Assembly (NCBI GenBank): GCA_021803035.1
Contig: JAJZME010000012.1
Span: 1-64,000, forward strand
Source: Acidobacteriota bacterium
GTDB lineage: Bacteria > Acidobacteriota > Terriglobia > Terriglobales > Acidobacteriaceae
Length of the DNA: 64,000 nucleotides
Reading direction: 5' to 3'
Below, in pieces: positions 1 to 64,000 of this stretch. The notes below the pieces were generated by a model, which saw nothing but the letters and a program-made list of their open reading frames with translations, did not search any database and was not told the origin of the DNA. The first letter of the stretch is position 1, and each line of letters begins with the position of its first letter. The position numbers and the translations under genes were made by a program.

Positions 1-132
1 TAATGGGAATGGAATTTCGCAGGAAGGCCGTTCCCCGCCTTTCGCCGCATTCGATCACGGTTTTGGTTCTGGTAGTTTGAGCCTGGTACGAGCCCGGGTA
101 GAGAATCTTCGTCGCATTGGAGCCATTGCTTC

Positions 133-1017
133 ATGTTCAAGATTGTGGAAGCCCGCAACGTCGGCCTCAATATCAAGCAGTTCGTTATCGAGGCCCCGCG
201 CATTGCGCGCAAACAGCGGCCGGGACAGTTTGTGATCCTGCGGCTGCATGAGAGGGGTGAGCGCATTCCGCTTACCATCAAATCCTCTGACCCGGCGGCC
301 GGCACGGTCACCCTGGTGGTGCAGGCTGTGGGTAAAACGACTGCACTGATGAGCTGTCTTGAAACCGGCGACGCCATCCTGGATATCGCCGGCCCGCTCG
401 GCCATCCCTCGGAAATCGAGAACTATGGAACGGCGGTGATTCTGGCCGGCAGCGTGGGAACCGCCATGGCGCTGCCCACGGCCAATGCGCTCAAGCAGGC
501 CGGCAACCACGTGATCTTTATCGAGGGAGCGCGCAGCGCCGAGATGGTCATCTTTGAAGGTGAGGTGCGCCAAGCCAGCAACGAGGCTTACATCATGACC
601 GACGATGGCAGTTATGGCGAGCACGGTCTTGTCACCGCCAAACTCAACGAGTTGATTGCCGCCGGGCGCAAGATCGACTTTGTGCTTGCCGTAGGACCGG
701 TGCCCATGATGCGGGCGGTTGCGCGCGTCACCGCGCCGCTGGGCATCAAGACCATGGTCAGCCTGAACTCGATCATGGTGGATGGCACGGGCATGTGCGG
801 CGGCTGCCGAGTGTTGCTGGGCGGGCACAGCAAATTCGCCTGTGTGGACGGGCCGGAGTTCGACGCTTCGCTGGTTGACTTTGACGTCCTCATGCAGCGC
901 AACGCCATGTACCGCGAGAAGGAGTGCGAGTCGCTGCGTCTGTTCAACGAAAACAAGGATGAACAAGTGGCACAGCTCCGCGAGGAACTGGGCACCCTGG
1001 AGAAGCACTATGTCTGA
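133..1017 (+). CDS. NfnA-type FAD/NAD-binding oxidoreductase subunit
   Basis: 294 aa, a member of the sulfide dehydrogenase / dihydroorotate-dehydrogenase-electron-transfer-like family. It has an N-terminal FAD-binding beta-barrel (RPGQFVILRLHE, then RIPLTIKSSD, about residues 35-60), a Rossmann NAD(P) half with a GSVGTA motif near residue 110, and a C-terminal [2Fe-2S] loop: MCGGCR near residue 220 and a further Cys in FACVDGPEF. In the family this small subunit passes electrons between NAD(H) and the partner flavoprotein. The next gene starts inside its last codons (8-base ATGTCTGA overlap), so the two are translationally coupled and probably form an NfnAB/GltBD-like heterodimer. Start ATG 133 is the first Met of the conserved N-terminus; GGAG lies 11 bases upstream. 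Confidence 0.9.
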   Translation: MFKIVEARNVGLNIKQFVIEAPRIARKQRPGQFVILRLHERGERIPLTIKSSDPAAGTVTLVVQAVGKTTALMSCLETGDAILDIAGPLGHPSEIENYGTAVILAGSVGTAMALPTANALKQAGNHVIFIEGARSAEMVIFEGEVRQASNEAYIMTDDGSYGEHGLVTAKLNELIAAGRKIDFVLAVGPVPMMRAVARVTAPLGIKTMVSLNSIMVDGTGMCGGCRVLLGGHSKFACVDGPEFDASLVDFDVLMQRNAMYREKECESLRLFNENKDEQVAQLREELGTLEKHYV

Positions 1018-2503
1018 GAACAGCAAGCTTCCCCATGCTGCGGCAAACTCTCTTCCGCTCAAGGAGCGCATGAAGATCACGCGCACGCACATGCCGGAGC
1101 TTGACGCCGGGGTGCGCAGCCGTAACTTTCAGGAAGTGAACCTGGGCCTGCCGCCTTCGGATGCGCTTACCGAGGCAACGCGCTGTATCGCCTGCGCCAA
1201 GCCCGGCTGCATCGTGCAATGTCCGGTGGGCGTCAAGATCAAGGCGGTGGTCGAGCTTATCTGCGCGGGCGACTACCTGGCCGCGGCGGCCAAGATGCGC
1301 GAAGACAATGCGCTGCCCGCGATCACCGGCCGCGTTTGCCCGCAGGAAAACCAGTGCGAGGGCGGGTGCGTGCTGGGCAGAAAAGGAGCGCCGGTCGCCA
1401 TCGGCAATCTGGAGCGGTTCATTGCCGACTACGAGCGCACCAGCGGAAAGTTGGGACTGCCTGCCATTGATCCGCCCACCGGCAAGAGCGTCGCGATTGT
1501 CGGCAGCGGTCCGGCCGGACTGTCGGCGGCCGGCGACCTGATTCAGAAGGGCCACCGGGTGCGTGTCTTCGAGGCGCTGCACGAACTGGGCGGCGTTCTC
1601 GTCTACGGCATTCCGGAGTTCCGCCTGCCCAAGGCGATCGTGAAAGAGGAAGTGGAGAACCTGCGCCGGATGGGCGTTGAGTTCGAGACCAACGTGATCG
1701 TGGGCAAGAGCGTAACCATAGACGAGCTCATGCAGGACGAGCAATACGACGCGGTCTTCGTCGCTACCGGGGCGGGACTGCCGCAGTTTTTGGGCATACC
1801 CGGCGAGCACTTCAACGGGGTTTACTCCGCCAATGAATTTCTGACGCGCACCAATCTGATGCGCGCCTACCAATTTCCTGCATACGATGAGCCGATCTAT
1901 GACTGCCGCGACCGCGACGTGATTGTGGTGGGCGGCGGCAACACCGCCATGGACGCGGTGCGCACCGCGCGCCGCCTGGGCGCGCGTACGGCTACGCTGG
2001 TTTATCGCCGGTCCGGAGCGGAAATGCCGGCGCGCGCCGAAGAAGTGAAGCACGCGCGCGAAGAGGGCATCGAGTTTCGCATGTTGACCGCCCCGGTCGA
2101 GTTTCTGGGCGACGAAAAGGGCTGGCTGACAGGCGCGCGCTGCGTGCGCATGGAACTGGGCGCGCCTGACGCGAGCGGGCGCCGGCGTCCCGTCCCAATT
2201 GACGGCTCGGAGCACATCCTGCCCGCAAATGTGGCGATCATCGGGGTGGGGACAACCGCCAATCCGCTGATCCAAAGCACCACGCCGGACCTGAAGACCA
2301 ACGCGCGCAACTACATTGTTGCCGATCCGGAGACGATGCGTACGTCCAAACGCGGCGTCTTTGCCGGCGGCGACATCGTAACCGGTTCAGCCACGGTCAT
2401 TCTCGCCATGGGCGCAGGCCGCAAAGCCGCGGCGTCAATCCACGCCTACCTGACCAGCGGCGAGTGGGAGGCAGTCGCAAAGGAGACGGCGGCAAAAGCG
2501 TAG
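1010..2503 (+). CDS. NADPH-dependent glutamate synthase small-subunit-like / NfnB flavoprotein
   Basis: 497 aa, GltD/NfnB family. The N-terminal ferredoxin-like region carries CIACAKPGCIVQCP and CPQENQCEGGC, the cysteines that bind two [4Fe-4S] clusters. A dinucleotide-binding motif (VAIVGSGPAGLSAA) follows near residue 160 and a second one (VIVVGGGNTAMDAVR) near residue 300; the C-terminal GGDIVTGSATVILAMGAGRKAA is the typical FAD-contact end. The reading frame stays open upstream to 782, but the ATG at 1010 gives the normal family length and overlaps the nfnA stop. Without a GltB-like large subunit in view, an Nfn transhydrogenase role (ferredoxin, NADH, NADPH) is more likely than glutamate synthase; that choice is inference. 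Confidence 0.9.
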   Translation: MSENSKLPHAAANSLPLKERMKITRTHMPELDAGVRSRNFQEVNLGLPPSDALTEATRCIACAKPGCIVQCPVGVKIKAVVELICAGDYLAAAAKMREDNALPAITGRVCPQENQCEGGCVLGRKGAPVAIGNLERFIADYERTSGKLGLPAIDPPTGKSVAIVGSGPAGLSAAGDLIQKGHRVRVFEALHELGGVLVYGIPEFRLPKAIVKEEVENLRRMGVEFETNVIVGKSVTIDELMQDEQYDAVFVATGAGLPQFLGIPGEHFNGVYSANEFLTRTNLMRAYQFPAYDEPIYDCRDRDVIVVGGGNTAMDAVRTARRLGARTATLVYRRSGAEMPARAEEVKHAREEGIEFRMLTAPVEFLGDEKGWLTGARCVRMELGAPDASGRRRPVPIDGSEHILPANVAIIGVGTTANPLIQSTTPDLKTNARNYIVADPETMRTSKRGVFAGGDIVTGSATVILAMGAGRKAAASIHAYLTSGEWEAVAKETAAKA

Positions 2504-2552
2504 CTCCGGCTCCCGCTGACATTTTGTGCTTCCTCTGTTCGAATCAATAAAC

Positions 2553-2579
2553 GGCGGCAAGGGCATAACCCCTGCCGCC
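2553..2579. terminator. Bidirectional stem-loop terminator candidate
   Basis: An 11-bp stem with one mismatch (GGCGGCAAGGG / CCCCTGCCGCC) and a CATAA loop sits between convergent genes. On the minus strand it is followed by a T-rich stretch (GTTTATTGATT), which fits termination of the Spy-like gene; the plus-strand T tract is weaker. Confidence 0.6.
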
Positions 2580-2677
2580 AGCGGTCTTTACTTCAAACGT
2601 AGCTCCTCCTCTTTGAATCTCCGCAGCTCTCCGTGATGCAACCCTGCGCACATCACAGAAAGTGAGTGAGCCCGTTG

Positions 2678-3337
2678 CTAATTGCTGCCGCTTCCGGTTC
2701 CTGCGCCTTTGTTTCCAGTGGACGGCGGTGGCGGCGGAGGAGGACTGAACTGTCCGCCAGGTCCCTGCATACGCGCGCCCGGCCCGTGGCCCATCCACTC
2801 CCTGCCTTGCGGCCCGTACATCCGCCCATGCATTCTGCGCATTCCGTGTTCGGCGCGGAAGGTTCTGATCTGCTTCCACTGCTCGGGCGTGAGCTGCATG
2901 CGGATCGCCAGCAGGAAGTCGGCGTTTGCCTTCTCCAGAGCGCCGCGCGCCGCAACCACCTTGTCGATCTGCGCCTCGATCGCCGCCTGATCCGGTGTGT
3001 CGGCGTTCATCAGCGGCTCCATGGCCAGATTGGCCTTTTCCAGGTTGGCCTGCAGATCGATGAGCTTTTCGCGATGGTCATAGAGAATATTGTTCATGGC
3101 CTTCTGCTGCTCGGGCGTGAGCTTCAGCGCCGCCGCAATCCTGGGGTTGTTCCACCAGCGTCCCTGATTGCCGTGGAAGCGGAACGCCCGCTCCATGGGC
3201 GGTTGGTGGGCCACAAATCCAGGTCCGATGCTCCCACCGCGACCCGCGACCTGGGCTGCGGCAGGCAGTCCTGCCGCCAGAAATGCCGCTATACCCGCGG
3301 CTGCAAAGATCAACCGTCCGCCAATTCCTGCCTTCAT
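2678..3337 (-). CDS. Spy/CpxP-like LTXXQ periplasmic protein
   Basis: 219 aa. The signal peptide (residues 1 to about 28, ending AAAQ) predicts export. The mature part has two LTXXQ-type motifs (LTPEQQKAM and LTPEQWKQI) in a long helical region, the hallmark of the Spy/CpxP/zinc-resistance family of periplasmic chaperone-like sensors. The C-terminus is a low-complexity Gly/Pro tail (GPGGQFSPPPPPPPS, then GTGSGSN). A GAGGAGG ribosome site precedes the ATG at good spacing. It is the third gene after an ECF sigma factor and a one-TM protein on the same strand. By family knowledge it would act in envelope stress; that the sigma factor controls it is inference from order. Confidence 0.75.
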   Translation of the reverse strand: MKAGIGGRLIFAAAGIAAFLAAGLPAAAQVAGRGGSIGPGFVAHQPPMERAFRFHGNQGRWWNNPRIAAALKLTPEQQKAMNNILYDHREKLIDLQANLEKANLAMEPLMNADTPDQAAIEAQIDKVVAARGALEKANADFLLAIRMQLTPEQWKQIRTFRAEHGMRRMHGRMYGPQGREWMGHGPGARMQGPGGQFSPPPPPPPSTGNKGAGTGSGSN

Positions 3338-3392
3338 TGCACACTCCTCCTCGGCCCTGTGCGGGCCATTACCTTGTCTGGTGTTGTGACTT

Positions 3393-3854
3393 TTACTGCG
3401 TTCCGCCGTCTTCCATCATCTGCGCCAGCGGCTCCATCGCCGTGGGCACTTCCTGCGATATGTCGCTGTCCACGGTTGCCATCAGGTTGCGGTCCTTCTG
3501 ACGGGCGCGCGCCTGCGCCTCCATTTGCTGCTGCCTGGCCTGCTGCGCCGCGGCAATGCGCGCCGCTTCCTGCTGCCGATGCTGTTCCACCACCCCGCCT
3601 GTTACGCATCCAGCCAGCAGGGCGCATCCCAATACCCAGCTTGCCGCAGGGCGCCAACTCCGTTGCGGGACGATTCTTTCCGCGCTGCGCGGCTGCTTAT
3701 ACGCGGCCTCGCTCCAGGCGTGCACGCTTGACCGGAAGTCCTTCAGCGCCTGCTCCAACACGGAGTCCTGCTCCGGGCTCCGGCTTGCATTCATCAGCGC
3801 GGCCTGCTCATCGCGGCTGGCCGGCTTGTTCCCGAATTGGCCCGTTTCCATCAT
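3393..3854 (-). CDS. Single-pass membrane protein, candidate anti-sigma factor
   Basis: 153 aa, family not recognised. Residues 1-65 are hydrophilic, residues about 68-88 (SWVLGCALLAGCVTGGVVE) form one membrane segment, and then come a Gln/Ala/Arg-rich probable coiled coil (QQEAARIAAAQQARQQQMEAQARARQ split across the region) and an acidic end. Its ATG overlaps the sigma factor stop (ATGA, 3851-3854), so it is translationally coupled. Cytosolic N-terminus plus one TM plus extracytoplasmic helix is the usual topology of an anti-sigma factor, but no zinc-finger (HxxxCxxC) motif is visible. Function assigned from context only. Confidence 0.6.
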   Translation of the reverse strand: MMETGQFGNKPASRDEQAALMNASRSPEQDSVLEQALKDFRSSVHAWSEAAYKQPRSAERIVPQRSWRPAASWVLGCALLAGCVTGGVVEQHRQQEAARIAAAQQARQQQMEAQARARQKDRNLMATVDSDISQEVPTAMEPLAQMMEDGGTQ

Positions 3855-4426
3855 TTCTTACCTCTCAACTCCGCGCGCACCTTGCCCAGCGCCCGTGAAA
3901 GGTGCGCCTTGACCGTGCCCTCGCTTAATCCCGTGGCCTGCGCAATCTCGCTGAGTTCCCGTTCCTCGACGAAGCGCAACAGAAAGATCGATCTCTGCCG
4001 GTCGCTCAAGCGGCTCAATGCCTTCCAGACCCGCGCCACCTGTTCCTTGGCCAGCACCTGCTGCTCCGCCGATCGTTCGTCGCTCGGCAGCCACTCGCTG
4101 GCCTCGTCCAGATCCACGGCGTTGGTCTGTGTCTTGCGCCAGAACTGCAGCCGCCGGTTTCGCCAGTGATCCTTCTCCAGGTTGATGGCGATGCGCATCA
4201 GCCAGGTCATCGGGCTGGATTCGCCTCGAAACCGCGCCCAGTTGCGGTGCGCCTTCAGGAAGCACTCCTGGGTCAGGGTTTCAGCCAGGTCCACGTCGCG
4301 CGTCGAAGCCAGCAGGAACCGGAAAATTTGCCTGCGATGGCTCTCGACAATGGATGCGAACTCCTCTTCGGCAAGCCCTGTCGCCGTGACCGTACTGATT
4401 GGTTCCAATGCTGTTCCGGCCGCCAT
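3851..4426 (-). CDS. ECF-family RNA polymerase sigma factor
   Basis: About 191 aa. Region 2 (RQIFRFLLASTRDVDLAETL, followed by TQECFLKAHRNW and MTWLMRIAINL) and region 4 (LSDRQRSIFLLRFVEE, then EIAQATGLSEGTVKAHLSRAL, a helix-turn-helix) are both clear, with a short linker, as in ECF/sigma-70 group 4. A GTG immediately upstream (4429) could also serve as start; ATG 4426 is chosen as the first Met. No strong ribosome site is seen. It leads a three-gene operon with the one-TM protein and the Spy-like protein, suggesting a sigma/anti-sigma/effector set for envelope stress. Confidence 0.88.
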   Translation of the reverse strand: MAAGTALEPISTVTATGLAEEEFASIVESHRRQIFRFLLASTRDVDLAETLTQECFLKAHRNWARFRGESSPMTWLMRIAINLEKDHWRNRRLQFWRKTQTNAVDLDEASEWLPSDERSAEQQVLAKEQVARVWKALSRLSDRQRSIFLLRFVEERELSEIAQATGLSEGTVKAHLSRALGKVRAELRGKK

Positions 4427-4663
4427 CACTCTGGTAGACGCCCGCTCCGGCAGCGAGTTTACAGCCGCGGCGATTTTTGATCAACATTGCCCGGCAGGCA
4501 GCAGAAAAGCCTTGCGGCAGGAAAGTGCGCCGCAAGCCGGATCGGCGGGCGCCTGTGTGCGGGCCTGAGCTTGTGGCCCAGGAAGGTGGAAGGCAGGAAA
4601 TGCGGCGCCGGAACCGGGCTGCACGTAGCCCTTTTGCGGCCATCGGCTACCATCAGAGCATCT

Positions 4664-5485
4664 ATGAAAGCCAAGGCCAGGCTCGGGCAGAATTTTCTCG
4701 TCGACAGGCAGGCCACCGGCCGCATCGTGGCTGCCTTGGGGGATATCGAGGGCCGCGCGGTGGTCGAGATCGGGCCAGGGCGAGGCGCCATCACCGGGGC
4801 GCTGTCCGCCCGCGCCGGCCGGGTGCTGGCGATTGAGCTTGATCGCGAGCTAGCCGAGGGCCTGCGCGGGCAATTTCCGCCCGATCATGTCACGGTTGTC
4901 GAGCAGGACGTGCTCGCTTTCGACTTTCAGGCCGCCTGCGCGCAGTTTTCCCCCTCCTTGACCGGCGGCCGGCTGCGGGTGGTGGGCAACCTGCCTTACT
5001 ACATCACCTCGCCCATCCTGCTGAAGCTGGCGGCCAGCCACGCCGCGCTTGATCTGGCTGTATTGATGGTGCAGCGCGAGGTAGCCGACCGCATCGTTGC
5101 GCCGGCCGGTTCGCGCGATTATGGCCTGCTCTCGGTCACGATGCAGATGTACGGCCCGGTGGAGAAGTTGTTTACGCTGCCGCCGTCCGCGTTTTCCCCG
5201 CCGCCGGAGGTTCATTCCACGGTCTTCCGCTGGCGATTTGCGCCGCGTTTTGACGAACTGGGCGTTCCAGAGCGCGATTTTCTCCGCTTTGTGCGTGCCG
5301 CGTTCGCGCAGAAGCGCAAAACCCTGGTCAACAATCTGCGCGCTGCCGGCATTGCACCGGGAGCGGCGGCCGCCGCGCTCCCCGCCGCGGCCATTTCCCC
5401 GCAAGCCCGCGCCGAGGCCGTGCCGCTCGAAGCGCTGGCCGCGCTTTGGCGCTCTTTGCGGGCGGCCGACGCCCTGCCTTCCTGA
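4664..5485 (+). CDS. rsmA: 16S rRNA (adenine1518/1519-N6)-dimethyltransferase
   Basis: 273 aa, RsmA/KsgA. It uses S-adenosylmethionine to dimethylate two adjacent adenines in the 3'-terminal helix of 16S rRNA during small-subunit maturation. Visible features are the KARLGQNFLVD N-terminus, the SAM motif VVEIGPGRGAITGAL near residue 33, and the catalytic NLPYYITSPI motif near residue 110. The C-terminal half has PPSAFSPPPEVHST and FVRAAFAQKRKTLVNNL, both typical. The frame is open back to 4487, but KAKARLGQNF at ATG 4664 is the family start. It diverges from the sigma operon across about 235 bases. Confidence 0.95.
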   Translation: MKAKARLGQNFLVDRQATGRIVAALGDIEGRAVVEIGPGRGAITGALSARAGRVLAIELDRELAEGLRGQFPPDHVTVVEQDVLAFDFQAACAQFSPSLTGGRLRVVGNLPYYITSPILLKLAASHAALDLAVLMVQREVADRIVAPAGSRDYGLLSVTMQMYGPVEKLFTLPPSAFSPPPEVHSTVFRWRFAPRFDELGVPERDFLRFVRAAFAQKRKTLVNNLRAAGIAPGAAAAALPAAAISPQARAEAVPLEALAALWRSLRAADALPS

Positions 5486-5580
5486 ATGGGTGTCCGAATT
5501 CCCGGGCTAGCCGAAGGCACAGCTTGCCGTATGGGGCAATTGGGGGTATTCTCGCCATCGCTGGCAATGGGAGGACGAGC

Positions 5581-5928
5581 ATGAGTCCTGTACACAGCAA
5601 AAGGGCGGCCTCAGCCTTGGCGGCGATGGCGCTGGCGGTAGCCTTGGCGGCCGCGGCGCCTAAAACCGAAGCCAAAAAGCAGATCCACGGAGAAGGCTGC
5701 GTCCAGACCGGTGTCCAGCCGCATTGCCTGGTGCTGAGAGATCTGAAGAGCGGCCATCTGTATGATCTGCTGTTTAAAGGCGTTAGGCCGCCAGCCGGCC
5801 TGGGTATCGAATTCACCGGCGTGCTCCATACGGGGCCGAGCAACTGTATGCAGGGCATCCCCATCGACGTGACCGTCTGGGCGCATAAGGCCTCTCTGAA
5901 GTGCGCCCCGGGACAGGCGGGCAAATAG
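5581..5928 (+). CDS. Small exported cysteine-containing protein, function unknown
   Basis: 115 aa. A signal peptide of about 30 residues (KRAASALAAMALAVALAAAA) is followed by a mature domain of about 85 residues with four Cys (in EGCVQTG, PHCLVL, SNCMQG and KCAPGQ), which could form two disulfides after export. Alternating hydrophobic residues (HCLVLRDLKSGHLYDLLF, IEFTGVLHTG) suggest a small beta-barrel or OB-like fold. GGGAGG precedes the ATG at 5581. No family is recognised with certainty; small exported proteins of this type are common in Acidobacteriota (general impression, not a search). Confidence 0.65.
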   Translation: MSPVHSKRAASALAAMALAVALAAAAPKTEAKKQIHGEGCVQTGVQPHCLVLRDLKSGHLYDLLFKGVRPPAGLGIEFTGVLHTGPSNCMQGIPIDVTVWAHKASLKCAPGQAGK

Positions 5929-6096
5929 CGACACAGACACAGGACTTGCGCGCCTGCTTCTTCCAGCCCCGCGACGGCCGGGCGCGGGACAGGTAAGCTA
6001 TTCGTAGGAGCGTTGTCGACGACGCAGTGCGCGAGTGGTCCTGAAACAAGGTTGGAAGCCCAGCGAACCCCCAGCGCATCTTTAAGTAAGGAAGCG

Positions 6097-7371
6097 ATGT
6101 CTACCACCGAGCAAGCCCGCCAACACGCCTTTGAGCAGACCTTGCTGAGCGCCCGCCACACCATGGTGCTAAGCGAGATTCTCAAGCTTGCCGTGGATAG
6201 CTTCCGCGCCGGCAAGACGCGCTTTGTACTCACTGCGCTGGGCATGGTCATCGGCACCGCCTCCGTCATCCTGGTGGTGACCATCGGGCTGACCGGCAAG
6301 CACTATATCCTCCAGGAACTCCAGAAAATCGAGACCAACTCTGTTGAAGTGGAGTACGCCGGCGCAGGCAGCACGCCCACCGAGCACGTTACCTACAACG
6401 ACTATCTGACGCCGGATGACGAGAAGGCTGTGGTCCAGCAGATGCCCAACGTGATGTACTCCTCGCCGGTTCTGCCCATGCACGAACCCATCAACTTCGG
6501 CGGGGGGGTGGTCAAGGAGACGCTGGTGCTGGGCGTAAGCCCGCAGTACCGCTACATCCGCAACCTGCTGGTGCCGGCGGGCCGTTTTTTTGACCAGACC
6601 GATGCGACGGCCCACCTCAAGTGCGCCGTGGTCAGCACGGACTTTGCCATCGAGCGTTACGGCAGCATCGACCAGGCCGTTGGCCAGACCTTCGAGATCA
6701 GCGGGTTGCCGTTCACCATCATCGGCGTCTTCAAGGAAAGCGTGAATGACTTTGGCGAGTCCGAAATTGCCAACAAAACCATCCTGCTCCCGTATACGGT
6801 GGCGCGGTACTTTTCGGGGACCGACAGGGTGAAGCAGATCTACTTTTCCATGCGCAGCATGGGCGAGGTGCCCGACGCCGCCAAGGAGATCGTGCGCATT
6901 ATCGAATCGCGCCACCGGCCCGGCGCGGTGTATAAGGCTCAGACGCTCAAAACGCTGCTTACCACAGCGGCTACCATCTCCGATTATCTGACTGCCGTGC
7001 TGGTGCTGGTGGCCGCCGTTACGCTGGCCGTGGGCGGCGTGGGCATCATGAACATCATGCTGGCCAACGTGCGTTCCCGGGTCCGCGAGATCGGCATTCG
7101 CAAGGCGCTGGGCGCCACGCGCCGCGAGATCAAGCTGCAGTTTCTGGCTGAATCCGTCATTATCTCGTTGGCTGGCGGGGTCGTAGGCACCGTCGTCGGC
7201 CTGGCTCTGCCGATTTCCATCCGCTTCTTTACCCACTACCACCTGCCCATTTCCAAGATCTCCGTCCTGATCGCTCTGAGCGCGGCTACCCTGGTGGGCA
7301 TTGTCTTTGGCACCGCTCCGGCGACCCGCGCCGCGCAGATGGACCCTGTGGAATCATTGAAGTACGAGTAA
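6097..7371 (+). CDS. MacB-like ABC transporter permease (FtsX domain)
   Basis: 424 aa. TM1 lies near residues 45-67 (VLTALGMVIGTASVILVVTI), then comes a periplasmic MacB core domain of about 230 residues, then three C-terminal TM segments of the FtsX type starting near residue 295 (AVLVLVAAVTLAVGGVGIMNIMLANV, quoted in part) with REIGIRKALGATRREI, the cytosolic loop that contacts the ATPase. The start at ATG 6097 has GGA spacing and sits 28 codons inside the longer open frame. No ABC ATPase or MacA-type adaptor gene lies next to it, so it must work with one encoded elsewhere or be an orphan. The substrate cannot be told. Confidence 0.85.
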   Translation: MSTTEQARQHAFEQTLLSARHTMVLSEILKLAVDSFRAGKTRFVLTALGMVIGTASVILVVTIGLTGKHYILQELQKIETNSVEVEYAGAGSTPTEHVTYNDYLTPDDEKAVVQQMPNVMYSSPVLPMHEPINFGGGVVKETLVLGVSPQYRYIRNLLVPAGRFFDQTDATAHLKCAVVSTDFAIERYGSIDQAVGQTFEISGLPFTIIGVFKESVNDFGESEIANKTILLPYTVARYFSGTDRVKQIYFSMRSMGEVPDAAKEIVRIIESRHRPGAVYKAQTLKTLLTTAATISDYLTAVLVLVAAVTLAVGGVGIMNIMLANVRSRVREIGIRKALGATRREIKLQFLAESVIISLAGGVVGTVVGLALPISIRFFTHYHLPISKISVLIALSAATLVGIVFGTAPATRAAQMDPVESLKYE

Positions 7372-7487
7372 AGGCCGCTCATTCGCTGCGGGGGAATCGC
7401 AAATCCGGCGGGACCGAAAACGAGGATTCCGGGCCGGAACTCATCGCATTTCCACGCGCGGCAATGCCGCGGGGAAGGTTTTTGCCG

Positions 7488-7685
7488 TCAGCGACTGGCG
7501 GCGCGATCAGCAGCCCGCTCGGGAATCAAAACCGGGATTCCGTCCAGAACCAAATACACTCGGCCGCAGCCGGCGCAAGCTATTTGCTTGTCTTCAAGCT
7601 GCAAGTCGCGCTGGCAGACAGGGCAGGCCAGTTGCTCCAGGATGCTGGGGTCGAACGCGGCAGGCGGGCTGGAATGGGAAGGCAT
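7488..7685 (-). CDS. Trm112-family small zinc-ribbon protein
   Basis: 65 aa. ILEQLACPVCQRDLQL and IACAGCGRVYLVLDGIPVLIPE give the C-x2-C ... C-x2-C zinc ribbon and the PVL ending of the Trm112/YcaR family. In eukaryotes and archaea Trm112 activates methyltransferases; in bacteria small homologues often sit with lipid A or cell-envelope genes and their partner is unclear. It starts 11 bases after the plsX stop, so it is the last gene of the yceD-rpmF-plsX cluster. Confidence 0.85.
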   Translation of the reverse strand: MPSHSSPPAAFDPSILEQLACPVCQRDLQLEDKQIACAGCGRVYLVLDGIPVLIPERAADRAASR

Positions 7686-7696
7686 GAAGCGGCGGC

Positions 7697-8749
7697 TCAG
7701 TGGATTGTGGCGTCGGAAGCGGCTTCGTGCGCGGTTGAGCCGTGTTTGTGGCGGCCGGAGAACTCGTTTTCGATGCGGTCGAGCGTGCCGGCGCGCGCGA
7801 ACTCATAGGCTACGCGGATGCCGTTGAAGATCGCGTTGTCGTTCGAGGAGCCGTGGCCGATGATGCACACCCCGCGTACGCCCAGCAGCGGTGCGCCGCC
7901 ATATTCGGTGTAATCCAGCCTGCGGCGAAAGTCGTTAAAGGCCCGCCGCGAAAGCAGCGCACCCACCTGCGCCGTGACCGTGCGCGTGAGCGACTCGCGC
8001 AGCACGTCGCGGACAAAGCGGCCGATGCCTTCGCTGGTCTTCAGCGCCACATTGCCGACAAAGCCGTCACACACAATCACGTCGGCGTTGCCGTTGAAGA
8101 TGTCGCGGCCTTCTACGTTGCCGATAAAGTGCAAAGGCAGTGCCTTGAGCAGCGCGAATGCTTCGCGGGTGAGTTCGTTGCCCTTGGTTTCTTCTTCGCC
8201 AATGGAGAGCAAACCTACGCGTGGCTTGTGAATCTTCAGCACGCTGCGCGCGTACATCTCGCCCATCACGGCAAACTGTTCCAGGTTATGCGCCTTGCAG
8301 TCCACATTGGCGCCCACATCCAGAAGCACGCACGGATTGCCCTTGGAAGTGGGCATGGGCGTGGCCAGTGCCGGCCGGTCCACGCCAGGCATGGCACCGA
8401 GCACCATCTTGGCGGTGGCCATGGCAGCGCCGGTATTGCCGGCGGTCACAAAGCCCGCGGCCTCGCCTTCGCGCACCAGCTTCAGCCCCACGCGCATGGA
8501 ACTGTCCTTCTTACTGCGCAGCGACTGCACGGCCTTCTCGCCCATCCCGATGCGCTCGGAGGCATGATGGATGACGATCGGCAGATCCTCATTTTCCAGG
8601 TGCTCATCGAGCAAGTCGCGCAACTCCGGCGCCGGCCCCACCAGGTGGACCCGGACGGGCAGCGCGCGGCAGGCGAGAATTGCTCCGCGGATCTCGGGCT
8701 CCGGAGCTTTATCGGAGCCTACTGCGTCAAGCACGATGTCGGTAAACAT
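7697..8749 (-). CDS. plsX: Phosphate acyltransferase PlsX
   Basis: 350 aa. PlsX makes acyl-phosphate from acyl-ACP and phosphate for phospholipid synthesis at the inner membrane. The sequence begins [19 protein letters not shown] (family normal: IALDAMGGDxAP), contains [12 protein letters not shown] near residue 95 and [14 protein letters not shown] near residue 240. The open frame extends 42 codons further, but that part is rpmF overlap and not conserved; ATG 8749 is used. It lies 13 bases after rpmF, the common bacterial rpmF-plsX arrangement. Confidence 0.95.
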
Positions 8750-8762
8750 GGCCGCGGGGTGA

Positions 8763-8948
8763 TTACTTGCTTTCTTCCGCCTCGCCGTAGCTGCGGCTCC
8801 GGTAGGTCTTGCACTTCGGGCAGGCGCGGTGAGGCAGCTTCTTTTCGTGGCAGTTAGGACATTCCGACAGGCCATTGGCGGTCAGGAAGTCGTGCGAACG
8901 GCGGTTGGCGGTGCGGCGCGAGGAGTGGCGCCTTTTCGGATTCGGCAT
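8763..8948 (-). CDS. rpmF: 50S ribosomal protein L32
   Basis: 61 aa. [20 protein letters not shown] is the conserved L32 start, and [17 protein letters not shown] gives the four zinc-ligand cysteines (C-x2-C ... C-x2-C), so this is the zinc-binding paralogue type. The frame is open to 9080 but the MPNPKRR start at 8948 is unambiguous. Placed between yceD and plsX as in many bacteria. Confidence 0.96.
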
Positions 8949-9093
8949 GGTGCAATTCCTTTCGTCTCTTCGCCGCGCGAACCTCCATCTCCCTGGGGGC
9001 AACGACCGGCAGGGTGAGTCGCTTGGCTTTAGCCGGCTTTCAGGCTGCCCTGGTTTGCGGCAGCGCTCCCTTACGTTCACGGGGGCTCGGCGA

Positions 9094-9645
9094 TCAGGAC
9101 TTGATCCGGCTCCGCAGACCGGCCAGCGCTTCCCAGCGGGGGTCTGCCGGACCCTCTTCGCAGGTGCACGTCTGGTAGTTGCGGTTCACGCCACAGCGCG
9201 GACAAAGTCCTTTGCAGTCAGGCTTGCACAGTGTTCTGACCGGCAGGGCCAAAAATATCTGCTCGCGCAGCACATCTTCAAGCAACAGACTGTCTTTTTG
9301 ATAATACCCGATTTCGGTTTCGGGCGCAGTAATCGACCGTTCCGGCGCGTCCGAGTCGGCGCCCGCGGGCCGGAAGATCAGGTCGAACTCCGCAGCCAGC
9401 GGAATCTCGACCGGCTCGAGGCAGCGGGCGCATGGAACCTGAAATTTCCCCGAAAACCGCCCTCGCAGCCGGATGTCCGGGACGATCTCCTTCGGTCCCC
9501 GGTGCTCGTGGAGCACTTCCGCGCGTCCCGACGTGGCCAGCGGCCCGTTCTGCTCGGCCTGATCGCCGAAATCGACGGCACGCGGAGCCAGTTCCAGATC
9601 AAACTCGACCGGTTCCCGCTCCAACTCGCTTACGGTGAACTCCAT
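9094..9645 (-). CDS. yceD: YceD / DUF177 family protein
   Basis: 183 aa from ATG 9645 (an ATG at 9663 would add six residues; neither has a strong ribosome site). The YceD family is linked to 23S rRNA accumulation and is nearly always upstream of rpmF, as here. Seen: VPCARCLEPVEIPLAAEFDLIF (the conserved CxxC-LEP segment) around residue 80, and a C-terminal CKPDCKGLCPRCGVNRN cluster that looks like a zinc site. The gap of 145 bases to rpmF is longer than usual, so rpmF may also have its own promoter. Confidence 0.88.
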   Translation of the reverse strand: MEFTVSELEREPVEFDLELAPRAVDFGDQAEQNGPLATSGRAEVLHEHRGPKEIVPDIRLRGRFSGKFQVPCARCLEPVEIPLAAEFDLIFRPAGADSDAPERSITAPETEIGYYQKDSLLLEDVLREQIFLALPVRTLCKPDCKGLCPRCGVNRNYQTCTCEEGPADPRWEALAGLRSRIKS

Positions 9646-9825
9646 ACATCGAGGGTATAGCATTTTGCCCGTGGCGGAGAAGCTTCAGAGTAAATAGCGC
9701 TCGCGCCGAAATTCGATTTCAGGACAACTTCTCCCTGCTCTGGGTGTTCAACTTGGCATACACTGAACGCACACAAACATATGCGTTCCAGGCAAGACCG
9801 GCAAGGTTTTGCAGAGGAGGTTGTG

Positions 9826-10905
9826 ATGAAAGCGCTCCATTCTGCGCGGTGGCTGTTGTTGGCGCTTCTTCTTTGTCTGGTCCCGGCAACGTCCTATGCC
9901 GGTGTGTTTATCAGCGTAGGCTATGCTCCGCCGCCTTTGCCGGTTTATGCGCAGCCGATGTGCCCTGGTCCCGGCCTGATCTGGACGCCCGGCTATTGGG
10001 CCTATGGCCCGGAGGGCTACTATTGGGTGCCCGGCGCCTGGGTTCCGGCGCCTTTCGTGGGCGCACTCTGGACCCCCGGTTATTGGGGTTGGTCAGCCAA
10101 TCTCTACGTGTGGCATCCAGGCTACTGGGGCCGAACCGTCGGCTACTACGGCGGCGTGAACTATGGCTTTGGCTACTTCGGCATCGGGTTTGTAGGCGGC
10201 AGGTGGCGTAACGGCTTCTTTGACTACAACAGGGCCGTGTGGCGCGTCAATACGCGCGTGATCCGCAACACCTACTACGACAACAGGGATTTCAATCGCT
10301 ATACCGTGGTTCGCGACGGCCATGTGGCTTATAACGGCGGGCCTGGCGGAATTCGCTATCAACCCAATGCCCAGGAGCGGATGGCCGAACGCGAACAGCA
10401 CATGGAGCGGACCTCATTCCAGGCTCAGCACGCGGAAGCGGCGATGCGCGACCGCAATGCCTATGCGCGATTCAATGGCGGGCGTCCGCGCAATCTGGTC
10501 ACCGACCGGCCGCTGGGACGGGAGTCCCGGCCTGCTCCTCAGGCGCGGCAGATGGAGCGGCCGCAAGGGCGGCAAAATCCCCAGTACGAGCAAAACCGGC
10601 AGCAGCCACAACAGCAGCGCCGGCAGCAGGAGCAGCGCCAGCAGCCGCAGTATCGTCGGCAGCCGCAACAGCAGAGGCCGCAACCAGAGAATCGCCCGCC
10701 GCAGTACCGCCAGCAGCCGCAGTACCGTGAGCAGCAGTACCGTCAGCCGCAATACCGTCAGCAGCAGTATCGCCAGACGCAGCGGACTGCGCCGCAATTC
10801 CGCCGGCAAACCGAACGGCGCGCCCAGCCACAAGGGCGTGCTGAACAGCGTGGACGCGGACAGTCCAGGCCGCAGCATGACAACCACGGACGCAGAAACC
10901 GGTGA
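9826..10905 (+). CDS. Exported YXWGXW-repeat protein with Gln/Arg/Tyr-rich tail
   Basis: 359 aa. The start ATG 9826 follows GAGGAGG. The signal peptide (WLLLALLLCLVPATSYA) ends near residue 25. Residues about 35-125 hold repeated aromatic units (TPGYWAYGPEGYYWVPGAWV, LWTPGYWGW, VWHPGYWGR), the YXWGXW repeat family of unknown function. From about residue 250 the chain becomes almost only Gln, Arg, Pro and Tyr (QYRQQPQYREQQYRQPQYRQ and similar), ending in a basic RGRGQSRPQHDNHGRRNR tail. The tail is encoded by near-tandem DNA repeats of CAGTACCGTCAGC type. Probably periplasmic or cell-surface, possibly binding polyanions; role not known. Confidence 0.8.
   Translation: MKALHSARWLLLALLLCLVPATSYAGVFISVGYAPPPLPVYAQPMCPGPGLIWTPGYWAYGPEGYYWVPGAWVPAPFVGALWTPGYWGWSANLYVWHPGYWGRTVGYYGGVNYGFGYFGIGFVGGRWRNGFFDYNRAVWRVNTRVIRNTYYDNRDFNRYTVVRDGHVAYNGGPGGIRYQPNAQERMAEREQHMERTSFQAQHAEAAMRDRNAYARFNGGRPRNLVTDRPLGRESRPAPQARQMERPQGRQNPQYEQNRQQPQQQRRQQEQRQQPQYRRQPQQQRPQPENRPPQYRQQPQYREQQYRQPQYRQQQYRQTQRTAPQFRRQTERRAQPQGRAEQRGRGQSRPQHDNHGRRNR
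10690..10790 (+). repeat. Imperfect tandem repeats encoding Q-Y-R-Q units
   Basis: Units close to CAGTACCGTCAGCAG recur about every 12-15 bases inside the 3' part of the YXWGXW gene, producing QPQYR / QQYRQ repeats. In-frame repeat number is likely to vary between strains. Confidence 0.7.
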
Positions 10906-10924
10906 GATAGGGAGGGTCATAGCC

Positions 10925-10950
10925 AAGGCCCGCGGCGCGCCGTGGGCCTT
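10925..10950. terminator. Bidirectional GC-rich hairpin between convergent genes
   Basis: AAGGCCCGCGGC and GCCGTGGGCCTT pair over 12 bp (one G.T wobble) around a two-base centre, in the 51-base gap between the YXWGXW gene stop and the recJ stop. No strong U tract follows, so it may work as a transcript-stabilising end. Confidence 0.55.
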
Positions 10951-10956
10951 GCCGTG

Positions 10957-12822
10957 TCAGGGGGTCGTCGGCTCCATGCCCGCGATTTCGACCTCGATGC
11001 CTCCGTACTCTGGATGCTCATTTTCGCGGATGCGGTAGGCAAGATCGATGAAGCTGCCTTCGCGAAGCCCGAGCGCCGCCGCGCGAACGGCCAGATCCCA
11101 GCCCACTGCGCGGATGGAGCCGCTGGAGCCCGGCAAAATCGCGGACGCCCCACGTGGCTGGGGCGCGGCGCGCTCCGGTTCCTGGGCCAGTTCCAGCCGC
11201 ACATGTCGGTCCTTCATGATCCGCGGCGCGGTAAGCAGGCGAGCGTGACGGGCCACAAACAAGGGCTCCGGGTTGCCGTGCCCCAGCGGTTCCAGCTTGC
11301 GCAGCCAGCCGGCCAGAACCGGGGTGATGCGGTCCAGCGGCAGATGGGCGTGAATGCGCAGCAGGTGTTCTGGCTCGCGCGCCGCCAGATGCTCTTCGGC
11401 GTAAGCGCGCAAGCGGCGTTTTAGCTCCGGCAGCGATGCGGCAGGCAAGGCAAAGCCCACGGCAAAGGCGTGTCCGCCAAAGCGCGTGAACAGCCCGGCG
11501 CAACTCTCGATGGCATTGAGCAACTGAAATCCGTCCACCGAACGGCCGGAGCCGTAGGCCACGCCGTCTTCCACGCTGACTACAATAGCCGGCTTGGCGG
11601 TGCGCTCCACCACGCGCGAGGCCAGAATGCCGATGACGCCGCGGTGCCAGCCGTCACCCTCGACCACCAGCAGCCGGTCGGCAATCAGATCCGCGTCGGA
11701 AGCCAGGCGCGTCTCAATCACGCGCAGGGCGGCGGCTTCGGCATCGCGCCGCTCGCGGTTCAGCCGGTCCAGCTTTGCGGCCAGTTCCGCAGCGCGCATC
11801 GAGTCGCGTGTCAAAAAAAGCTCCACCACATCAGAGGCCACGTCCATGCGCCCGGCCGCGTTGATGCGCGGGGCAAGGCGAAAAGCCACATCGAAGCCGG
11901 TAAGCTGCCGGGTGGCCGGGTCCAGCGCGGCGGCGGCGAACAGCGCACGCAAGCCCGCGCCCACAGGCTGCCGCAGCTCGCGCAGTCCCAGCGCGGCGAT
12001 GACGCGGTTCTCGCCGCGCAACGGGACGGCGTCGGCGATGGTGGCAATGGCCGCCATCTTCAGAAAGCTCGGCAGGGTCTTTTCGCGGGTGCGCGTGGCG
12101 TCGCGCCGCTCCAGCAGCGCCTGCGCCAGCTTGAGAGCAATCGCCGCGCCGCAGAGCGATTTTTCCGGGTAGCCGCAGCCGGGCTGGTTGGGGTTCAGGA
12201 TCGCCAGCGCCGCGGGCAGCTTATCGCCGGCTTCGGGCAGGTGGTGATCGGTGACGATCAGATCCAGACCCAGCCGCCGCGCCGTTTCCGCCTCGGCAAA
12301 GGCGCGCATGCCGGTGTCGACCGTCACCACCAGCCGCACGCCCTCGGCATGGACCGCTTCCAGTACGCTCGACTGCAGCCCGTAGCCCTCGTGCAGGCGG
12401 TGCGGGACGTGAAACCGCGCCTTGCCGCCCATCATCTCAATGGCCGTTTTCAGCAGCACCACCGCCGTGGTCCCGTCCACGTCGTAGTCGCCGTAGAGCA
12501 GCACCGGCTCGCGGTTGACAATGGCCCGCTCCAGCCGCTCCACGGCCGCGCTCATGCCGCGCATCAGAAATGGATCGTGGAGATGATCGAGTTCGGGATT
12601 CAGAAACGCATGAGCCGCAGAGGCGCTGGATACGCCGCGCGCCACCAGCAGCTCGGCCAGCACGTGCGGCAGGCGCGCTTCCCGGGCCAGAGCCGCGGCG
12701 GCCTCGGCATTGGGCGCCGCCACCAGCCATCGCTGACGCGGCAGCCCGCGCGGCGCAGCAGGAGAGCACGCCGCCGTTTCGCCTTGTGCCGTCGCCGTCC
12801 CCGTTGCCTGCACCCTGGTCAC
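10957..12822 (-). CDS. recJ: Single-stranded-DNA-specific exonuclease RecJ
   Basis: 621 aa, start GTG at 12822. RecJ degrades single-stranded DNA 5' to 3' in recombination and repair. DHH-family metal motifs are present: DYDVDGTTAVVLLK near residue 97, VTVDTG near 150, DHHLPEAGD near 172 (motif III), with GAAIALKLAQAL and PRINAAGRMD later. The DHHA1 part shows FTRFGGHAFAVGFALP near residue 465, and a C-terminal OB domain follows. It starts 5 bases after the preceding gene's stop, so the two are co-transcribed. Confidence 0.95.
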   Translation of the reverse strand: MTRVQATGTATAQGETAACSPAAPRGLPRQRWLVAAPNAEAAAALAREARLPHVLAELLVARGVSSASAAHAFLNPELDHLHDPFLMRGMSAAVERLERAIVNREPVLLYGDYDVDGTTAVVLLKTAIEMMGGKARFHVPHRLHEGYGLQSSVLEAVHAEGVRLVVTVDTGMRAFAEAETARRLGLDLIVTDHHLPEAGDKLPAALAILNPNQPGCGYPEKSLCGAAIALKLAQALLERRDATRTREKTLPSFLKMAAIATIADAVPLRGENRVIAALGLRELRQPVGAGLRALFAAAALDPATRQLTGFDVAFRLAPRINAAGRMDVASDVVELFLTRDSMRAAELAAKLDRLNRERRDAEAAALRVIETRLASDADLIADRLLVVEGDGWHRGVIGILASRVVERTAKPAIVVSVEDGVAYGSGRSVDGFQLLNAIESCAGLFTRFGGHAFAVGFALPAASLPELKRRLRAYAEEHLAAREPEHLLRIHAHLPLDRITPVLAGWLRKLEPLGHGNPEPLFVARHARLLTAPRIMKDRHVRLELAQEPERAAPQPRGASAILPGSSGSIRAVGWDLAVRAAALGLREGSFIDLAYRIRENEHPEYGGIEVEIAGMEPTTP

Positions 12823-12827
12823 CCGGC

Positions 12828-13304
12828 CTATTCGTCCTCGTCGTCGGGGTGGGCATCGTCGATCATGATGTCCTGAAAGCTCTCGATGTCTTCGAGCAGT
12901 GTCTGGTAGCGCTCATACCACTCGGTGGTGGTCTCGTGCAGAAACACCAGTCCCTGGTACACAAAGCCGAGCTGGATGTAGCCCAGCATTCCGGCGTACT
13001 TGCGAAGCCATTTGGCTTCTACCAGTTCGGTGGCCTCTTCGTCGGGGAAGTTCATCTCGCCGGCCTCGCGCACCAGCGCATCCACTTCGTCGCGGTCCAG
13101 CGTCATCTCGCTGAAGGTAACAAAGGGCGCGCCTACGTGCTTGGCCATCTCCACGAAATCTTTCCACGCGTCGGGATTGCCTTTTCCCTCCCAGAGGATC
13201 GAGGGAATATCTTCGGTGACAAATCCTGGCAGACGGCGCAGGCCGTGCCCCTCGATAAATGCCACCATGTCGTCTTTGAGGGAGAGTAAATTGTCGGTGC
13301 TCAT
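12828..13304 (-). CDS. Acidic conserved-looking protein upstream of recJ, unknown function
   Basis: 158 aa from ATG 13304; not recognised. The protein is soluble, strongly acidic (IDDAHPDDEDE tail), with a GMLGYIQLGFVYQGLVFLHETT hydrophobic helix near residues 105-128 that is rather short and mixed for a TM segment. No catalytic motif is visible. It is transcribed with recJ (5-base gap) and divergently from the ferredoxin gene at 13416. The open frame continues to 13757 antisense to that ferredoxin, which is not credible coding. Confidence 0.65.
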   Translation of the reverse strand: MSTDNLLSLKDDMVAFIEGHGLRRLPGFVTEDIPSILWEGKGNPDAWKDFVEMAKHVGAPFVTFSEMTLDRDEVDALVREAGEMNFPDEEATELVEAKWLRKYAGMLGYIQLGFVYQGLVFLHETTTEWYERYQTLLEDIESFQDIMIDDAHPDDEDE

Positions 13305-13415
13305 ATTCAAGCAATCATTTTCGCAGATGCGGGCGGGTTTGGGCCGGAATAGTACAATCTTCCCCCGGCCGGGCCGAAGCTGTAATCTGAAATTATTCAC
13401 AAGGAGGAAAGCAGT

Positions 13416-13766
13416 TTGGCCAGCTTTGAGCGTCACGTGTTTGTCTGCCACAATGCTCGCCCGTCGGAAGCGCCGCGGCCCTCCTGCACGCGCGACGGCA
13501 CAAGCGATCTGCACGCCCGCCTGCAACGGCTCGCCAAAGCCGCCGGGCTTGCCGGCCGCGTGCGCATCAACAAATCCGGCTGCCTCGACCAGTGCGAGCA
13601 CGGCCCCATGGTGGTTATTTATCCGGAAGCCGTTTGGTACGGCAACGTCCGGCCTGAGGATGCCGAAGCCATTGTTGCCGAGCATCTGGTCGCCGGCCGG
13701 CCCGTGGAGCGCCTGCGCGTGGCCGAGGATTGCCTGAACGCCAAGAGTTGTCCGCATCGCAGTTGA
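13416..13766 (+). CDS. Thioredoxin-like [2Fe-2S] ferredoxin
   Basis: 116 aa, TTG start at 13416 with AAGGAGG eight bases upstream, a strong argument for this rare start. The pattern HVFVCHNARP, SCTRDG, INKSGCLDQCEHGPMVVIYP gives the four conserved Cys (about residues 11, 24, 56 and 60) of the thioredoxin-like [2Fe-2S] ferredoxins, and VVIYPEAVWY is the usual continuation. It would carry single electrons in the cytosol; the partner enzyme is not in the neighbourhood. Confidence 0.88.
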   Translation: MASFERHVFVCHNARPSEAPRPSCTRDGTSDLHARLQRLAKAAGLAGRVRINKSGCLDQCEHGPMVVIYPEAVWYGNVRPEDAEAIVAEHLVAGRPVERLRVAEDCLNAKSCPHRS

Positions 13767-13906
13767 CCTGTAATGGGTCCATGCCGGCTGAATTCGGGAC
13801 CGAAGCCCCGAGGCCGGGCGTGCTTGCCATGCGCCCCGCCGGTCCCGGTAGAGGGAGGTATGATGGGGAACGGAATCAGCAAAGTTTCATCTGAGGAGGC
13901 GCCACC

Positions 13907-14515
13907 TTGGCGGGCAAGCTCGAACTGCTGATGGGGCCGATGCGCAGTAATAAGACCGCGGAGCTGTTGCGGCGCGCCGAGATGCGCCGCCAGTACGCCA
14001 AGCAGTACGTGCTGGTGCTCAAGCCCAGCGACGACACCAAAGGGGGGCCGGGCATGGTGGAAAGCCGCAACCCCAACGGCCACGGCAAAATGACCGCTCT
14101 GGAGTTCAAATCGAGCGCGCCGTGGGAAGTGTTGCAAGCCATCGCCGACACGGAACAGCAAATCGGCAAGAAAGTCGAGTGCATCGCCATCGATGAGGGC
14201 CAGTTTGTCGACGGCCTTTTTCTCTTCGTCAAGCAGTTGCTCGACGCCGGCCACGATGTGCTGGTCGCGGGCCTCGACCTCGACTTCCGCGCCATGCCCT
14301 TCGGCGAAATGCTCAACCTGAGCTGGCTGGTCAACGCCTACGGCGGCAGCATCACCGAGTGCATGGCCTACTGCTCGTGCGGGGCGCGGGCGCTTTACTC
14401 GCAGAGGCTGATTGACGGCAAGCCCGCTCACTACAACAGCCCCATCAAGATGCCCGGCGACTCCTACGAGCCGCGCTGTGCGGAGCACTTCGTGCTGCCC
14501 GGCCGGCCGCATTAG
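13907..14515 (+). CDS. tdk: Thymidine kinase
   Basis: 202 aa, TTG start at 13907 preceded by GAGGAGG at 13893-13899. P-loop GPMRSNKTAELLRR near residue 10, the DEGQF motif (IAIDEGQFVDGLF, near 90) with the catalytic Glu, and a CSCGARALYS zinc-type pair near 158. It phosphorylates thymidine to dTMP for nucleotide salvage. Two neighbouring genes (13416 and 13907) both use TTG starts with strong ribosome sites. Confidence 0.93.
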   Translation: MAGKLELLMGPMRSNKTAELLRRAEMRRQYAKQYVLVLKPSDDTKGGPGMVESRNPNGHGKMTALEFKSSAPWEVLQAIADTEQQIGKKVECIAIDEGQFVDGLFLFVKQLLDAGHDVLVAGLDLDFRAMPFGEMLNLSWLVNAYGGSITECMAYCSCGARALYSQRLIDGKPAHYNSPIKMPGDSYEPRCAEHFVLPGRPH

Positions 14516-14703
14516 GGAAGCGCGCCATCGTCAATCCTTGCGCAACTCGACGTTCACCGGCAACTGCGGATCCCTGCGCCGAAGTGCTGAGGAGGATGCG
14601 AAGTGGCAATTCCGGCGAACGCTAAACTTCACTGAAAGTTGCTTTTTCGGTCCGGTGTGGAGCATTCGTTCTGCGGTCGCCTCCGCTGCTAAACTGATCT
14701 CTG

Positions 14704-17700
14704 ATGATCCTGCCGTTTGTCCGCGAGATTTTTGCGGAGCTGGAGCATGCGCCGGCCTTTGAGCGCGTTCGCAGGCATCTGAGCCTGGGTGCGGGGCGGC
14801 GGCGTGTATCCGGAATGACCGCTACAGCGCGGGCGCTTTACCTGCCGCTGATGGCGCGGGCCGCCAAGCAGCTTGCCATTGTCATCGTCGCCGACAACAA
14901 GGCCGCCGAGGCTCTTGAAACCGTGCTGCGCGCCGGCTGCGACCTTACCGGCGCCGTCGATCCGGAGCGCGTGGTCCGCCTGCCCGCTCACGACGTCCTT
15001 CCGTTTGAAAATCTCTCTCCGCATCCCGACGTGCAAGAGCAGCGCGCGGCGGCGTTGTGGAAGCTGGCTACCGGGGCCGTCTCCATCCTTATTGCACCCG
15101 TTGAAGCGGCGGCGCTCAAGCTCTTCAACCGCGATTACTACGCCAGCCTCACCGTCACGCTCCGCCGTGGCGAAGAGGTGGACGTGGAGGTGCTCACCGG
15201 CCACCTGGCCAGCGTGGGCTACGCGCAGATGGACCTGGTGGAAATGCCGGGGCAGTTCACGCGCCGCGGCGGCATTCTCGATGTCTATTCGCCCGAGGCC
15301 GACCGCCCCGTGCGCATCGAGTTCTTCGGCGACGAGATCGACACCATCCGCAAATTCGACCCCGAAACCCAGCGCTCGCAAAGTGGCCTGGACGAAACAC
15401 AACTGCTGCCGCTCACCGAAACCCCGGTAACCGAGCATCTGCTGGCCGCGGTTCACGGCCGCCTGACCCGCCAGCGCGTGGCAGTGGAAGGCGAGGACGA
15501 AGAGATGGCGGCCGAAGCCGCGGCGGCCACCGGCGTCAGCGTCTTTCCCGGCTGGGAGTTCTTTTCCACCGTGGCCGGCGCGGACCACTCGCTGCTTACG
15601 CTTCTGCCGCGCTGCGCGCTCTTCATCGATGAACCGGCCATGGTGCGCAACCAGATCGACCGCTGGTGGAACAAGGTCGAGCAGCGCCACGAGCGGTCGG
15701 GCATCGGATCGCTGATCCGCCCGGAAGACATCTACCTGCGCCCCGAGGTTTTGCAGTCCATGCTCGACTCGCACATGGGCCTCGATCTCGACCGGCTCGG
15801 CGCGGTGGACGTCCTCGACCACGACACGACCATGGGCGAGATCGAGCTGAATACCCGGCCCACGCTGCGCTTTCACGGATCCATTCCGGCGCTAACCGAG
15901 CAACTGAAGGCATTGATGGCGGCCGAAACCCACGTCGTGCTTGCGGCGCCCAACCAGGGCGACGTGGAGCGGCTGGCCACGGTGCTGCGCGAGTACCAGA
16001 TCCCCTACCGCCTGGGCAGCCGCATCGCGCATCGCGGCGGCGAAACGGTTCTGGAAGAATCCAGTTACCTAGCCGGCGATTTGCGCGTGCCCGTGATTGT
16101 GCGCACGCAGCTCTCCGCCGGCGTGAGCTTTGCCGACACAAATCTGATTGTCTTCGGCGCCAACGACTTGTCCGACGAAGCGGATATCGCCGCGCGCCCC
16201 GAGCCCAAGCGCTCCAAGACCGCGGCCTTTGTCTCCGACTTTCGCGACCTGTCCATCGGCGACTACGTGGTCCACGTCGAGCACGGCATCGCGCAATATC
16301 AGGGATTGAAAGAGATCGTGCAGGACGGCCTTTCGGTGGAATTCATGATTCTGGAGTTTGCCGAGCAGGCCAAGCTGTATGTGCCACTGACGCGCCTCGA
16401 TCTGATTCAGAAATACCGCTCCACCGAAGCCGGCCCTGCGCCGGTGCTGAATAGACTCGGTTCCCAGCAGTGGGCGAAGACCAAGGCCCGCGTGCGCAAG
16501 GCCATGCAGGACATGACGGCCGAGTTGTTGAAGTTGTATGCCGAGCGGGAAACGGTGCAGGGCACGGCCTTCTCCAAGGACAACGAGTTTCAGCGCGAGT
16601 TCGAAGATGCCTTCGACTACAGCGAAACCGACGACCAGCTATCGGCAATCAGGGCCATCAAATGCGATATGGAATCTTCCATGCCCATGGATCGCCTGCT
16701 TTGCGGTGACGTGGGCTACGGCAAGACCGAAGTGGCCATGCGCGCGGCCTTCAAGGCTGTGCAGGACGGCAAGCAGGTCGCGGTTCTTACGCCCACCACC
16801 GTGCTCAGCTTCCAGCACTTCGAAACCTTCAAGCGCCGCTTTGCGCAGTTTCCCATCATCATTGAGCTAATCTCGCGTTTCCGTACGCCCAAGGAGCAGA
16901 AGCAGATCGTCGAGCGCGTGGAAACAGGCAAGGTTGACATCCTCATCGGCACGCACCGGCTGCTGTCCAAGGACATCAAGTTCCAGGATCTGGGCCTGCT
17001 GATCGTGGACGAGGAGCAGCGCTTCGGTGTGCGCCACAAGGAGCGCCTCAAGCAGATGCGCAAGGAGATCGACGTGCTGGCGATGAGCGCCACGCCCATC
17101 CCGCGCACCCTGCACATGTCGCTCGTGGGCCTGCGCGATATGAGCGTAATCGAAACACCGCCCAAAGACCGCATGGCCATTCAAACCGTGGTGGCCAAGT
17201 ACGACGAGCGCATCATTCGTTCCGCCGTCGAAGTGGAACTGGAGCGCGGCGGGCAGGTCTACTTTGTCCACAACCGCGTCGAGTCCATCTACGAAATCGC
17301 CGCGCGCATTCAGGAGCTGGTGCCGGCAGCGCGCGTCGCCGTCGGCCACGGCCAGATGAGCGAGGGCGAGCTGGAAAAAGTGATGCTGGCCTTCATGCAT
17401 CATGAGTTCGACGTGCTGGTGGCCACCACGATCATCGAAAACGGCCTCGACATTCCGCTTGCCAATACCATCCTGATCAGCCGTGCCGACCGTCACGGCC
17501 TCAGCGAGCTTTACCAGTTGCGCGGCCGCGTGGGCCGCTCCAACCGCCGCGCCTATGCGTATCTGCTGGTGCCGGCCGAAGATCAGTTGACCGAGATCGC
17601 CCGCCGCCGGCTGGCCGCGCTCAAAGAGTTCAGCGATCTGGGCGCGGGCTTCAAGATCGCCGCGCTGGACCTCGAGCTGCGCGGAGCCGGCAACATGCTG

Positions 17701-18261
17701 GGCGGCGAGCAGAGCGGCCACATCGAGGCCGTGGGCTTCGAGTTATACACCTCGATGCTGGAAACCGCGGTGAAGGAGATGAAGGGCGAGAGCCACGAAG
17801 AGCGTCCCACCGCGCAGCTCAATCTGGGCATCGCGCTGCGCATCGACGAGAGCTATGTGCCCGAAGAGAACCAGCGGCTGCGGCTCTACAAGAAGATCGC
17901 CGGCGCGGCCAGCGAAACCGCGGTGAACGAGGTTCGCGCCGAGATGCAGGACCGCTACGGCACCCTGCCCGACGCCACCGTGTATTTGCTGGAGGCGGCG
18001 ATGATCCGCCTGGAGTGCGAGCGCATCGGTATTGCGCAGGTCGACCGCAAGCGCGGCGAGCTGCAGATACGCTTTACCGAAAACGCAGCGGTGGATCCGC
18101 AGCACCTGATGCGGCTGGTGGCGCGTAACGCCAAACGCGGCGCGCAGTTCACGCCGCAAGGGCTGCTAAAGTATCCTTTGGCTGCGGCACGGCCTGACGA
18201 AGTCTTGCTTGAAATTCATGAACTACTTGCAAACTTGGCCCCTGCGCAGGTGAGCGCATAG
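14704..18261 (+). CDS. mfd: Transcription-repair coupling factor Mfd
   Basis: 1185 aa. Mfd displaces RNA polymerase stalled at DNA lesions and recruits UvrA. The N-terminal UvrB-like module includes RRGGILDVYSPEADRPVRIEFFGDEIDTIR (quoted in part; near residue 190). The RNA-polymerase-interacting domain begins IGDYVVHVEHGIAQYQG near residue 520. The translocase module has GDVGYGKTEVAMRAAF (Walker A, near 670), the DEEQ box (VDEEQRFG) near 770, SATPIPRTLH, and the C-terminal LRGRVGRSNRRAYAYLL. The C-terminal TRCF domain (LGIALRIDESYVPEENQRL) is intact. Upstream bases 14516-14703 show no clear promoter. Confidence 0.97.
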   Translation: MILPFVREIFAELEHAPAFERVRRHLSLGAGRRRVSGMTATARALYLPLMARAAKQLAIVIVADNKAAEALETVLRAGCDLTGAVDPERVVRLPAHDVLPFENLSPHPDVQEQRAAALWKLATGAVSILIAPVEAAALKLFNRDYYASLTVTLRRGEEVDVEVLTGHLASVGYAQMDLVEMPGQFTRRGGILDVYSPEADRPVRIEFFGDEIDTIRKFDPETQRSQSGLDETQLLPLTETPVTEHLLAAVHGRLTRQRVAVEGEDEEMAAEAAAATGVSVFPGWEFFSTVAGADHSLLTLLPRCALFIDEPAMVRNQIDRWWNKVEQRHERSGIGSLIRPEDIYLRPEVLQSMLDSHMGLDLDRLGAVDVLDHDTTMGEIELNTRPTLRFHGSIPALTEQLKALMAAETHVVLAAPNQGDVERLATVLREYQIPYRLGSRIAHRGGETVLEESSYLAGDLRVPVIVRTQLSAGVSFADTNLIVFGANDLSDEADIAARPEPKRSKTAAFVSDFRDLSIGDYVVHVEHGIAQYQGLKEIVQDGLSVEFMILEFAEQAKLYVPLTRLDLIQKYRSTEAGPAPVLNRLGSQQWAKTKARVRKAMQDMTAELLKLYAERETVQGTAFSKDNEFQREFEDAFDYSETDDQLSAIRAIKCDMESSMPMDRLLCGDVGYGKTEVAMRAAFKAVQDGKQVAVLTPTTVLSFQHFETFKRRFAQFPIIIELISRFRTPKEQKQIVERVETGKVDILIGTHRLLSKDIKFQDLGLLIVDEEQRFGVRHKERLKQMRKEIDVLAMSATPIPRTLHMSLVGLRDMSVIETPPKDRMAIQTVVAKYDERIIRSAVEVELERGGQVYFVHNRVESIYEIAARIQELVPAARVAVGHGQMSEGELEKVMLAFMHHEFDVLVATTIIENGLDIPLANTILISRADRHGLSELYQLRGRVGRSNRRAYAYLLVPAEDQLTEIARRRLAALKEFSDLGAGFKIAALDLELRGAGNMLGGEQSGHIEAVGFELYTSMLETAVKEMKGESHEERPTAQLNLGIALRIDESYVPEENQRLRLYKKIAGAASETAVNEVRAEMQDRYGTLPDATVYLLEAAMIRLECERIGIAQVDRKRGELQIRFTENAAVDPQHLMRLVARNAKRGAQFTPQGLLKYPLAAARPDEVLLEIHELLANLAPAQVSA

Positions 18262-18341
18262 GACTATCCAGGAATGTTGCTGGCGTTGCGCTGCAACCTC
18301 ACCGGCCGTGCCAACACAATGGCGCCGAACAAGGAGATGAA

Positions 18342-19217
18342 ATGAACAAACTGGTACGCAAAGCGGTCTTTCCGGCGGGCGGCCTGGGCACGCGTTTTTT
18401 GCCGGCCACCAAGGTGATTCCGAAAGAAATGCTGGCCCTGGTCGATAAGCCCATCATCCAGTACGGAGTGGAAGAGGCGATCGCGTCGGGGATCGAGCAC
18501 ATCATCATCATCACCGGCCGCGGCAAAGGCACCATGGAAGACCACTTCGACCACAGCTTCGAGCTGGACGCAACGCTCGAACGGCGCGGCAAGCATGAGT
18601 TGCTGGCGGTATCGCGCAATGTGGCCACGTTGGCGCGCATCAGTTACGTTCGCCAGAAGGAGCCGCTGGGCTTGGGCCACGCCGTGCTCTGCGCCAAGGA
18701 GTTCGTCGGCGACGAGCCATTTGCCGTTCTTCTGCCCGACGACGTGATCGACGCCGAGCCACCCTGCCTGAAACAGATGATTGACGTGTTTGAGGAAAAG
18801 GGCGGATCGGTGCTGGCCACACAGACCGTCGAAGGTCCCGCGATCAGCGCCTATGGCGTGCTGGCCGGTGCGCAGGATCCCGATAACCCGCGGATTTATA
18901 ACTGCACCGGCATGGTGGAGAAACCCAGGTTTGCGGACGCGCCATCCAGCCAGGCCATCATCGGCCGCTATGTGCTCACGCCGCGCGTCTTTGCGCTGCT
19001 GGAGCAGACAAGGCCCGGCGCCGGCGGCGAAATCCAACTTACGGATGGAATCAAGGCGCTGCTCAAGGAAGAGAAGGTCTTCGGCTATACCTTTGAAGGC
19101 AAGCGTTTTGATGCCGGCGACAAGTTCGGCATGTTACAAGCAACCGTCGAGTTCGCGCTCAAGCGTCCGGAGTTTGGCGCTAAGTTTCGCGCCTATCTGA
19201 AGGGCTTGCCACTGTAG
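18342..19217 (+). CDS. galU: UTP-glucose-1-phosphate uridylyltransferase
   Basis: 291 aa. GalU makes UDP-glucose from UTP and glucose-1-phosphate for envelope polysaccharides. VFPAGGLGTRFLPATKVIPK is the nucleotide-binding start, followed by EMLALVDKPIIQYGVEEA, then LGHAVLCAKEFVGDEPFAVLLPDDV and GEIQLTDGIKALL. AAGGAG precedes ATG 18342. It lies 80 bases after mfd and may be co-transcribed. Confidence 0.95.
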   Translation: MNKLVRKAVFPAGGLGTRFLPATKVIPKEMLALVDKPIIQYGVEEAIASGIEHIIIITGRGKGTMEDHFDHSFELDATLERRGKHELLAVSRNVATLARISYVRQKEPLGLGHAVLCAKEFVGDEPFAVLLPDDVIDAEPPCLKQMIDVFEEKGGSVLATQTVEGPAISAYGVLAGAQDPDNPRIYNCTGMVEKPRFADAPSSQAIIGRYVLTPRVFALLEQTRPGAGGEIQLTDGIKALLKEEKVFGYTFEGKRFDAGDKFGMLQATVEFALKRPEFGAKFRAYLKGLPL

Positions 19218-19317
19218 CAGCTTAAAGCCCGGGTGGAAACTCGCGGCCGCCCGGAACGATTTTCATTCGCTTTTGCCGGTCGCCGCCTGTCCACGACTGT
19301 AGTGACGGTCCGGTTTT

Positions 19318-19709
19318 GAAAGGGTACGACTTCACAAGCTGCGGAAGAACTCAATGCGGCTTCCGGCCGGGCATTCGGCACGGCAGGTTCGTGCGTTGGT
19401 GGGCGAAGCGCTGGCGGAGCTGGATGGGGGCTTCGACAAGCTATATTCGCGGACGGGGCTCCTGTGATTCTCCTCAAGCAACTGTTGCACGCGCAGTTGC
19501 TGATGTTTCTCTACTCGGTGCGCAGGCAGATGCAGTCGATCGAGCGGTTGGGCTATAAACGGCTATTCCGCTGGTTCGTGGATATGGAGATGGACGATGC
19601 GGTGTGGGTGCCGACAGTGTGCTCGAAGAACCGCGAGAGGTGGATCGAAGGAAAAGCGAGGCCCCGGATGTGGAGACTGATTATTGCGATCGAAGCGCGG
19701 GTCTGTTAG
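19318..19709 (+). pseudogene. Decayed IS5-family transposase N-terminal fragment
   Basis: Two frames must be joined to read it. Frame one (from about 19354) gives MRLPAGHSARQVRALVGEAL then DGGFDKLYSRTGLL and a stop; after a frameshift near 19460 the next frame gives ILLKQLLHAQLLMFLYSVRR, then GYKRLFRWFVDMEMDDAVW and VPTVCSKNRERWIEG. This matches the IS5-type transposase N-terminus (RxxADHPLR ... LYS..GRPS ... LYSVRSER ... LLFRWFVGL..DD.VWD.TVF.KNR.R). The catalytic C-terminal two thirds are missing and no terminal inverted repeats are visible. The remnant lies at the border between galU and the sugar island. Confidence 0.75.
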
Positions 19710-19890
19710 TGCCGAAGTGTCCCGGGAGGTCGAAAAAGAGGCCTCCAGAGACAGAACAAAGAACCGCAAACCGGCCGCAAAAGCGGCAATTGGCGCTGAA
19801 ATCGCCGCAAGAAACCCTGGTGGGTAGGATATAGGAGTTTTTTCCTGCGGCCTCTCTCGCCGAGCGGGACGGCGGCGGAATCGGCTGCGT
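19710..19890. other. Non-coding stretch after the IS remnant
   Basis: No credible gene, hairpin or repeat seen; short ORFs here have no recognisable similarity and overlap on both strands. Confidence 0.5.
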
Positions 19891-21048
19891 TTAGTAAGAG
19901 CAGGAGGATGCTTCTTCGACAAAAGCTCTCAGCAATTCGGGGCGCGCGTCGAAGAAATGATCAGATGGCGCCAGGATGAATCGGCCACCGCCGCCGGCTT
20001 CTTTGAAGCAGCGGCGAACCTCCGCGCGAGTTGCCGATACGTCGCAACCTGTGAAGAAGTGCAGTTGATCGAAGCCGCCGATCATACACACCCGGCCGCC
20101 GATCCGTTTGTGCGCTTCCTCCAGGTCCGCATCGCCACCCATTCCCCGCGGGGTGAACGTCTCGAGAGCATCCACTCCCAATTCAACGGCACGTTCCACC
20201 ATGGGCATGATTTTCCCGCAAAGATGATACACAATGCGCTGTCCGGCGCGGTGAGCTGTCTCTACCAGCGGCGCGTCATAGGGCGCTACAAAGCGGTCGA
20301 ACATGCGCGGTGAGATCACGCTTGCGGAGGCATCGCCGCCGCCGAATTCAAGGATGTCGTAGTGCGCCCCGGCGAGGGATTCGATGAAACCGCGCTTGCG
20401 GCGCTGCAGGATCCGCAATAGTTCATGAACCCATTCGGGATCGTCGTTCGCCTCCATGATGAGGCGCTGCGAACCGACCAGACAGCAGGCATCCTGCCAG
20501 CAGCCGGGTTGGCCGAAAACATCGAAGCAGCAAATGTGGCCGCGCACTAGGCCGCGATCGCCCCACTCCGCGGCGGTTTTGTTCAATGCCTCCACGTCGC
20601 AGTTTGGCGTGGTCACATAGGCGCCGATCAGGTCGATGTCGCGCTTTTGTTTGATCAGCGGTTCGGTAACCCACACCGTGTAATCAGCCGTCTCGACCAC
20701 CATCGTCAACGTACCGGCAGGCGTAACAAAGTTGTAGCGGGTCAGGTTGCGTCCATCCTTGCTCACGTCTTCGGAGTAGACGCGCCAACTGTCGTTGGCA
20801 ACACGATGGCTTTCGAGAAAGCCAATGCTCGTCTGCAGCGGATCGGGATAGTCGCCGGAACCGGGGGCGGGCTTGTGGGGAACGCACCAGGTGATGGCGT
20901 CGAAGCCGAATTCGTCCCAGAATTGCCGCTCCGGCATGCCCGAGAGACAATGTTCGAGAAAGAAGGGCATGACGTGGTGGGTCGTTACCGGCAGACGGTC
21001 CGGCCCGGTTCCTGTTATTGCTGCAAGCATTCGTTGTTTCGATGTCAT
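19891..21048 (-). CDS. Uroporphyrinogen-decarboxylase-fold corrinoid methyltransferase
   Basis: 385 aa from ATG 21048 (a GGGGGGA ribosome site precedes it; the open frame runs further upstream without conservation). It belongs to the UroD/MtaA/CmuA-like group that moves methyl groups to or from cobalamin proteins, not to heme-synthesis UroD. Seen: DILEFGGGDASASVISPRMF near 231-250, and the HxC pair H275-L-C277 (YHLCGKIMPMVE), which supplies two zinc ligands in MtaA-type enzymes. The usual third ligand Cys near the C-terminus is not seen; APSDHFF (362-366) occupies that region. Divergent from a lyxose isomerase and a corrinoid-protein gene through a shared operator region. Substrate unknown. 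Confidence 0.8.
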   Translation of the reverse strand: MTSKQRMLAAITGTGPDRLPVTTHHVMPFFLEHCLSGMPERQFWDEFGFDAITWCVPHKPAPGSGDYPDPLQTSIGFLESHRVANDSWRVYSEDVSKDGRNLTRYNFVTPAGTLTMVVETADYTVWVTEPLIKQKRDIDLIGAYVTTPNCDVEALNKTAAEWGDRGLVRGHICCFDVFGQPGCWQDACCLVGSQRLIMEANDDPEWVHELLRILQRRKRGFIESLAGAHYDILEFGGGDASASVISPRMFDRFVAPYDAPLVETAHRAGQRIVYHLCGKIMPMVERAVELGVDALETFTPRGMGGDADLEEAHKRIGGRVCMIGGFDQLHFFTGCDVSATRAEVRRCFKEAGGGGRFILAPSDHFFDARPELLRAFVEEASSCSY

Positions 21049-21196
21049 AGTCCCCCCTGAACACAGAGGCCGCGAATGAGCACCCGGCGCGTGGCTGTGC
21101 CGATGCTTCCAGTTGCGCCCAGGCCCACCCCGGCAAGGTGTCTGTCGCAACTTATCGCGCCGGCATAAAAGCGCTACCGGAGACTTTGCGCCACAT

Positions 21197-21211
21197 TTGA
21201 AACGCTTCAAT
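21197..21211. promoter_or_regulatory. Operator A (LacI-type inverted repeat)
   Basis: TTGAAACGCTTCAAT, with a central CG step as in many LacI/GalR operators. It lies 9 bases downstream of the -10 box of the minus-strand promoter driving the UroD-fold gene. Confidence 0.65.
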
Positions 21212-21218
21212 TTTAGCC

Positions 21219-21247
21219 AGTGTGGCACTCAGGGTGCGCCATGTCAA
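21219..21247 (-). promoter_or_regulatory. Promoter of UroD-fold gene
   Basis: On the minus strand: TTGACA (21247-21242), 17-bp spacer, CACACT (21224-21219). Confidence 0.6.
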
Positions 21248-21265
21248 GCACCCGCCGGTCGAATC

Positions 21266-21294
21266 TTGACAAGTTCTGCGAGGGGGCTTACGCT
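21266..21294 (+). promoter_or_regulatory. Promoter of lyxose isomerase / corrinoid protein operon
   Basis: TTGACA (21266-21271), exactly 17 bp, TACGCT (21289-21294). The same pair of hexamers at the same spacing occurs at 38322-38350. Confidence 0.7.
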
Positions 21295-21309
21295 ACGTTG
21301 CAAGGATAA

Positions 21310-21323
21310 TTGAAAGCTTTTAA
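21310..21323. promoter_or_regulatory. Operator B (LacI-type inverted repeat)
   Basis: TTGAAAGCTTTTAA, 16 bases past the -10 box when measured to TGAAA, consistent with a roadblock or promoter-occlusion site. The identical sequence recurs at 41939-41952. Confidence 0.7.
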
Positions 21324-21956
<633 letters not shown>

Positions 21957-22051
21957 GCGGGATGGAACAGGGGGCAGGCGCTCGCAGGGCGCACAGCGGC
22001 CCAAACCGCTTCTCGCGCGTTCAGTAGAGGATTTGCATTGAGGTTATGATT

Positions 22052-22690
22052 ATGCGTCCATGGGAAGATCTTTACGAAGCTATCCTGAACGGCCAGGCCC
22101 AGAAAGCGCACGCCGCCACCCAAACTGCGCTCGAAGCAGGCGCTGCGCCAATGACTCTGATCTCCGAAGCCATGATTCCAGCTATGGACGAGGTCGGGCG
22201 CCTGTTTGAGGCCGAAGAGTATTTTGTGCCGGAGTTGCTATTGGCGGGGCGCGCCATGAAAGGCGCAATGGAACTGCTGCGGCCGCTGCTTGCCGCGTCG
22301 GGAAACGGGTCGACCGCGAGGATTGTGATCGGTACCGTAAAAGGCGACCTGCATGATATCGGCAAGAATCTCGTAGCTTCGATGCTCGAGGGCGCGGGCT
22401 TTGAAGTAATCGACCTCGGCGCCGATGTGACCCCGGAAAAATTCGTGGCAGCGGTGCAGGTAAACAAGCCCAAAGTAGTGTGTCTCTCGTCGCTTCTTAC
22501 CGTCACCATGCCGGGGATGAAGACAACCATCGATGCGTTGACCGACGCCGGCGTGCGCACCGGGGTGAAGGTGCTCGTTGGCGGCGCTCCGGTGACGATG
22601 CAATATGCAAGGGAAATAGGCGCCGACGGATACAGTGACAATGCTAGCGGCGCCGTAACGCTGGTGAAGCGCCTCCTGACGCCGGCCTAG
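22052..22690 (+). CDS. Cobalamin-binding corrinoid protein of a methyltransferase system
   Basis: 212 aa. The N-terminal four-helix cap (residues about 1-85) and the Rossmann B12 domain match the MtaC/MtbC/MttC/MtvC family. The base-off cobalamin motif is D99-L-H101-D-I-G104, followed by CLSSLLTVTM near 145 and VLVGGAPVT near 175. The protein holds the corrinoid that accepts a methyl group from a substrate-specific methyltransferase and hands it on. ATG 22046 is also in frame but only two bases from GAGG, so 22052 (eight bases) is preferred. It follows the isomerase gene and faces the UroD-fold gene. No reductive activase gene is in the window. Confidence 0.9.
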   Translation: MRPWEDLYEAILNGQAQKAHAATQTALEAGAAPMTLISEAMIPAMDEVGRLFEAEEYFVPELLLAGRAMKGAMELLRPLLAASGNGSTARIVIGTVKGDLHDIGKNLVASMLEGAGFEVIDLGADVTPEKFVAAVQVNKPKVVCLSSLLTVTMPGMKTTIDALTDAGVRTGVKVLVGGAPVTMQYAREIGADGYSDNASGAVTLVKRLLTPA

Positions 22691-22731
22691 GGGGATGGGC
22701 GCAGGCGGTGCTGGCTCGGGGGATGCCTACT

Positions 22732-22807
22732 TTGACTTGTGCTTTATGCTTTACGCTATTTTCGACGAGGAGCGGCAACGAAAGCCCTGCTATTCTGAAA
22801 GCATTCA
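22732..22807 (+). promoter_or_regulatory. Possible lacI promoter and operator
   Basis: TGAAAGCATTCA (22796-22807) matches the operator family and suggests autoregulation. A TTGACT (22732-22737), 17 bp, GCTATT (22755-22760) pair could be the promoter but is weak, and the distance to the operator (35 bases) differs from the other sites. Confidence 0.45.
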
Positions 22808-22937
22808 CGTAGCCGGTGCCGCCTTCGCGGGCGTTGCGCCGGAGCGGAAATGCCTCAAGCGCGAACGAAGAGAAATTCTGACGACGCGGAGGTCACCCGG
22901 CCCCGCCTGTTGCCGCACCCGAAAGGAGCGATAAAAG

Positions 22938-24008
22938 ATGGCGAACATGAAGCGAATCGCTGAACTCGCGGGGGTTTCGCTCGGCACGGTCTCTCATGTA
23001 TTGAACGGCACTGCACGCGTGAGGGAGCCGCTCCGCGAGCGAGTGCTCAATGCCGTCCACGAAACGGGCTACCAGCCCAGCCAGTTGGCCCGCGGGCTGC
23101 GGAGAGACAAAACCAACATCCTGGCCATGATCGTGCCGGATATTTTGAATCCATTTTTCCCGGGTGTGGTGCGCGGGGCCGAGGATGTGGCGTTTGCCAA
23201 TGGGTTCCGTCTGGTGCTGTGCAACACCGACAACGACCACAAGAAGGAACTGGTTCATCTCAACGCGCTGCAAACCTACTTGCCATCGGGACTGATTGTG
23301 ATTCCTTCGGATTTCAGCGATTTGACAGCGCAGGCGGAGTCATACCGCAAGTCCGGGGCGGCGGTGGTGTGCGTAGACCGGCTGCCGCGCAACTGGGCCG
23401 GCGACAGTGTGACCAGCGACAATGCGGTGGGCGCCTTCAATGCCACGTCGTATCTCATCGATCTTGGTCACCGCCGCCTGGCGGTGATTACCGGCCCGCT
23501 GCACCTGACCAACTCACAGGACCGGCTGAAGGGATTCAAGCGCGCGGTGCGGCAGGCGGGACTGGAGATTGCTCCTGCCTATGCTCAGGAAGCAACCTTT
23601 GACCGGGCGGGCGGCTACGCGAAGACCAAAATCCTGCTGCGACTGCTTCCGCGCCCCACCGCAATTCTTGCCTGCAACGACATGATCGCTCTGGGTGCGC
23701 TTATGGCGGTGCGTGAGGAGAAGCTCAACTGTCCGGACGATATTTCCATCATCGGATTCGATGGACTGGATGTGACGGAAACGACCACTCCACAGCTTTC
23801 TTCGGTTTACCAGTCGTCCTACCAGTTGGGGGCAGAAGCGGTACAGTTGGCGCTCGACCGCTTCGCAGACACGAGTAGCCCGGTGCGTCACATCGTTCTG
23901 AAAACGGAACTGAAGATCCGGGAGTCGGTTGCGCCCCCGCCGAAGCTGGAGAGTGCAAATGGCACGGGCTCAGCGAAAAGGCTGCGTCTGGCCGCTGTTC
24001 GCGCCTGA
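22938..24008 (+). CDS. LacI-family transcriptional regulator
   Basis: 356 aa. The N-terminal helix-turn-helix MKRIAELAGVSLGTVSHVLN starts at residue 4, with the hinge segment near YQPSQLARGLR, then a periplasmic-binding-protein-like sugar domain (NILAMIVPDILNPFFPGVV, near 62; GFDGLDVTETTTPQLSSVYQ near 275). AAGGAG stands nine bases before ATG 22938. It is the only sugar-type regulator in the window and is the obvious candidate for the TGAAA-n2-TTTCA-type operators found at nine places from 21.2 to 42 kb. The effector would be a sugar or sugar phosphate; which one is not known. Confidence 0.93.
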   Translation: MANMKRIAELAGVSLGTVSHVLNGTARVREPLRERVLNAVHETGYQPSQLARGLRRDKTNILAMIVPDILNPFFPGVVRGAEDVAFANGFRLVLCNTDNDHKKELVHLNALQTYLPSGLIVIPSDFSDLTAQAESYRKSGAAVVCVDRLPRNWAGDSVTSDNAVGAFNATSYLIDLGHRRLAVITGPLHLTNSQDRLKGFKRAVRQAGLEIAPAYAQEATFDRAGGYAKTKILLRLLPRPTAILACNDMIALGALMAVREEKLNCPDDISIIGFDGLDVTETTTPQLSSVYQSSYQLGAEAVQLALDRFADTSSPVRHIVLKTELKIRESVAPPPKLESANGTGSAKRLRLAAVRA

Positions 24009-24051
24009 ATGGTGAATGCGCGGAGAGCGGAAAATAGAGCCGGCAGTAGTC

Positions 24052-26145
24052 TCAGGCTTTCAGATCGGGAAAGATCGTTACTCGCAATTTGGTTGACCCG
24101 TAAGGCTCCAGCGCAACTCTCTCCGTGGTTTCGCTCACCTGCACAGCACTCAGTTCGGGCAGGGACGGAGTGAATTGCTGAGCAGGATCGTCGGGGTTGA
24201 CCTGCAGATCCCAGCCGGCGATTTTCCTTGCAGGAACGGTGAGAGCAACAGGCGGATTCTCCCACGGGTCCAGCGCCTGATCGGGCGAAAGCGGTTGTTT
24301 CTTTACTTCGACATCCCTTTCCAGCGCATGTTCGTTGAGAGCAAGCCCATAATTCCAGTCGCTCTCCGGCCTTGCCTCCCAGCAGGGAAATTCTTCCGTA
24401 GAGTATTTTGCAACCACTTTAGAACTCCAGCGCGCGCGGATGGGCAGAGAGTAAACCAAAGGACCGCGCTCGATGCCGATCCCATTTTGCGGCCACCGCG
24501 AAATGGCGAGCCGCATGGGAAGCGTGAGGGTAATCTTGTCGCCATCGTGGAAGGCGCGGCGCAGAACGGCGAACCCCTTGCTTGTGCGCTCCGCTTGCCA
24601 TGGTGAGCCATTGATGGTGAGGCGCGGCTCCCGGCACCAACCGGGAATCCTGAGCGAGAGGGGAAATTCGGCTGGCCGGTCGGTGTGGATCGTGAAGCGG
24701 ATTTCCTCTTCAAATGGATAATGGGTGGACTGCACGATTGTGACCGGCTGGTTGCCGTCGCCAACCGTCGCAGTCACCGTCGATGGACCATAGAGAACCG
24801 CGGCTAACCCGCCATCGCCCGTCTTCATCCACATGCGGATGACGTAATTGGGCATCACGCGATGCACATTGCCGCCGCAGCAGGCGGTGCGCTGGCCGGG
24901 ATTGGGCTGGTAGGCCATCATGCTGCCGCCATGCTCCTTGAACTTCGGCCAGTTATGGTCGGAGTCGAGCGTGGCCAGGAATTGGTTGGGGCATGAGAAG
25001 TACTGCACCGCCTTCCAGTCATTGCGGATCGCGCCGGGCGCGGCGTTGAAGCAGGCGCGTTCGATATGGTCGCCCCAGGCAGCATCTCCCGTGGCCATCA
25101 GGTAGTATCCCCACGACCAGGTGTGATCGGTAATATCGCAGGTCTCGTGGGAATCCAGCGAAGTGACGGTGGCAAACCACTCCGAGGTGGACGGGATGCC
25201 GTCGATGAGCATGTGGTAGTCGAAGATGCGGCGCTGTGCAGCCAGCCCGAACTGCAGATAATCCTCTTTGCCGGTGTACAAGTAGAGAATCGCCGGCTGC
25301 TTGGCCGTCTCCGCATATGTCTCTCCGTGCGTATTGATGGGCGAATCGCTCAAGACGCGCAGTAAACCCAGATCGGAGTTCTCGGGATCGTCGGAATACT
25401 TCATGTACTCCTGCCACGCGTTCTCCGCCAGGCGCAGGAGGCGCGGATTGCGGGTCTGCGTATAGCACCACAGCATGTCTTCGATGTTGTTCACGTTCCG
25501 CTTTGGCTTGCCGTACGACGCGCTGTCACTCAGGTAGTGGCGCTGCATGGCTTCGGCGATATCGCGATGAGAAATGCCTGTGAGTGGCATGCCGGCATCG
25601 GAAATGGCAGCCAGGCTGCGGAAAAAGACGACGTGCGGCCAGCGGTGATAATCGGCCAGCGGCATCTGGAACAGCTCCGGCCCCAGATAGCCCTCCAGGT
25701 CGGGATGTGAAAGGGTGTACTCCATGGGTTTCGTGGTCTGATTCAGCAGTTGCTGATCTTCGAGCAAAATTGCCAGGCGCGTGGCGCCATCGATCCAGTA
25801 GGCTTTTTGTTCCCAGGGCCACCATTCTTCGTATTGCTGCTCCGGCAGCCAGTATTCACCCTGCTGCTCTTTACCCCAGTAATCCCTGGTGAACGGCCAC
25901 GACACTTGCGGAAGGTGCGAGCCGAGTTGCTGCGCCTGCTTTTGCAGATAACCGCGCAGCCAGCCCTGCGGCCGCACCGCGCCGGGCGGCAATGCCCGCA
26001 AAGCGCCGAAATAAGCAACTGGAGACGCATCTGCTTCGGGCTCAGCCAGGACAGCAGCGGGGCCCGCCAGCAAGGCGCAGCTCATGGCCGCCAAGCGCAC
26101 AAACTCCCGCCGGGTGAGATCATTCGCGTTGCTTCCTGCAGTCAT
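24052..26145 (-). CDS. Tat-exported GH127-like beta-L-arabinofuranosidase
   Basis: 697 aa. A twin-arginine signal (TRREFVRLAAMSCALLAGPA) starts near residue 10, so the folded, metal-loaded enzyme is predicted to be exported. The six-hairpin catalytic domain matches the beta-L-arabinofuranosidase family GH127 (and relatives GH146). The zinc-site and nucleophile pattern is kept: E334-T-C336 and C422-C423 (TACCGGNVHR), against E-x-C and C-C in characterised GH127. The C-terminal beta-sandwich covers roughly residues 500-690. It is the last gene of the minus-strand operon, 20 bases after the ROK kinase. Specificity for arabinose is inferred from family only. Confidence 0.8.
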   Translation of the reverse strand: MTAGSNANDLTRREFVRLAAMSCALLAGPAAVLAEPEADASPVAYFGALRALPPGAVRPQGWLRGYLQKQAQQLGSHLPQVSWPFTRDYWGKEQQGEYWLPEQQYEEWWPWEQKAYWIDGATRLAILLEDQQLLNQTTKPMEYTLSHPDLEGYLGPELFQMPLADYHRWPHVVFFRSLAAISDAGMPLTGISHRDIAEAMQRHYLSDSASYGKPKRNVNNIEDMLWCYTQTRNPRLLRLAENAWQEYMKYSDDPENSDLGLLRVLSDSPINTHGETYAETAKQPAILYLYTGKEDYLQFGLAAQRRIFDYHMLIDGIPSTSEWFATVTSLDSHETCDITDHTWSWGYYLMATGDAAWGDHIERACFNAAPGAIRNDWKAVQYFSCPNQFLATLDSDHNWPKFKEHGGSMMAYQPNPGQRTACCGGNVHRVMPNYVIRMWMKTGDGGLAAVLYGPSTVTATVGDGNQPVTIVQSTHYPFEEEIRFTIHTDRPAEFPLSLRIPGWCREPRLTINGSPWQAERTSKGFAVLRRAFHDGDKITLTLPMRLAISRWPQNGIGIERGPLVYSLPIRARWSSKVVAKYSTEEFPCWEARPESDWNYGLALNEHALERDVEVKKQPLSPDQALDPWENPPVALTVPARKIAGWDLQVNPDDPAQQFTPSLPELSAVQVSETTERVALEPYGSTKLRVTIFPDLKA

Positions 26146-26165
26146 CGAAATATCTCCGCGTGATG

Positions 26166-27170
26166 TTATGAAACCGTCTGCTTCTCTTCGGACCGCCATT
26201 TACAGCGCGGCGCACCACGGTCGCCCGCGCGGTGCAGCAAGGCGGCGCCGATCAAGGGCGCGTCTTCGCCAAGCTTCGACTTGCAAATACGAACCTTCTC
26301 GGAGATAGCTTCATAGGCCCGGCCGCGCACAAAAGCAATCAGCGGGTCGAGCAGCAGTTGGGCAGGCGCGTTGCTGATGCCGCCGCTGATGGCGATCATC
26401 TCCAAACTGTTGAGATTGATGAGATTCACGAGCCCAATGCCTATGTAACGCACCACGCCGTCAGTCAAATTGCGCGCCTGCGCGTTTCCCTGTTGCGCCA
26501 GTTGGTAAACGTCGCTGACCGTAACGCTCGAAATGTCTTTATGCAGGAGCTCGCCGACCCCGGAGATGCGTTTCCCCGCCTCCCGCACAATGGCCAATCC
26601 GCCGGCGTGCGCTTCCAGGCAGCCACGGCGCCCGCAGTTGCACAACTCTCCGTTCAGCTCGACGATCTGGTGTCCGAACTCCCCGGCTGTATTGAGCGCG
26701 CCGTGAAAAATCCTGCCGTCGATCACCATTCCACAGCCAATTCCAGTGCCCAGGGTCACGGCGGCGATGCCCCGCATGCCCTGTCCTGCACCCACAACGT
26801 ACTCAGCCCATGCCGCCGCGCGCGTGTCTTGCGCGATAAATACGGGCATGTGAAAGGCAGCCTGAATCGCCGGAACGATCGCGACATGTTTCCAGAACAG
26901 ATTAGGGGCGTAAATCACGACTCCATTTGCCGAATCCGCCGTGCCCGGCACACCGAGGCCAATGCTCTTCAGATCGCGATAAGCAACAGCGCACTGCCGC
27001 ACCATGGCGTTGATCTCCTGAACGATGGAACCGATGATTGCGCTGCTGCCGCGATCCGGATCGGTCCTGGTCTTCTTCTGGAAAAGAATCCCGCCCGATT
27101 CATCGACCAGGCCGAACTTGATATTCGTTCCGCCGACGTCCACTCCGATGCTCAACATTGGACCCGCCAT
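26166..27170 (-). CDS. ROK-family sugar kinase
   Basis: 334 aa. SIGVDVGGTNIKFGLVDESG (residues 7-26) is the ATP-binding DxGGTxxK motif. IGLGVPGTAD follows, then VTLGTGIGCGMVIDG (near 140), and the ROK zinc motif CNCGRRGCLEAHAG (near 178). There is no N-terminal DNA-binding domain, so this is a kinase rather than a ROK repressor. In an operon with AlsE-like and RpiB-like genes it would be the counterpart of the D-allose kinase AlsK; glucose or another hexose is equally possible by sequence alone. Confidence 0.85.
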   Translation of the reverse strand: MAGPMLSIGVDVGGTNIKFGLVDESGGILFQKKTRTDPDRGSSAIIGSIVQEINAMVRQCAVAYRDLKSIGLGVPGTADSANGVVIYAPNLFWKHVAIVPAIQAAFHMPVFIAQDTRAAAWAEYVVGAGQGMRGIAAVTLGTGIGCGMVIDGRIFHGALNTAGEFGHQIVELNGELCNCGRRGCLEAHAGGLAIVREAGKRISGVGELLHKDISSVTVSDVYQLAQQGNAQARNLTDGVVRYIGIGLVNLINLNSLEMIAISGGISNAPAQLLLDPLIAFVRGRAYEAISEKVRICKSKLGEDAPLIGAALLHRAGDRGAPRCKWRSEEKQTVS

Positions 27171-27232
27171 TGCTGCCCCCCCATCGCTTCAGCAGCCAAA
27201 ACTGTCTCGAATCAAAATCAAATCGGCAATCA

Positions 27233-27673
27233 TCATCTGCGGCCTTCGTACTCGGCGATCTTGTTGATTCTGTCCAGATGCCGGCCACCCTCGAACTGCG
27301 CATCAAGCCAGACGTCGACAATCATCTTCGCCAGTTCGATGCCTACAACCCTCGCGCCCAGGGCGAGGACGTTCGTGTCGTTATGCTGGCGGGAAAGCTT
27401 GGCCGAGTAAGGTTCGCTGCACACGACGGCCCTGACGCCCTTCACCTTGTTGGCGCTGATCGAAATGCCGACTCCGGTGCCGCAAAAAACAATGCCTTTT
27501 TCGCAGGCGCCGCCGGCAACCGCCTCGCCTACGCGGAAGCCGAAGTCGCAGTAGTCCACGCGATCGGCGCCGCAGGTTCCCAAGTCGTGTACCTGGTAGC
27601 CCTTTTCGAGCAGATAGGCCTTGATTGCCTCTTTGAACTCGAACGCCGCGTGGTCAGAGCCTAGAGCGATCAT
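27233..27673 (-). CDS. rpiB: RpiB-family ribose/allose-6-phosphate isomerase
   Basis: 146 aa from ATG 27673; a GTG four codons upstream is possible. MIALGSDHAAFEFKEAIKAY is the family start, FCGTGVGISISANKVKGVRA carries the catalytic Cys of the E. coli-type enzymes, and RQHNDTNVLALGARVVG is the conserved His-containing segment. RpiB proteins isomerise ribose-5-phosphate and, in E. coli, also allose-6-phosphate to allulose-6-phosphate. The operon with an AlsE-like epimerase favours the hexose role here; that is inference. Confidence 0.9.
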   Translation of the reverse strand: MIALGSDHAAFEFKEAIKAYLLEKGYQVHDLGTCGADRVDYCDFGFRVGEAVAGGACEKGIVFCGTGVGISISANKVKGVRAVVCSEPYSAKLSRQHNDTNVLALGARVVGIELAKMIVDVWLDAQFEGGRHLDRINKIAEYEGRR

Positions 27674-27708
27674 GAGGTTGGCCACCAGCCTTTCTTCGCG
27701 TCGGCCGC

Positions 27709-28719
27709 TCACTGAACCATCGAGGTCACCAGCATGCCCAATCCTGCCAGGAAGAACACAAACATCGCCGCGATCATACCGTTGGTTCTCCTGGAAGCTC
27801 CTTTGGTCTCCTTCCAGACGAAGACCCCCCAGATGGCCGCGATCATCGTTCCGCACTGTCCCAGGCCGTAGGCGATTGCGGGACTCGCCGCACTGGAAGC
27901 CACGAAGCTGGAGGTAACTCCAACACCGTTGATAAATCCGCCCAGCATCCCGATGGCATGGTACTTGGCCGTGCCGCTACGAAAATAATCGGCATAGGTC
28001 ACGCGCGGTCCCTGCACTGGATGCGCCATCAGGTAAGTGTTAAAGACGATGTTGGAAAGAAAAGATCCGACGCAGTAGACGATCACGCCCGCATAGGGGC
28101 CGAACTTGCCGGGTTCAAGATGGTTAAAATCGGGGGACAGGGATTTCTGCACCAGAAAATAGAACAGGCCCATCAGGACGCCGCCACTCAGCGCCAGAGA
28201 AATTCCCAGCCGCAACCGCCCGGACCCGCTGGTCGCGCGCTGGCAGTTGCGGTATACGAGCGAATCCAGAACGATGGCCATGGTGATGAGTCCGACGCCG
28301 GTGAAGATCAGCAGCGGCTCGCCTTTGGGCTGCGCGATGTAGTTGATCAGCACACCCTCGACCAGCGCCAGTCCAATGGCGATGGGATAGGCAACCGCCA
28401 TCCCCGCCAGATCCAGCGCGGCCATGAAGAGCATGTTGGCCAGGTTAAAGACGACGCCGCCTAGAAGCGCCCATCCATAGCTGCTCGCGCTTGCCTGAGA
28501 CAAGTCGGCGAAGAGTCTTCTGCCTTCCATGCCGAGCGAGCCGAACGTAAGGCCAATGGCCAGTGGCAGAAGCAGGTAGCCGATGGCCTGATCCCAATAG
28601 AACAGCGAAAAACTGTAGGAACGAGGCTCCATTTTCAGGGTATTGGCCCATGAGCCCCAGCACAACATCGTCAGAACGCACAGGGTGACAGCGATTGGAT
28701 ACGAGTGTACAGTGATCAT
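27709..28719 (-). CDS. GRP/ureide-permease-like sugar transporter
   Basis: 336 aa with ten probable TM helices, starting PIAVTLCVLTMLCWGSWANT, the signature of the GRP/RhaT-like drug-metabolite-transporter branch that takes up glucose, rhamnose or related sugars by cation symport. Another conserved stretch is GLGQCGTMIAAIWGVFVWKE near residue 285. The ATG overlaps the epimerase stop (ATGA, 28716-28719), so the two are coupled. It is the only inner-membrane sugar uptake gene in the island; no ABC or PTS importer is present. Confidence 0.82.
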   Translation of the reverse strand: MITVHSYPIAVTLCVLTMLCWGSWANTLKMEPRSYSFSLFYWDQAIGYLLLPLAIGLTFGSLGMEGRRLFADLSQASASSYGWALLGGVVFNLANMLFMAALDLAGMAVAYPIAIGLALVEGVLINYIAQPKGEPLLIFTGVGLITMAIVLDSLVYRNCQRATSGSGRLRLGISLALSGGVLMGLFYFLVQKSLSPDFNHLEPGKFGPYAGVIVYCVGSFLSNIVFNTYLMAHPVQGPRVTYADYFRSGTAKYHAIGMLGGFINGVGVTSSFVASSAASPAIAYGLGQCGTMIAAIWGVFVWKETKGASRRTNGMIAAMFVFFLAGLGMLVTSMVQ

Positions 28720-29405
28720 GCGACCCGCCCCAGATTATCCACGAGGTTGCGAACAGCGTTGATGGCCTCAGGTATGGAATAGTCCTTCTGAAAGATGCTG
28801 GACGTTCCACCTACAAGCATGGTTGCGCCCGCGCGCACCATCTCCGGAATATGCGCAAAACTAACGTTGCCGTCGACTTGCAGATCGACATTCCAGTGTC
28901 CGCATGTGTCGAGCATTTGTCGCGTATCTGCAATCTTTCGCAGCATTGCGGGAATTAGCCGCTGGCCGGCGGCTCCAGGATTGACCGTCATCACCGTCAC
29001 CGCATCAATATCGTCGAGGATGTATTCAAGGGACTCGACGGGTGTAGCCGGATTCAGTGCGACTCCGGAGCGTGCGCCGGCATTACGGATTTGCTGCAGC
29101 ACCTTCTGTACCTGGTGTGTGGCTTCAAAATGGATAGTGATGGATGCGGCGCCCGCCGTGGCCGCCCTGTCGACATAGCGCTCCGGCTGTTCGATCATCA
29201 GGTGGCAATCCAGGGGGACATCGGTGATCCCACGAATTGTCTCCATGACAGAAAAGTCCAGGGCAAAGTTATCGACGAAGCGGCCGTCCATAATATCGAT
29301 GTGGAGGAAGTCGATATGCGCGGCGCTGAGTTGCCGCAGGTCGGCTTCGAGCGCGGCAAAATTTGCGCATGCAACCGAAGCTCCGAGTTGGATCGGCTTC
29401 GTCAA
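28716..29405 (-). CDS. alsE: AlsE-like D-allulose-6-phosphate 3-epimerase
   Basis: 229 aa of the ribulose-phosphate-3-epimerase family. Metal ligands are in LHIDIMDGRFVDN (near 35), PLDCHLMIEQPERY (near 67) and LQVDGNVS (near 175). Several segments read like E. coli AlsE rather than Rpe: LNPATPVESLEYI, VTVMTVNPGAAGQ, VDGN (not VDGGI) and VGGTSSIFQ. AlsE turns D-allulose-6-phosphate into fructose-6-phosphate. It is the promoter-proximal gene of the operon with permease, rpiB, ROK kinase and GH127. A plain pentose epimerase cannot be excluded. Confidence 0.75.
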   Translation of the reverse strand: MTKPIQLGASVACANFAALEADLRQLSAAHIDFLHIDIMDGRFVDNFALDFSVMETIRGITDVPLDCHLMIEQPERYVDRAATAGAASITIHFEATHQVQKVLQQIRNAGARSGVALNPATPVESLEYILDDIDAVTVMTVNPGAAGQRLIPAMLRKIADTRQMLDTCGHWNVDLQVDGNVSFAHIPEMVRAGATMLVGGTSSIFQKDYSIPEAINAVRNLVDNLGRVA

Positions 29406-29466
29406 GCCAGCAGCCTCGTTCCTTCCACCGGTTCCCGGTACGCGTGCGTCGCAGCGAGTGCAGCCA

Positions 29467-29478
29467 TGAAAGCTTTCA
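29467..29478. promoter_or_regulatory. Operator C (perfect palindrome)
   Basis: TGAAAGCTTTCA, the only perfect palindrome of the set and the best consensus half-site pair. It lies 15 bases past the -10 box of the minus-strand operon promoter and about 60 bases before the epimerase ATG. Confidence 0.8.
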
Positions 29479-29493
29479 ATAGTTTTGAAAGGA

Positions 29494-29522
29494 AGTGTAG
29501 AGATACTTCAGAAAGTTGTCAA
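29494..29522 (-). promoter_or_regulatory. Promoter of the alsE-like operon
   Basis: On the minus strand TTGACA (29522-29517), 17 bp, TACACT (29499-29494). Confidence 0.75.
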
Positions 29523-29634
29523 GGCATGATTTTGAGCGCGATGTCCAGTCCTGATTTCAAGCCCCCGCGCTCGCCAGGGCGGCATCCGCCCCACGGGGTT
29601 CTTTTCTGAAAGCGGCGCCCGGCAAGAATTGTGG

Positions 29635-29663
29635 TTGACAGAAAAGCGCAGCCGCAGTAACGT
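29635..29663 (+). promoter_or_regulatory. Promoter of the RbsD/FucU-like gene
   Basis: TTGACA (29635-29640), 17 bp, TAACGT (29658-29663). Confidence 0.65.
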
Positions 29664-29675
29664 TCATGCAGAGCT

Positions 29676-29689
29676 TTGAAACCATTCAA
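29676..29689. promoter_or_regulatory. Operator D
   Basis: TTGAAACCATTCAA, 13 bases past the -10 box counted to TGAAA. Confidence 0.6.
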
Positions 29690-29757
29690 TGCGCGCCGGC
29701 CCTCCCGGGTAGGCGTGTTACCTGGATTGGACCTTTGCTTGCAGGGGAAGTGAACCT

Positions 29758-30318
29758 ATGTTGAAGACGCTGACTGTGCTGCACACTCCAGAGCTGCTCC
29801 ACACCTTGGCTTCAATGGGGCATGGCGACGAAATCGCGCTGGTGGATTCCAATTATCCTGCTGTATCGACGGGCCAGCGGGTGATTCGCCTGGACGGCGC
29901 CAGCCTGGCTGAGACGCTGGAGGCATGCCTGCAGCTCATGCCACTGGACAACTTTGTTCAGGAACCCGCCTTGCGCATGCAGCAGGTTCATGCGCCCGAG
30001 GAGATTCCGGAAGTGCAGCAGACGTGCCAGAAAATCATTGACAGGGCGGAAGGGAAGCATGTGCCGCTCGCGGGGATTCCGCGGGAAGCGTTTTATGAAC
30101 GCTCGCGGCAGGCGTTTGCGGTGCTGATTACCGGTGAACAGCGGCCCTATGGCTGCATTCTGCTGAAGAAGGGGGTGGTCTTCCCCGCTTCAGTTGGCGA
30201 GGTGTCGCCGACAGGCAACGGCGCGGGGCGTGCCTCTGCTGCAGCCACGTCCCGCGCACACGACAAAGTTGAAACCCGCTCTGGCGGTGCCGGTCACGCC
30301 GGCCACAACGGACATTGA
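29758..30318 (+). CDS. RbsD/FucU-family sugar mutarotase with His/Gly tail
   Basis: 186 aa. LLHTLASMGHGDEIALVDSNYPA holds the catalytic His and Asp of the RbsD/FucU family, which interconverts anomers (or pyranose/furanose forms) of ribose or fucose. ERSRQAFAVLITGEQRPYGCILLKKGVV (quoted in two motifs) is the typical family end at about residue 143. About 40 further residues are Gly/Ala/Ser/His-rich (GGAGHAGHNGH at the terminus), absent from normal members. It precedes the clan GH-A gene by about 100 bases and may be co-transcribed with it. Confidence 0.85.
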   Translation: MLKTLTVLHTPELLHTLASMGHGDEIALVDSNYPAVSTGQRVIRLDGASLAETLEACLQLMPLDNFVQEPALRMQQVHAPEEIPEVQQTCQKIIDRAEGKHVPLAGIPREAFYERSRQAFAVLITGEQRPYGCILLKKGVVFPASVGEVSPTGNGAGRASAAATSRAHDKVETRSGGAGHAGHNGH

Positions 30319-30421
30319 AACTGAACACGCCTGCCGGACGTCCCTTTCGTCGCCGCAATAGCGCAGAATCTGGACGCACCGGAGGGGTGGGATCATTCTT
30401 GATCAGAAGGCAGGCAAGATC

Positions 30422-31966
30422 ATGCGAACTCGGCAAGGCATTCTCTTTGCTCTCCTCGCGGCGATGGCCGCCATTCCGGCTTTGGCCGCGCCTCCCGCCG
30501 AAAACGGTTCGGCCTCGGTCACTGCACAGTGGACGAATATCGAGCGCGTGTCGGACACTGTTCCGACCACCCAGATTCTGGCGCATGCCTTCACGATGCG
30601 CAGCAACCCGCTCCACGACCCGCTTTTCAGAGCCCTTCGCAATCTGCACACCAACGACACGCGCCTGCAATTTTGGTTTTCCGTGACCAATCTCGCGCTG
30701 CCGGAGTTGAAAGAACCGACGGCCACTGAAACCTTCTGGAATTTCAAATACATGGATGAGCTGGTCGCCGATTATTACGCCAACACATCGGGCCGGCACC
30801 ACATCAACATGGGCACCATCCCCCGCTGGATGTTCAAGGTCCCGCCTGTGACGATCCCGAGCGATCCCGCGGCTTCGTTCTATGCCTACACCGACGGCAC
30901 CCGCGGCGATCTGCTGAAGGACCCCAGCGGCAAGCAATTCGCGGATTACCAGGTGCGCCTCTTTGAGTGGTATACGAAAGGCGGGTTTACCGATGAGCTG
31001 GGCAAATACCACAAGTCCGGCCACTACTACAAGATCGACTACTGGGGCGTGCTGAACGAGCCCGATTTCGAAAACAAAATCACTGTTGAGCAGTACACCA
31101 GGATCTACGACGCGGTAACCACGGCCATCCACAAAATCGATCCTGAGGTTCAGTTCTTTGGGCCGGAAGTCTCCGGCGCGGAAGTCTCCTGGGCAAAGTA
31201 CTTCCTGAATCCGAAAAATCACAGCCCCGAAGCGCCTCCGGTAGCGTGGTTCAGCTTTCATAATTACGTCAATGCGCCGAACGATCCGTCTACCTGGCAT
31301 GCCAAATACTTCACCGATCCGGCGAGTGGCCCGACCGATGGCGCCTCGGCCAACGCCTTCGCGGAAAGAATCCAGCAGGTGATGAAGATTCGTGACGGCC
31401 TTTCGCCGAAGACCAAACTGATTGTCGACGAAATGGGCACGTTCGACGTCGTGAAACCCGGCGAGGAGGCGTGTCGCGCCAATGAGCCCTACACGGCCTT
31501 CAATCCGCTTTACTGGAACGCAAACGGCGCCAACTGGGCGGTCAATTTCATCACCGCGGAGCGACTGGGCCTGCCGCTTATCAGCGTCTCGCAGATGGTC
31601 GGTTACCCAACGCAATGCCCGTCGATCGCAATGTTCGATCCGGATACGGCAAAGCCCAACGCGCACTACTGGGTGCTGTACCTGGTCAATAGAAATTTCG
31701 GGCCGGGCGACAAGCTGGCCGCAACCAGGTCTTCTTCAGAAGATGTTGTGGCCCAGGCGTCAATCACTCCTGGCGGTCGAAAGGTGCTGCTGATCAATAC
31801 AACCGACCAGCCGATGGACGTCGATCTCTCAGGGGTGTTTTATATGCCGAACCTGACCGCCGAAGTAGTCGACCAGACTTCAGGAGAAGACCAGCCCCGG
31901 CGGGAGAGCCTGACTGACCGGCACATCACGCTGGCGCCATTTGCGGTCGCCGTCGTGCTGCAGTAA
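30422..31966 (+). CDS. Exported clan GH-A glycoside hydrolase (GH39-like)
   Basis: 514 aa. The signal peptide (LLAAMAAIPALA) ends near residue 23. The TIM-barrel shows WGVLNEPDFEN near residue 207, where the Asn-Glu pair is the clan GH-A acid/base, and KLIVDEMGTFD near 337 with the likely nucleophile Glu. A C-terminal beta-sandwich (from about 430: VLLINTTDQPMDVDLSG) closes the chain. These features fit GH39 (beta-xylosidase, alpha-L-iduronidase) or a near relative; the exact family and sugar are not certain. It sits between the mutarotase and the GH13 gene on the same strand. Confidence 0.7.
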   Translation: MRTRQGILFALLAAMAAIPALAAPPAENGSASVTAQWTNIERVSDTVPTTQILAHAFTMRSNPLHDPLFRALRNLHTNDTRLQFWFSVTNLALPELKEPTATETFWNFKYMDELVADYYANTSGRHHINMGTIPRWMFKVPPVTIPSDPAASFYAYTDGTRGDLLKDPSGKQFADYQVRLFEWYTKGGFTDELGKYHKSGHYYKIDYWGVLNEPDFENKITVEQYTRIYDAVTTAIHKIDPEVQFFGPEVSGAEVSWAKYFLNPKNHSPEAPPVAWFSFHNYVNAPNDPSTWHAKYFTDPASGPTDGASANAFAERIQQVMKIRDGLSPKTKLIVDEMGTFDVVKPGEEACRANEPYTAFNPLYWNANGANWAVNFITAERLGLPLISVSQMVGYPTQCPSIAMFDPDTAKPNAHYWVLYLVNRNFGPGDKLAATRSSSEDVVAQASITPGGRKVLLINTTDQPMDVDLSGVFYMPNLTAEVVDQTSGEDQPRRESLTDRHITLAPFAVAVVLQ

Positions 31967-32038
31967 GCGAAGTGAAATGGCTGCATCGCTTCCAGTGCGC
32001 CGTGCGGCCGCTTTCTTGAAGGTGCAGAGGCCGAAGTC

Positions 32039-33469
32039 ATGCCCCATGTAAGGACACAAGGCCGCTCCGGGCCGATCTTGGCCAGCCTGGCGCGCGGTTT
32101 GATCGCACTTCTGCTGCTGGCCGCGCCGCTCGCTGCAGCCAGTGCGCAGAACCTCTCCTTTGGCTTGCAGGCTGCGCGTCCGGTTCCGCCCTGGCTCCAT
32201 CGCGCAACCATCTACGAACTCTGGCTCAACGCGTTCAGCAAGGAAGGCAATCTGCGCGGCGCAATTCCCGGCCTGAAACACATTGCTGATCTGGGCGCGA
32301 CGATCGTCTATCTGGGCCCCATCGCAAAACGCTCAGCGGATCCATATGCCTCGCCTTACGGCATTGCCGACTACAATGCCATCGATCCCGCGTGCGGCAC
32401 CGACCAGGACCTGCGCGACTTTGTCGCAGCCGCGCACGCCCTGCATCTCAAGGTGATGCTGGACATCGTCTACTATCACACCGCGGCAGATAACGTCATG
32501 ATGCGGAAGGATCCGGCCTTCTACGTCAAAACGCAGGACGGCCGCATCGCGCGCGGCTTCTGGAACCAGCCGCTGCCCGACTTCAGCAAGCCGGAAGTGC
32601 GCAATTACCTGATCGACAGCCTCGTGCACTGGGTCCGCGATTTCGGCATCGACGGCTTTCGCTGCGATGTTGGCGGCGGCGTTCCCGAGTCATTCTGGGT
32701 GGATGCCCGCAAGGCACTGAACAAGATCAACCCCAACGTCATTCTCCTTTCAGAGTCGGACCGCCCCGACGATCAATTGCAGGCATTCGACATCAATTAC
32801 AACTTCAACTATTACCTGGCTCTGCGTTCCGTGTTGCGCGACGGCGCTCCCGCCAGCACCATTCGCAAAAGCTGGGAAGAGATGCACTCGACCATGCCGC
32901 GCGGCGCCCGCCTGCTGCACTTCAGCGACAACCATGACTGGCCGCGCGCTGTCATGCAGTTCGGAGAGAAAGGCGCATGGGCCGCTTCGGTTCTGGACTT
33001 CACCCTCGACGGCATTCCATTTCTCTATAACGGCCAGGAGGTCGCGGATCCAACCGCAACTTCCTGGATAAAGCCCGCGCCCATTCGTTGGAGCGATGCG
33101 GGGAATCCCGCCGATCAAAAATCGATCGAAGCGACGCTCGCCAACTACAAAAAGCTCTTTGCCATGCGCGCCTCCGAGCCGGCGCTGACCTCGGGCAGCG
33201 TGATCTGGATCAACAACACGCAACCCGACAGCGTCGTGAGCTTTCTGCGCAAGCTCGGTAGCACGGAGATCCTAGTCATCCTCAACCTCTCGAACCGCGA
33301 TGTGCACGTTACGGTGGATCTGCCGGTGATGGACTATTTCAAAGTGCAGAATCTTCTGAGTCCGGGCTTGACCTGGTTTTCGCTCTATTCGGGCCGTGTT
33401 TCTGCCGATCTCGCAGCCTACGGCTACGTCGTAGGCAAAAGGATACCGCTCGCTCCGCTCGCCCAATAG
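32039..33469 (+). CDS. Exported GH13 alpha-amylase-family enzyme
   Basis: 476 aa with an N-terminal signal region (LIALLLLAAPLAAASAQ, to about residue 37). GH13 motifs: MLDIVYYHT (region I, D142), GIDGFRCDVGG (nucleophile D210), VILLSESDRP (acid/base E239) and FSDNHDWP (D300). The C-terminal beta domain ends near residue 470. The short length and missing B-domain insertions suggest a small-oligosaccharide alpha-glucosidase or trehalose/maltose-type enzyme rather than an endo-amylase. Follows the GH-A gene by 72 bases, probably one transcript. Confidence 0.85.
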   Translation: MPHVRTQGRSGPILASLARGLIALLLLAAPLAAASAQNLSFGLQAARPVPPWLHRATIYELWLNAFSKEGNLRGAIPGLKHIADLGATIVYLGPIAKRSADPYASPYGIADYNAIDPACGTDQDLRDFVAAAHALHLKVMLDIVYYHTAADNVMMRKDPAFYVKTQDGRIARGFWNQPLPDFSKPEVRNYLIDSLVHWVRDFGIDGFRCDVGGGVPESFWVDARKALNKINPNVILLSESDRPDDQLQAFDINYNFNYYLALRSVLRDGAPASTIRKSWEEMHSTMPRGARLLHFSDNHDWPRAVMQFGEKGAWAASVLDFTLDGIPFLYNGQEVADPTATSWIKPAPIRWSDAGNPADQKSIEATLANYKKLFAMRASEPALTSGSVIWINNTQPDSVVSFLRKLGSTEILVILNLSNRDVHVTVDLPVMDYFKVQNLLSPGLTWFSLYSGRVSADLAAYGYVVGKRIPLAPLAQ

Positions 33470-33586
33470 CAATCCAGAGGGAGGGATCGGCATGGCTGCC
33501 GGACAGAAGGTGCGCGCATGAGACCCGCCGCCTGCATGAACTCGTGGGCCCGCGCATCAGGAATTCCGCTCCCGGCTCCGGCCCCG

Positions 33587-35923
33587 TCAGCGGCTCGCCG
33601 CGCCGTGCATGTAGATCTCGTACCGCCGCTGGTACTCCTGCTCGTATTCGCGGACCGCCTGGTTGAAGCTCCAGTCGGGAGCGTCGCTGTTCCGCGTCCA
33701 CTTCAGAGTGACTTCATGCGCATCGGCCGGAATGCGCACCAGCCCACCGGTATGTGCTGCGGGCTTGCCATCGACCGTCACCGCAGAAACCGTCGCAAAC
33801 CACGGCAGATGAAGCAGAACCGCTTCCGGCTGCTTCTTCCACTGCATCTGCAGATCGATCCTGGCCGAGTGATCATCCGGCTGCGTCAGCGTAAATCCCG
33901 CCTCTCCGAATTTTGTCGGCGCGCGCTCCACGCGGATGACCTTGCCCGCACCCATCCATGCCGGCGACATCACCGTCAGCAGGTGAACCTGATTTCCATC
34001 TTCGCGGATCATCATGTCGCGGAGCATGATGCGGAACTCGGCCGCAAACCAGCCGTGCGGGGGCAGGTTATCGGCAAAATCACGGTCGCCCCAGGGCCGG
34101 ATCGCGAACTCGAAGCCCTCCTGCGTCGAGCTGGTGTGCACCAGCACCGCATAGAGGTCCTTTACCGGCTGCCGTTGTTCGCCGCGCACGATCTCTGTCA
34201 GCGTATTCTTCATAATCAGGTAATCGTGCAGAAAACGGCCGTCGCCGTAGGTCGTCAGGCCCTCCTGGTACTTGCTCTCGACCTCCTTCAGGGTGGCCGT
34301 AATCAGCGGATCGTCAGGCGCAAAAATGTGTTCTGGATACGTGCCCAGCAGGTTGCCCCAATCCTGTCCTTTGCACTGGCCATCCAGCGAAGGTGGAATA
34401 TACCCGCCGTCGATAGCGGTGCAGCGCGAGAGCGCCTTGAGAAAGTCTTTGCGGTAAGCGTAATAGTCAGCCCGGTACGCGGCAGCCTTCGCGGGCGCTC
34501 CCACGGCGTCTGCCAAAACTGCGGCATTTTTCAAACCGCCCAGGGCCAGCAGATTGTAACCGGTGATGTGCCCCTCGACGTACTCGTTGTCCTTCACATC
34601 GGAAGCTGGTATCAAGTGCAGTGGATCGGCGGCGCGTGCGGCATTCAGCCACGCAACGGCGCGCTCCACGGATGGGAAAACGCTCTGGGCAAATGCCAGA
34701 TCGTGCGTCATCAGGTAGTGCTGTCCATAGATCCAAAGCACCTCGCCCAGCGCGTCATATTGCCCCGGCTGCGACAGAAACAATCCGTCCGGCCGCTGGA
34801 ATCGGGCAAAAAAAGCCAAATCCTGGCCGGCGATCTGCGAATAGCCGGTCAAATCGTACATGTCGACGATATCCGAAGCATCGCGCAGCCAGAATGCGTG
34901 GTAATGCAGCTTGTTTACGCACTGGATGTAGTTGTTGCCGATGTGGTCGCGCGCCAGCAGGTCATAAACCAGGCTCGCCCGGAACGTGTCGTTCACCTTC
35001 GCCTCCGGCACGCTGATCTGCATGCCGGCGCCGGCAATCTTTTCCCAATCCCGAATGGTTGCGGCCCGCTCCGCATCATAGCTGGCCTTGAGGAGCTTTC
35101 CGGTTTCCGCTCCCTCCGGAACCGGCACCAGCGGCATGAGAAACGTGATGGTTCTTTCAGCGCCCGGCGCAAGAATGCTGTTATAACTCACAAGGCCGAC
35201 CAGGCTAGTCGGGAAAACATGCAGCGCGCGCGGCGAGTTATCCGCCTGAATGTTATAGAACTGCTTCTCCGTCAGCATCCGCCGGTCCGGAGCGTCCGGG
35301 AAAAGATAAAAGACCTTTCCACTGCGCAGAAATGCGTGATCCGAAAAGCTGTATACCCAATTGGGATTGAATTCCACGCCCGGCTGGCGATACGCGCCCG
35401 GTTCCCCGTCATCCACGGGACGGCGGAAACGATGTGCCCCGGTACCGCTGCCGTTGGCGGTATCGTCCTGGTACCGCGTCGCTGCCGTCAGCACAGCCCG
35501 CGCCGGCCGATCGGTGATATTTTTTTCCGCCACACGCGCAAAGTTCACCAGCGTGCCATCGTGCAGTTTGGCCGTGAAGAACGTGAAGCGGTACTCGATC
35601 CCTTCCTGCGTGTGCGACATGTGCACGATGGGAATGTAACCCTCTTCAAGCGTGCGGATCCGCGGGGCGATGCGGCTCATCTCCGGTCCGGTCAAAAACA
35701 CCAGCTCGCCATAGCCGGTGTAAAGCGAGCCCTCCGGAGTAATTTCCGTAGCCAGCGGCGCATCCATTACTCCGATCTCGTCAACGGAATGCGAGTAGTA
35801 CGAAAACGGGCCTGGTTGCTGGTCAATCTTCGGATTGACCATCGCAGCCGGAACCTGCGCCTGGAGCAACGCCGCGGACAGCGCGAGAGGCAGCACCGGG
35901 ACAAACTTGCGAACGAAGAACAT
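33587..35923 (-). CDS. Exported six-hairpin glycosidase-like protein
   Basis: 778 aa from ATG 35923, where a signal peptide begins (MFFVRKFVPVLPLALSAALLQA); the open frame upstream of this is unsupported. The middle part (about residues 320-600) has the alternating helices of an alpha/alpha toroid: FWLRDASDIVDMYDLTG, GQDLAFFARFQRPDGLFL, EVLWIYGQHYLMTHDL, QDWGNLLGTYPEHIF. The N-terminal beta-sandwich and C-terminal beta-sandwich (IDLQMQWKKQPEAVLLHL) follow the plan of GH15/GH63/GH78-type enzymes, but no single family is identified. Acid candidates are the Asp and Glu in WLRDASD and SSTQEGFEF. It diverges from the GH36 gene. Confidence 0.65.
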   Translation of the reverse strand: MFFVRKFVPVLPLALSAALLQAQVPAAMVNPKIDQQPGPFSYYSHSVDEIGVMDAPLATEITPEGSLYTGYGELVFLTGPEMSRIAPRIRTLEEGYIPIVHMSHTQEGIEYRFTFFTAKLHDGTLVNFARVAEKNITDRPARAVLTAATRYQDDTANGSGTGAHRFRRPVDDGEPGAYRQPGVEFNPNWVYSFSDHAFLRSGKVFYLFPDAPDRRMLTEKQFYNIQADNSPRALHVFPTSLVGLVSYNSILAPGAERTITFLMPLVPVPEGAETGKLLKASYDAERAATIRDWEKIAGAGMQISVPEAKVNDTFRASLVYDLLARDHIGNNYIQCVNKLHYHAFWLRDASDIVDMYDLTGYSQIAGQDLAFFARFQRPDGLFLSQPGQYDALGEVLWIYGQHYLMTHDLAFAQSVFPSVERAVAWLNAARAADPLHLIPASDVKDNEYVEGHITGYNLLALGGLKNAAVLADAVGAPAKAAAYRADYYAYRKDFLKALSRCTAIDGGYIPPSLDGQCKGQDWGNLLGTYPEHIFAPDDPLITATLKEVESKYQEGLTTYGDGRFLHDYLIMKNTLTEIVRGEQRQPVKDLYAVLVHTSSTQEGFEFAIRPWGDRDFADNLPPHGWFAAEFRIMLRDMMIREDGNQVHLLTVMSPAWMGAGKVIRVERAPTKFGEAGFTLTQPDDHSARIDLQMQWKKQPEAVLLHLPWFATVSAVTVDGKPAAHTGGLVRIPADAHEVTLKWTRNSDAPDWSFNQAVREYEQEYQRRYEIYMHGAASR

Positions 35924-36098
35924 ATCAGTAGCTTTACGCTCACACGATGCAATGAGTTTGTGCCGAAGAGTAGCACAGGTGCCGGAGATAGTCCACGTGA
36001 GGAATCCCGCGAGTTCCAGATGAGCTGCGTCGAAGATCCGCAACCAGCGATGAATGAGATGAATAACCGGGCCCACCGGCAACAGAGGAAGACAAGCT
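35924..36098. other. Divergent intergenic region, no operator found
   Basis: 175 bases between the six-hairpin and GH36 genes. Unlike the other start regions of the island it has no TGAAA-type inverted repeat and no TTGACA box that I can see, so these two genes may be controlled differently. Confidence 0.5.
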
Positions 36099-38300
36099 AT
36101 GGATCGACGAACGTTTTTGATCAACTCCGCCGCGCTGGCGATAGGCAATGCGGCCGGCGAACTGAAGGGCTTGGCGCAGACAATTCCGGCAATGGCTCCG
36201 CCGGTCGTGGTGAACGTCGCGCCTCCGGATTTTCAGCCGTTTACTTGGGAGGCGGCCGGGCTCACCTTTGCCTTTGAGTTTTCCGGAAATCGCCTGCGAT
36301 TCCGCGGTCTTTTGCCACAGGGCAGTGCCGCTCTCCAGGCCGTCCCCGCGTGCACGGATATTTCAGGTCTCGAGACCTCCATCCACTGCACCGGCGAAGA
36401 TGTTCCGGACCATCACGGCGCCAAGCTGACGGCGGGTTCTCCCGGAATCCGCATGGCCTTCGCGGACCGGCGCGAACACACAACGCGGCGCGGAAAACGG
36501 CTCGTCGTCACTCATGAAGACGCTGTCCTGGGCTTGCAGATCCAGTCGATCTACGAAACGGTGGGCGAGATCCCCGTGGTGCGGCGCTGGACCAGAGTAG
36601 CGAACAACAGCGGCAATCCTGTAGGCGTGGAATATGTCAGCTCCGCGATGCTGAACAACTTCGCCCATCCGGACAGCTTTCAGGATGAACTCAGGCTGCA
36701 TTTCGCCTACAACTCCTGGCGCTCCGAAGCGCAGTGGCGAACGATCCGATTCGCTGATGCTGGCCTCATTCAGAATGGCAGTTTCGAGGTCTCGGGAATT
36801 CTCTTCAGCACCATGGGAAGCTGGCCGTGCGAAACCTTTCTTCCTTTGGCCATGATCGAGAATTCCCGGATCGGAGTGACCTGGTTCTGGCAACTCGAAC
36901 ACAACGGATCGTGGCACTGTGAGATCGCACAAACCGCGTCGCGAGCGCTCTACGCTTACCTCGGTGGCCCCGATGCGCAGCACGCGCAGGCGTGGAAGAA
37001 TCTGGCGCCTGGCGAAACCTATGAGAGCATTCCCGTTGCGGTGGGCTGCGTTTCGGGAGGCTTTGAAGAAGCGGTGGCCGCTCTGACCCGCTACCGCAGA
37101 GCGATCCAGTTGCACCACCGCGGCGACACGGTGCGCTGTCCGGTCATCTTCAACGATGTGGTGGCGCTCGACGGCGATCAAACCACGGCCAATGAAATCC
37201 CGCTTATCGACGCCGCTGCAGCCGCCGGATGTGAAGTTTACTGCCTGGACGTGGGCTGGTACGCAAAGCCTGGCCAGAGCTGGTGGAACTCTGTCGGCGA
37301 TTGGCATCCCGATCCATCGAGATTTCCCGGCGGATTCAAAAAGCTCATTGACTACATCCGCGGCCAGGACATGGTTCCCGGCCTCTGGATCGAGCCGGAG
37401 GTCGCCGGCCTCGACACATCTCTGGCCCGGCGCCCCGACAGTTGGTTCTTGCAGCGCCATGGCAAGCGCGTCATCGATCACTCCCGCTATCATCTCGACT
37501 TCCGCAACCCCGAGGTGCGGGCCTATGTTGACGCTGTCTTCCACCGGATGATCCGCGAGTATGGCATCGGATACATCAAGCTGGACTACAACATCAACGC
37601 CCTCGAAGGTACGGACTGGCATGCCGAGAGCCCGGGCGCGGGCCTGTTGCAACATAACCGCGCCTTCCTCGCGTGGCTTGATGCCCTCTTGGTGCGCTAT
37701 CCGCGGCTCACCCTGGAAACGGTTGCGAGCGGTGGTATGCGCATGGAGTACTCGATGCTCTCGCGCGCGCAGTTGCAGTCCATCAGCGACCAGGACGACT
37801 ATCGCCGCTACGCCTCCATCACAACCGGATCGAGTGCCGTCCTGCTGCCGGAACAGATGGGCGTCTGGGCGCAGCCTCTCGAACACGACACACCGGAAGC
37901 CGTGAGCTGCAACATGGTAAACGCCGTGCTGGGCCGCATCCACCAGAGCGGTTCTCTCACGCGTCTGGATCCTGCCAGTCTGGTCCAAGTCAAACAGGCA
38001 ATCGCCGTGTACAAACGGGAGATCCGTCAATATGTGCCGCATTTCACGCCGTTTTATCCCCTCGGCATGCCCGGCCTTGCGCGCCCGGACTTGCCCGCAG
38101 CCCTTGGCATGCGCGCTCCCGGCAAGGAATTTCTCGCAGTCTGGAGACGGAGCGGACCCGAAGTCGTACACATTCCATGCCGCAATGTCGGCTATCGCCT
38201 GCTCTATCCCGGCGATCTCGGCATTCGCGTGATGCACCACTCGCGCGGCGTCGAAGTGCGGTTCCCGTCAGCGGAGATGGGCTGCATTCTCTCAACCTGA
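36099..38300 (+). CDS. Tat-exported GH36-type alpha-galactosidase
   Basis: 733 aa. MDRRTFLINSAALAIGNAAG is a twin-arginine leader. The GH36 core reads DVGWYAKPGQSWWNSVGDWH, then GLWIEPEVAG near 435, nucleophile D496 in YIKLDYNIN, and acid/base D564 in SISDQDDYRRY; GGMRMEYSMLSRAQ is also typical of the clan GH-D barrel. The N-terminal beta-supersandwich (about 30-330) and a short C-terminal beta domain are present. Expected to release terminal alpha-galactose or a similar sugar from exported oligosaccharides; substrate is inferred from family. Confidence 0.85.
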   Translation: MDRRTFLINSAALAIGNAAGELKGLAQTIPAMAPPVVVNVAPPDFQPFTWEAAGLTFAFEFSGNRLRFRGLLPQGSAALQAVPACTDISGLETSIHCTGEDVPDHHGAKLTAGSPGIRMAFADRREHTTRRGKRLVVTHEDAVLGLQIQSIYETVGEIPVVRRWTRVANNSGNPVGVEYVSSAMLNNFAHPDSFQDELRLHFAYNSWRSEAQWRTIRFADAGLIQNGSFEVSGILFSTMGSWPCETFLPLAMIENSRIGVTWFWQLEHNGSWHCEIAQTASRALYAYLGGPDAQHAQAWKNLAPGETYESIPVAVGCVSGGFEEAVAALTRYRRAIQLHHRGDTVRCPVIFNDVVALDGDQTTANEIPLIDAAAAAGCEVYCLDVGWYAKPGQSWWNSVGDWHPDPSRFPGGFKKLIDYIRGQDMVPGLWIEPEVAGLDTSLARRPDSWFLQRHGKRVIDHSRYHLDFRNPEVRAYVDAVFHRMIREYGIGYIKLDYNINALEGTDWHAESPGAGLLQHNRAFLAWLDALLVRYPRLTLETVASGGMRMEYSMLSRAQLQSISDQDDYRRYASITTGSSAVLLPEQMGVWAQPLEHDTPEAVSCNMVNAVLGRIHQSGSLTRLDPASLVQVKQAIAVYKREIRQYVPHFTPFYPLGMPGLARPDLPAALGMRAPGKEFLAVWRRSGPEVVHIPCRNVGYRLLYPGDLGIRVMHHSRGVEVRFPSAEMGCILST

Positions 38301-38321
38301 GCCGTTGCAACCAGGATTCTC

Positions 38322-38350
38322 TTGACATTGCGCGCCGGGCGGCATACGCT
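38322..38350 (+). promoter_or_regulatory. Promoter of the GH29-like gene
   Basis: TTGACA (38322-38327), 17 bp, TACGCT (38345-38350), the same hexamers and spacing as at 21266-21294. Confidence 0.72.
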
Positions 38351-38365
38351 TTCGTTCAGTTTCAA

Positions 38366-38377
38366 TGAAAGGTTTCA
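38366..38377. promoter_or_regulatory. Operator E
   Basis: TGAAAGGTTTCA, 15 bases past the -10 box; flanks A and AT extend the dyad. Confidence 0.75.
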
Positions 38378-38440
38378 ATCCAAGCCGCAACTTGTGTGCG
38401 GCGTGGCGGAATTTTCGCGAACCGGCGAGGGAGGAATTGC

Positions 38441-39502
38441 GTGAATAGACGTGACGCGTTGAAGTATATGGCACTTCCGGCTGCGGGCGCTCTGCTGAAC
38501 ACAGTTGCGCGGCCGCTGCTGGCCGCGGAGCCGGCTGTCGGTCCGGCCGCTGAACTCACCCAGGCATTGGCCACCTACCAGCGGTTGCGCTTCGGCTGCT
38601 CCTTCCATTTCAGCACTCCCACCTTCACGGGAGATGACTACGACGTGGGTGCCGCTCCGGCCACCGTCTACAATCCGACCCATCTCGACGTGCGCCAGTG
38701 GATTCAGGTGGCTCACGGAATGGGCGCGAAATACGCCATCCTCACAACGAAATACATGTCGGGCTTCTGCCTTTGGGATTCGAAAGGCTACGACTACGAT
38801 GTCGCCGCCAGCGGAAACAAAACCGATGTGGTCGCCGCGTTTGTCGCCGCCTGCCGCGAATTCGGCCTGCAGCCGGGCTTCTATTACTCCATCCTCGACC
38901 CGCACAATGAAGGCAAGTTCGATTGGGATTCGCAGATCCCGGACCATTACTTCCCTCTGATTCAACACCACATCACTGAACTCCACTCGACCTATCCGAA
39001 CACCTTCTACCAGCTCTTCGACATTACGTGGAAGCTGACCGCTGCGCAGCGCTGGGAGTTGTACCGCCTGGTCAAGTCCTACAGCCCCAATTGCATCATC
39101 GTCGACAATCAGGGGTTCAAGCAGAGCCGGGTCAACCAAGGGCGCTTCTGCGAGCCGGCAAGCTGGCCCAGCGACGTGATCAACGGCGAAGACACCCTGC
39201 CGCCGCTCGAGGGGCACGATCCCCATATCACTTACCAAAAGAAGACTTACTACATGCCCTTCGAAACCTGGCTTCCGACCGGGCCCCTCTATCCGCCCAT
39301 GCCCTGGATGCACACCTGGTTCTGGCATCCCTGGTACAAGCCGCAAAGCCCTGAGGTGATCGCGGAGGCCTATCGGGACTGCATGAAAGGCAACGCGAAT
39401 CTTCTCCTCAACCTGGCGCCGGACAATACCGGCCGGATTCCTGAGAACCAGGTGGAGACCTTCAAGCGGGTTGCCGAATTGATCCGGATCAATGCGTGCT
39501 GA
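38441..39502 (+). CDS. Tat-exported GH29-like alpha-L-fucosidase homologue
   Basis: 353 aa from GTG 38441 (GAGGGAGGA upstream), which gives the Tat leader NRRDALKYMALPAAG. The GH29 barrel reads GMGAKYAILTTKYMSGFCLW, DVVAAFVAACREFGLQPGFYYS and NTFYQLFDITWKLT, with D194 as the predicted nucleophile. The fucose-binding pair of classical GH29 (KHHDGF) is replaced by KYMSGF, and the nucleophile sits in LFDITW rather than WFDG, so substrate specificity may differ. It ends DNTGRIPENQVETFKRVAELI, a usual GH29 barrel end, without a C-terminal lectin-like domain. Confidence 0.75.
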   Translation: MNRRDALKYMALPAAGALLNTVARPLLAAEPAVGPAAELTQALATYQRLRFGCSFHFSTPTFTGDDYDVGAAPATVYNPTHLDVRQWIQVAHGMGAKYAILTTKYMSGFCLWDSKGYDYDVAASGNKTDVVAAFVAACREFGLQPGFYYSILDPHNEGKFDWDSQIPDHYFPLIQHHITELHSTYPNTFYQLFDITWKLTAAQRWELYRLVKSYSPNCIIVDNQGFKQSRVNQGRFCEPASWPSDVINGEDTLPPLEGHDPHITYQKKTYYMPFETWLPTGPLYPPMPWMHTWFWHPWYKPQSPEVIAEAYRDCMKGNANLLLNLAPDNTGRIPENQVETFKRVAELIRINAC

Positions 39503-39542
39503 ATGCGCTCGCCGCATCGCGCTGGCCGTTGCGCACCGATCC

Positions 39543-39571
39543 TTGACATGGGGCTGGCGGCGGGATACAGT
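39543..39571 (+). promoter_or_regulatory. Promoter of ribokinase / nucleoside hydrolase operon
   Basis: TTGACA (39543-39548), 17 bp, TACAGT (39566-39571). Confidence 0.75.
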
Positions 39572-39587
39572 CAATCTGACTTCTTGA

Positions 39588-39599
39588 TGAAAGGTTTCA
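39588..39599. promoter_or_regulatory. Operator F
   Basis: TGAAAGGTTTCA, identical to operator E, 16 bases past the -10 box. The transcript then has an untranslated leader of about 140 bases before the ribokinase ATG. Confidence 0.75.
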
Positions 39600-39721
39600 A
39601 ATTTGGCCAGCTAGCCGCGCCGCCTTTCTTTTCCATCAGTACGGCGCGCCTCGCAAACCGGCCCAAGGTTTTCTTCATTCCGAAGTCGTGCGGCATCTTG
39701 CCGCCAGCGGAGCGGTGTTCA

Positions 39722-40708
39722 ATGCGTCGGCCCATCGTAGTGGTAGGAAGTGTAAATCTTGATCTCGTAAGCATTGGGAAACGAATTCCTTTACCAGGCG
39801 AGACGGTAAAAGGTGAAAGATTCCAGACCTTCCACGGCGGCAAGGGCGCCAATCAAGCCGTCGCCGTCGCGCGGCTCGGTTACCCGGCCAGCATGATCGC
39901 CAAGGTCGGCGACGACGATTTCGGCGCGCGTCTCCGCCAGGGCCTGCGGGCAGCGCAGGTCAATGTGCGCGCGGTGGCAACTGCGGCGGGCACTGCCTCC
40001 GGCGTGGCGCTCATCGCGGTCGACCGCAAGGGGCAGAACAGCATCACCGTCGTGCCCGGCGCCAATGACCAGCTCCTGCCGCGCGATCTGGAAAAAGCCC
40101 TCCCCCAGCTGCGCGCCGCGGGAATCATCCTCACCCAGCTCGAGATTCCCATGGAATCAGTGCAATACCTGTGCTCCGTTGCCCAGCGTTTCCGGATCCC
40201 GCTCATGCTGGACCCCGCTCCGGCGCGTCCCATTCCGCGCAGAATGCTGCGCCAGGTCACCTTCCTCACGCCCAATGAGACGGAGACATGCGTGTTATGC
40301 GGCGCCGCGCCTGACCAGCTTACCGTCGCGACCGTCAGCCGATTCGCCGCGTCGCTGCTCGGCGGAGCCGCCAACGTCATCATCAAAATGGGCAAGCATG
40401 GCGCCTTCCTGGCCACCGCCGCCGGCTTGTCCCGGATGATACCGGCGTTCAAGGTCAAGCCAGTCGATTCCACGGCCGCCGGCGATGCCTTTAACGCCGG
40501 GCTCGCCGTGGCTTTGATGCAGGGCATGGATCTTGCTGAGGCTGTGCGCTTCGGCGCCGCCGTTGGCGCCATTTCCACCACGCGTGCAGGAGCGCAGCCT
40601 TCCATGCCCACCGCATCGGAAGTCATCCGGCTTGTTGCGTCGAGCGATGGCAAAAAGCAAAGCGCCCGGCCGAGACGGGAAACACGAATAGCGGAAGCTG
40701 CCGATTAG
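39722..40708 (+). CDS. rbsK: Ribokinase-family sugar kinase
   Basis: 328 aa from ATG 39722, where the conserved start IVVVGSVNLDLVSIGKRIPL begins; the open frame further upstream is the promoter region. PfkB signatures are FHGGKGANQAVAVARLG near residue 38 and DSTAAGDAFNAGLAVAL near 250 (catalytic Asp). Expected product is ribose-5-phosphate from D-ribose. The next gene, 16 bases downstream, is a nucleoside hydrolase that would release ribose, though its export signal places the two steps on opposite sides of the membrane. Confidence 0.88.
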   Translation: MRRPIVVVGSVNLDLVSIGKRIPLPGETVKGERFQTFHGGKGANQAVAVARLGYPASMIAKVGDDDFGARLRQGLRAAQVNVRAVATAAGTASGVALIAVDRKGQNSITVVPGANDQLLPRDLEKALPQLRAAGIILTQLEIPMESVQYLCSVAQRFRIPLMLDPAPARPIPRRMLRQVTFLTPNETETCVLCGAAPDQLTVATVSRFAASLLGGAANVIIKMGKHGAFLATAAGLSRMIPAFKVKPVDSTAAGDAFNAGLAVALMQGMDLAEAVRFGAAVGAISTTRAGAQPSMPTASEVIRLVASSDGKKQSARPRRETRIAEAAD

Positions 40709-40723
40709 GCGCGGGAGAACGCC

Positions 40724-41683
40724 ATGCGATTCGAACCAAAATTGAGGCTGCGCGCAGTCCTAGCATTATGGCTCATCGCCGTCGCTACGGCGCTGGCTGC
40801 AAAACCCAAACCCATCCCGATCGTGCTCGACACCGACATCGGCAGCGATATTGACGATGCCTTTGCCCTGGCCCTCATACTCAAAAGCCCGGAGCTGGAT
40901 TTGCGCGCCGTCACCACTGTTTCCGGCGACACCGCGGCCCGTGCCCGGCTCGCCGCAAAAATGCTGTGGGTCGCCGGCCGGCGAGACGTGCCTGTGGCAG
41001 CGGGAACGCCGGGCGGCAAACTCGACATGGCGCAAACCCGTTGGGCCGAGGGATTCACCAGTCCTTCGCTGCTACACGAGAGCGCTGTCCACCTGATGAA
41101 GTCGCAAATCGACCGCGGGCACGGTGCAATCGTCATCGTCGCCATTGGCCCGCTGACCAACGTCGCGGCGCTGCTCGAGCAATACCCTGGCGAAAAGAAA
41201 AGGATCAAGCGCATCGTCCTGATGGGCGGCTCCATCGCGCGAGGTTATTACCCCGGCTCTGGTCCCACAGCCGAGTACAACATTGCCGCCGATTCCAAAG
41301 CCTCGCAGATCGTCTTTTCGTCCGGTGTGCCTATTACGATGGCTCCGCTCGACGTGACGGCCCGCCTGCAGCTCGACGCGGCGCATCGCCAGGAAATCTT
41401 TGCTCAAGCCACACCGCTGGCAGAGGCGCTGCATTCGCTCTACGTTCTTTGGGGGCAGCCCACGCCCACCCTCCACGATCCCATGGCCGTTTCCCTTCTC
41501 CTGGATCCGCGGCTCTGCACGCTGAAGCCGCTGGCAATCCAGATAACAGACAAGGGAATGACGGTGGTCCAAAAAGGAAGACGACCGAATGCGGTGGTTG
41601 CTGTCGAGACCAATCCCGCGCGCTTCATCGCTTTCTACACCAGCCGCGTCACCAGCCTCGTCGGCCCAAAGCCCATCCGCTGA
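40724..41683 (+). CDS. Exported inosine-uridine-type nucleoside hydrolase
   Basis: 319 aa. A signal peptide (residues 1 to about 26: LRAVLALWLIAVATALAA) precedes IPIVLDTDIGSDIDDAFALA, the DxDxGxDD calcium-binding motif of the IUNH family. IVIVAIGPLTNVAALL and MGGSIARGYYPGSGPTAEYNI (quoted as motifs) and PTLHDPMAVSLLLDP (the active-site His and Asp) complete the pocket. It would cleave N-glycosidic bonds of ribonucleosides outside the cytosol. Coupled with ribokinase and the operator at 39588. Confidence 0.85.
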   Translation: MRFEPKLRLRAVLALWLIAVATALAAKPKPIPIVLDTDIGSDIDDAFALALILKSPELDLRAVTTVSGDTAARARLAAKMLWVAGRRDVPVAAGTPGGKLDMAQTRWAEGFTSPSLLHESAVHLMKSQIDRGHGAIVIVAIGPLTNVAALLEQYPGEKKRIKRIVLMGGSIARGYYPGSGPTAEYNIAADSKASQIVFSSGVPITMAPLDVTARLQLDAAHRQEIFAQATPLAEALHSLYVLWGQPTPTLHDPMAVSLLLDPRLCTLKPLAIQITDKGMTVVQKGRRPNAVVAVETNPARFIAFYTSRVTSLVGPKPIR

Positions 41684-41848
41684 ACTGCGGGCTGCTGGCT
41701 CCTGGCTGGACGCATCTCATGGGAAAAACGGGCTCTACGAATTCCGCGATCCGCCGATTCTTCCATGCGAATGGCGTCAAAATGATTTGACACTCTCACC
41801 ACCATGATGACCCTTCGCGCAGGCAAAGAACTGTGGCGAAAAAATATC

Positions 41849-41878
41849 TTGACAATTTCTGTCGATTAAAGCTACTCT
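41849..41878 (+). promoter_or_regulatory. Promoter of the TonB receptor operon
   Basis: TTGACA (41849-41854), 18 bp, TACTCT (41873-41878). Confidence 0.65.
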
Positions 41879-41892
41879 TCTCCCCAAAATCT

Positions 41893-41906
41893 TTGAAAGC
41901 TTTAAA
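41893..41906. promoter_or_regulatory. Operator G
   Basis: TTGAAAGCTTTAAA, 15 bases past the -10 box counted to TGAAA. Confidence 0.65.
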
Positions 41907-41938
41907 TCAGGCCGGAATCAATTTCATCCGCGTTATTT

Positions 41939-41952
41939 TTGAAAGCTTTTAA
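41939..41952. promoter_or_regulatory. Operator H
   Basis: TTGAAAGCTTTTAA, identical to operator B; its centre is 46 bases downstream of operator G, allowing a loop or cooperative binding. Confidence 0.65.
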
Positions 41953-42030
41953 AGAACAAGCGGGCACGGGCAGCCAAATGCGGCGCCCGGCCCGCTTGCT
42001 TCGGCCCTGATCCCAGTGAGGAGGATCATG

Positions 42031-45000
42031 ATGCAACTGAGCAAACCCAGAAGAAAGTTCCTGATGTTGCTCCCAGTTCGCGGACTGTGGGGAGTGTTGT
42101 TTCTTTTCTTGGCGGTCTTGGCCTGCAAGCCGGCGGCAGCGCAAACCTTCGCTGGTTCCATCGGCGGGACCGTAACCGATCCCACCGGCGCTGTGGTAGT
42201 CGGGGCAAAACTGCGACTCCAAAACATGAACACCAAGGATACTCGCCAGACAGTCTCGGGCCAGAACGGTGATTATCAGTTCACTAACCTGCTGCCCGGC
42301 ACCTATCAGATCTCCGCTTCGGCGACCGGTTTCAAAGACTTCCTCCAGACAGACATGGTTCTGCATGCCAGCATCTCTGCCATCGTGAATATCCACCTCC
42401 AGGTGGGAGTAGCGGAGCAAAAGGTGGAAGTTTCGGCAAACGGCGCCGTCCTGCTTGACACGGCAAGCGCCAACAACTCGATCACCCTGCCCAGCGTCCT
42501 GATCCAGAACTTGCCCAACAACACGCTTCAGCCGCTGAACTTTGTCTTCGCGCTGGCGGGAACCACTGAAGCCCAGGGCGGCATGACCTCGCGCTCGGCT
42601 ACCACCGATCAGAACTTCAGTGCTTTTGGCATCAACGGCGGCCGGTCCGCAGAATCGTTGATCCTCATCGACGGCGCTTCGTCCACCGCGATCGACTGGG
42701 GTGGTCTGATGGTTTCGCCAATCCAGGATTCCGTCCAGGAACAGCAGATCGTCTCCAACGTCTATGACGCCCAGTACGAGAGGGGCGGCGAAGGCGTTGT
42801 GACCCTGGTGACCAAGAGCGGCACCTCGCAGTTCCATGGCGAACTCTACGATTTCATGCGCAACAACGGTCTCGACGCCAACTCTTGGTATAACAACAAC
42901 GTCGGAAACCCGCGCGCGAAGTTTCACCGCAATCAGTTCGGCGGCAACATCGGCGGACCGGTATCGCGCAAGCGCCACCTCTACTTCTTCGCCGCCTATG
43001 AAGGTCTACGCCAGCCGGGATCGTCGGCCATTACCGCTTCGGTTCCCACGGCCTTGGAACGCCAGGGCGACTTTTCCAACTCCGGCGTCACCATCTACAA
43101 CCCGTTCTCCACGCGCCTGGTCACCGACTCGACCGGAACGTACTACACGCGCGACCCGTTCCCGGGCGACAAGATTCCCGCCGGGCTGATCAATTCGGTC
43201 GGCCAGAAGCTCGTCAATTTGTACGGTTTGCCGACCCGCGGCGGCCAGGGCGGCAACGACGTAAACAACTATGTAAAACAGGGTCCGGACACCTGGACGA
43301 ACGACAAGATCGACTGGCGTGTCGACTGGAACACGAGCGACAAAAACCACATCTTCGCCCGCATGTCGGACCGCATCCGCGAAAATGACAACCCGCCCTG
43401 TTTCTTCTGTACGGGCGCTGACAGCAACAACACCTCGCACAACAACGGCCAGCAGGTCGTGCTGAGCGATACCTACACACCGTCCGCAAGCTGGGTCATC
43501 GCCATGTACGGCGCCTGGTCCCATTGGCTGGAGTCTTACAACCTCGTGGGGTATGGGCAGACCGATCCCAGCACCGTCGGTCTCCCCAAGACTCTCTTCC
43601 AGGTGCCGATGCTTCCCATCGTTAGCGCAACAAACTACACTCAGCAGGGCAATCCGTACGCCAGCCTGACCAATTACGCCCGCTATATGTCCACCGGACT
43701 GGTCAACGTGACCAAGCAGTTCAGCCGGCACACGCTGGAGTTTGGCTTCAACTTCGACGTTTCGATGATCAATAATCGCAAGGACTGGCCGGGCGAATTC
43801 GACTTCAGCGGCCAGATGACCTCCTGCGAACCCAATCCCGGCGGCACCGCCTGCAAGGCGAGCAACAAGGGCGGAGGGACCACCGGCAATGCCATTGCCG
43901 ATATGCTCCTCGGCACGGGCGCCGGGGGCGGAAATACCATCAACATGGACCCCGCGTTCAGCGCGCATACCTATGGCATGTACATTCAGGACGACTGGCG
44001 GCTAACCAACCGGATGACGGTCTCCGCCGGCCTTCGTTATGAAAACCAGCGGCCGGCCACGGAGCGCTATAACCGCATCGCCTACTTCGACATGAAGGCA
44101 GTGAACCCGCTCAGCACGGCGTTCGGCTCCACGCTCTACGGGGCTTTTCAATATGCCGGCGTTGACGGCCGGGGCAGGAACGCATGGGAGCCCGATAATA
44201 CCAACTTTGGCCCTCGGCTTGGAGTCGCCTATCGCATCACGGACAAGCTCCTGGGACGCATGGGAGCCGGCATTTTTTATGGACCAGCCTCCGCCATGCT
44301 CAGCTTCGACGATGGCGGTCAGTCGCCGGGTTACACGTCCTACACCAACTGGGTTGCAACCAGCAACGGCGGCTACACTCCGGACAATCTGGTCAGCAAT
44401 CCATTCCCGAACGGGATGACTCCGGTCACAGGCAACAAACTCGGAGCCATGACGCTGGTCGGATCGGGGGCAAGCCAACTCTGGCCCAAGATTCCGCATC
44501 CAGTGGGCACCATCTACCAGTGGAGTATGGATTTCCAATACCAGGTTACCCCCCACGCGGTGGCGGAGATTGGATACACCGGCGTGCGGGGCCGCAAGCT
44601 GATGTTCGGCAATCCCAACTTCGATCTCGATCAACTGCGCACCAAACAACTCGCCCTTGGCTCGCAACTGGATGCAATCGTCCCCAACCCCTTTGCATCT
44701 GTAATCACCGATCCGTCCAGTTACCTCAGCCAGCCGACCATCGCCTATAATGAACTGCTGCGGCCGTTCCCGGAGTTCGGTTACCTGCAGCCAACACGGT
44801 CCCTGCCTGGGGCGCGGTCGCAATATGACGCGTTCAATGCCAAGTACAACTACTCATTCCATAACGGCTTGACCTCGATTTCCACCTTTCAGTGGTCGAA
44901 GAGCCTTGATGATGGCTCAGAGGCTCTGCTCGGTTGGAGCATCGGCGGCAGTTGGCGCAATTACTACAACCCGAAACTCGACTACGGCCTCAGCACACAC

Positions 45001-45627
45001 GATCTTCCGGTCAGCTTCGTTGAAGCCTGGTACTACGAACTGCCTTACGGTACCGGACGGCGCTGGGGAGCGAATGCTTCGCAATTTGCTCGCCAGACCA
45101 TCGGCGGCTGGAACGTCTCGGGCGCCATCCGCCTGACAAGCGGTATGCCTCTCTGGGTACCCGTCTCGTGGGGCTGGAATCCGCTCAGTAGTTATGGTTT
45201 CCCCGGTTACGCTTTGCCCAATCTGGTGGGTAATCCCATACCCAGGAACCGTAGCTGGAGAAACTGGATCAATCCGGATGCTTTCCAGGGGCTCTCCTCC
45301 TCGGGCGACGGCTCGCTTGTTACTTGCGGACCGAATGGCGATCCAAACTGCCAGCCGTTCCCCTATCAACTCGGCAACGAGCCGCAGCACTACGGCACGC
45401 TTCGCGAAGCACCAACCAAGAATGTCGATATGGGCATCTCCAAGGACTTCGGTAGCGAGCACTACAAGGTTCAGCTTCGCGGCGATTTCCTCAACCTGTT
45501 TAACCATCCCACCTACGGTGGCTCTTGGAACATCACGAACCACTTCGGTTGGGGGCCAGTCGGTGTGGTTACCGGCACGCGCAACGATCCGCGCGAGGTT
45601 CAGCTAGCCATGAAAATGACGTTCTAA
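42031..45627 (+). CDS. Oar-like TonB-dependent receptor with carboxypeptidase-regulatory-like domain
   Basis: 1198 aa from ATG 42031 (six bases after GAGGAGG; ATG 42028 is also possible). Signal peptide to about residue 38 (ending PAAAQ), then a carboxypeptidase-regulatory-like fold (GSIGGTVTDPTGAVVVGAKL, GDYQFTNLLPGTYQISASATG), then a plug domain, then an outer-membrane beta-barrel of about 900 residues with alternating aromatic strands. The C-terminus VQLAMKMTF ends in Phe as outer-membrane proteins do. Probably imports or binds the oligosaccharide used by this island. Repression is suggested by operators G and H. PIG-L and UroD-fold genes follow on the same strand. Confidence 0.88.
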   Translation: MQLSKPRRKFLMLLPVRGLWGVLFLFLAVLACKPAAAQTFAGSIGGTVTDPTGAVVVGAKLRLQNMNTKDTRQTVSGQNGDYQFTNLLPGTYQISASATGFKDFLQTDMVLHASISAIVNIHLQVGVAEQKVEVSANGAVLLDTASANNSITLPSVLIQNLPNNTLQPLNFVFALAGTTEAQGGMTSRSATTDQNFSAFGINGGRSAESLILIDGASSTAIDWGGLMVSPIQDSVQEQQIVSNVYDAQYERGGEGVVTLVTKSGTSQFHGELYDFMRNNGLDANSWYNNNVGNPRAKFHRNQFGGNIGGPVSRKRHLYFFAAYEGLRQPGSSAITASVPTALERQGDFSNSGVTIYNPFSTRLVTDSTGTYYTRDPFPGDKIPAGLINSVGQKLVNLYGLPTRGGQGGNDVNNYVKQGPDTWTNDKIDWRVDWNTSDKNHIFARMSDRIRENDNPPCFFCTGADSNNTSHNNGQQVVLSDTYTPSASWVIAMYGAWSHWLESYNLVGYGQTDPSTVGLPKTLFQVPMLPIVSATNYTQQGNPYASLTNYARYMSTGLVNVTKQFSRHTLEFGFNFDVSMINNRKDWPGEFDFSGQMTSCEPNPGGTACKASNKGGGTTGNAIADMLLGTGAGGGNTINMDPAFSAHTYGMYIQDDWRLTNRMTVSAGLRYENQRPATERYNRIAYFDMKAVNPLSTAFGSTLYGAFQYAGVDGRGRNAWEPDNTNFGPRLGVAYRITDKLLGRMGAGIFYGPASAMLSFDDGGQSPGYTSYTNWVATSNGGYTPDNLVSNPFPNGMTPVTGNKLGAMTLVGSGASQLWPKIPHPVGTIYQWSMDFQYQVTPHAVAEIGYTGVRGRKLMFGNPNFDLDQLRTKQLALGSQLDAIVPNPFASVITDPSSYLSQPTIAYNELLRPFPEFGYLQPTRSLPGARSQYDAFNAKYNYSFHNGLTSISTFQWSKSLDDGSEALLGWSIGGSWRNYYNPKLDYGLSTHDLPVSFVEAWYYELPYGTGRRWGANASQFARQTIGGWNVSGAIRLTSGMPLWVPVSWGWNPLSSYGFPGYALPNLVGNPIPRNRSWRNWINPDAFQGLSSSGDGSLVTCGPNGDPNCQPFPYQLGNEPQHYGTLREAPTKNVDMGISKDFGSEHYKVQLRGDFLNLFNHPTYGGSWNITNHFGWGPVGVVTGTRNDPREVQLAMKMTF

Positions 45628-45740
45628 CCCAGGGCACCTTCAGGATGGGTTTCGACTCCGCGCGGGTCGAAACCCGTTCTCTTGTTGCTGAAGCGCCGGT
45701 CACCGGCTCGGTGGTTGTCGCCCGTGTCACTTCACAAAAT

Positions 45741-47102
45741 ATGGCCGCTAAAAGCAATTCAATTTGGACAACGCGTATAGCCGTTCTCTTGATCCTCCTG
45801 GGGGCCCTGCGCATCGCTGCGCAGACGCAGCCCGCCATTCCCGCTCCCGACAGCCGCTTCAAGGCGGATGTGCTGGTCGTCATCGCGCATCCCGACGACG
45901 ACACCGCCGTCTCCACTTTCCTCGCCAAGGCAGTCTTCGACCAGGACAAGCGCGTCGCCGTGGTCTTTACCAACCGCGGCAATGCCGGCCCCAACGCCAT
46001 CGGCATGGAGCAATCCAAAGCGCTCGCCGACGTGCGCGAAATCGAAGCGCGCCGTTCCCTGGCTGCGCGCGGCATTACCAACGTCTGGTTCCTCAACGGC
46101 CAGGACACGCCCACCCAGGACGTGCTGCATTCCCTGGAAACGCTCGGCCACGGCCAGGCGCTCGAAGCGGTTGTGCGCATCATCCGCCTCACTCGCCCCG
46201 ACGTCATTCTCACCTGGATGCCCGCCTACGTCGCCGGAGAGAATCACGGCGATCACCAGGCCGCCGGCGTGGTTGCGGTGGAAGCCTTCGACCTGGCCGG
46301 AAATCCCACCGCTTTCCCGGAGCAGTTAACTGCGCCCCGCTGGCATGGCGGCATCGCGAATTACGGTGAGGGGCTGCATCCCTGGCAGCCCAAGAAGCTC
46401 TACTTCTTTTCCGACGCAAGCCATCCCGATTTCCTCAAGGGCCACGGCCCCACCTATCTGGCCAGCGATATCTCCAGGACAAAAAAAATTCCCTACGCGC
46501 AGATCAACCGCCAGGCCTGGCACTATTACGCAACCCAGCTCGACTTTAACCAGCAGACACTCGACTATTTCCTGAACATGCCCGAGTATTTCGTCCTGGG
46601 CAAATCGCTGGTCCCTTCGGCCGTCACGGATGATGTGTGGGCTGGCATCAGCGGCAAGCCTATCGCCTACGCGCCGCCGCCGCAGTACCGCGCGCCAGTG
46701 CGTTCCGGCATCAGCCTCGCTCTCGGAGGCCCCTGGGCATTCTACCGGCAGTTCTACCGCGCCCACGGTCTGAAGGCCCTCGAAGGCCTCGTCCCGCCGC
46801 AGACTGCCCTGAGTTGGGATCATCAGCTTTGGGTTCCGCTGCTGTTGCGCAATGACACCGGCAGGCCGGCTGACATCACGCTCCACGCCAATCTGCCCGC
46901 CGAATGGAGCGGCGATACACATGACCGCCTCTATCATCTCGAGCCGGGCACGGCCTATCCCGTGCAATTGTTTCTCACCGCGCCTGCATCATCGAATCAA
47001 AGTTCGCCGGAGCGTCTGAGCTGGACCGCACTCCACCACAGCGCCGTTGCCGGCCAGGCACATCTTGCCGTCTACATGGAATTTGACGGTGTGTCCCAAT
47101 AA
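45741..47102 (+). CDS. Exported PIG-L-family deacetylase
   Basis: 453 aa from ATG 45741. A signal peptide or anchor (IAVLLILLGALRIAA) is followed by VLVVIAHPDDDTAVSTFLAK, the AHPDD metal motif, and GENHGDHQAAG with the third ligand His. About 200 residues after the catalytic domain form an extra C-terminal beta region (DITLHANLPAEWSGDTHDRL). PIG-L enzymes remove N-acetyl groups from sugars such as GlcNAc conjugates. It lies 113 bases after the TonB receptor and 52 bases before the second UroD-fold gene. Confidence 0.82.
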   Translation: MAAKSNSIWTTRIAVLLILLGALRIAAQTQPAIPAPDSRFKADVLVVIAHPDDDTAVSTFLAKAVFDQDKRVAVVFTNRGNAGPNAIGMEQSKALADVREIEARRSLAARGITNVWFLNGQDTPTQDVLHSLETLGHGQALEAVVRIIRLTRPDVILTWMPAYVAGENHGDHQAAGVVAVEAFDLAGNPTAFPEQLTAPRWHGGIANYGEGLHPWQPKKLYFFSDASHPDFLKGHGPTYLASDISRTKKIPYAQINRQAWHYYATQLDFNQQTLDYFLNMPEYFVLGKSLVPSAVTDDVWAGISGKPIAYAPPPQYRAPVRSGISLALGGPWAFYRQFYRAHGLKALEGLVPPQTALSWDHQLWVPLLLRNDTGRPADITLHANLPAEWSGDTHDRLYHLEPGTAYPVQLFLTAPASSNQSSPERLSWTALHHSAVAGQAHLAVYMEFDGVSQ

Positions 47103-47154
47103 CGCGTGCGGCTGGCATGGCCAACTAAACTGCCCAAACCCGGAAAGCGGAGAG

Positions 47155-48231
47155 ATGATCCTGCCACATCGCAGCCTCTATCGCGAACTCGCGGCCCGCG
47201 GCTTGCGCATGCCCATCGGCGCCGATCTCGTGCTGCACGAAGAGAGCCAGCCCGCGCAAGTTCGCCACAACGGCACGGCGCTAGGCCGCGTCCTTGAGCG
47301 CGCGGCGCGGCGTTGGCATACCCCGCTCGCCCTTTCGCTGATGGACCTGCGCCTGGAGAAGACCGATCTCCTCACGGCTGCGGGAGTCTCCGCGGCTGAT
47401 ACCGAAAGGCATCATTTCACCGCACCGCTTGAGGAAACAGCATTGGAGACGCTGTGCGCAGACCGCGCCGCAGAGTTTTGCCCCGCGAGCCGCGCCCGCG
47501 ATCAGGCGCTGGCTTATATCGCATCACGGCCGGACCTGCTTCCAGTGGGAATGGCAATCGGGCCATTCTCGCTGGCCACGCGCCTCATGGCCGATCCCAT
47601 CACCCCCATCGCAATGGCCGGCGCGGGCGTCGAGGCGCAACACTCCGATGAAGTGCGCCTGTGGTGGCAATGCCTGCGCATGGCAGAGGCCGCGATCGCG
47701 CGCTCCCTGCGCAGCCAGATGGCCCACGGCGCCCGAGCCGTTCTCATCTGCGAACCGGCGGCCTGTACTGCATTCATCTCGCCCCGCCAGATCAAAACGG
47801 GGTCGAAGCTCTTCGAACATCTGGTCATGGAGCCCAATGCCCGTCTGAAGGCTATTCTCGATGAGGCTGGTTGCGACCTGATCTTCCACAACTGCGGCCA
47901 CCTGACCGGCGCCATGGTGCAGGCCTTTGCGCAGCGGCTTCATCCGGCGGTGCTCAGCCTGGGCGGCTCGCGCAAGCTTTGGGAAGATGCTCGCCTCGTA
48001 CCCAAGGACGTGGTGCTTTACGGCAATCTGCCATCCAGGGAGTTCTACTCGGATGGCGCCATGCCGGTCGAGGAAGTGGTCCGCTGCACCCGCGAATTGA
48101 TCGCGCACATGCGCGCTTGCGGTCACCCGCATATTGTGGGCACCGAGTGTGACGTCCTGTTTGTGCCGGAGGCGCAGGAGCCGATTCGCAAAAAGATAGA
48201 CGCCATGATGACAGCTCAATCCGTGGATTGA
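47155..48231 (+). CDS. Second UroD-fold methyltransferase, intact HxC and Cys ligands
   Basis: 358 aa from ATG 47155 (GGAAAGCGGAGAG upstream); the open frame begins earlier but is not conserved. The UroD/MtaA-like barrel carries LICEPAACTAF near 197-207, the zinc pair H245-N-C247 (IFHNCGHLTG), and a C-terminal C332 in GTECDVLFVP, matching the His-x-Cys ... Cys zinc set of cobalamin methyltransferases. Compared with the 19891 gene it keeps the third ligand, so the two may play different roles. Placed directly behind the PIG-L gene and TonB receptor, likely in the same operator-controlled transcript. Confidence 0.75.
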   Translation: MILPHRSLYRELAARGLRMPIGADLVLHEESQPAQVRHNGTALGRVLERAARRWHTPLALSLMDLRLEKTDLLTAAGVSAADTERHHFTAPLEETALETLCADRAAEFCPASRARDQALAYIASRPDLLPVGMAIGPFSLATRLMADPITPIAMAGAGVEAQHSDEVRLWWQCLRMAEAAIARSLRSQMAHGARAVLICEPAACTAFISPRQIKTGSKLFEHLVMEPNARLKAILDEAGCDLIFHNCGHLTGAMVQAFAQRLHPAVLSLGGSRKLWEDARLVPKDVVLYGNLPSREFYSDGAMPVEEVVRCTRELIAHMRACGHPHIVGTECDVLFVPEAQEPIRKKIDAMMTAQSVD

Positions 48232-48430
48232 CGCGATGTAGAAATGGAGAAGCACGAACCACCGTGCGCCAGAATGCAATCATTCGCCGGGTGTTTATAC
48301 AAGAGATAGATGGAAGCGGCACGCTCGCGCCCGCCTCATGCGATCATGTTGAGATCCTGACGATGATTCTGCACGCCCCGGGTGCGCCGGTAAATTCAGA
48401 TGAGATCAGCCTTTCGGTCTGCCCCCTTGT

Positions 48431-49576
48431 TCATATCTTGAGAAAGATTTTGCGCCGCCAGAGCGTGTACGTCGCCAGCCAGCAGACGATGGTGAAGGCA
48501 ATCGAATAGAGCAGCGATCCCAGGCCAACCGGATGTATGGGAGCGAAAATCGGCCTGTAGATCCAGGTCCACAGCATTTCCGTATGGTGGTGCAGCGCCA
48601 TGATCCATAACGTCGAGGCCAGCAGTTCCGACAGCATATAGGCGAAGATGGCGTTGGTGCCGAAGACGATCCACGGCTGGGTCCAGGCTTTGCGCCAGCC
48701 TTTCACGTCGATCATCCAGTAGAGGCCGCCGAGGAGCAGTGCCGAGGTCCCGCCGCTGAAGAGTACGTAGGAACTGGTCCACAGCTTCTTGTTGAGCGGG
48801 AAGCTGAGGCTCCAGAACTGGCCGAGGAAGATCAGCACGACGCCCGCGGCGAGCAGTCCCAACGCGATTTGCCGGCGCGGGCGCTCCGTACGCATCCACA
48901 GGCCGGCGAGCAGTCCTAGCAGCGTCGTGGCAATCGCCGGCAAGGTGCTGAGGAAGCCTTCGGGATCGCGCACGCCCTCAAAGAGACGGCCGGGAAAAAT
49001 GCGGCGGTCGAGCCATGCAGCCAGGTTCCGGGTGGGATCGAGGAAAGGAATGTCTTTGCCGGGAACGCCCGCGCCCGGCACCGGCACAAAGCGCATCAGC
49101 GCCCAGTAGCCGGCAAGGAGCACGGCGATGGCGATGATTTTGCTGCTGGCATCGCGGCGCCACAGATAAAAGAGAGCGGCACAGCAGTAGCAGAGCGCAA
49201 TGCGCTGCAGCACGCCGTAGAAGCGAAGTGTGCCCCAGGGAAAGTGCGGGTATCCGTTGACCACCAGTCCGAGAAGAATGAGGATGCCGGTTCGGCGCAG
49301 GATGCTGATCGCCATCCGGCCCTTCGAAACGCCGCGTTCCATATGCTTGCCGAAGGAGAGCACGATGGAAACGCCGACTACGAACAGGAAACAGGGAAAG
49401 ACAAGGTCGGTCGGTGTCCATCCATTCCACACCGAGTGCTGAAACGGCGCCCAGGCATGAGCGCCGTTGTTGTTGACCATGATCATGAACGCCATGGTCA
49501 TGCCGCGGGCGATATCGAGCGAAAGCAGCCGGGGTGTGGTAGCCGACGCTGGCGCGGTATGGGCAATTGCGGCCAT
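48431..49576 (-). CDS. NagX/DUF5009-like membrane acyltransferase
   Basis: 381 aa, about ten TM helices. SLDIARGMTMAFMIMVNNNG near residue 20 and GWTPTDLVFPCFLFVVGVS near 52 are signatures of the heparan-alpha-glucosaminide N-acetyltransferase (HGSNAT)-like family, called NagX in bacteria. GTLRFYGVLQRIALCYCC follows, and the chain ends TYTLWRRKIFLKI. Family members transfer or transport acyl groups on aminosugars across the membrane. It converges with the UroD-fold gene, 200 bases apart, and has no operator of the island type. Confidence 0.8.
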   Translation of the reverse strand: MAAIAHTAPASATTPRLLSLDIARGMTMAFMIMVNNNGAHAWAPFQHSVWNGWTPTDLVFPCFLFVVGVSIVLSFGKHMERGVSKGRMAISILRRTGILILLGLVVNGYPHFPWGTLRFYGVLQRIALCYCCAALFYLWRRDASSKIIAIAVLLAGYWALMRFVPVPGAGVPGKDIPFLDPTRNLAAWLDRRIFPGRLFEGVRDPEGFLSTLPAIATTLLGLLAGLWMRTERPRRQIALGLLAAGVVLIFLGQFWSLSFPLNKKLWTSSYVLFSGGTSALLLGGLYWMIDVKGWRKAWTQPWIVFGTNAIFAYMLSELLASTLWIMALHHHTEMLWTWIYRPIFAPIHPVGLGSLLYSIAFTIVCWLATYTLWRRKIFLKI

Positions 49577-49900
49577 CAGGCTATACCCCTCGAGAAAATT
49601 GCGCGGCCCCGATCAGCCTCCGATCTGCCGCGGGCGTAACGCGCATAAAGTTGAGCTGTGGGAATGAGCCGGCATCGAGAGGGAACTTCCGCGTCATGGC
49701 CGTCGGAGAGCCTGCAGGCGTTGGCGCCAGGCAGGCCGGCTTCGATTTGCGTATTCGACAGAGCCATCCGCGGGCTACTCAAGATGGGATTTGAAAGTTG
49801 CCCCTGATTTTGCCCCATCGGCAGCGCGGAAGTCAAAACTGCCGTCCGTAACCCTCTAACCGTTCTTGGGCGCGGCTTATCGTCTTAAGTCGATGTTCTT
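49577..49900. other. Non-coding region before the tRNA-proximal repeats
   Basis: About 320 bases with no credible gene; short ORFs on both strands lack recognisable motifs. Presumably includes the promoter of the minus-strand acyltransferase gene, but no clear -35/-10 pair was found. Confidence 0.4.
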
Positions 49901-49947
49901 TGGACGAATATGGACGGTTCCGGACGATGTTGGACGTTAAATGGACG
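49901..49947. repeat. Five TGGACG-type repeats at 10-bp spacing
   Basis: TGGACG at 49901, 49911, 49931 and 49942 and CGGACG at 49921, so spacings are 10, 10, 10 and 11 bases, close to one DNA helical turn. The array lies 38 bases beyond the 3' end of the tRNA-Met gene. Confidence 0.75.
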
Positions 49948-49984
49948 ACGGTTAGGCTCTTGGGGCGGGGTTTGGGCGGGCTTC

Positions 49985-50061
49985 TGGTGGCGGAGGGCGG
50001 GATCGAACCGCCGACCTACGGGTTATGAATCCGTCGCTCTAACCGTCTGAGCTACTCCGCC
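49985..50061 (-). tRNA. tRNA-Met (CAT), elongator type
   Basis: 77 nt including an encoded CCA end. Acceptor stem GGCGGAG / CTCCGCC with G1-C72 (so not an initiator tRNA), D stem GCTC/GAGC, T stem GGCGG/CCGCC with TTCGATC loop, anticodon loop TTCATAA. The anticodon stem closes with an A31.C39 mismatch. A tRNA-Ile2 needing lysidine also reads CAT and cannot be fully ruled out. Confidence 0.9.
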
Positions 50062-50190
50062 GCGATGCTACGCTTGTTAAAGCTGTTCCAGATTCGATGA
50101 TACGGGTGGCCGGAACGGCAGGTCAAACCCGTCTGTCCGGCGCCGGCCGCGATCTTTCGCTGTCTTGCCGCCCATGGAGAAAACTTCGCG

Positions 50191-50805
50191 ATGCCCACAC
50201 TGCTTCACGTGGATTCCAGTCCGCGTTCCGCTTCCATCTCAAGCCAGCTGGCGGGCGAATTCGTGCAGCAATGGCAGCGGAGAAACCCGGCCGGCGCGGT
50301 CATCCACCACAACACCTCGCGCGAAGCCATTCCCTACGTCAGCGAGGCGGCTGTCGAAGCATTTTTTACGCCGGCCGGCACGTTGAGCGAGGAGCAAAAG
50401 CGCGTTCTTGCGCTGTCTGACAGACTCGTTGACGAGCTGCTCGACGCGGACGTGATCGTGCTGGGCGTGCCGATGTGGAACCTGGGCATTCCGGCCTCCC
50501 TCAAGGCGTGGATCGACATGATCGTCCGCGAAGGGCGCACCTTTGCGTTCACTCAGCAGGGCGTGCGCGGACTGCTGCCGCCGGGCAAACGGGGCTATGT
50601 CTTTTCCGCCCGTGGCGGGGCTTATCCGGAAGGAACCGCGGCCGGGGTTCTCGATCTGCAGGAGCCTTATCTGCGCGCGATTCTCGGCGCAATCGGCTTG
50701 ACCGATGTCAGGTTCGTCCACGCCGACAACCAGAGCTGCGGGCCGCAAGCCGCCGCCGATGGTGTCGCCCACGCCGAAGCGGCCATGGCGGCGCTGCTGG
50801 CCTGA
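50191..50805 (+). CDS. azoR: FMN-dependent NADH-azoreductase
   Basis: 204 aa. TLLHVDSSPRSASISSQLAG is the flavodoxin-2 start of AzoR, with VIVLGVPMWNLGIPASLKAW near 90 (FMN phosphate and quinone pocket) and YVFSARGGAYPEG near 135. It reduces quinones and azo compounds with NADH. The first ATG of the conserved N-terminus is used. It stands between tRNA-Met and kdsB, 32 bases ahead of the latter. Confidence 0.9.
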   Translation: MPTLLHVDSSPRSASISSQLAGEFVQQWQRRNPAGAVIHHNTSREAIPYVSEAAVEAFFTPAGTLSEEQKRVLALSDRLVDELLDADVIVLGVPMWNLGIPASLKAWIDMIVREGRTFAFTQQGVRGLLPPGKRGYVFSARGGAYPEGTAAGVLDLQEPYLRAILGAIGLTDVRFVHADNQSCGPQAAADGVAHAEAAMAALLA

Positions 50806-50837
50806 GCGCGCCGTGGGAAGCATATACACTCGATTGC

Positions 50838-51578
50838 ATGACCTCCATGCGCATTGCCGGAATCATTCCGGCGCGTCTCCAATCCACGCGGCTCAGCCGC
50901 AAGGTGCTGCGCGACATTGCCGGCCGTCCCATGGTGGAGTGGGTGTGGCGCGCGGCCGCTGCCAGCGGATTGATGGACCCCGTGGTGGTGGCTACGGATT
51001 CCGGCGAGGTGGTTGCGGCCTGCCGGGAGCGCCAGATTCCGGTGGTTATGACCTCGCCCGATTGCCCCAGCGGCTCAGACCGGGTGAGGGAAGCGGCGCG
51101 GCAGATTGACGCCGAAATTTACGTCAACATCCAGGGCGACGAGCCCACCCTCACGCCGCAGTTCTTTCCGCCGCTGCTCCAACTCTTTGAGCGGCCGGAG
51201 GTCGAGGTTTCCACGCTGGCCGTCCGCTGTCCGCCGCACGAGTTTGCCGATCCCAACGCGGTCAAGGTGGTCACCGCGCTCGATGGCCGCGCGCTTTACT
51301 TTTCTCGGGCCACCATCCCCTTCGACCGCGACCAGACCGGCTTCAGCGGCTACCGCAAGCACCTGGGCATCTACGCCTACCGCAAGGCCGCCCTGGAGCG
51401 GTTTGCCGCGCTCAAGCCCTCCCCACTGGAGCACATCGAGCGGCTGGAACAGCTGCGGCTGCTTGAAAACGGCATCACCCTCTATGTCGCCGAGGCTCCG
51501 GCCGACACCATCGGCGTCGATTCAGAAGACGATCTGCAACGCGCCGAGGCCCTCCTGCGCAGGTCCGCGGCCACCTAA
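50838..51578 (+). CDS. kdsB: 3-deoxy-manno-octulosonate cytidylyltransferase
   Basis: 246 aa. KdsB activates Kdo as CMP-Kdo for lipopolysaccharide inner core. IAGIIPARLQSTRLSRKVLRD (first motif), VVVATDSGEVV, CPSGSDRVREAA and YVNIQGDEPTLTP are the family signatures; DTIGVDSEDDLQRAE closes the chain. The frame is open far upstream inside azoR, but ATG 50838 gives the usual length. Supports a Gram-negative envelope. Confidence 0.95.
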   Translation: MTSMRIAGIIPARLQSTRLSRKVLRDIAGRPMVEWVWRAAAASGLMDPVVVATDSGEVVAACRERQIPVVMTSPDCPSGSDRVREAARQIDAEIYVNIQGDEPTLTPQFFPPLLQLFERPEVEVSTLAVRCPPHEFADPNAVKVVTALDGRALYFSRATIPFDRDQTGFSGYRKHLGIYAYRKAALERFAALKPSPLEHIERLEQLRLLENGITLYVAEAPADTIGVDSEDDLQRAEALLRRSAAT

Positions 51579-51610
51579 GCAGACCCGCCCGGCGTTCGCA
51601 AGCCGGCCGG

Positions 51611-54256
51611 TTACCTGCTCTTATTCTTCGTGCCCAGCAGCCGGATGCGGGCGGAAAACGAGCGGCCAATGATGTTGCTCGGGGCCAGGTATTGCCGGGA
51701 GGTCACCACGTTGTTGATCACCGAGGGATTGCCGTTGTCCAGCGCATCCTCCATCACGCCGCGCAATTCCCAATACTCGCCGCGGAAGTGAAAACGCCAG
51801 GCAAGGCCGGGGCTGAAGTCCGTGTAGTTGGGGAACCGTTGCGAGCCTACCGCGCCCACCACGGCCTGGGACGAGTTAACCGATGTGATGGGGTAGCCGT
51901 CCTGCCACCGCAGCGTGTAGACGATTCTCCAGTTCTTCCTGAACATGGGCACCAGGAACGGCACCCAGCCCCAGGAGATAACGCGGTTTGGCGTATTCCA
52001 TGCCAGCGGCCCGCTCTGTTGGGGACCGTACGGAGACGGCGTAAGCAGGTATTGCAGCGCGGCGTTCGTGCGCGCCGAGGAGCGCGTGTACGCGCCGAAT
52101 AACGTAAATCCTTTGGCGAATGTGTGACGCGCCTGAATCTCCACCTGGTGATAGTGGTCCACCCGCGAATTCGTCAGCACGTAATCGCCCGAAAGCGCCG
52201 TCGGGTTGGTCTCATTTACGTAAGAGAAGATATTGCTCGTCCGCTTCTGCATGTAGCCAAAAGTCGCATAGACGGCGCCCGGCAGCTTCTGCTCCACTGA
52301 AAAGCTCCAGTTCACGGCGTGCGGATCGTAGAGCGAGCCATAATTGGCGGTAAATTTCGTCTGCTGCGGCGGTCCCGAGGGAGTTGTGCCGTTGGCCTCA
52401 TAGAAAGTGTCCGTGCGCAGCCCTTCATGCGGACTGGTCAAATACGACAGTTGTGTCCGGTCGTAGTAGACGCCTATGCCCGCCGAGATTTTGGTCGTGT
52501 CTGCGTGGCCGGGGGGGGAGTAAACCGCGGCGATGCGCGGCGAAAACTCAGGGCGGCGCACAATCTCGTTCCAATCGAAGCGCAGTCCCGGCTCAAGAAG
52601 CAGCCCGTTCTTCATGCTCCACCGGTCCTGGATATACGAGCCCAGCGCCAGGTTGTGAAGCGTAAACGGAGTCACGGACGTGAAGGTGCTCCTGCGCAGC
52701 AGGTTGCCATCTTCGCGCAGATAATCTACCGGCGCGCGTGTGACGTTCTCGTTATACCCGATGTGGTCGATATCGATGCCAGCTTGCAGGTTATGGATGC
52801 CGAGCCAATGGCGCGGCGGCAGGTAGAGAGTCGCGGTCCCCTCGGTGCGCTGTGAGCGCCCGGTCAGGTTCTCAAAGTTACTGCCTTCGGCTTTCTCCGG
52901 CGTAATCAGGTACTGCGTGTCGCCGTGGGGCTCATTCCCTTCTCTGAAGCGCATATCCGCGATGCCCACGTCGAGCAGCGCGCCCCGGGCGAAGGTCCAC
53001 TGATCGCGCACGTAGGGCAGCCATGCGATGATGTCCTGATTGGTCGTGCTGTCCCGCGGCGTGATCAGGGAAAGCCCGTTGTAGGGAGAATGCACGTCGT
53101 TGACGAGCAGGCCCGTCGTCACGATATTCGCCGGGGTCAGATTCGTTTGGATCTTCAGCAGGTTGCTGCCGCGCACCCGCGGGTTGGTCGCCTGGTGAGC
53201 GGGAAGCCCGGAAACATAGTTGGTGCCGAAATTAAAATCGATGCCGTCGAAAAACCAGGCGTGGTTGCGGGAAATCGGTCCTTCAAATGTGAACCGCGGA
53301 GCGACTTCGTTAAAGCGAAGCCCGTTGAGCTGTTGGAACGAGGGGACAAAGTTGGTGGCATAGAAGTGGAACTGGTTGTCGCCCATGCCCGTGTAAAGCG
53401 CGATCACCCCTCCGGTCGTCCGGCCGAACTGAACCGGATAGCGAGTTGACTCGATTTGGCTGGTGCGCAGCGCGTCGGCGCTCACGCGCATGTCCAGATA
53501 GCCGCTCAAAGGCGAGCGGATGTCGAAGCCATCCAGCATGTCCAGAGTCTGCCAGCTGCTGGAGCCGGCCACGTGGACCTGATCCAGACCTTGGCCTTGA
53601 ACTGCGTTGACCACGCCTGGGTTGAACGGCAGCAGTTGGCGGATATCGCGCGAAGTCGGATAAGGAATGTTGACGATCTCCGGCGTATTCATGATCTGCG
53701 CGTTCGATATCTGTTGCGGGTTGATGCCCGGCGGCGACGCCGTTACGTCTACACGCTCTTTGAGCATCTGCTCGTGCGCCATGGTCACGCGCAGCGCGGC
53801 GAGGTCGGGCTCGATGCCGACCTCCGTCGTCTGATAGAAGCCAGGCTTCTCAACGTGCATCTTGTAAGGCGCATTCTTTTTGAGAGTGAAGCGGCAATGA
53901 CCCAGGTAGTCGGTCAACAGTTGCAGCGGCGCCTCGCCCGGCTCGGAAATCGTAACCTGGGCGTCGCGCAACGCCACTCCGTTCTCATTCACAACCGTGA
54001 CCACTACCGTCGTAGGGGAGGGCTGTTGAGCATGGGCGAGCTTCTGCGCACGAGACGTCTGCTGTGCGTGGGAGAGCGGCTGCCCATGAGAAGGCTTCAG
54101 TGCATGGGAAGGTTGCTGCGCGCGGGGCGGCCGTTGTTTCCCGCGGGCAAAAGCTGCACAGGAAATAAACAAGAGCGCAAAAAAACATGAGAGCCAAGCT
54201 CGCGTGGCCCTCCTTCGGCGGCCAAGACACGGCCGGGAAAAGATTAGAGTCTCCAT
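51611..54256 (-). CDS. Oar-like TonB-dependent receptor with Ser-His-Ala-Gln repeat linker
   Basis: 881 aa. An N-terminal hydrophobic signal (LSCFFALLFISCAAFA) is followed by a low-complexity linker, residues about 43-80, of units like PSHALK, LSHAQQ, KLAHAQQ. A carboxypeptidase-regulatory-like fold follows (VVNENGVALRDAQVTI ... PYKMHVEKPGFYQT), then a plug (SRDIRQLLPFNPGVV, VHVAGSSSWQTLDMLDGFDI) and a barrel. Its barrel (about 600 residues) is shorter than that of the other two receptors in the window. It has no operator of the sugar-island type and no linked hydrolase, so its ligand is unknown. It converges with kdsB. Confidence 0.82.
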   Translation of the reverse strand: METLIFSRPCLGRRRRATRAWLSCFFALLFISCAAFARGKQRPPRAQQPSHALKPSHGQPLSHAQQTSRAQKLAHAQQPSPTTVVVTVVNENGVALRDAQVTISEPGEAPLQLLTDYLGHCRFTLKKNAPYKMHVEKPGFYQTTEVGIEPDLAALRVTMAHEQMLKERVDVTASPPGINPQQISNAQIMNTPEIVNIPYPTSRDIRQLLPFNPGVVNAVQGQGLDQVHVAGSSSWQTLDMLDGFDIRSPLSGYLDMRVSADALRTSQIESTRYPVQFGRTTGGVIALYTGMGDNQFHFYATNFVPSFQQLNGLRFNEVAPRFTFEGPISRNHAWFFDGIDFNFGTNYVSGLPAHQATNPRVRGSNLLKIQTNLTPANIVTTGLLVNDVHSPYNGLSLITPRDSTTNQDIIAWLPYVRDQWTFARGALLDVGIADMRFREGNEPHGDTQYLITPEKAEGSNFENLTGRSQRTEGTATLYLPPRHWLGIHNLQAGIDIDHIGYNENVTRAPVDYLREDGNLLRRSTFTSVTPFTLHNLALGSYIQDRWSMKNGLLLEPGLRFDWNEIVRRPEFSPRIAAVYSPPGHADTTKISAGIGVYYDRTQLSYLTSPHEGLRTDTFYEANGTTPSGPPQQTKFTANYGSLYDPHAVNWSFSVEQKLPGAVYATFGYMQKRTSNIFSYVNETNPTALSGDYVLTNSRVDHYHQVEIQARHTFAKGFTLFGAYTRSSARTNAALQYLLTPSPYGPQQSGPLAWNTPNRVISWGWVPFLVPMFRKNWRIVYTLRWQDGYPITSVNSSQAVVGAVGSQRFPNYTDFSPGLAWRFHFRGEYWELRGVMEDALDNGNPSVINNVVTSRQYLAPSNIIGRSFSARIRLLGTKNKSR

Positions 54257-54744
54257 CCTGCTGTCCAGCCTACGCGCCAGTTAATTTTGTTTGCTCGTGC
54301 TGGTTGTGAGATAGCAGTGCCTTATTGCCAGACCTCAAACTGATGGACGCGCATCAGCGGCAGTACGTAAGCACAGCAGCCGGATTGGCTGCGAACTCAG
54401 GTCGCGCGATCGCAGCGCTGTTTCACGAGATGATACGTTTCCCGTATCACGGGCTAACGCATCAACCCGCAATGCAGCCTGCAGCCCTCAATACATACTA
54501 TAGGATGGACAACACGGCGTTCGTGGTTGGTTGCGGACGCTTGGAACTTGTCCGGCCTCCATGGGGGGCTTGTGCTCGGCGGCGTTCAGGCAGGGTGGGC
54601 TGCCAAGTTCATCTGTGTGTGGTATCCTCCTCCGTTTAGCAGACGGTGTGAAATCGTCGCCGCAAATTTGCCTGGGCCCGGATCGCATTGCTCGCTTCGC
54701 TGCAGCAGCACGACCCGCGCCAGCGCCAATCGGAGGGGTGGTCA
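54257..54744. other. Intergenic region before glgC with a TGATACG inverted repeat
   Basis: 488 bases. TGATACG (54431-54437) and CGTATCA (54443-54449) form a perfect 7-bp dyad around TTTCC, suitable for a dimeric regulator. A TACTAT near 54500 may be a -10 box. An ORF from 54325 to 54639 has no recognisable features and is not called. No gene is supported. Confidence 0.4.
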
Positions 54745-56004
54745 ATGGATATGAAGGACACTTTAGGGGTCTTGCTGGCTGGCGGGGCCGGGGAACGGCT
54801 GTTTCCTCTCACGCGGGATCGCGCCAAGCCGGCGGTGCCCTTCGGCGGGCATTACAGGATCATCGACATCACCCTCTCAAACTGCATCAATTCCGGGCTG
54901 CGCCGTGTATTCATCCTCACCCAGTACAAGGCGCTCAGCCTCAACCGGCACATCCGCGAAGGCTGGACCGGCATCGTGGCCCAGGAACTGGGAGAGTTCT
55001 TCGAGCTGCTGCCGCCCATGCAGCGCACCGGCGCCAACTGGTACATGGGCACCGCCGATGCCGTCTACCAGAACATCTACTCCATCGGCAGCGAGCAGCC
55101 CACCTACGTCATCATTCTCAGCGGCGACCACATCTACAAAATGAACTACAGCCGCATGCTCGAACACCACAAGGAGACCAAGGCCGAAGTCACGCTGGCG
55201 ACCCTGCCCATCTCGCCCAACGACGTTGCCCGCTTCGGCATCGTCGAGGTGGCGCGCAATGGCGAGATCGCCGGCTTCCAGGAAAAGCCGGCCTCCACCA
55301 GCGTCCGGTCGCCATTCAATCCCGAGGCCGTAGACGCCTCCATGGGAATCTACATCTTCAATACGGAAACGCTGCTCAAGGCGCTCATTGCCGATGCCGA
55401 AGACCCCGACTCCAAGCATGACTTCGGCCACAATATCCTGCCCAATCTGCTGGGCAAAAAGAAAATGGTCGCCTACAGCTTTGTCGACGAGAACAAGAAG
55501 CAGGCACTCTACTGGCGCGACGTAGGCACCATCGATGCCTACTACGATGCCAACATGGACCTCTGCTCGGTCTCTCCTATCTTCAACCTCTACGACAAGA
55601 GCTGGCCCATTCGCACCCGCGTTCGCCAGTATCCGCCGGCCAAGTTCGTCTTCGGCGAGCCCGGCCGGTCCGGTATGGCCATCAATTCCGTCATTGCCGC
55701 CGGCGTCATCATCTCCGGCGCCGTGGTCTCAAACTCGGTCGTCTCGCAGGATGTAAGGGTGAACTCCTACTCCGAGGTGGACTCCAGCATCATCTTTTCC
55801 CACGTCAATATCGGCCGCCATTGCCGCATCCGGCGCGCCATCATTGACCGCGACGTCCACATCCCCGAAGGCGCGGTCATCGGCTACGACCCCGTGGAGG
55901 ACAAGCGCCGCTACTTCGTCACCCCATCCGGCCTGACCATCGTCACGCGCGACGCCTCGCTCTTCGAGACCCCCGTCGATCCGGAATTCCTGCAGCGCTA
56001 TTGA
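54745..56004 (+). CDS. glgC: Glucose-1-phosphate adenylyltransferase
   Basis: 419 aa from ATG 54745 (CGGAGGGG upstream). GlgC makes ADP-glucose for glycogen. GVLLAGGAGERLFPLTRDRAK is the catalytic start, FGGHYRIIDITLSNCINSG and YQNIYSIGSEQPTYVIILSGDH follow, with GRSGMAINSVIAAGVIISG in the C-terminal left-handed beta-helix (from about residue 300). Other glg genes are not in the window. It converges with the FkbM gene, 14 bases apart. Confidence 0.95.
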   Translation: MDMKDTLGVLLAGGAGERLFPLTRDRAKPAVPFGGHYRIIDITLSNCINSGLRRVFILTQYKALSLNRHIREGWTGIVAQELGEFFELLPPMQRTGANWYMGTADAVYQNIYSIGSEQPTYVIILSGDHIYKMNYSRMLEHHKETKAEVTLATLPISPNDVARFGIVEVARNGEIAGFQEKPASTSVRSPFNPEAVDASMGIYIFNTETLLKALIADAEDPDSKHDFGHNILPNLLGKKKMVAYSFVDENKKQALYWRDVGTIDAYYDANMDLCSVSPIFNLYDKSWPIRTRVRQYPPAKFVFGEPGRSGMAINSVIAAGVIISGAVVSNSVVSQDVRVNSYSEVDSSIIFSHVNIGRHCRIRRAIIDRDVHIPEGAVIGYDPVEDKRRYFVTPSGLTIVTRDASLFETPVDPEFLQRY

Positions 56005-56018
56005 GGATGGCTCTGCGG

Positions 56019-56768
56019 CTACTCGACCACGGCAAGCGTGTTGTAGGCTGCGGTCGCCAGCGGCCTGCGTTCCGATGGGGGCAGGTCGCCGTTGTAGAGC
56101 GTGTAACCCCACTCCCGCAGCAGTGGAGAGATGCGCGCAGGGCCCGGTCCTCTGGTCTCGAACAGCAGCGTGGGCCGCTTTGATTCCAGCATGCGGAAGG
56201 CGCCGCGAAAGACGTTCAGTTCCGCGTCTTCCACGTCGATCTTCAGCACGTCCGGCAGCGGAATCCGCTCCGCCATCCAGTCCAGCGTGACGGTCACCAC
56301 CGTGTGCGTCTCGCGCACGCCACCCGTTTGCGTCGATCCGAAGCCGGCAAGAAAATTCGCGGCGCGGCTGCGGCGGGCAATGTTGAACTGCGCCAGCGAC
56401 ACTGCATCCGACACTGCGCATGGAATCACTTCCACACGGGCGGCCTGCGGATTCAGCCGCGCGGATCGCCGCAAAAGGCTCACCAGCACCGCATCCGGCT
56501 CAAAGGAAAACACCCGGCCACTGGGTCTAGCCAATCCCGCCGCGGCGAATGAAAAGACCCCCATATTGGCGCCGACGTCCCAAACCACGTCCCCCGGCTT
56601 GATGGTTTCGGCTGCGTTCTTCAGCAGGTTTTCCTCGGATCGCAATCCGAGCCAGTAGCGGAGCCCGCATTCCGGACTGACATACATCCGGCAGCCACCA
56701 TAAGCCTGTGGCAGCCGGCGCCGGAATGAGCGACCGCGGCTCATGCGTTCCGCCAGGCTCCTCAACAT
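56019..56768 (-). CDS. FkbM-family methyltransferase
   Basis: 249 aa. VVWDVGANMGVFSFAAAGLA near residue 61 is the SAM-binding motif I; VFSFEPDAVLVSLL and VLKIDVEDAELNVFRGA (near 180) are characteristic of FkbM-type O-methyltransferases that act on sugars or polyketides. It could modify envelope glycans with methyl groups. Transcribed downstream of obgE after 142 bases. Substrate unknown. Confidence 0.85.
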   Translation of the reverse strand: MLRSLAERMSRGRSFRRRLPQAYGGCRMYVSPECGLRYWLGLRSEENLLKNAAETIKPGDVVWDVGANMGVFSFAAAGLARPSGRVFSFEPDAVLVSLLRRSARLNPQAARVEVIPCAVSDAVSLAQFNIARRSRAANFLAGFGSTQTGGVRETHTVVTVTLDWMAERIPLPDVLKIDVEDAELNVFRGAFRMLESKRPTLLFETRGPGPARISPLLREWGYTLYNGDLPPSERRPLATAAYNTLAVVE

Positions 56769-56910
56769 CCCTTTTGATCCTCGCGACAGCCTGGGCGAAA
56801 TTGCAGCCAGAGCCGGTTAGTGGAAGCATTCCCTTTCCGAAGAATGCGTTTCACGCTCTCAGAATCGCATGCGCATTGGTCCCCATGAGCCTCGGCCGGG
56901 GAGCCGGCCG

Positions 56911-58020
<1,110 letters not shown>

Positions 58021-58138
58021 TCAATCCAGTTTAACCACTCCCAACGCCGGGCGCCCCGGCAGCCTGGTCCCCGGAGCCGGCTGCCGCGCTGCGATGATGA
58101 ATCCGTCGGATTCTTTCCCGAACGCAGGCGCGACAACC

Positions 58139-59500
58139 TCACGCCTGCGCAGGCTCGAGCGACAGCTTTCTCTCCGCCGCGCAGCTCTGAATCGCGCGCC
58201 GCAGAATGGCAAGCTGCAAGAGACCAAAGAAGAACAGAACCACAGTCAAGGGCTGGATGTAGTAGCGCTGTGCTACGAACACCGTAAACCACGAAACGGC
58301 GAAGATAAGCACCGCGAGGGCCACCATCCAGCGCATGGCCTTGAACCACTCGAGTTGTTGGAGCGCGCCGAGCGTCAGCGTGACGGCGATGACGGCATTC
58401 GCCGAGTCGTAGATGGGGACATACACGTTGAGCAACAGCGTCCAGGTGAGCACGGTTGCCCAAACCAGCATCTGCGTTTGCTGCCCCATTGCCGGTGACC
58501 TCCACAACAGGCTGGCAAGCCAAACCACAACGCCGACCGCCACCGCAATTGTGAATCCCAGCGCGAACTGCGAACGGCCGCTCGGAATGGCGTGCGTGAG
58601 CGAGTTCAAATCCACAAATTGCCAGTACCGGAGCGGAAGTTGTCCATGGGCGGCGGTGAGCCGCTGGAAGGCTGCGATCAAGCGCAGATAAGCAGGCCAG
58701 ATCCCCGGCCCTTCGACCAGCGTAACTTCCAGAAGAAGCAAAACCGCGCCCCCGGCAAAGCCCAGCAGGGTCTTCAGTCTCCGCGTCACCAGCAACATGG
58801 GCAAAAGCAGAATCAGCAGCGTGGGCTTGTAGGTCAGGATGGAAAGAGCAAGCCCGGAAAGAATAGGTTTGTTCCGTCTGTCTAGGAAAATGGCACAGGA
58901 AATAGCACAGAATCCGATCGATGCGATCTGGCCGTCGGCCAGCGTGTGAAACACGAATGGACAGAAAGACAGCGCCAAACAAAACATGAGCGATCTTTCG
59001 ACGCGTTTGCCTGGGAAAGCCCCCGCGGCGGTCAGCGACACGCCAAGCAGGTAAAGGGCGAGTGAAATCACCAGCCATATCAGAAACGCCGTCCGGAAGG
59101 AGAATCCCGCGAGCAGGCTGAAGAATTGCGCAACAAAGGGCGGATAAGGGCTTGGGCCGTACTTCGTGTGGTGCAAGACCAAAATGTGGTCAAAGGTCCT
59201 TAGCTGCAATCCGACGTTGTAGAGGCTGGTGGAGGGATGCGCGTTGAACAGCCGGCCAATGCCGTAGAAGAAGACAAAATCGCACGCGGCCCCCTGGCGC
59301 ACCCGTATCCAGAGGAAGACGCAATAGGGAGCTAGCAGGCAAACGACAAACAGACCCCAGCAAATCAGGTTGATTTCCTTGATCCCTGGCAGCGGTCCCA
59401 GCAGCCGCCTGGGCCAGAGCGACGGCCCGCTCCGCGGCTGCGCGCCGGTTGCCGGGGCAAGGCGGCTCACACTCTGTTCCCCTTCATCCGCTTTTTCCAT
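58139..59500 (-). CDS. GT87-like (DUF2029) membrane glycosyltransferase
   Basis: 453 aa with about ten TM helices. CDFVFFYGIGRLFNAHPSTSLY near 74 and YGPSPYPPFVAQFFSLLAG near 113 are the conserved segments of the polyprenol-phosphate-dependent GT-C family GT87, with the catalytic Asp in the first. SILTYKPTLLILLLPMLLV follows near 215. Family members add mannose or arabinose to envelope glycans at the periplasmic face. A minus-strand ORF at 58005-59078 is its shadow. Confidence 0.78.
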   Translation of the reverse strand: MEKADEGEQSVSRLAPATGAQPRSGPSLWPRRLLGPLPGIKEINLICWGLFVVCLLAPYCVFLWIRVRQGAACDFVFFYGIGRLFNAHPSTSLYNVGLQLRTFDHILVLHHTKYGPSPYPPFVAQFFSLLAGFSFRTAFLIWLVISLALYLLGVSLTAAGAFPGKRVERSLMFCLALSFCPFVFHTLADGQIASIGFCAISCAIFLDRRNKPILSGLALSILTYKPTLLILLLPMLLVTRRLKTLLGFAGGAVLLLLEVTLVEGPGIWPAYLRLIAAFQRLTAAHGQLPLRYWQFVDLNSLTHAIPSGRSQFALGFTIAVAVGVVVWLASLLWRSPAMGQQTQMLVWATVLTWTLLLNVYVPIYDSANAVIAVTLTLGALQQLEWFKAMRWMVALAVLIFAVSWFTVFVAQRYYIQPLTVVLFFFGLLQLAILRRAIQSCAAERKLSLEPAQA

Positions 59501-59849
59501 CTCAATCGAAAACCTGCCTGTTCAACACCGTTTCGCGAAGTTGCCGCGCTGCCTTCCCACTTTATCCCATTCCAGTCGAATCTATGCCAGGGATTCCCGG
59601 TAGCTTTTTGCCGGGTGCCCCTCGCGCTTTCTCTTGCGAAGGGTAGGATCACGCACAACCCACACCGCCGTGGACGGCACAATCCGGATGCCCAACTCGC
59701 GCTGTTGAGGCCCGCGGTCGCACCGCCCGCAAAAAATCCTCCCCGCATTTGCATATAATTTCGCCCTTCCGGCGCACAATCATAAATAGAACATCGCAGA
59801 AGCCTCGCTATCATCCAACACCCGCTTCTGCGCCCGGGAGCCTGAATTC
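59501..59849. other. Intergenic region with a TATAAT box
   Basis: 349 bases with no credible gene. A perfect TATAAT (59754-59759) lies about 90 bases ahead of the small ribbon-helix-helix gene, but no good -35 is found 17 bases upstream (AAAAAA). Confidence 0.4.
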
Positions 59850-60053
59850 ATGCGCAACATTACCGTGTGCGTCTCCGACGAAATCTATAAGGCCGGCCGC
59901 ATCTGGGCCGCTCAAAACGACACCACCCTTAGTGCAGCCGTCCGCGAGTACCTCCAAACCCTCATCCGCGGGGACGAATTCGCGCTCGCATCGAGCGACC
60001 CGGCCATCGGGCCGGAAGATACCCACCCCCCATCTTTTTTGCAGGAACTGTAA
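59850..60053 (+). CDS. Orphan ribbon-helix-helix (VapB-like) small protein
   Basis: 67 aa. RNITVCVSDEIYKAGRIWAA gives the beta-strand and first helix, and NDTTLSAAVREYLQTLIRG the second helix of a ribbon-helix-helix domain as in CopG/VapB-type antitoxins. The C-terminal 24 residues (SSDPAIGPEDTHPPSFLQEL) would be the toxin-binding tail. CGGGAG lies ten bases before ATG 59850. No PIN or other toxin ORF follows within 300 bases. Confidence 0.7.
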   Translation: MRNITVCVSDEIYKAGRIWAAQNDTTLSAAVREYLQTLIRGDEFALASSDPAIGPEDTHPPSFLQEL

Positions 60054-60247
60054 AACTGTAAGCCCAGCCCCGCAACCAGGCCGCAATCAGATCACTCTGA
60101 ATGCCGGATTTTTCTCATGAGACCGGCCTAATGTGATGCAGATTACAATTCAACTCTTCCGGACCAACATACAATCCCTATCAAACTCCTTCGAGCGCAA
60201 TCGCAAGACCTGAAATAGCACGCATGTGAGGTGCGCTGCGCTCGTTC

Positions 60248-60277
60248 CCGGTCCGGACCGCCGTTAGAGCGGACCGG
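60248..60277 (+). terminator. Possible stem-loop terminator after the ribbon-helix-helix gene
   Basis: CCGGTCCG (60248-60255) and CGGACCGG (60270-60277) pair perfectly over 8 bp; GTTTTC follows seven bases later. Weak T tract. Confidence 0.35.
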
Positions 60278-60325
60278 CAACGCGTTTTCTGCGAGTTCCC
60301 AGCGTCTGCCGCAGGCAGGTGATGA

Positions 60326-63300
60326 TTGGTTGAGGGAAGGCGGAGCTGGATCGGGCCGCTTATGGCGGTCGTGCTGCTCGCATGCGCGGCTGGGCCTGTT
60401 CTCGCCCAACCGGCGCCCGGCTCGCTCGCCGGCACGCTGACAAATCTCAACTCCAGGCCGCTGGCCGGCGTCACGGTCATCCTCCGCAACCAGGCCACCG
60501 GCGCGGAGTTCCGCGCCACAACCGGCCGCAAGGGAACCTATCGCTTCCGCTCGCTTCCACCCGGCGTTTACTCGCTCGAGGCGGAAAAGCCAAAACTCGG
60601 CCGCGGCAGCCTGGCAGGCATCGAAGTGGAAGCCGGCGCCGCGACGCGCATTCAGACGGCCCTGCGCTTCCGGCTTCCCACGCCGCCGCGCTTCAAACTC
60701 CTGGCTCGCAGCCTGCCCGTGCCTGCCGCTGCCCACCCGCCAATTACGCTTCTGAGCGCCGCGCCGCTTGCCGCTTTGCCCGTGCAACCGCTGCTGCGGC
60801 TCGGCTTGCGCACCGCTGCCGCTATCTCTCCCGCGCCTGCAAGCCATGCGCGCAGGACACTGCCGCGCATCATGGCCGTAAGCGCGCCGCCGGAGATGGA
60901 GCCCAGCCAGCCTCTGGTGCCACGCATGGAAGCCGCCGCGCAACAGCCCAACCCGGCTGCCGCCGCCGTCACCACCACCCTGACCGCGCGGCAGATCCAG
61001 GCGCTGCCCGCGAGCGACGGCCACTGGCAGGAGTTCCTCATGGACACGCCGACGGCCTCAGCCGAGGCAGGCGGCTCATCGCAAACCTCCCTGCGCGGCG
61101 TGGTGGGTGAGCCGGCCGTCACCACCGTCGACGGCCTGAGCACCAGCCTCGCCTTTGGTGCGGCCGACAGCGCAAGGTCGCGCATCTCCGGCGACTCAGG
61201 CGACGGGCCCAGACGCATGGGCCAGGCGTGGCGCGGGCGCGGTCCGGTTATCAGCCCGGTCGCCATCCGCCAGGTGCAAACCGTCGCCGGCAATGTGGAA
61301 GCCAAAGCCGCGCGCGCAGCAGGCGGGCGCGTGAACGTGACCACCGAAAGTGGGACCAATCAGCTCCACGGCCAGGCCTACTTCTTCGACCGCCAGAACA
61401 GTTGGGGCGCAAAGAATCCCTTCACTCAGTGGGTCAAGGAGACCGTTCCGGCCACCAACTCGAGCACGCCGGTCTTTACGCCCGAGCCCTACACGCCGCC
61501 CGACCACGAAACCACCTGGGATCTGGGCGCCGGCGGCAGCATTCGCCGCAACAGGCTCTTCTGGTTTGGCGCACTCGACACGTCCCACCGCAACGATCCG
61601 GGCCTGTCTGAAGTGAAGCATCCGGCCAATTTCTTCGCCCAGCCTTCCAATGACGAGATGCAGGTCCTGAGCGCGCGGCTGGGGCTGAGCAACGTGAACC
61701 CTGTGGGCGAAGGCCTGGGCGCCTACTCGAAGATGCTGGAGACGCTCGCCGGACTGCTCGGCCCGGCTCAGCGCACCTCGGGCGAGTGGGTGGGTTTCGG
61801 CCGCATCGACTGGAAGGCGTCCGAGCGCCACACCTTCACGCTGGAAGGGATCGGCGCAAACTGGAACGCGCCCGGCGGCGGCCTCCGGGGCGTTGCGGAA
61901 AACTACGGAAGCCACAGCTTCGGATCGAGCCAGGCCAACCAGCAGTGGCTCATGGCGCGCTGGGAGGCGTTCCTCACGCCCAATCTGCTGGCTGTTACGC
62001 AGGGCTCGATGGGCCGCGCCGTGCAGAGCGCCCGTCCCGAGACGCCTTCGGCCTTTGAGCAGACGCTCAACCAGAATGTCTGGGGCCAGTTGCCGCAGAT
62101 CATCATTGATTCGCGCTACGGGTTTACCATCGGCAACCCCACGCGCTTCGGCCGGGGCAGCTATCCCGCCGAGCGCATCTACAGCGCGCAGCAGATGGTG
62201 GACTGGGCGCACGACAATGTGCTGGTGAAGGCGGGCTTTGCGGTCACGCACAACGCCGACTCCACCAGCCTGCTGCGCAACCAGACCGGCCGGTACTACT
62301 ACTCGACCGTCGCCAACTTCATCTCCGACGCCCTGGCCTTCGAAAGATTCGGGCTTTCGGGGCTGATGAATCCCGCCAGTCCCCACGGCTGCGATGAAAC
62401 CGGCAAAGTGTGGCGCGACTCCGCGGGCAATCTGCGCGGGCTGGGCAATCTGCCCTGCTACTCCTATTACTCGCAGACGATGGGCCCCACCAACTGGCAC
62501 CTGAGCACGAACGACTGGTCTGGCTTTGCCAGCGCGCAGTGGCAGCCGAGCAAACTGATGGTGCTCTCCGCCGGCCTGCGCTGGGATCGCGAGCAGATGC
62601 CGCCGCCCATCGCGAGACTGGTGAATCCCGAGTTGCCTCTGGCGGAAAAGCTGCCGCATCTGGGAAATAACTGGGGTCCGAGGTTCGGCCTTGCTCTTGG
62701 CAGGACGGAAAGCCGCTGGCCGGTGCTGCGCCTGGGCTACGGCATGTACTTCGGCCGCACCCGAAACGCCACGCTGGAAACGGTGCTCACGCAATCGGGC
62801 TCTCTCAACGGCGATTTGAACTTCTTCATCCGCCCCACGGACGGATTCAACCCATTTACAGCCTCCAGCGGCGCTCCGCTGTTTCCGTATGTTCTGGAAG
62901 GCGAGCCGCTCAGCGTCGTCAAGCCCAACGCGGTGGAGTTCGCACCCAACTTCCGCAATCCCGAGGTGAATCAGGCCGTCGCCTCTCTGGAAGAAAAGCT
63001 GCCCGGACGCCTGCGTCTCAGCGCCAGCGCGCTGCTCAGCCTCGGCCGGCGGCTGCCGATTACCATCGACACCAACTTTGACCGTTCGATGAATCCCAAA
63101 ACCATCACCTATGCGGTAGTGGACGGCACCGGAAAAGGCCCCATCAAGACTCCGCAGATCACCGTACCCTTCTATGCCGCCTGGCCTTCGCCTACGGGTG
63201 CAACGGGCCGGCTTAATCCGGACTACCAGCAGATATCGGAGATCGAGAGCCGGGCTAACTCCACCTACGAGGCGGCTATTCTGCGGCTGACGCATTATGG

Positions 63301-64000
63301 GCGCCGCGGGCTGTCATTTTCCCTTCACTACACTTACTCCCATGCTGCCGACTGGAACCCGGACGAAAGCTCCTACCTGGGTGGCAGCGGCGTGCTCGAC
63401 CCGGCCAACTTCGGTCTGGAGTACGGCACCAGCAGCCTGGATGTGCGCCACTCCGGCGGCGCCACGCTGGTCTACACCGTGCCCTGGAATCTCGGCGGGA
63501 TCGCTGGCCGCCTGGCCGACGGCTGGCGGCTCTCCAGTATGGGATTCTTCCGCAGCGGGCGGCCATTTACCATGCGGACCTCCGGTTCGCTAACCAAGGA
63601 ATTCACGGCCAGCGGCCAGGAGATTGTGGCGCTGGGACCGGGCATGAACGGATCCGGCGGCGACAACCGCGTTTATAGCGTCGGGCGCAACACCTACCGT
63701 TATCCTTGGGCGTGGAAGGCCGACATGCGGCTGGGCAAAAGCTTCAACCTGGGACACAGGCGGCGTCTGGAGCTGATGGCGCAGAGCTTCAATCTCTTCA
63801 ACCACCAGAACGTAACCCGGCTTGAGACCACCGGCTACTATATCGATCCGGGAACCGAGACCGGCGGCTTCCCCACGCTGACTTTTCTCAACGGCCTCAA
63901 GATCAGCAGTACCACTGGTCTCCCGACGCCTGCCTTCGGCCAGCCTCTGGATATCAATTCGACCAATTTCTATCGCGAACGGCAGATCGAGCTGGGGCTG
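60326..64000 (+). CDS. Oar-like TonB-dependent receptor (C-terminus cut by window end)
   Basis: 1225 residues are visible with no stop; the frame ends STNFYRERQIELGL, the usual last strand of this family, so only a few residues are lost. TTG 60326 is preferred over ATG 60362 because it restores a normal signal peptide (VEGRRSWIGPLMAVVLLACA, cut after VLAQ) and has AGGTGA ahead. The carboxypeptidase-regulatory-like domain is GSLAGTLTNLNSRPLAGVTV ... YRFRSLPPGVYSLEAEK. A Pro/Ala-rich linker of about 110 residues (residues about 105-215) separates it from the plug (TSLRGVVGEPAVTTVDGL). The barrel follows. No neighbouring hydrolase suggests a ligand. Confidence 0.82.
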   Translation, partial: MVEGRRSWIGPLMAVVLLACAAGPVLAQPAPGSLAGTLTNLNSRPLAGVTVILRNQATGAEFRATTGRKGTYRFRSLPPGVYSLEAEKPKLGRGSLAGIEVEAGAATRIQTALRFRLPTPPRFKLLARSLPVPAAAHPPITLLSAAPLAALPVQPLLRLGLRTAAAISPAPASHARRTLPRIMAVSAPPEMEPSQPLVPRMEAAAQQPNPAAAAVTTTLTARQIQALPASDGHWQEFLMDTPTASAEAGGSSQTSLRGVVGEPAVTTVDGLSTSLAFGAADSARSRISGDSGDGPRRMGQAWRGRGPVISPVAIRQVQTVAGNVEAKAARAAGGRVNVTTESGTNQLHGQAYFFDRQNSWGAKNPFTQWVKETVPATNSSTPVFTPEPYTPPDHETTWDLGAGGSIRRNRLFWFGALDTSHRNDPGLSEVKHPANFFAQPSNDEMQVLSARLGLSNVNPVGEGLGAYSKMLETLAGLLGPAQRTSGEWVGFGRIDWKASERHTFTLEGIGANWNAPGGGLRGVAENYGSHSFGSSQANQQWLMARWEAFLTPNLLAVTQGSMGRAVQSARPETPSAFEQTLNQNVWGQLPQIIIDSRYGFTIGNPTRFGRGSYPAERIYSAQQMVDWAHDNVLVKAGFAVTHNADSTSLLRNQTGRYYYSTVANFISDALAFERFGLSGLMNPASPHGCDETGKVWRDSAGNLRGLGNLPCYSYYSQTMGPTNWHLSTNDWSGFASAQWQPSKLMVLSAGLRWDREQMPPPIARLVNPELPLAEKLPHLGNNWGPRFGLALGRTESRWPVLRLGYGMYFGRTRNATLETVLTQSGSLNGDLNFFIRPTDGFNPFTASSGAPLFPYVLEGEPLSVVKPNAVEFAPNFRNPEVNQAVASLEEKLPGRLRLSASALLSLGRRLPITIDTNFDRSMNPKTITYAVVDGTGKGPIKTPQITVPFYAAWPSPTGATGRLNPDYQQISEIESRANSTYEAAILRLTHYGRRGLSFSLHYTYSHAADWNPDESSYLGGSGVLDPANFGLEYGTSSLDVRHSGGATLVYTVPWNLGGIAGRLADGWRLSSMGFFRSGRPFTMRTSGSLTKEFTASGQEIVALGPGMNGSGGDNRVYSVGRNTYRYPWAWKADMRLGKSFNLGHRRRLELMAQSFNLFNHQNVTRLETTGYYIDPGTETGGFPTLTFLNGLKISSTTGLPTPAFGQPLDINSTNFYRERQIELGL

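Follow-up and report, generated by a model that had tools for sequence, protein, structure and literature searches.

Which sugar does the operon at positions 24052 to 29405 serve? The DNA analysed here, which we call the window, is a stretch of 64,000 nucleotides from a soil-dwelling Acidobacteriota bacterium. The initial annotation described an allose-type catabolic operon of five genes in it, and ORF calls and Pfam matches agree with that gene set, its order and its coordinates. All five ORFs lie on the minus strand.

28716 to 29405, minus: sugar-phosphate 3-epimerase (PF00834), predicted D-allulose-6-phosphate 3-epimerase; TTG start
27709 to 28719, minus: DMT-superfamily sugar permease (PF07168/PF06800), from Pfam, gene order and the permease tree
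27233 to 27673, minus: RpiB/AlsI-type aldose-6-phosphate isomerase (PF02502), from Pfam, models and tree
26166 to 27170, minus: ROK-family sugar kinase with a QDTRAAAW motif, from Pfam, models and alignment
24052 to 26199, minus: GH127-like enzyme with a twin-arginine motif; start at 26199 or 26145

The genes are adjacent and partly overlapping, as described: epimerase and permease share 4 nt, and the GH127-like ORF may start within the 3′ end of the ROK gene. The likeliest RpiB start is the ATG at 27673, 35 nt beyond the permease; a longer GTG ORF reaches back into the permease gene. The order epimerase-permease-RpiB-ROK recurs in eight further loci, six from Acidobacteriota and two from Bacteroidales, and its retention in other genomes means that it is not due to chance. 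Kinase, RpiB and epimerase stay together across these module loci, with RpiB in 9/9.

The best explanation overall, and a probable one, is an allose/altrose module joined to a Tat-exported GH127-like enzyme and a LacI regulon. The substrate would be D-allose or D-altrose, which share one ketose. The DMT-type permease would import the free sugar, the ROK kinase would convert it to the 6-phosphate, RpiB would turn this into allulose-6-phosphate, and the epimerase would yield fructose-6-phosphate. The GH127-like enzyme would leave by the Tat route and cleave a glycoside outside the cytoplasm. The LacI regulator (22938 to 24008) would control the epimerase operon and about seven more window transcripts, including its own, via TGAAAGCTTTCA-like palindromes. 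Gene families, gene order, clades and the distribution of the palindrome are computed results, from which we infer the identity of the substrate, the order of the steps and the export of the GH127-like enzyme.

Enzymes of the route and competing substrates

RpiB matches PF02502 with 192 bits and TIGR01120 with 203 bits (cut-off, 139), and is 62% identical to E. coli RpiB/AlsI. In the tree, a clade with support 99/97 holds the nine module RpiBs, E. coli RpiB and the RpiB of a Chloroflexota locus annotated for allose, and excludes 30 other RpiBs, among them the second copy of the same genome. The phylogeny suggested in the initial annotation places the window RpiB with the E. coli enzyme, as an AlsI type. 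E. coli RpiB is reportedly also a D-allose-6-phosphate isomerase (Roos 2008, as cited in PMC3212906 and PMC4783025). Because it acts on ribose-5-phosphate too, this clade does not decide against ribose. RpiB is described as a five-carbon enzyme in PMC3755991, and PMC4783025 presents RpiB enzymes as loose, accepting talose, gulose and others. Such tolerance is what favors another hexose of this kind, whose corresponding ketose-6-phosphate the epimerase would then convert. Allose, however, has two precedents (E. coli and Listeria), and we rank this reading as the least probable. We know of no talose- or gulose-type route that is laid out as an operon with the trio of kinase, RpiB and epimerase.

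If the sugar were allulose (psicose), the kinase would phosphorylate the ketose, the epimerase alone would be needed, and RpiB would be a passenger. Epimerases that share the VDGN/FAGQ pattern do adjoin ribokinase on plasmids of Priestia and Enterococcus where the vicinity has no annotated rpiB, a layout that suits a ketose. The presence of an AlsI-type RpiB in every module locus argues against an allulose operon, which we regard as improbable.

The epimerase scores 220 bits against PF00834. It remains below the cut-off of the AlsE model NF007266 (191 versus 271 bits) and barely clears that of the rpe model TIGR01163 (213.5 versus 212.6). Module epimerases form a separate clade (support 100/99), as do 31 Rpe rows (100/99), and a branch with support 99/96 splits the AlsE group from module and Rpe rows together, so that by descent the module enzymes are no nearer to AlsE than to Rpe. 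A separate Rpe gene lies elsewhere in the same genome, and a second epimerase, 36 to 38% identical, is found in 8/8 other module genomes. Two loops also set the module enzymes apart from Rpe. One loop-6 position is Gly in 30/31 Rpe rows and in none of the nine module or six AlsE rows. The residue that follows the loop-7 DG is Asn in 9/9 module rows, Ser or Ala in 6/6 AlsE rows, and Gly in 27 of the 31 Rpe rows (Ala in 2; 2 unparsed). The segments that had been quoted as AlsE-like are all present in the sequence, but they are only partly so: VDGN occurs in 0/6 AlsE rows (Ser in five, Ala in one), which read G-[TSR]-SGLF in place of GTSSIF, and MTVNPG is shared with 3/31 Rpe rows. Tree and model score rule out a plain AlsE, so this part of the earlier reading has to be given up. 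A housekeeping Rpe is improbable as well, given the tree, the second copy and the loop residues, although the rpe model is just passed; the firm placement among such enzymes that would have spoken against an allose-type operon was not observed.

The kinase matches the ROK family PF00480 with 219 bits. With 114 bits against the AlsK model NF007251 (cut-off, 253) and 25% identity to AlsK, it is not an AlsK orthologue. In all eight module loci whose ROK motif is complete (the window enters once, and the L043 sequence is truncated), Gln precedes Asp, presumably the catalytic residue; the same position holds Arg, Lys and Lys in three AlsK proteins and Asn in two aligned glucokinases. Of the E. coli D-allose enzyme trio that had been proposed, the conserved set of three and the AlsI-type RpiB stand; an AlsE-clade epimerase and an AlsK kinase do not.

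The permease brings in the main rival, a ribose operon, to which we assign a low probability. Here the permease would import ribose, the kinase would make ribose-5-phosphate, RpiB ribulose-5-phosphate, and the epimerase xylulose-5-phosphate. The permease is of the DMT type, above the cut-offs of PF07168 (76 bits) and PF06800 (37 bits). An 11-row clade (SH-aLRT 99) comprises all 10 module rows, from 9 distinct loci, plus L038, and it sits among ribokinase-linked permeases. Indeed, ribokinase adjoins 73/111 permease rows, a point for ribose. So is the company of a ribokinase, a RihC-like nucleoside hydrolase and an RbsD/FucU protein in the same probable regulon, and RbsR is the best model for the LacI regulator, though far below cut-off (238 versus 531 bits; CytR and PurR are close behind). 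Yet RpiB, epimerase or ROK genes accompany none of the 73 ribokinase-linked permeases within the fetched DNA, and PfkB accompanies none of the 10 module permeases within theirs. The DNA fetched for the eight other module loci holds no ribokinase homologue, and ROK is the kinase there. No PfkB ribokinase lies within the epimerase-GH127 operon; one is found about 10 kb off, behind a similar site. Further Rpe and RpiB copies in the genome, together with the loop differences from Rpe, also count against ribose.

The GH127-like enzyme

The GH127-like protein is a sound member of its family. It matches PF20736 with 81 bits (cut-off, 24.2) and, over part of the profile, PF07944 with 42.4 (cut-off, 24.9); it is far below the NCBIfam aceric acid hydrolase model (92 versus 950). 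Foldseek ranks 1 to 21 are GH127/GH146-type entries, a class to which we take 5mqo, 5opj and 8qf2 in that list to belong. VIA gave a best Z of 33.5, to 6ex6, with GH127/GH146-type entries at ranks 1 to 19 and the next row at Z 14.2. Residues E340, E352, C354, C440 and C441 are invariant in 33 aligned rows (the window protein and 32 of the 35 relatives found; L019, L024 and L035 were left out). Going by HypBA1, we assume that they provide the acid/base Glu and, as Glu-x-Cys and Cys-Cys, the zinc site and nucleophile. The twin-arginine motif noted earlier is visible, as RR-x-F, in the protein and in the family consensus.

Among the eight informative loci, the gene follows ROK in four (window, L036, L037, L041) and does not in L039, L040, L062 and L067; the L043 and L038 stretches end too early to judge. 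Relatives at 50 to 62% in the class sit elsewhere, 3/7 of them next to GH92 genes and 0/7 beside the module within the fetched stretches. This distribution weakens the idea that the GH127-like gene is a constant member of the allose pathway. It also tells against the rare-sugar glycoside that had been suggested as substrate. On the other side, glycosidases and a receptor-like outer-membrane protein in the probable regulon fit such a substrate, as do SusC/SusD genes in L062 (L067 has genes of equal size, a likeness by size alone).

A palindrome and its probable LacI regulon

What is new here is the palindrome TGAAAGCTTTCA and the probable LacI regulon that it marks. The features concerned are the following.

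19891 to 21048, minus: URO-D-family protein, possible corrinoid methyltransferase partner
21311 to 21322, no strand: operator-like site with 1 mismatch, located where the URO-D and isomerase genes diverge; a weaker one is at 21198
21414 to 21956, plus: cupin, a relative of D-lyxose/D-mannose isomerases; 243 bits to 7nzo
22046 to 22690, plus: corrinoid (B12-binding) protein, methyltransferase type
22796 to 22807, no strand: operator-like site with 1 mismatch, upstream of the LacI gene
22938 to 24008, plus: LacI-family regulator, from Pfam and gene order
29467 to 29478, no strand: TGAAAGCTTTCA, a perfect palindrome from motif search; LacI is predicted to control the epimerase operon from here
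29677 to 29688, no strand: operator-like site, 2 mismatches, before RbsD/FucU
29758 to 30318, plus: RbsD/FucU-type protein (sugar mutarotase family)
30422 to 31966, plus: GH39-like protein; weak match, below Pfam cut-off
32039 to 33469, plus: GH13-like protein
38366 to 38377, no strand: operator-like site with 1 mismatch, upstream of the GH29-like gene
38396 to 39502, plus: GH29-like protein
39588 to 39599, no strand: operator-like site with 1 mismatch, upstream of ribokinase provided that its gene begins at 39722
39722 to 40708, plus: ribokinase (TIGR02152 above cut-off); start assigned in this analysis
40724 to 41683, plus: nucleoside hydrolase family protein (PF01156), RihC-like
41894 to 41951, no strand: two operator-like sites (41894, 41940), 1 mismatch each, before the outer-membrane gene
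42016 to 45627, plus: beta-barrel protein of the outer membrane (PF25183, 605 bits), which also carries a carboxypeptidase-regulatory-like domain

In the window and in the four loci nearest to it, the palindrome lies upstream of the epimerase; none precedes that gene in L039 or L040 (best L040 site, 11.2). The 3.86-Mb genome contains 11 copies with at most one mismatch, of which seven stand before window genes and four inside ORFs elsewhere. The seven window sites score 17.7 to 25.1 on a PWM built from the operator sites themselves, so these scores are no independent test, a role that falls to the direct searches for the palindrome; the background in other loci is 14 matches at a score of at least 7 across 99,620 bases. 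One strong site has no role in the scheme (L041 at 3010, score 17.7, inside a GH13-like ORF). In L037, L041 and L043, the genes for a LacI homologue (80 to 84%) and the epimerase are divergent, and the regulators of the compared loci have near-identical HTH regions. Shared position and HTH suggest that the LacI regulator binds the palindrome, and its mode would be repression. The conserved operator-like site precedes putatively co-regulated genes of the window: the probable regulon, read from the sequence, takes in the outer-membrane receptor-like protein, the glycosidases, ribokinase and nucleoside hydrolase, the lyxose/mannose-isomerase relative and the URO-D/corrinoid pair. The outer-membrane protein is probably a TonB-type receptor; a domain search found no Plug match in it.

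The URO-D and corrinoid proteins probably form a vitamin-B12-type methyl-transfer pair. Their presence in every module locus is ruled out by the distribution among relatives' genomes: close corrinoid copies (74 to 79%) occur in those of L038 and L039, copies of 46 to 47% lie on other contigs in those of L037, L041 and L043, and the match in those of L036 and L040 is only 34%, in a long MetH-sized frame. Nine fetched corrinoid regions contain no strong operator-like site (best score 12.1, against the window range above). It is conceivable, if doubtful, that one LacI regulon couples corrinoid methyl transfer, allose-/ribose-type catabolism, the outer-membrane receptor and the glycosidases, so that an O-methylated rare-sugar glycan is eaten and the B12 protein demethylates it.

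In L067 the epimerase gene adjoins a PF06439 (3-keto-disaccharide hydrolase) gene. In both Bacteroidales loci an unmatched, probably exported protein of 331/323 aa adjoins ROK; Pfam and PDB searches gave it no family and no credible PDB match, and an aldo-keto-reductase-like role is a guess from its look. A bolder addition, drawing on these two genes, would have allose arise by C3 chemistry.

Comparison with known systems

To our knowledge, few bacteria have had their D-allose use worked out in detail. The open-licence literature gave no on-topic match for epimerase specificity, GH127 chemistry, or allose in Acidobacteria or Bacteroides. In E. coli K-12, als and rpiB (NC_000913.3, 4306870 to 4313799) likewise unite a kinase, a ribulose-phosphate-3-epimerase-type enzyme and RpiB in one locus, and we take AlsK to be of the ROK family. 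The RpiBs share a clade; the window epimerase belongs to another clade than AlsE, and the kinases are not orthologous. An als-type transporter and regulator are not borne out either: where E. coli has the AlsBAC ABC transporter and AlsR, the operon has a DMT permease and, nearby, LacI, of other families. On the best reading, the route functions like als but differs from it, and the sugar is allose or altrose.

In Listeria monocytogenes lineage II, as PMC5893763 describes it, the LacI, epimerase and RpiB genes are required for growth on D-allose. The cassette (lmo0734-0739) shares these three with the window, a likeness by description only, and has a 6-phospho-beta-glucosidase gene alongside; uptake there is by a PTS, and the kinase role is guessed for lmo0737, a TIM-type protein (PMC5893763). 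Loci of Bacteroidota, Acidobacteriota and others that pair a DMT permease with ribokinase have a homologous permease (46 to 55% in the loci compared), with a PfkB kinase and the absences noted above. The GH127 beta-L-arabinofuranosidases BT3674, Ara127N and HypBA1, together with BT_1003, share a fold with the window protein over almost its entire chain (Z 30.5 to 33.5), and their Glu, Glu-x-Cys and Cys-Cys are kept in it; it differs in its 16 to 20% identity over the aligned core, its twin-arginine motif and its own subfamily.

Against these systems, the module would represent a second layout, common to Acidobacteriota and Bacteroidota, that differs in its permease and ROK kinase and has an epimerase clade of its own. 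If this is true, the allose route was assembled more than once and can be recognized in genomes now read as having ribose or pentose-phosphate metabolism. The operator would lead directly to the natural inducer, and from there to the sources of rare sugars in soil and gut.

A rare four-gene module and its epimerase

The initial annotation had proposed a five-gene operon at 24052-29405, and the gene calls bear this out: five minus strand genes encode an epimerase, a DMT-type permease, RpiB, a ROK kinase and a GH127-like enzyme, and all five products exceed the cut-off of a Pfam family. In this order they are spaced by a 4-nt overlap, 35 nt, 62 nt and finally, according to which start is chosen for the GH127-like gene, a 34-nt overlap or a 20-nt gap. 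The source genome is 3.86 Mb and 98.5% complete.

We then used the permease as a query against genome contigs and took the best 80 of 376 loci. Homologues of the epimerase, permease, RpiB and ROK kinase stand together, ordered as in the window, in six Acidobacteriota loci (L036, L037, L039, L040, L041 and L043) and in one from Parabacteroides (L062). A Bacteroidales locus, L067, holds all four, with the epimerase about 7.6 kb from the permease; counting the window, there are nine module loci. The module is rare, since epimerase searches gave almost no close matches: among the epimerases listed for the window's class (250 genomes), identity to ours stayed at about 45% or less in every other one, and a search of 295 genomes from the order of Parabacteroides yielded, at E 1e-60 or better, a single match (45%) besides the query genome.

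In L062 and L067, a probably exported protein without a Pfam match (331 aa, L062:12435-13427; 323 aa, L067:12434-13402) adjoins ROK on the far side, between it and a receptor-sized gene. The next two genes in L062 are a TonB receptor and then SusD by Pfam; those in L067 match this pair in size and order. Stretches related to the 331/323-aa protein occur at L062 2979-3746 (53%) and in another locus, L101 (47%). The L067 epimerase gene is directly followed by a PF06439 (3-keto-disaccharide hydrolase) gene, at 19386-20288, and then by a second ROK gene.

Phylogeny places the operon epimerase outside the housekeeping ribulose-phosphate 3-epimerases (Rpe) and does not support the initial description of it as AlsE-like. 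In a 50-row tree with three long end branches, the nine module epimerases form one clade (100/99), while the 31 Rpe rows (100/99) and the six AlsE rows (100/97) form two others; four plasmid epimerases fall outside all three groups. The Rpe rows include E. coli Rpe and the source genome's own second copy; since 29 of the 31 came from the class search as its best non-self loci, taxonomic sampling is uneven. A branch with 99/96 support has AlsE on one side and the module, Rpe and three plasmid epimerases on the other; the module is therefore no nearer to AlsE by descent. A second epimerase (36-38% identity) is also present in all eight other module genomes.

Residues in loops 6 and 7, which we take to be the phosphate-holding loops, differ between the groups. 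Of the 31 Rpe rows, 30 have Gly at one loop-6 position, where it is absent from all nine module and all six AlsE rows. The residue after the loop-7 DG is Asn in all nine module rows, Ser or Ala in all six AlsE rows, and in Rpe Gly (27 of 31) or Ala (2), with 2 unparsed. The segments first read as AlsE-like do set the operon epimerase apart from most Rpe, but VDGN is common to three plasmid epimerases, two of which adjoin ribokinase genes, and not to AlsE.

The predicted LacI regulon and neighbouring enzymes

A palindrome search without a preset motif, over 12 stretches before or between genes, found TGAAAGCTTTCA, the predicted operator of the LacI-family regulator, before the epimerase gene in the window, L036, L037, L041 and L043, and not before that of L039 or L040. 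Allowing up to two mismatches gives 11 matches in the window versus 1.75 expected, and 0 of 100 shuffles reached 11. With at most one mismatch, there are 11 sites genome-wide versus 1 for the reversed pattern. Seven of these fall in the window (21311-41951), six of them outside neighbouring ORFs even at full ORF length; the site at 39588 precedes the ribokinase gene only if that gene begins together with its kinase domain, at 39722. Outside the window, all four sites fall within ORFs, as called by a simple script. Close relatives carry, divergently from the epimerase gene, a LacI gene with 80-84% identity to that of the window; its HTH is almost unchanged in L037 and L041 (the L043 one was not cleanly read). 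An operator-like site precedes RbsD in 3/3 relatives, and one lies close to where LacI starts in L037 and L043 but not in L041.

Predicted regulon transcripts
19891-21048, minus strand: URO-D
21414-21956 and 22046-22690, plus strand: isomerase-like cupin and corrinoid protein
22938-24008, plus strand: LacI
24052-29405, minus strand: epimerase operon
RbsD-GH39-GH13
GH29
39722-40708, plus strand: ribokinase, with nucleoside hydrolase
outer-membrane protein

No strong operator-like site was seen for the neighbouring GH36-like gene (36099-38300) or for an 853-aa minus strand gene without a Pfam match (33587-36148). Homologues of the latter, and of an HGSNAT-like gene at 48431-49576, also flank the L037 and L041 loci.

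At 19891-22690, the URO-D-family gene is divergent from the lyxose/mannose-isomerase-like cupin and corrinoid genes, and the palindrome of the allose-type operon recurs here. Another URO-D gene lies at 47047-48231. The corrinoid protein is similar to methyltransferase partners (NF047996, 206 bits; TIGR02370, 187 bits; both below cut-offs). A second corrinoid copy in the same genome (L254:1722-3787, contig C69) and copies in L250 (4938-8187) and L252 (6101-8131) have MtaB-type genes beside or close to them, which match methanol-cobalamin methyltransferase (PF12176) at about 500 bits. A URO-D-like stretch adjoins the copy in L249 and L250, and L250 also has a RhaT-like sugar permease close by. 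No MtaB was noticed beside the window's own pair. Because related copies stand near MtaB-type or URO-D-like genes, a reasonable guess is that the window's URO-D/corrinoid pair transfers methyl groups.

The last operon gene encodes a real GH127-type protein. Its AlphaFold2 model (mean pLDDT 81.4, pTM 0.86) matches GH127-/GH146-type entries at Foldseek ranks 1-21 and VIA ranks 1-19 (Z 27.4-33.5; next row 14.2). E340, E352, C354, C440 and C441 are invariant in 33/33 aligned rows; E340, E352-x-C354 and C440-C441 fit the family set Glu / Glu-x-Cys / Cys-Cys. The gene was locally recruited, since it follows ROK in four of eight informative loci and seven class relatives (50-62%) lacked the module in the 6-20 kb fetched around them. 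A GH92 gene adjoins three of the seven. In L120, L121 and L122, from three genomes of one family, relatives (50-53%) are directly followed by GH92 genes.

The probable substrate and comparison with known systems

RpiB from the operon shares 62% identity with its E. coli namesake and 43% with the second RpiB encoded in the genome. Phylogeny (41 rows; weak deeper branches, a long Chloroflexota branch) groups it with E. coli RpiB: the latter, the RpiBs of all nine module loci and one from a Chloroflexota plasmid locus annotated for allose cluster (99/97) to the exclusion of 30 others, namely the genome's second copy and 29 RpiBs of the class, which were the top non-self loci when 121 genomes were searched. 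RpiA was looked for in the source genome and not found, so the second copy is likely the pentose-phosphate enzyme. E. coli RpiB is reportedly active on allose-6-P and ribose-5-P, and M. tuberculosis RpiB inactive on allose-6-P (Roos 2008). Since E. coli RpiB takes both, and PMC3755991 presents RpiB, as opposed to LacAB, as an enzyme for five-carbon substrates, clade membership favours allose-6-P as substrate, with ribose-5-P also possible.

For the ROK protein, the top-scoring model is of glucokinase type (199 bits, below the cut-off of 260); the score with the allose-kinase model lies well below that model's cut-off. Before the Asp of the ROK motif, which we take to be catalytic, the module kinases have Gln, three AlsK have Arg or Lys, and two aligned glucokinases have Asn. 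This Asn contacts the C3/C4 hydroxyls of glucose; its replacement in both module kinases and AlsK is suggestive of a C3 epimer of glucose as substrate, though only that.

In a permease tree of 111 rows (106 distinct; SH-aLRT as the sole support value), L038 forms one clade (support 99) with the ten rows of the module, which stand for nine loci because the window is present twice. L038 has an operator-like site 140 bp upstream of its permease; no epimerase match was found in the 7.5 kb before the permease, and the locus ends soon past it. Two further homologues lie in the source genome (C31:64562-65569, 44%; C82:79490-80434, 41%). In the fetched DNA, RpiB, epimerase and ROK accompany 10/10 module rows and PfkB none, the window's own ribokinase lying about 10 kb from the operon, beyond the loci counted. 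Ribokinase adjoins 73 rows of the wider family, and 28 carry neither label; RpiB, epimerase or ROK occurred in 0/73 ribokinase-linked rows, an absence firmer for loci of the best-80 scan (flanks up to 10 kb) than for those of another permease homologue search (about 1.5 kb). The need for RpiB and epimerase therefore tracks ROK, not ribose uptake. This weighs against the operon serving ribose, a reading that we consider unlikely even though a ribokinase and a nucleoside hydrolase belong to the predicted regulon and RpiB may accept ribose-5-P. These two regulon members suggest that ribose or ribosides accompany the same natural substrate, and they lend the ribose reading some weight. An allose/altrose 6-phosphate route is the most economical account of the module, and probably the right one.

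In its overall working this route is like that of the E. coli als operon, but the window operon differs in four features: epimerase, kinase, transporter and regulator. Because these als features are not shared, we regard the operon as a new, als-like variant. Among precedents that have been tested, a Listeria cassette (PMC5893763) comes nearest to the combination of LacI, epimerase, RpiB and glycosidase.
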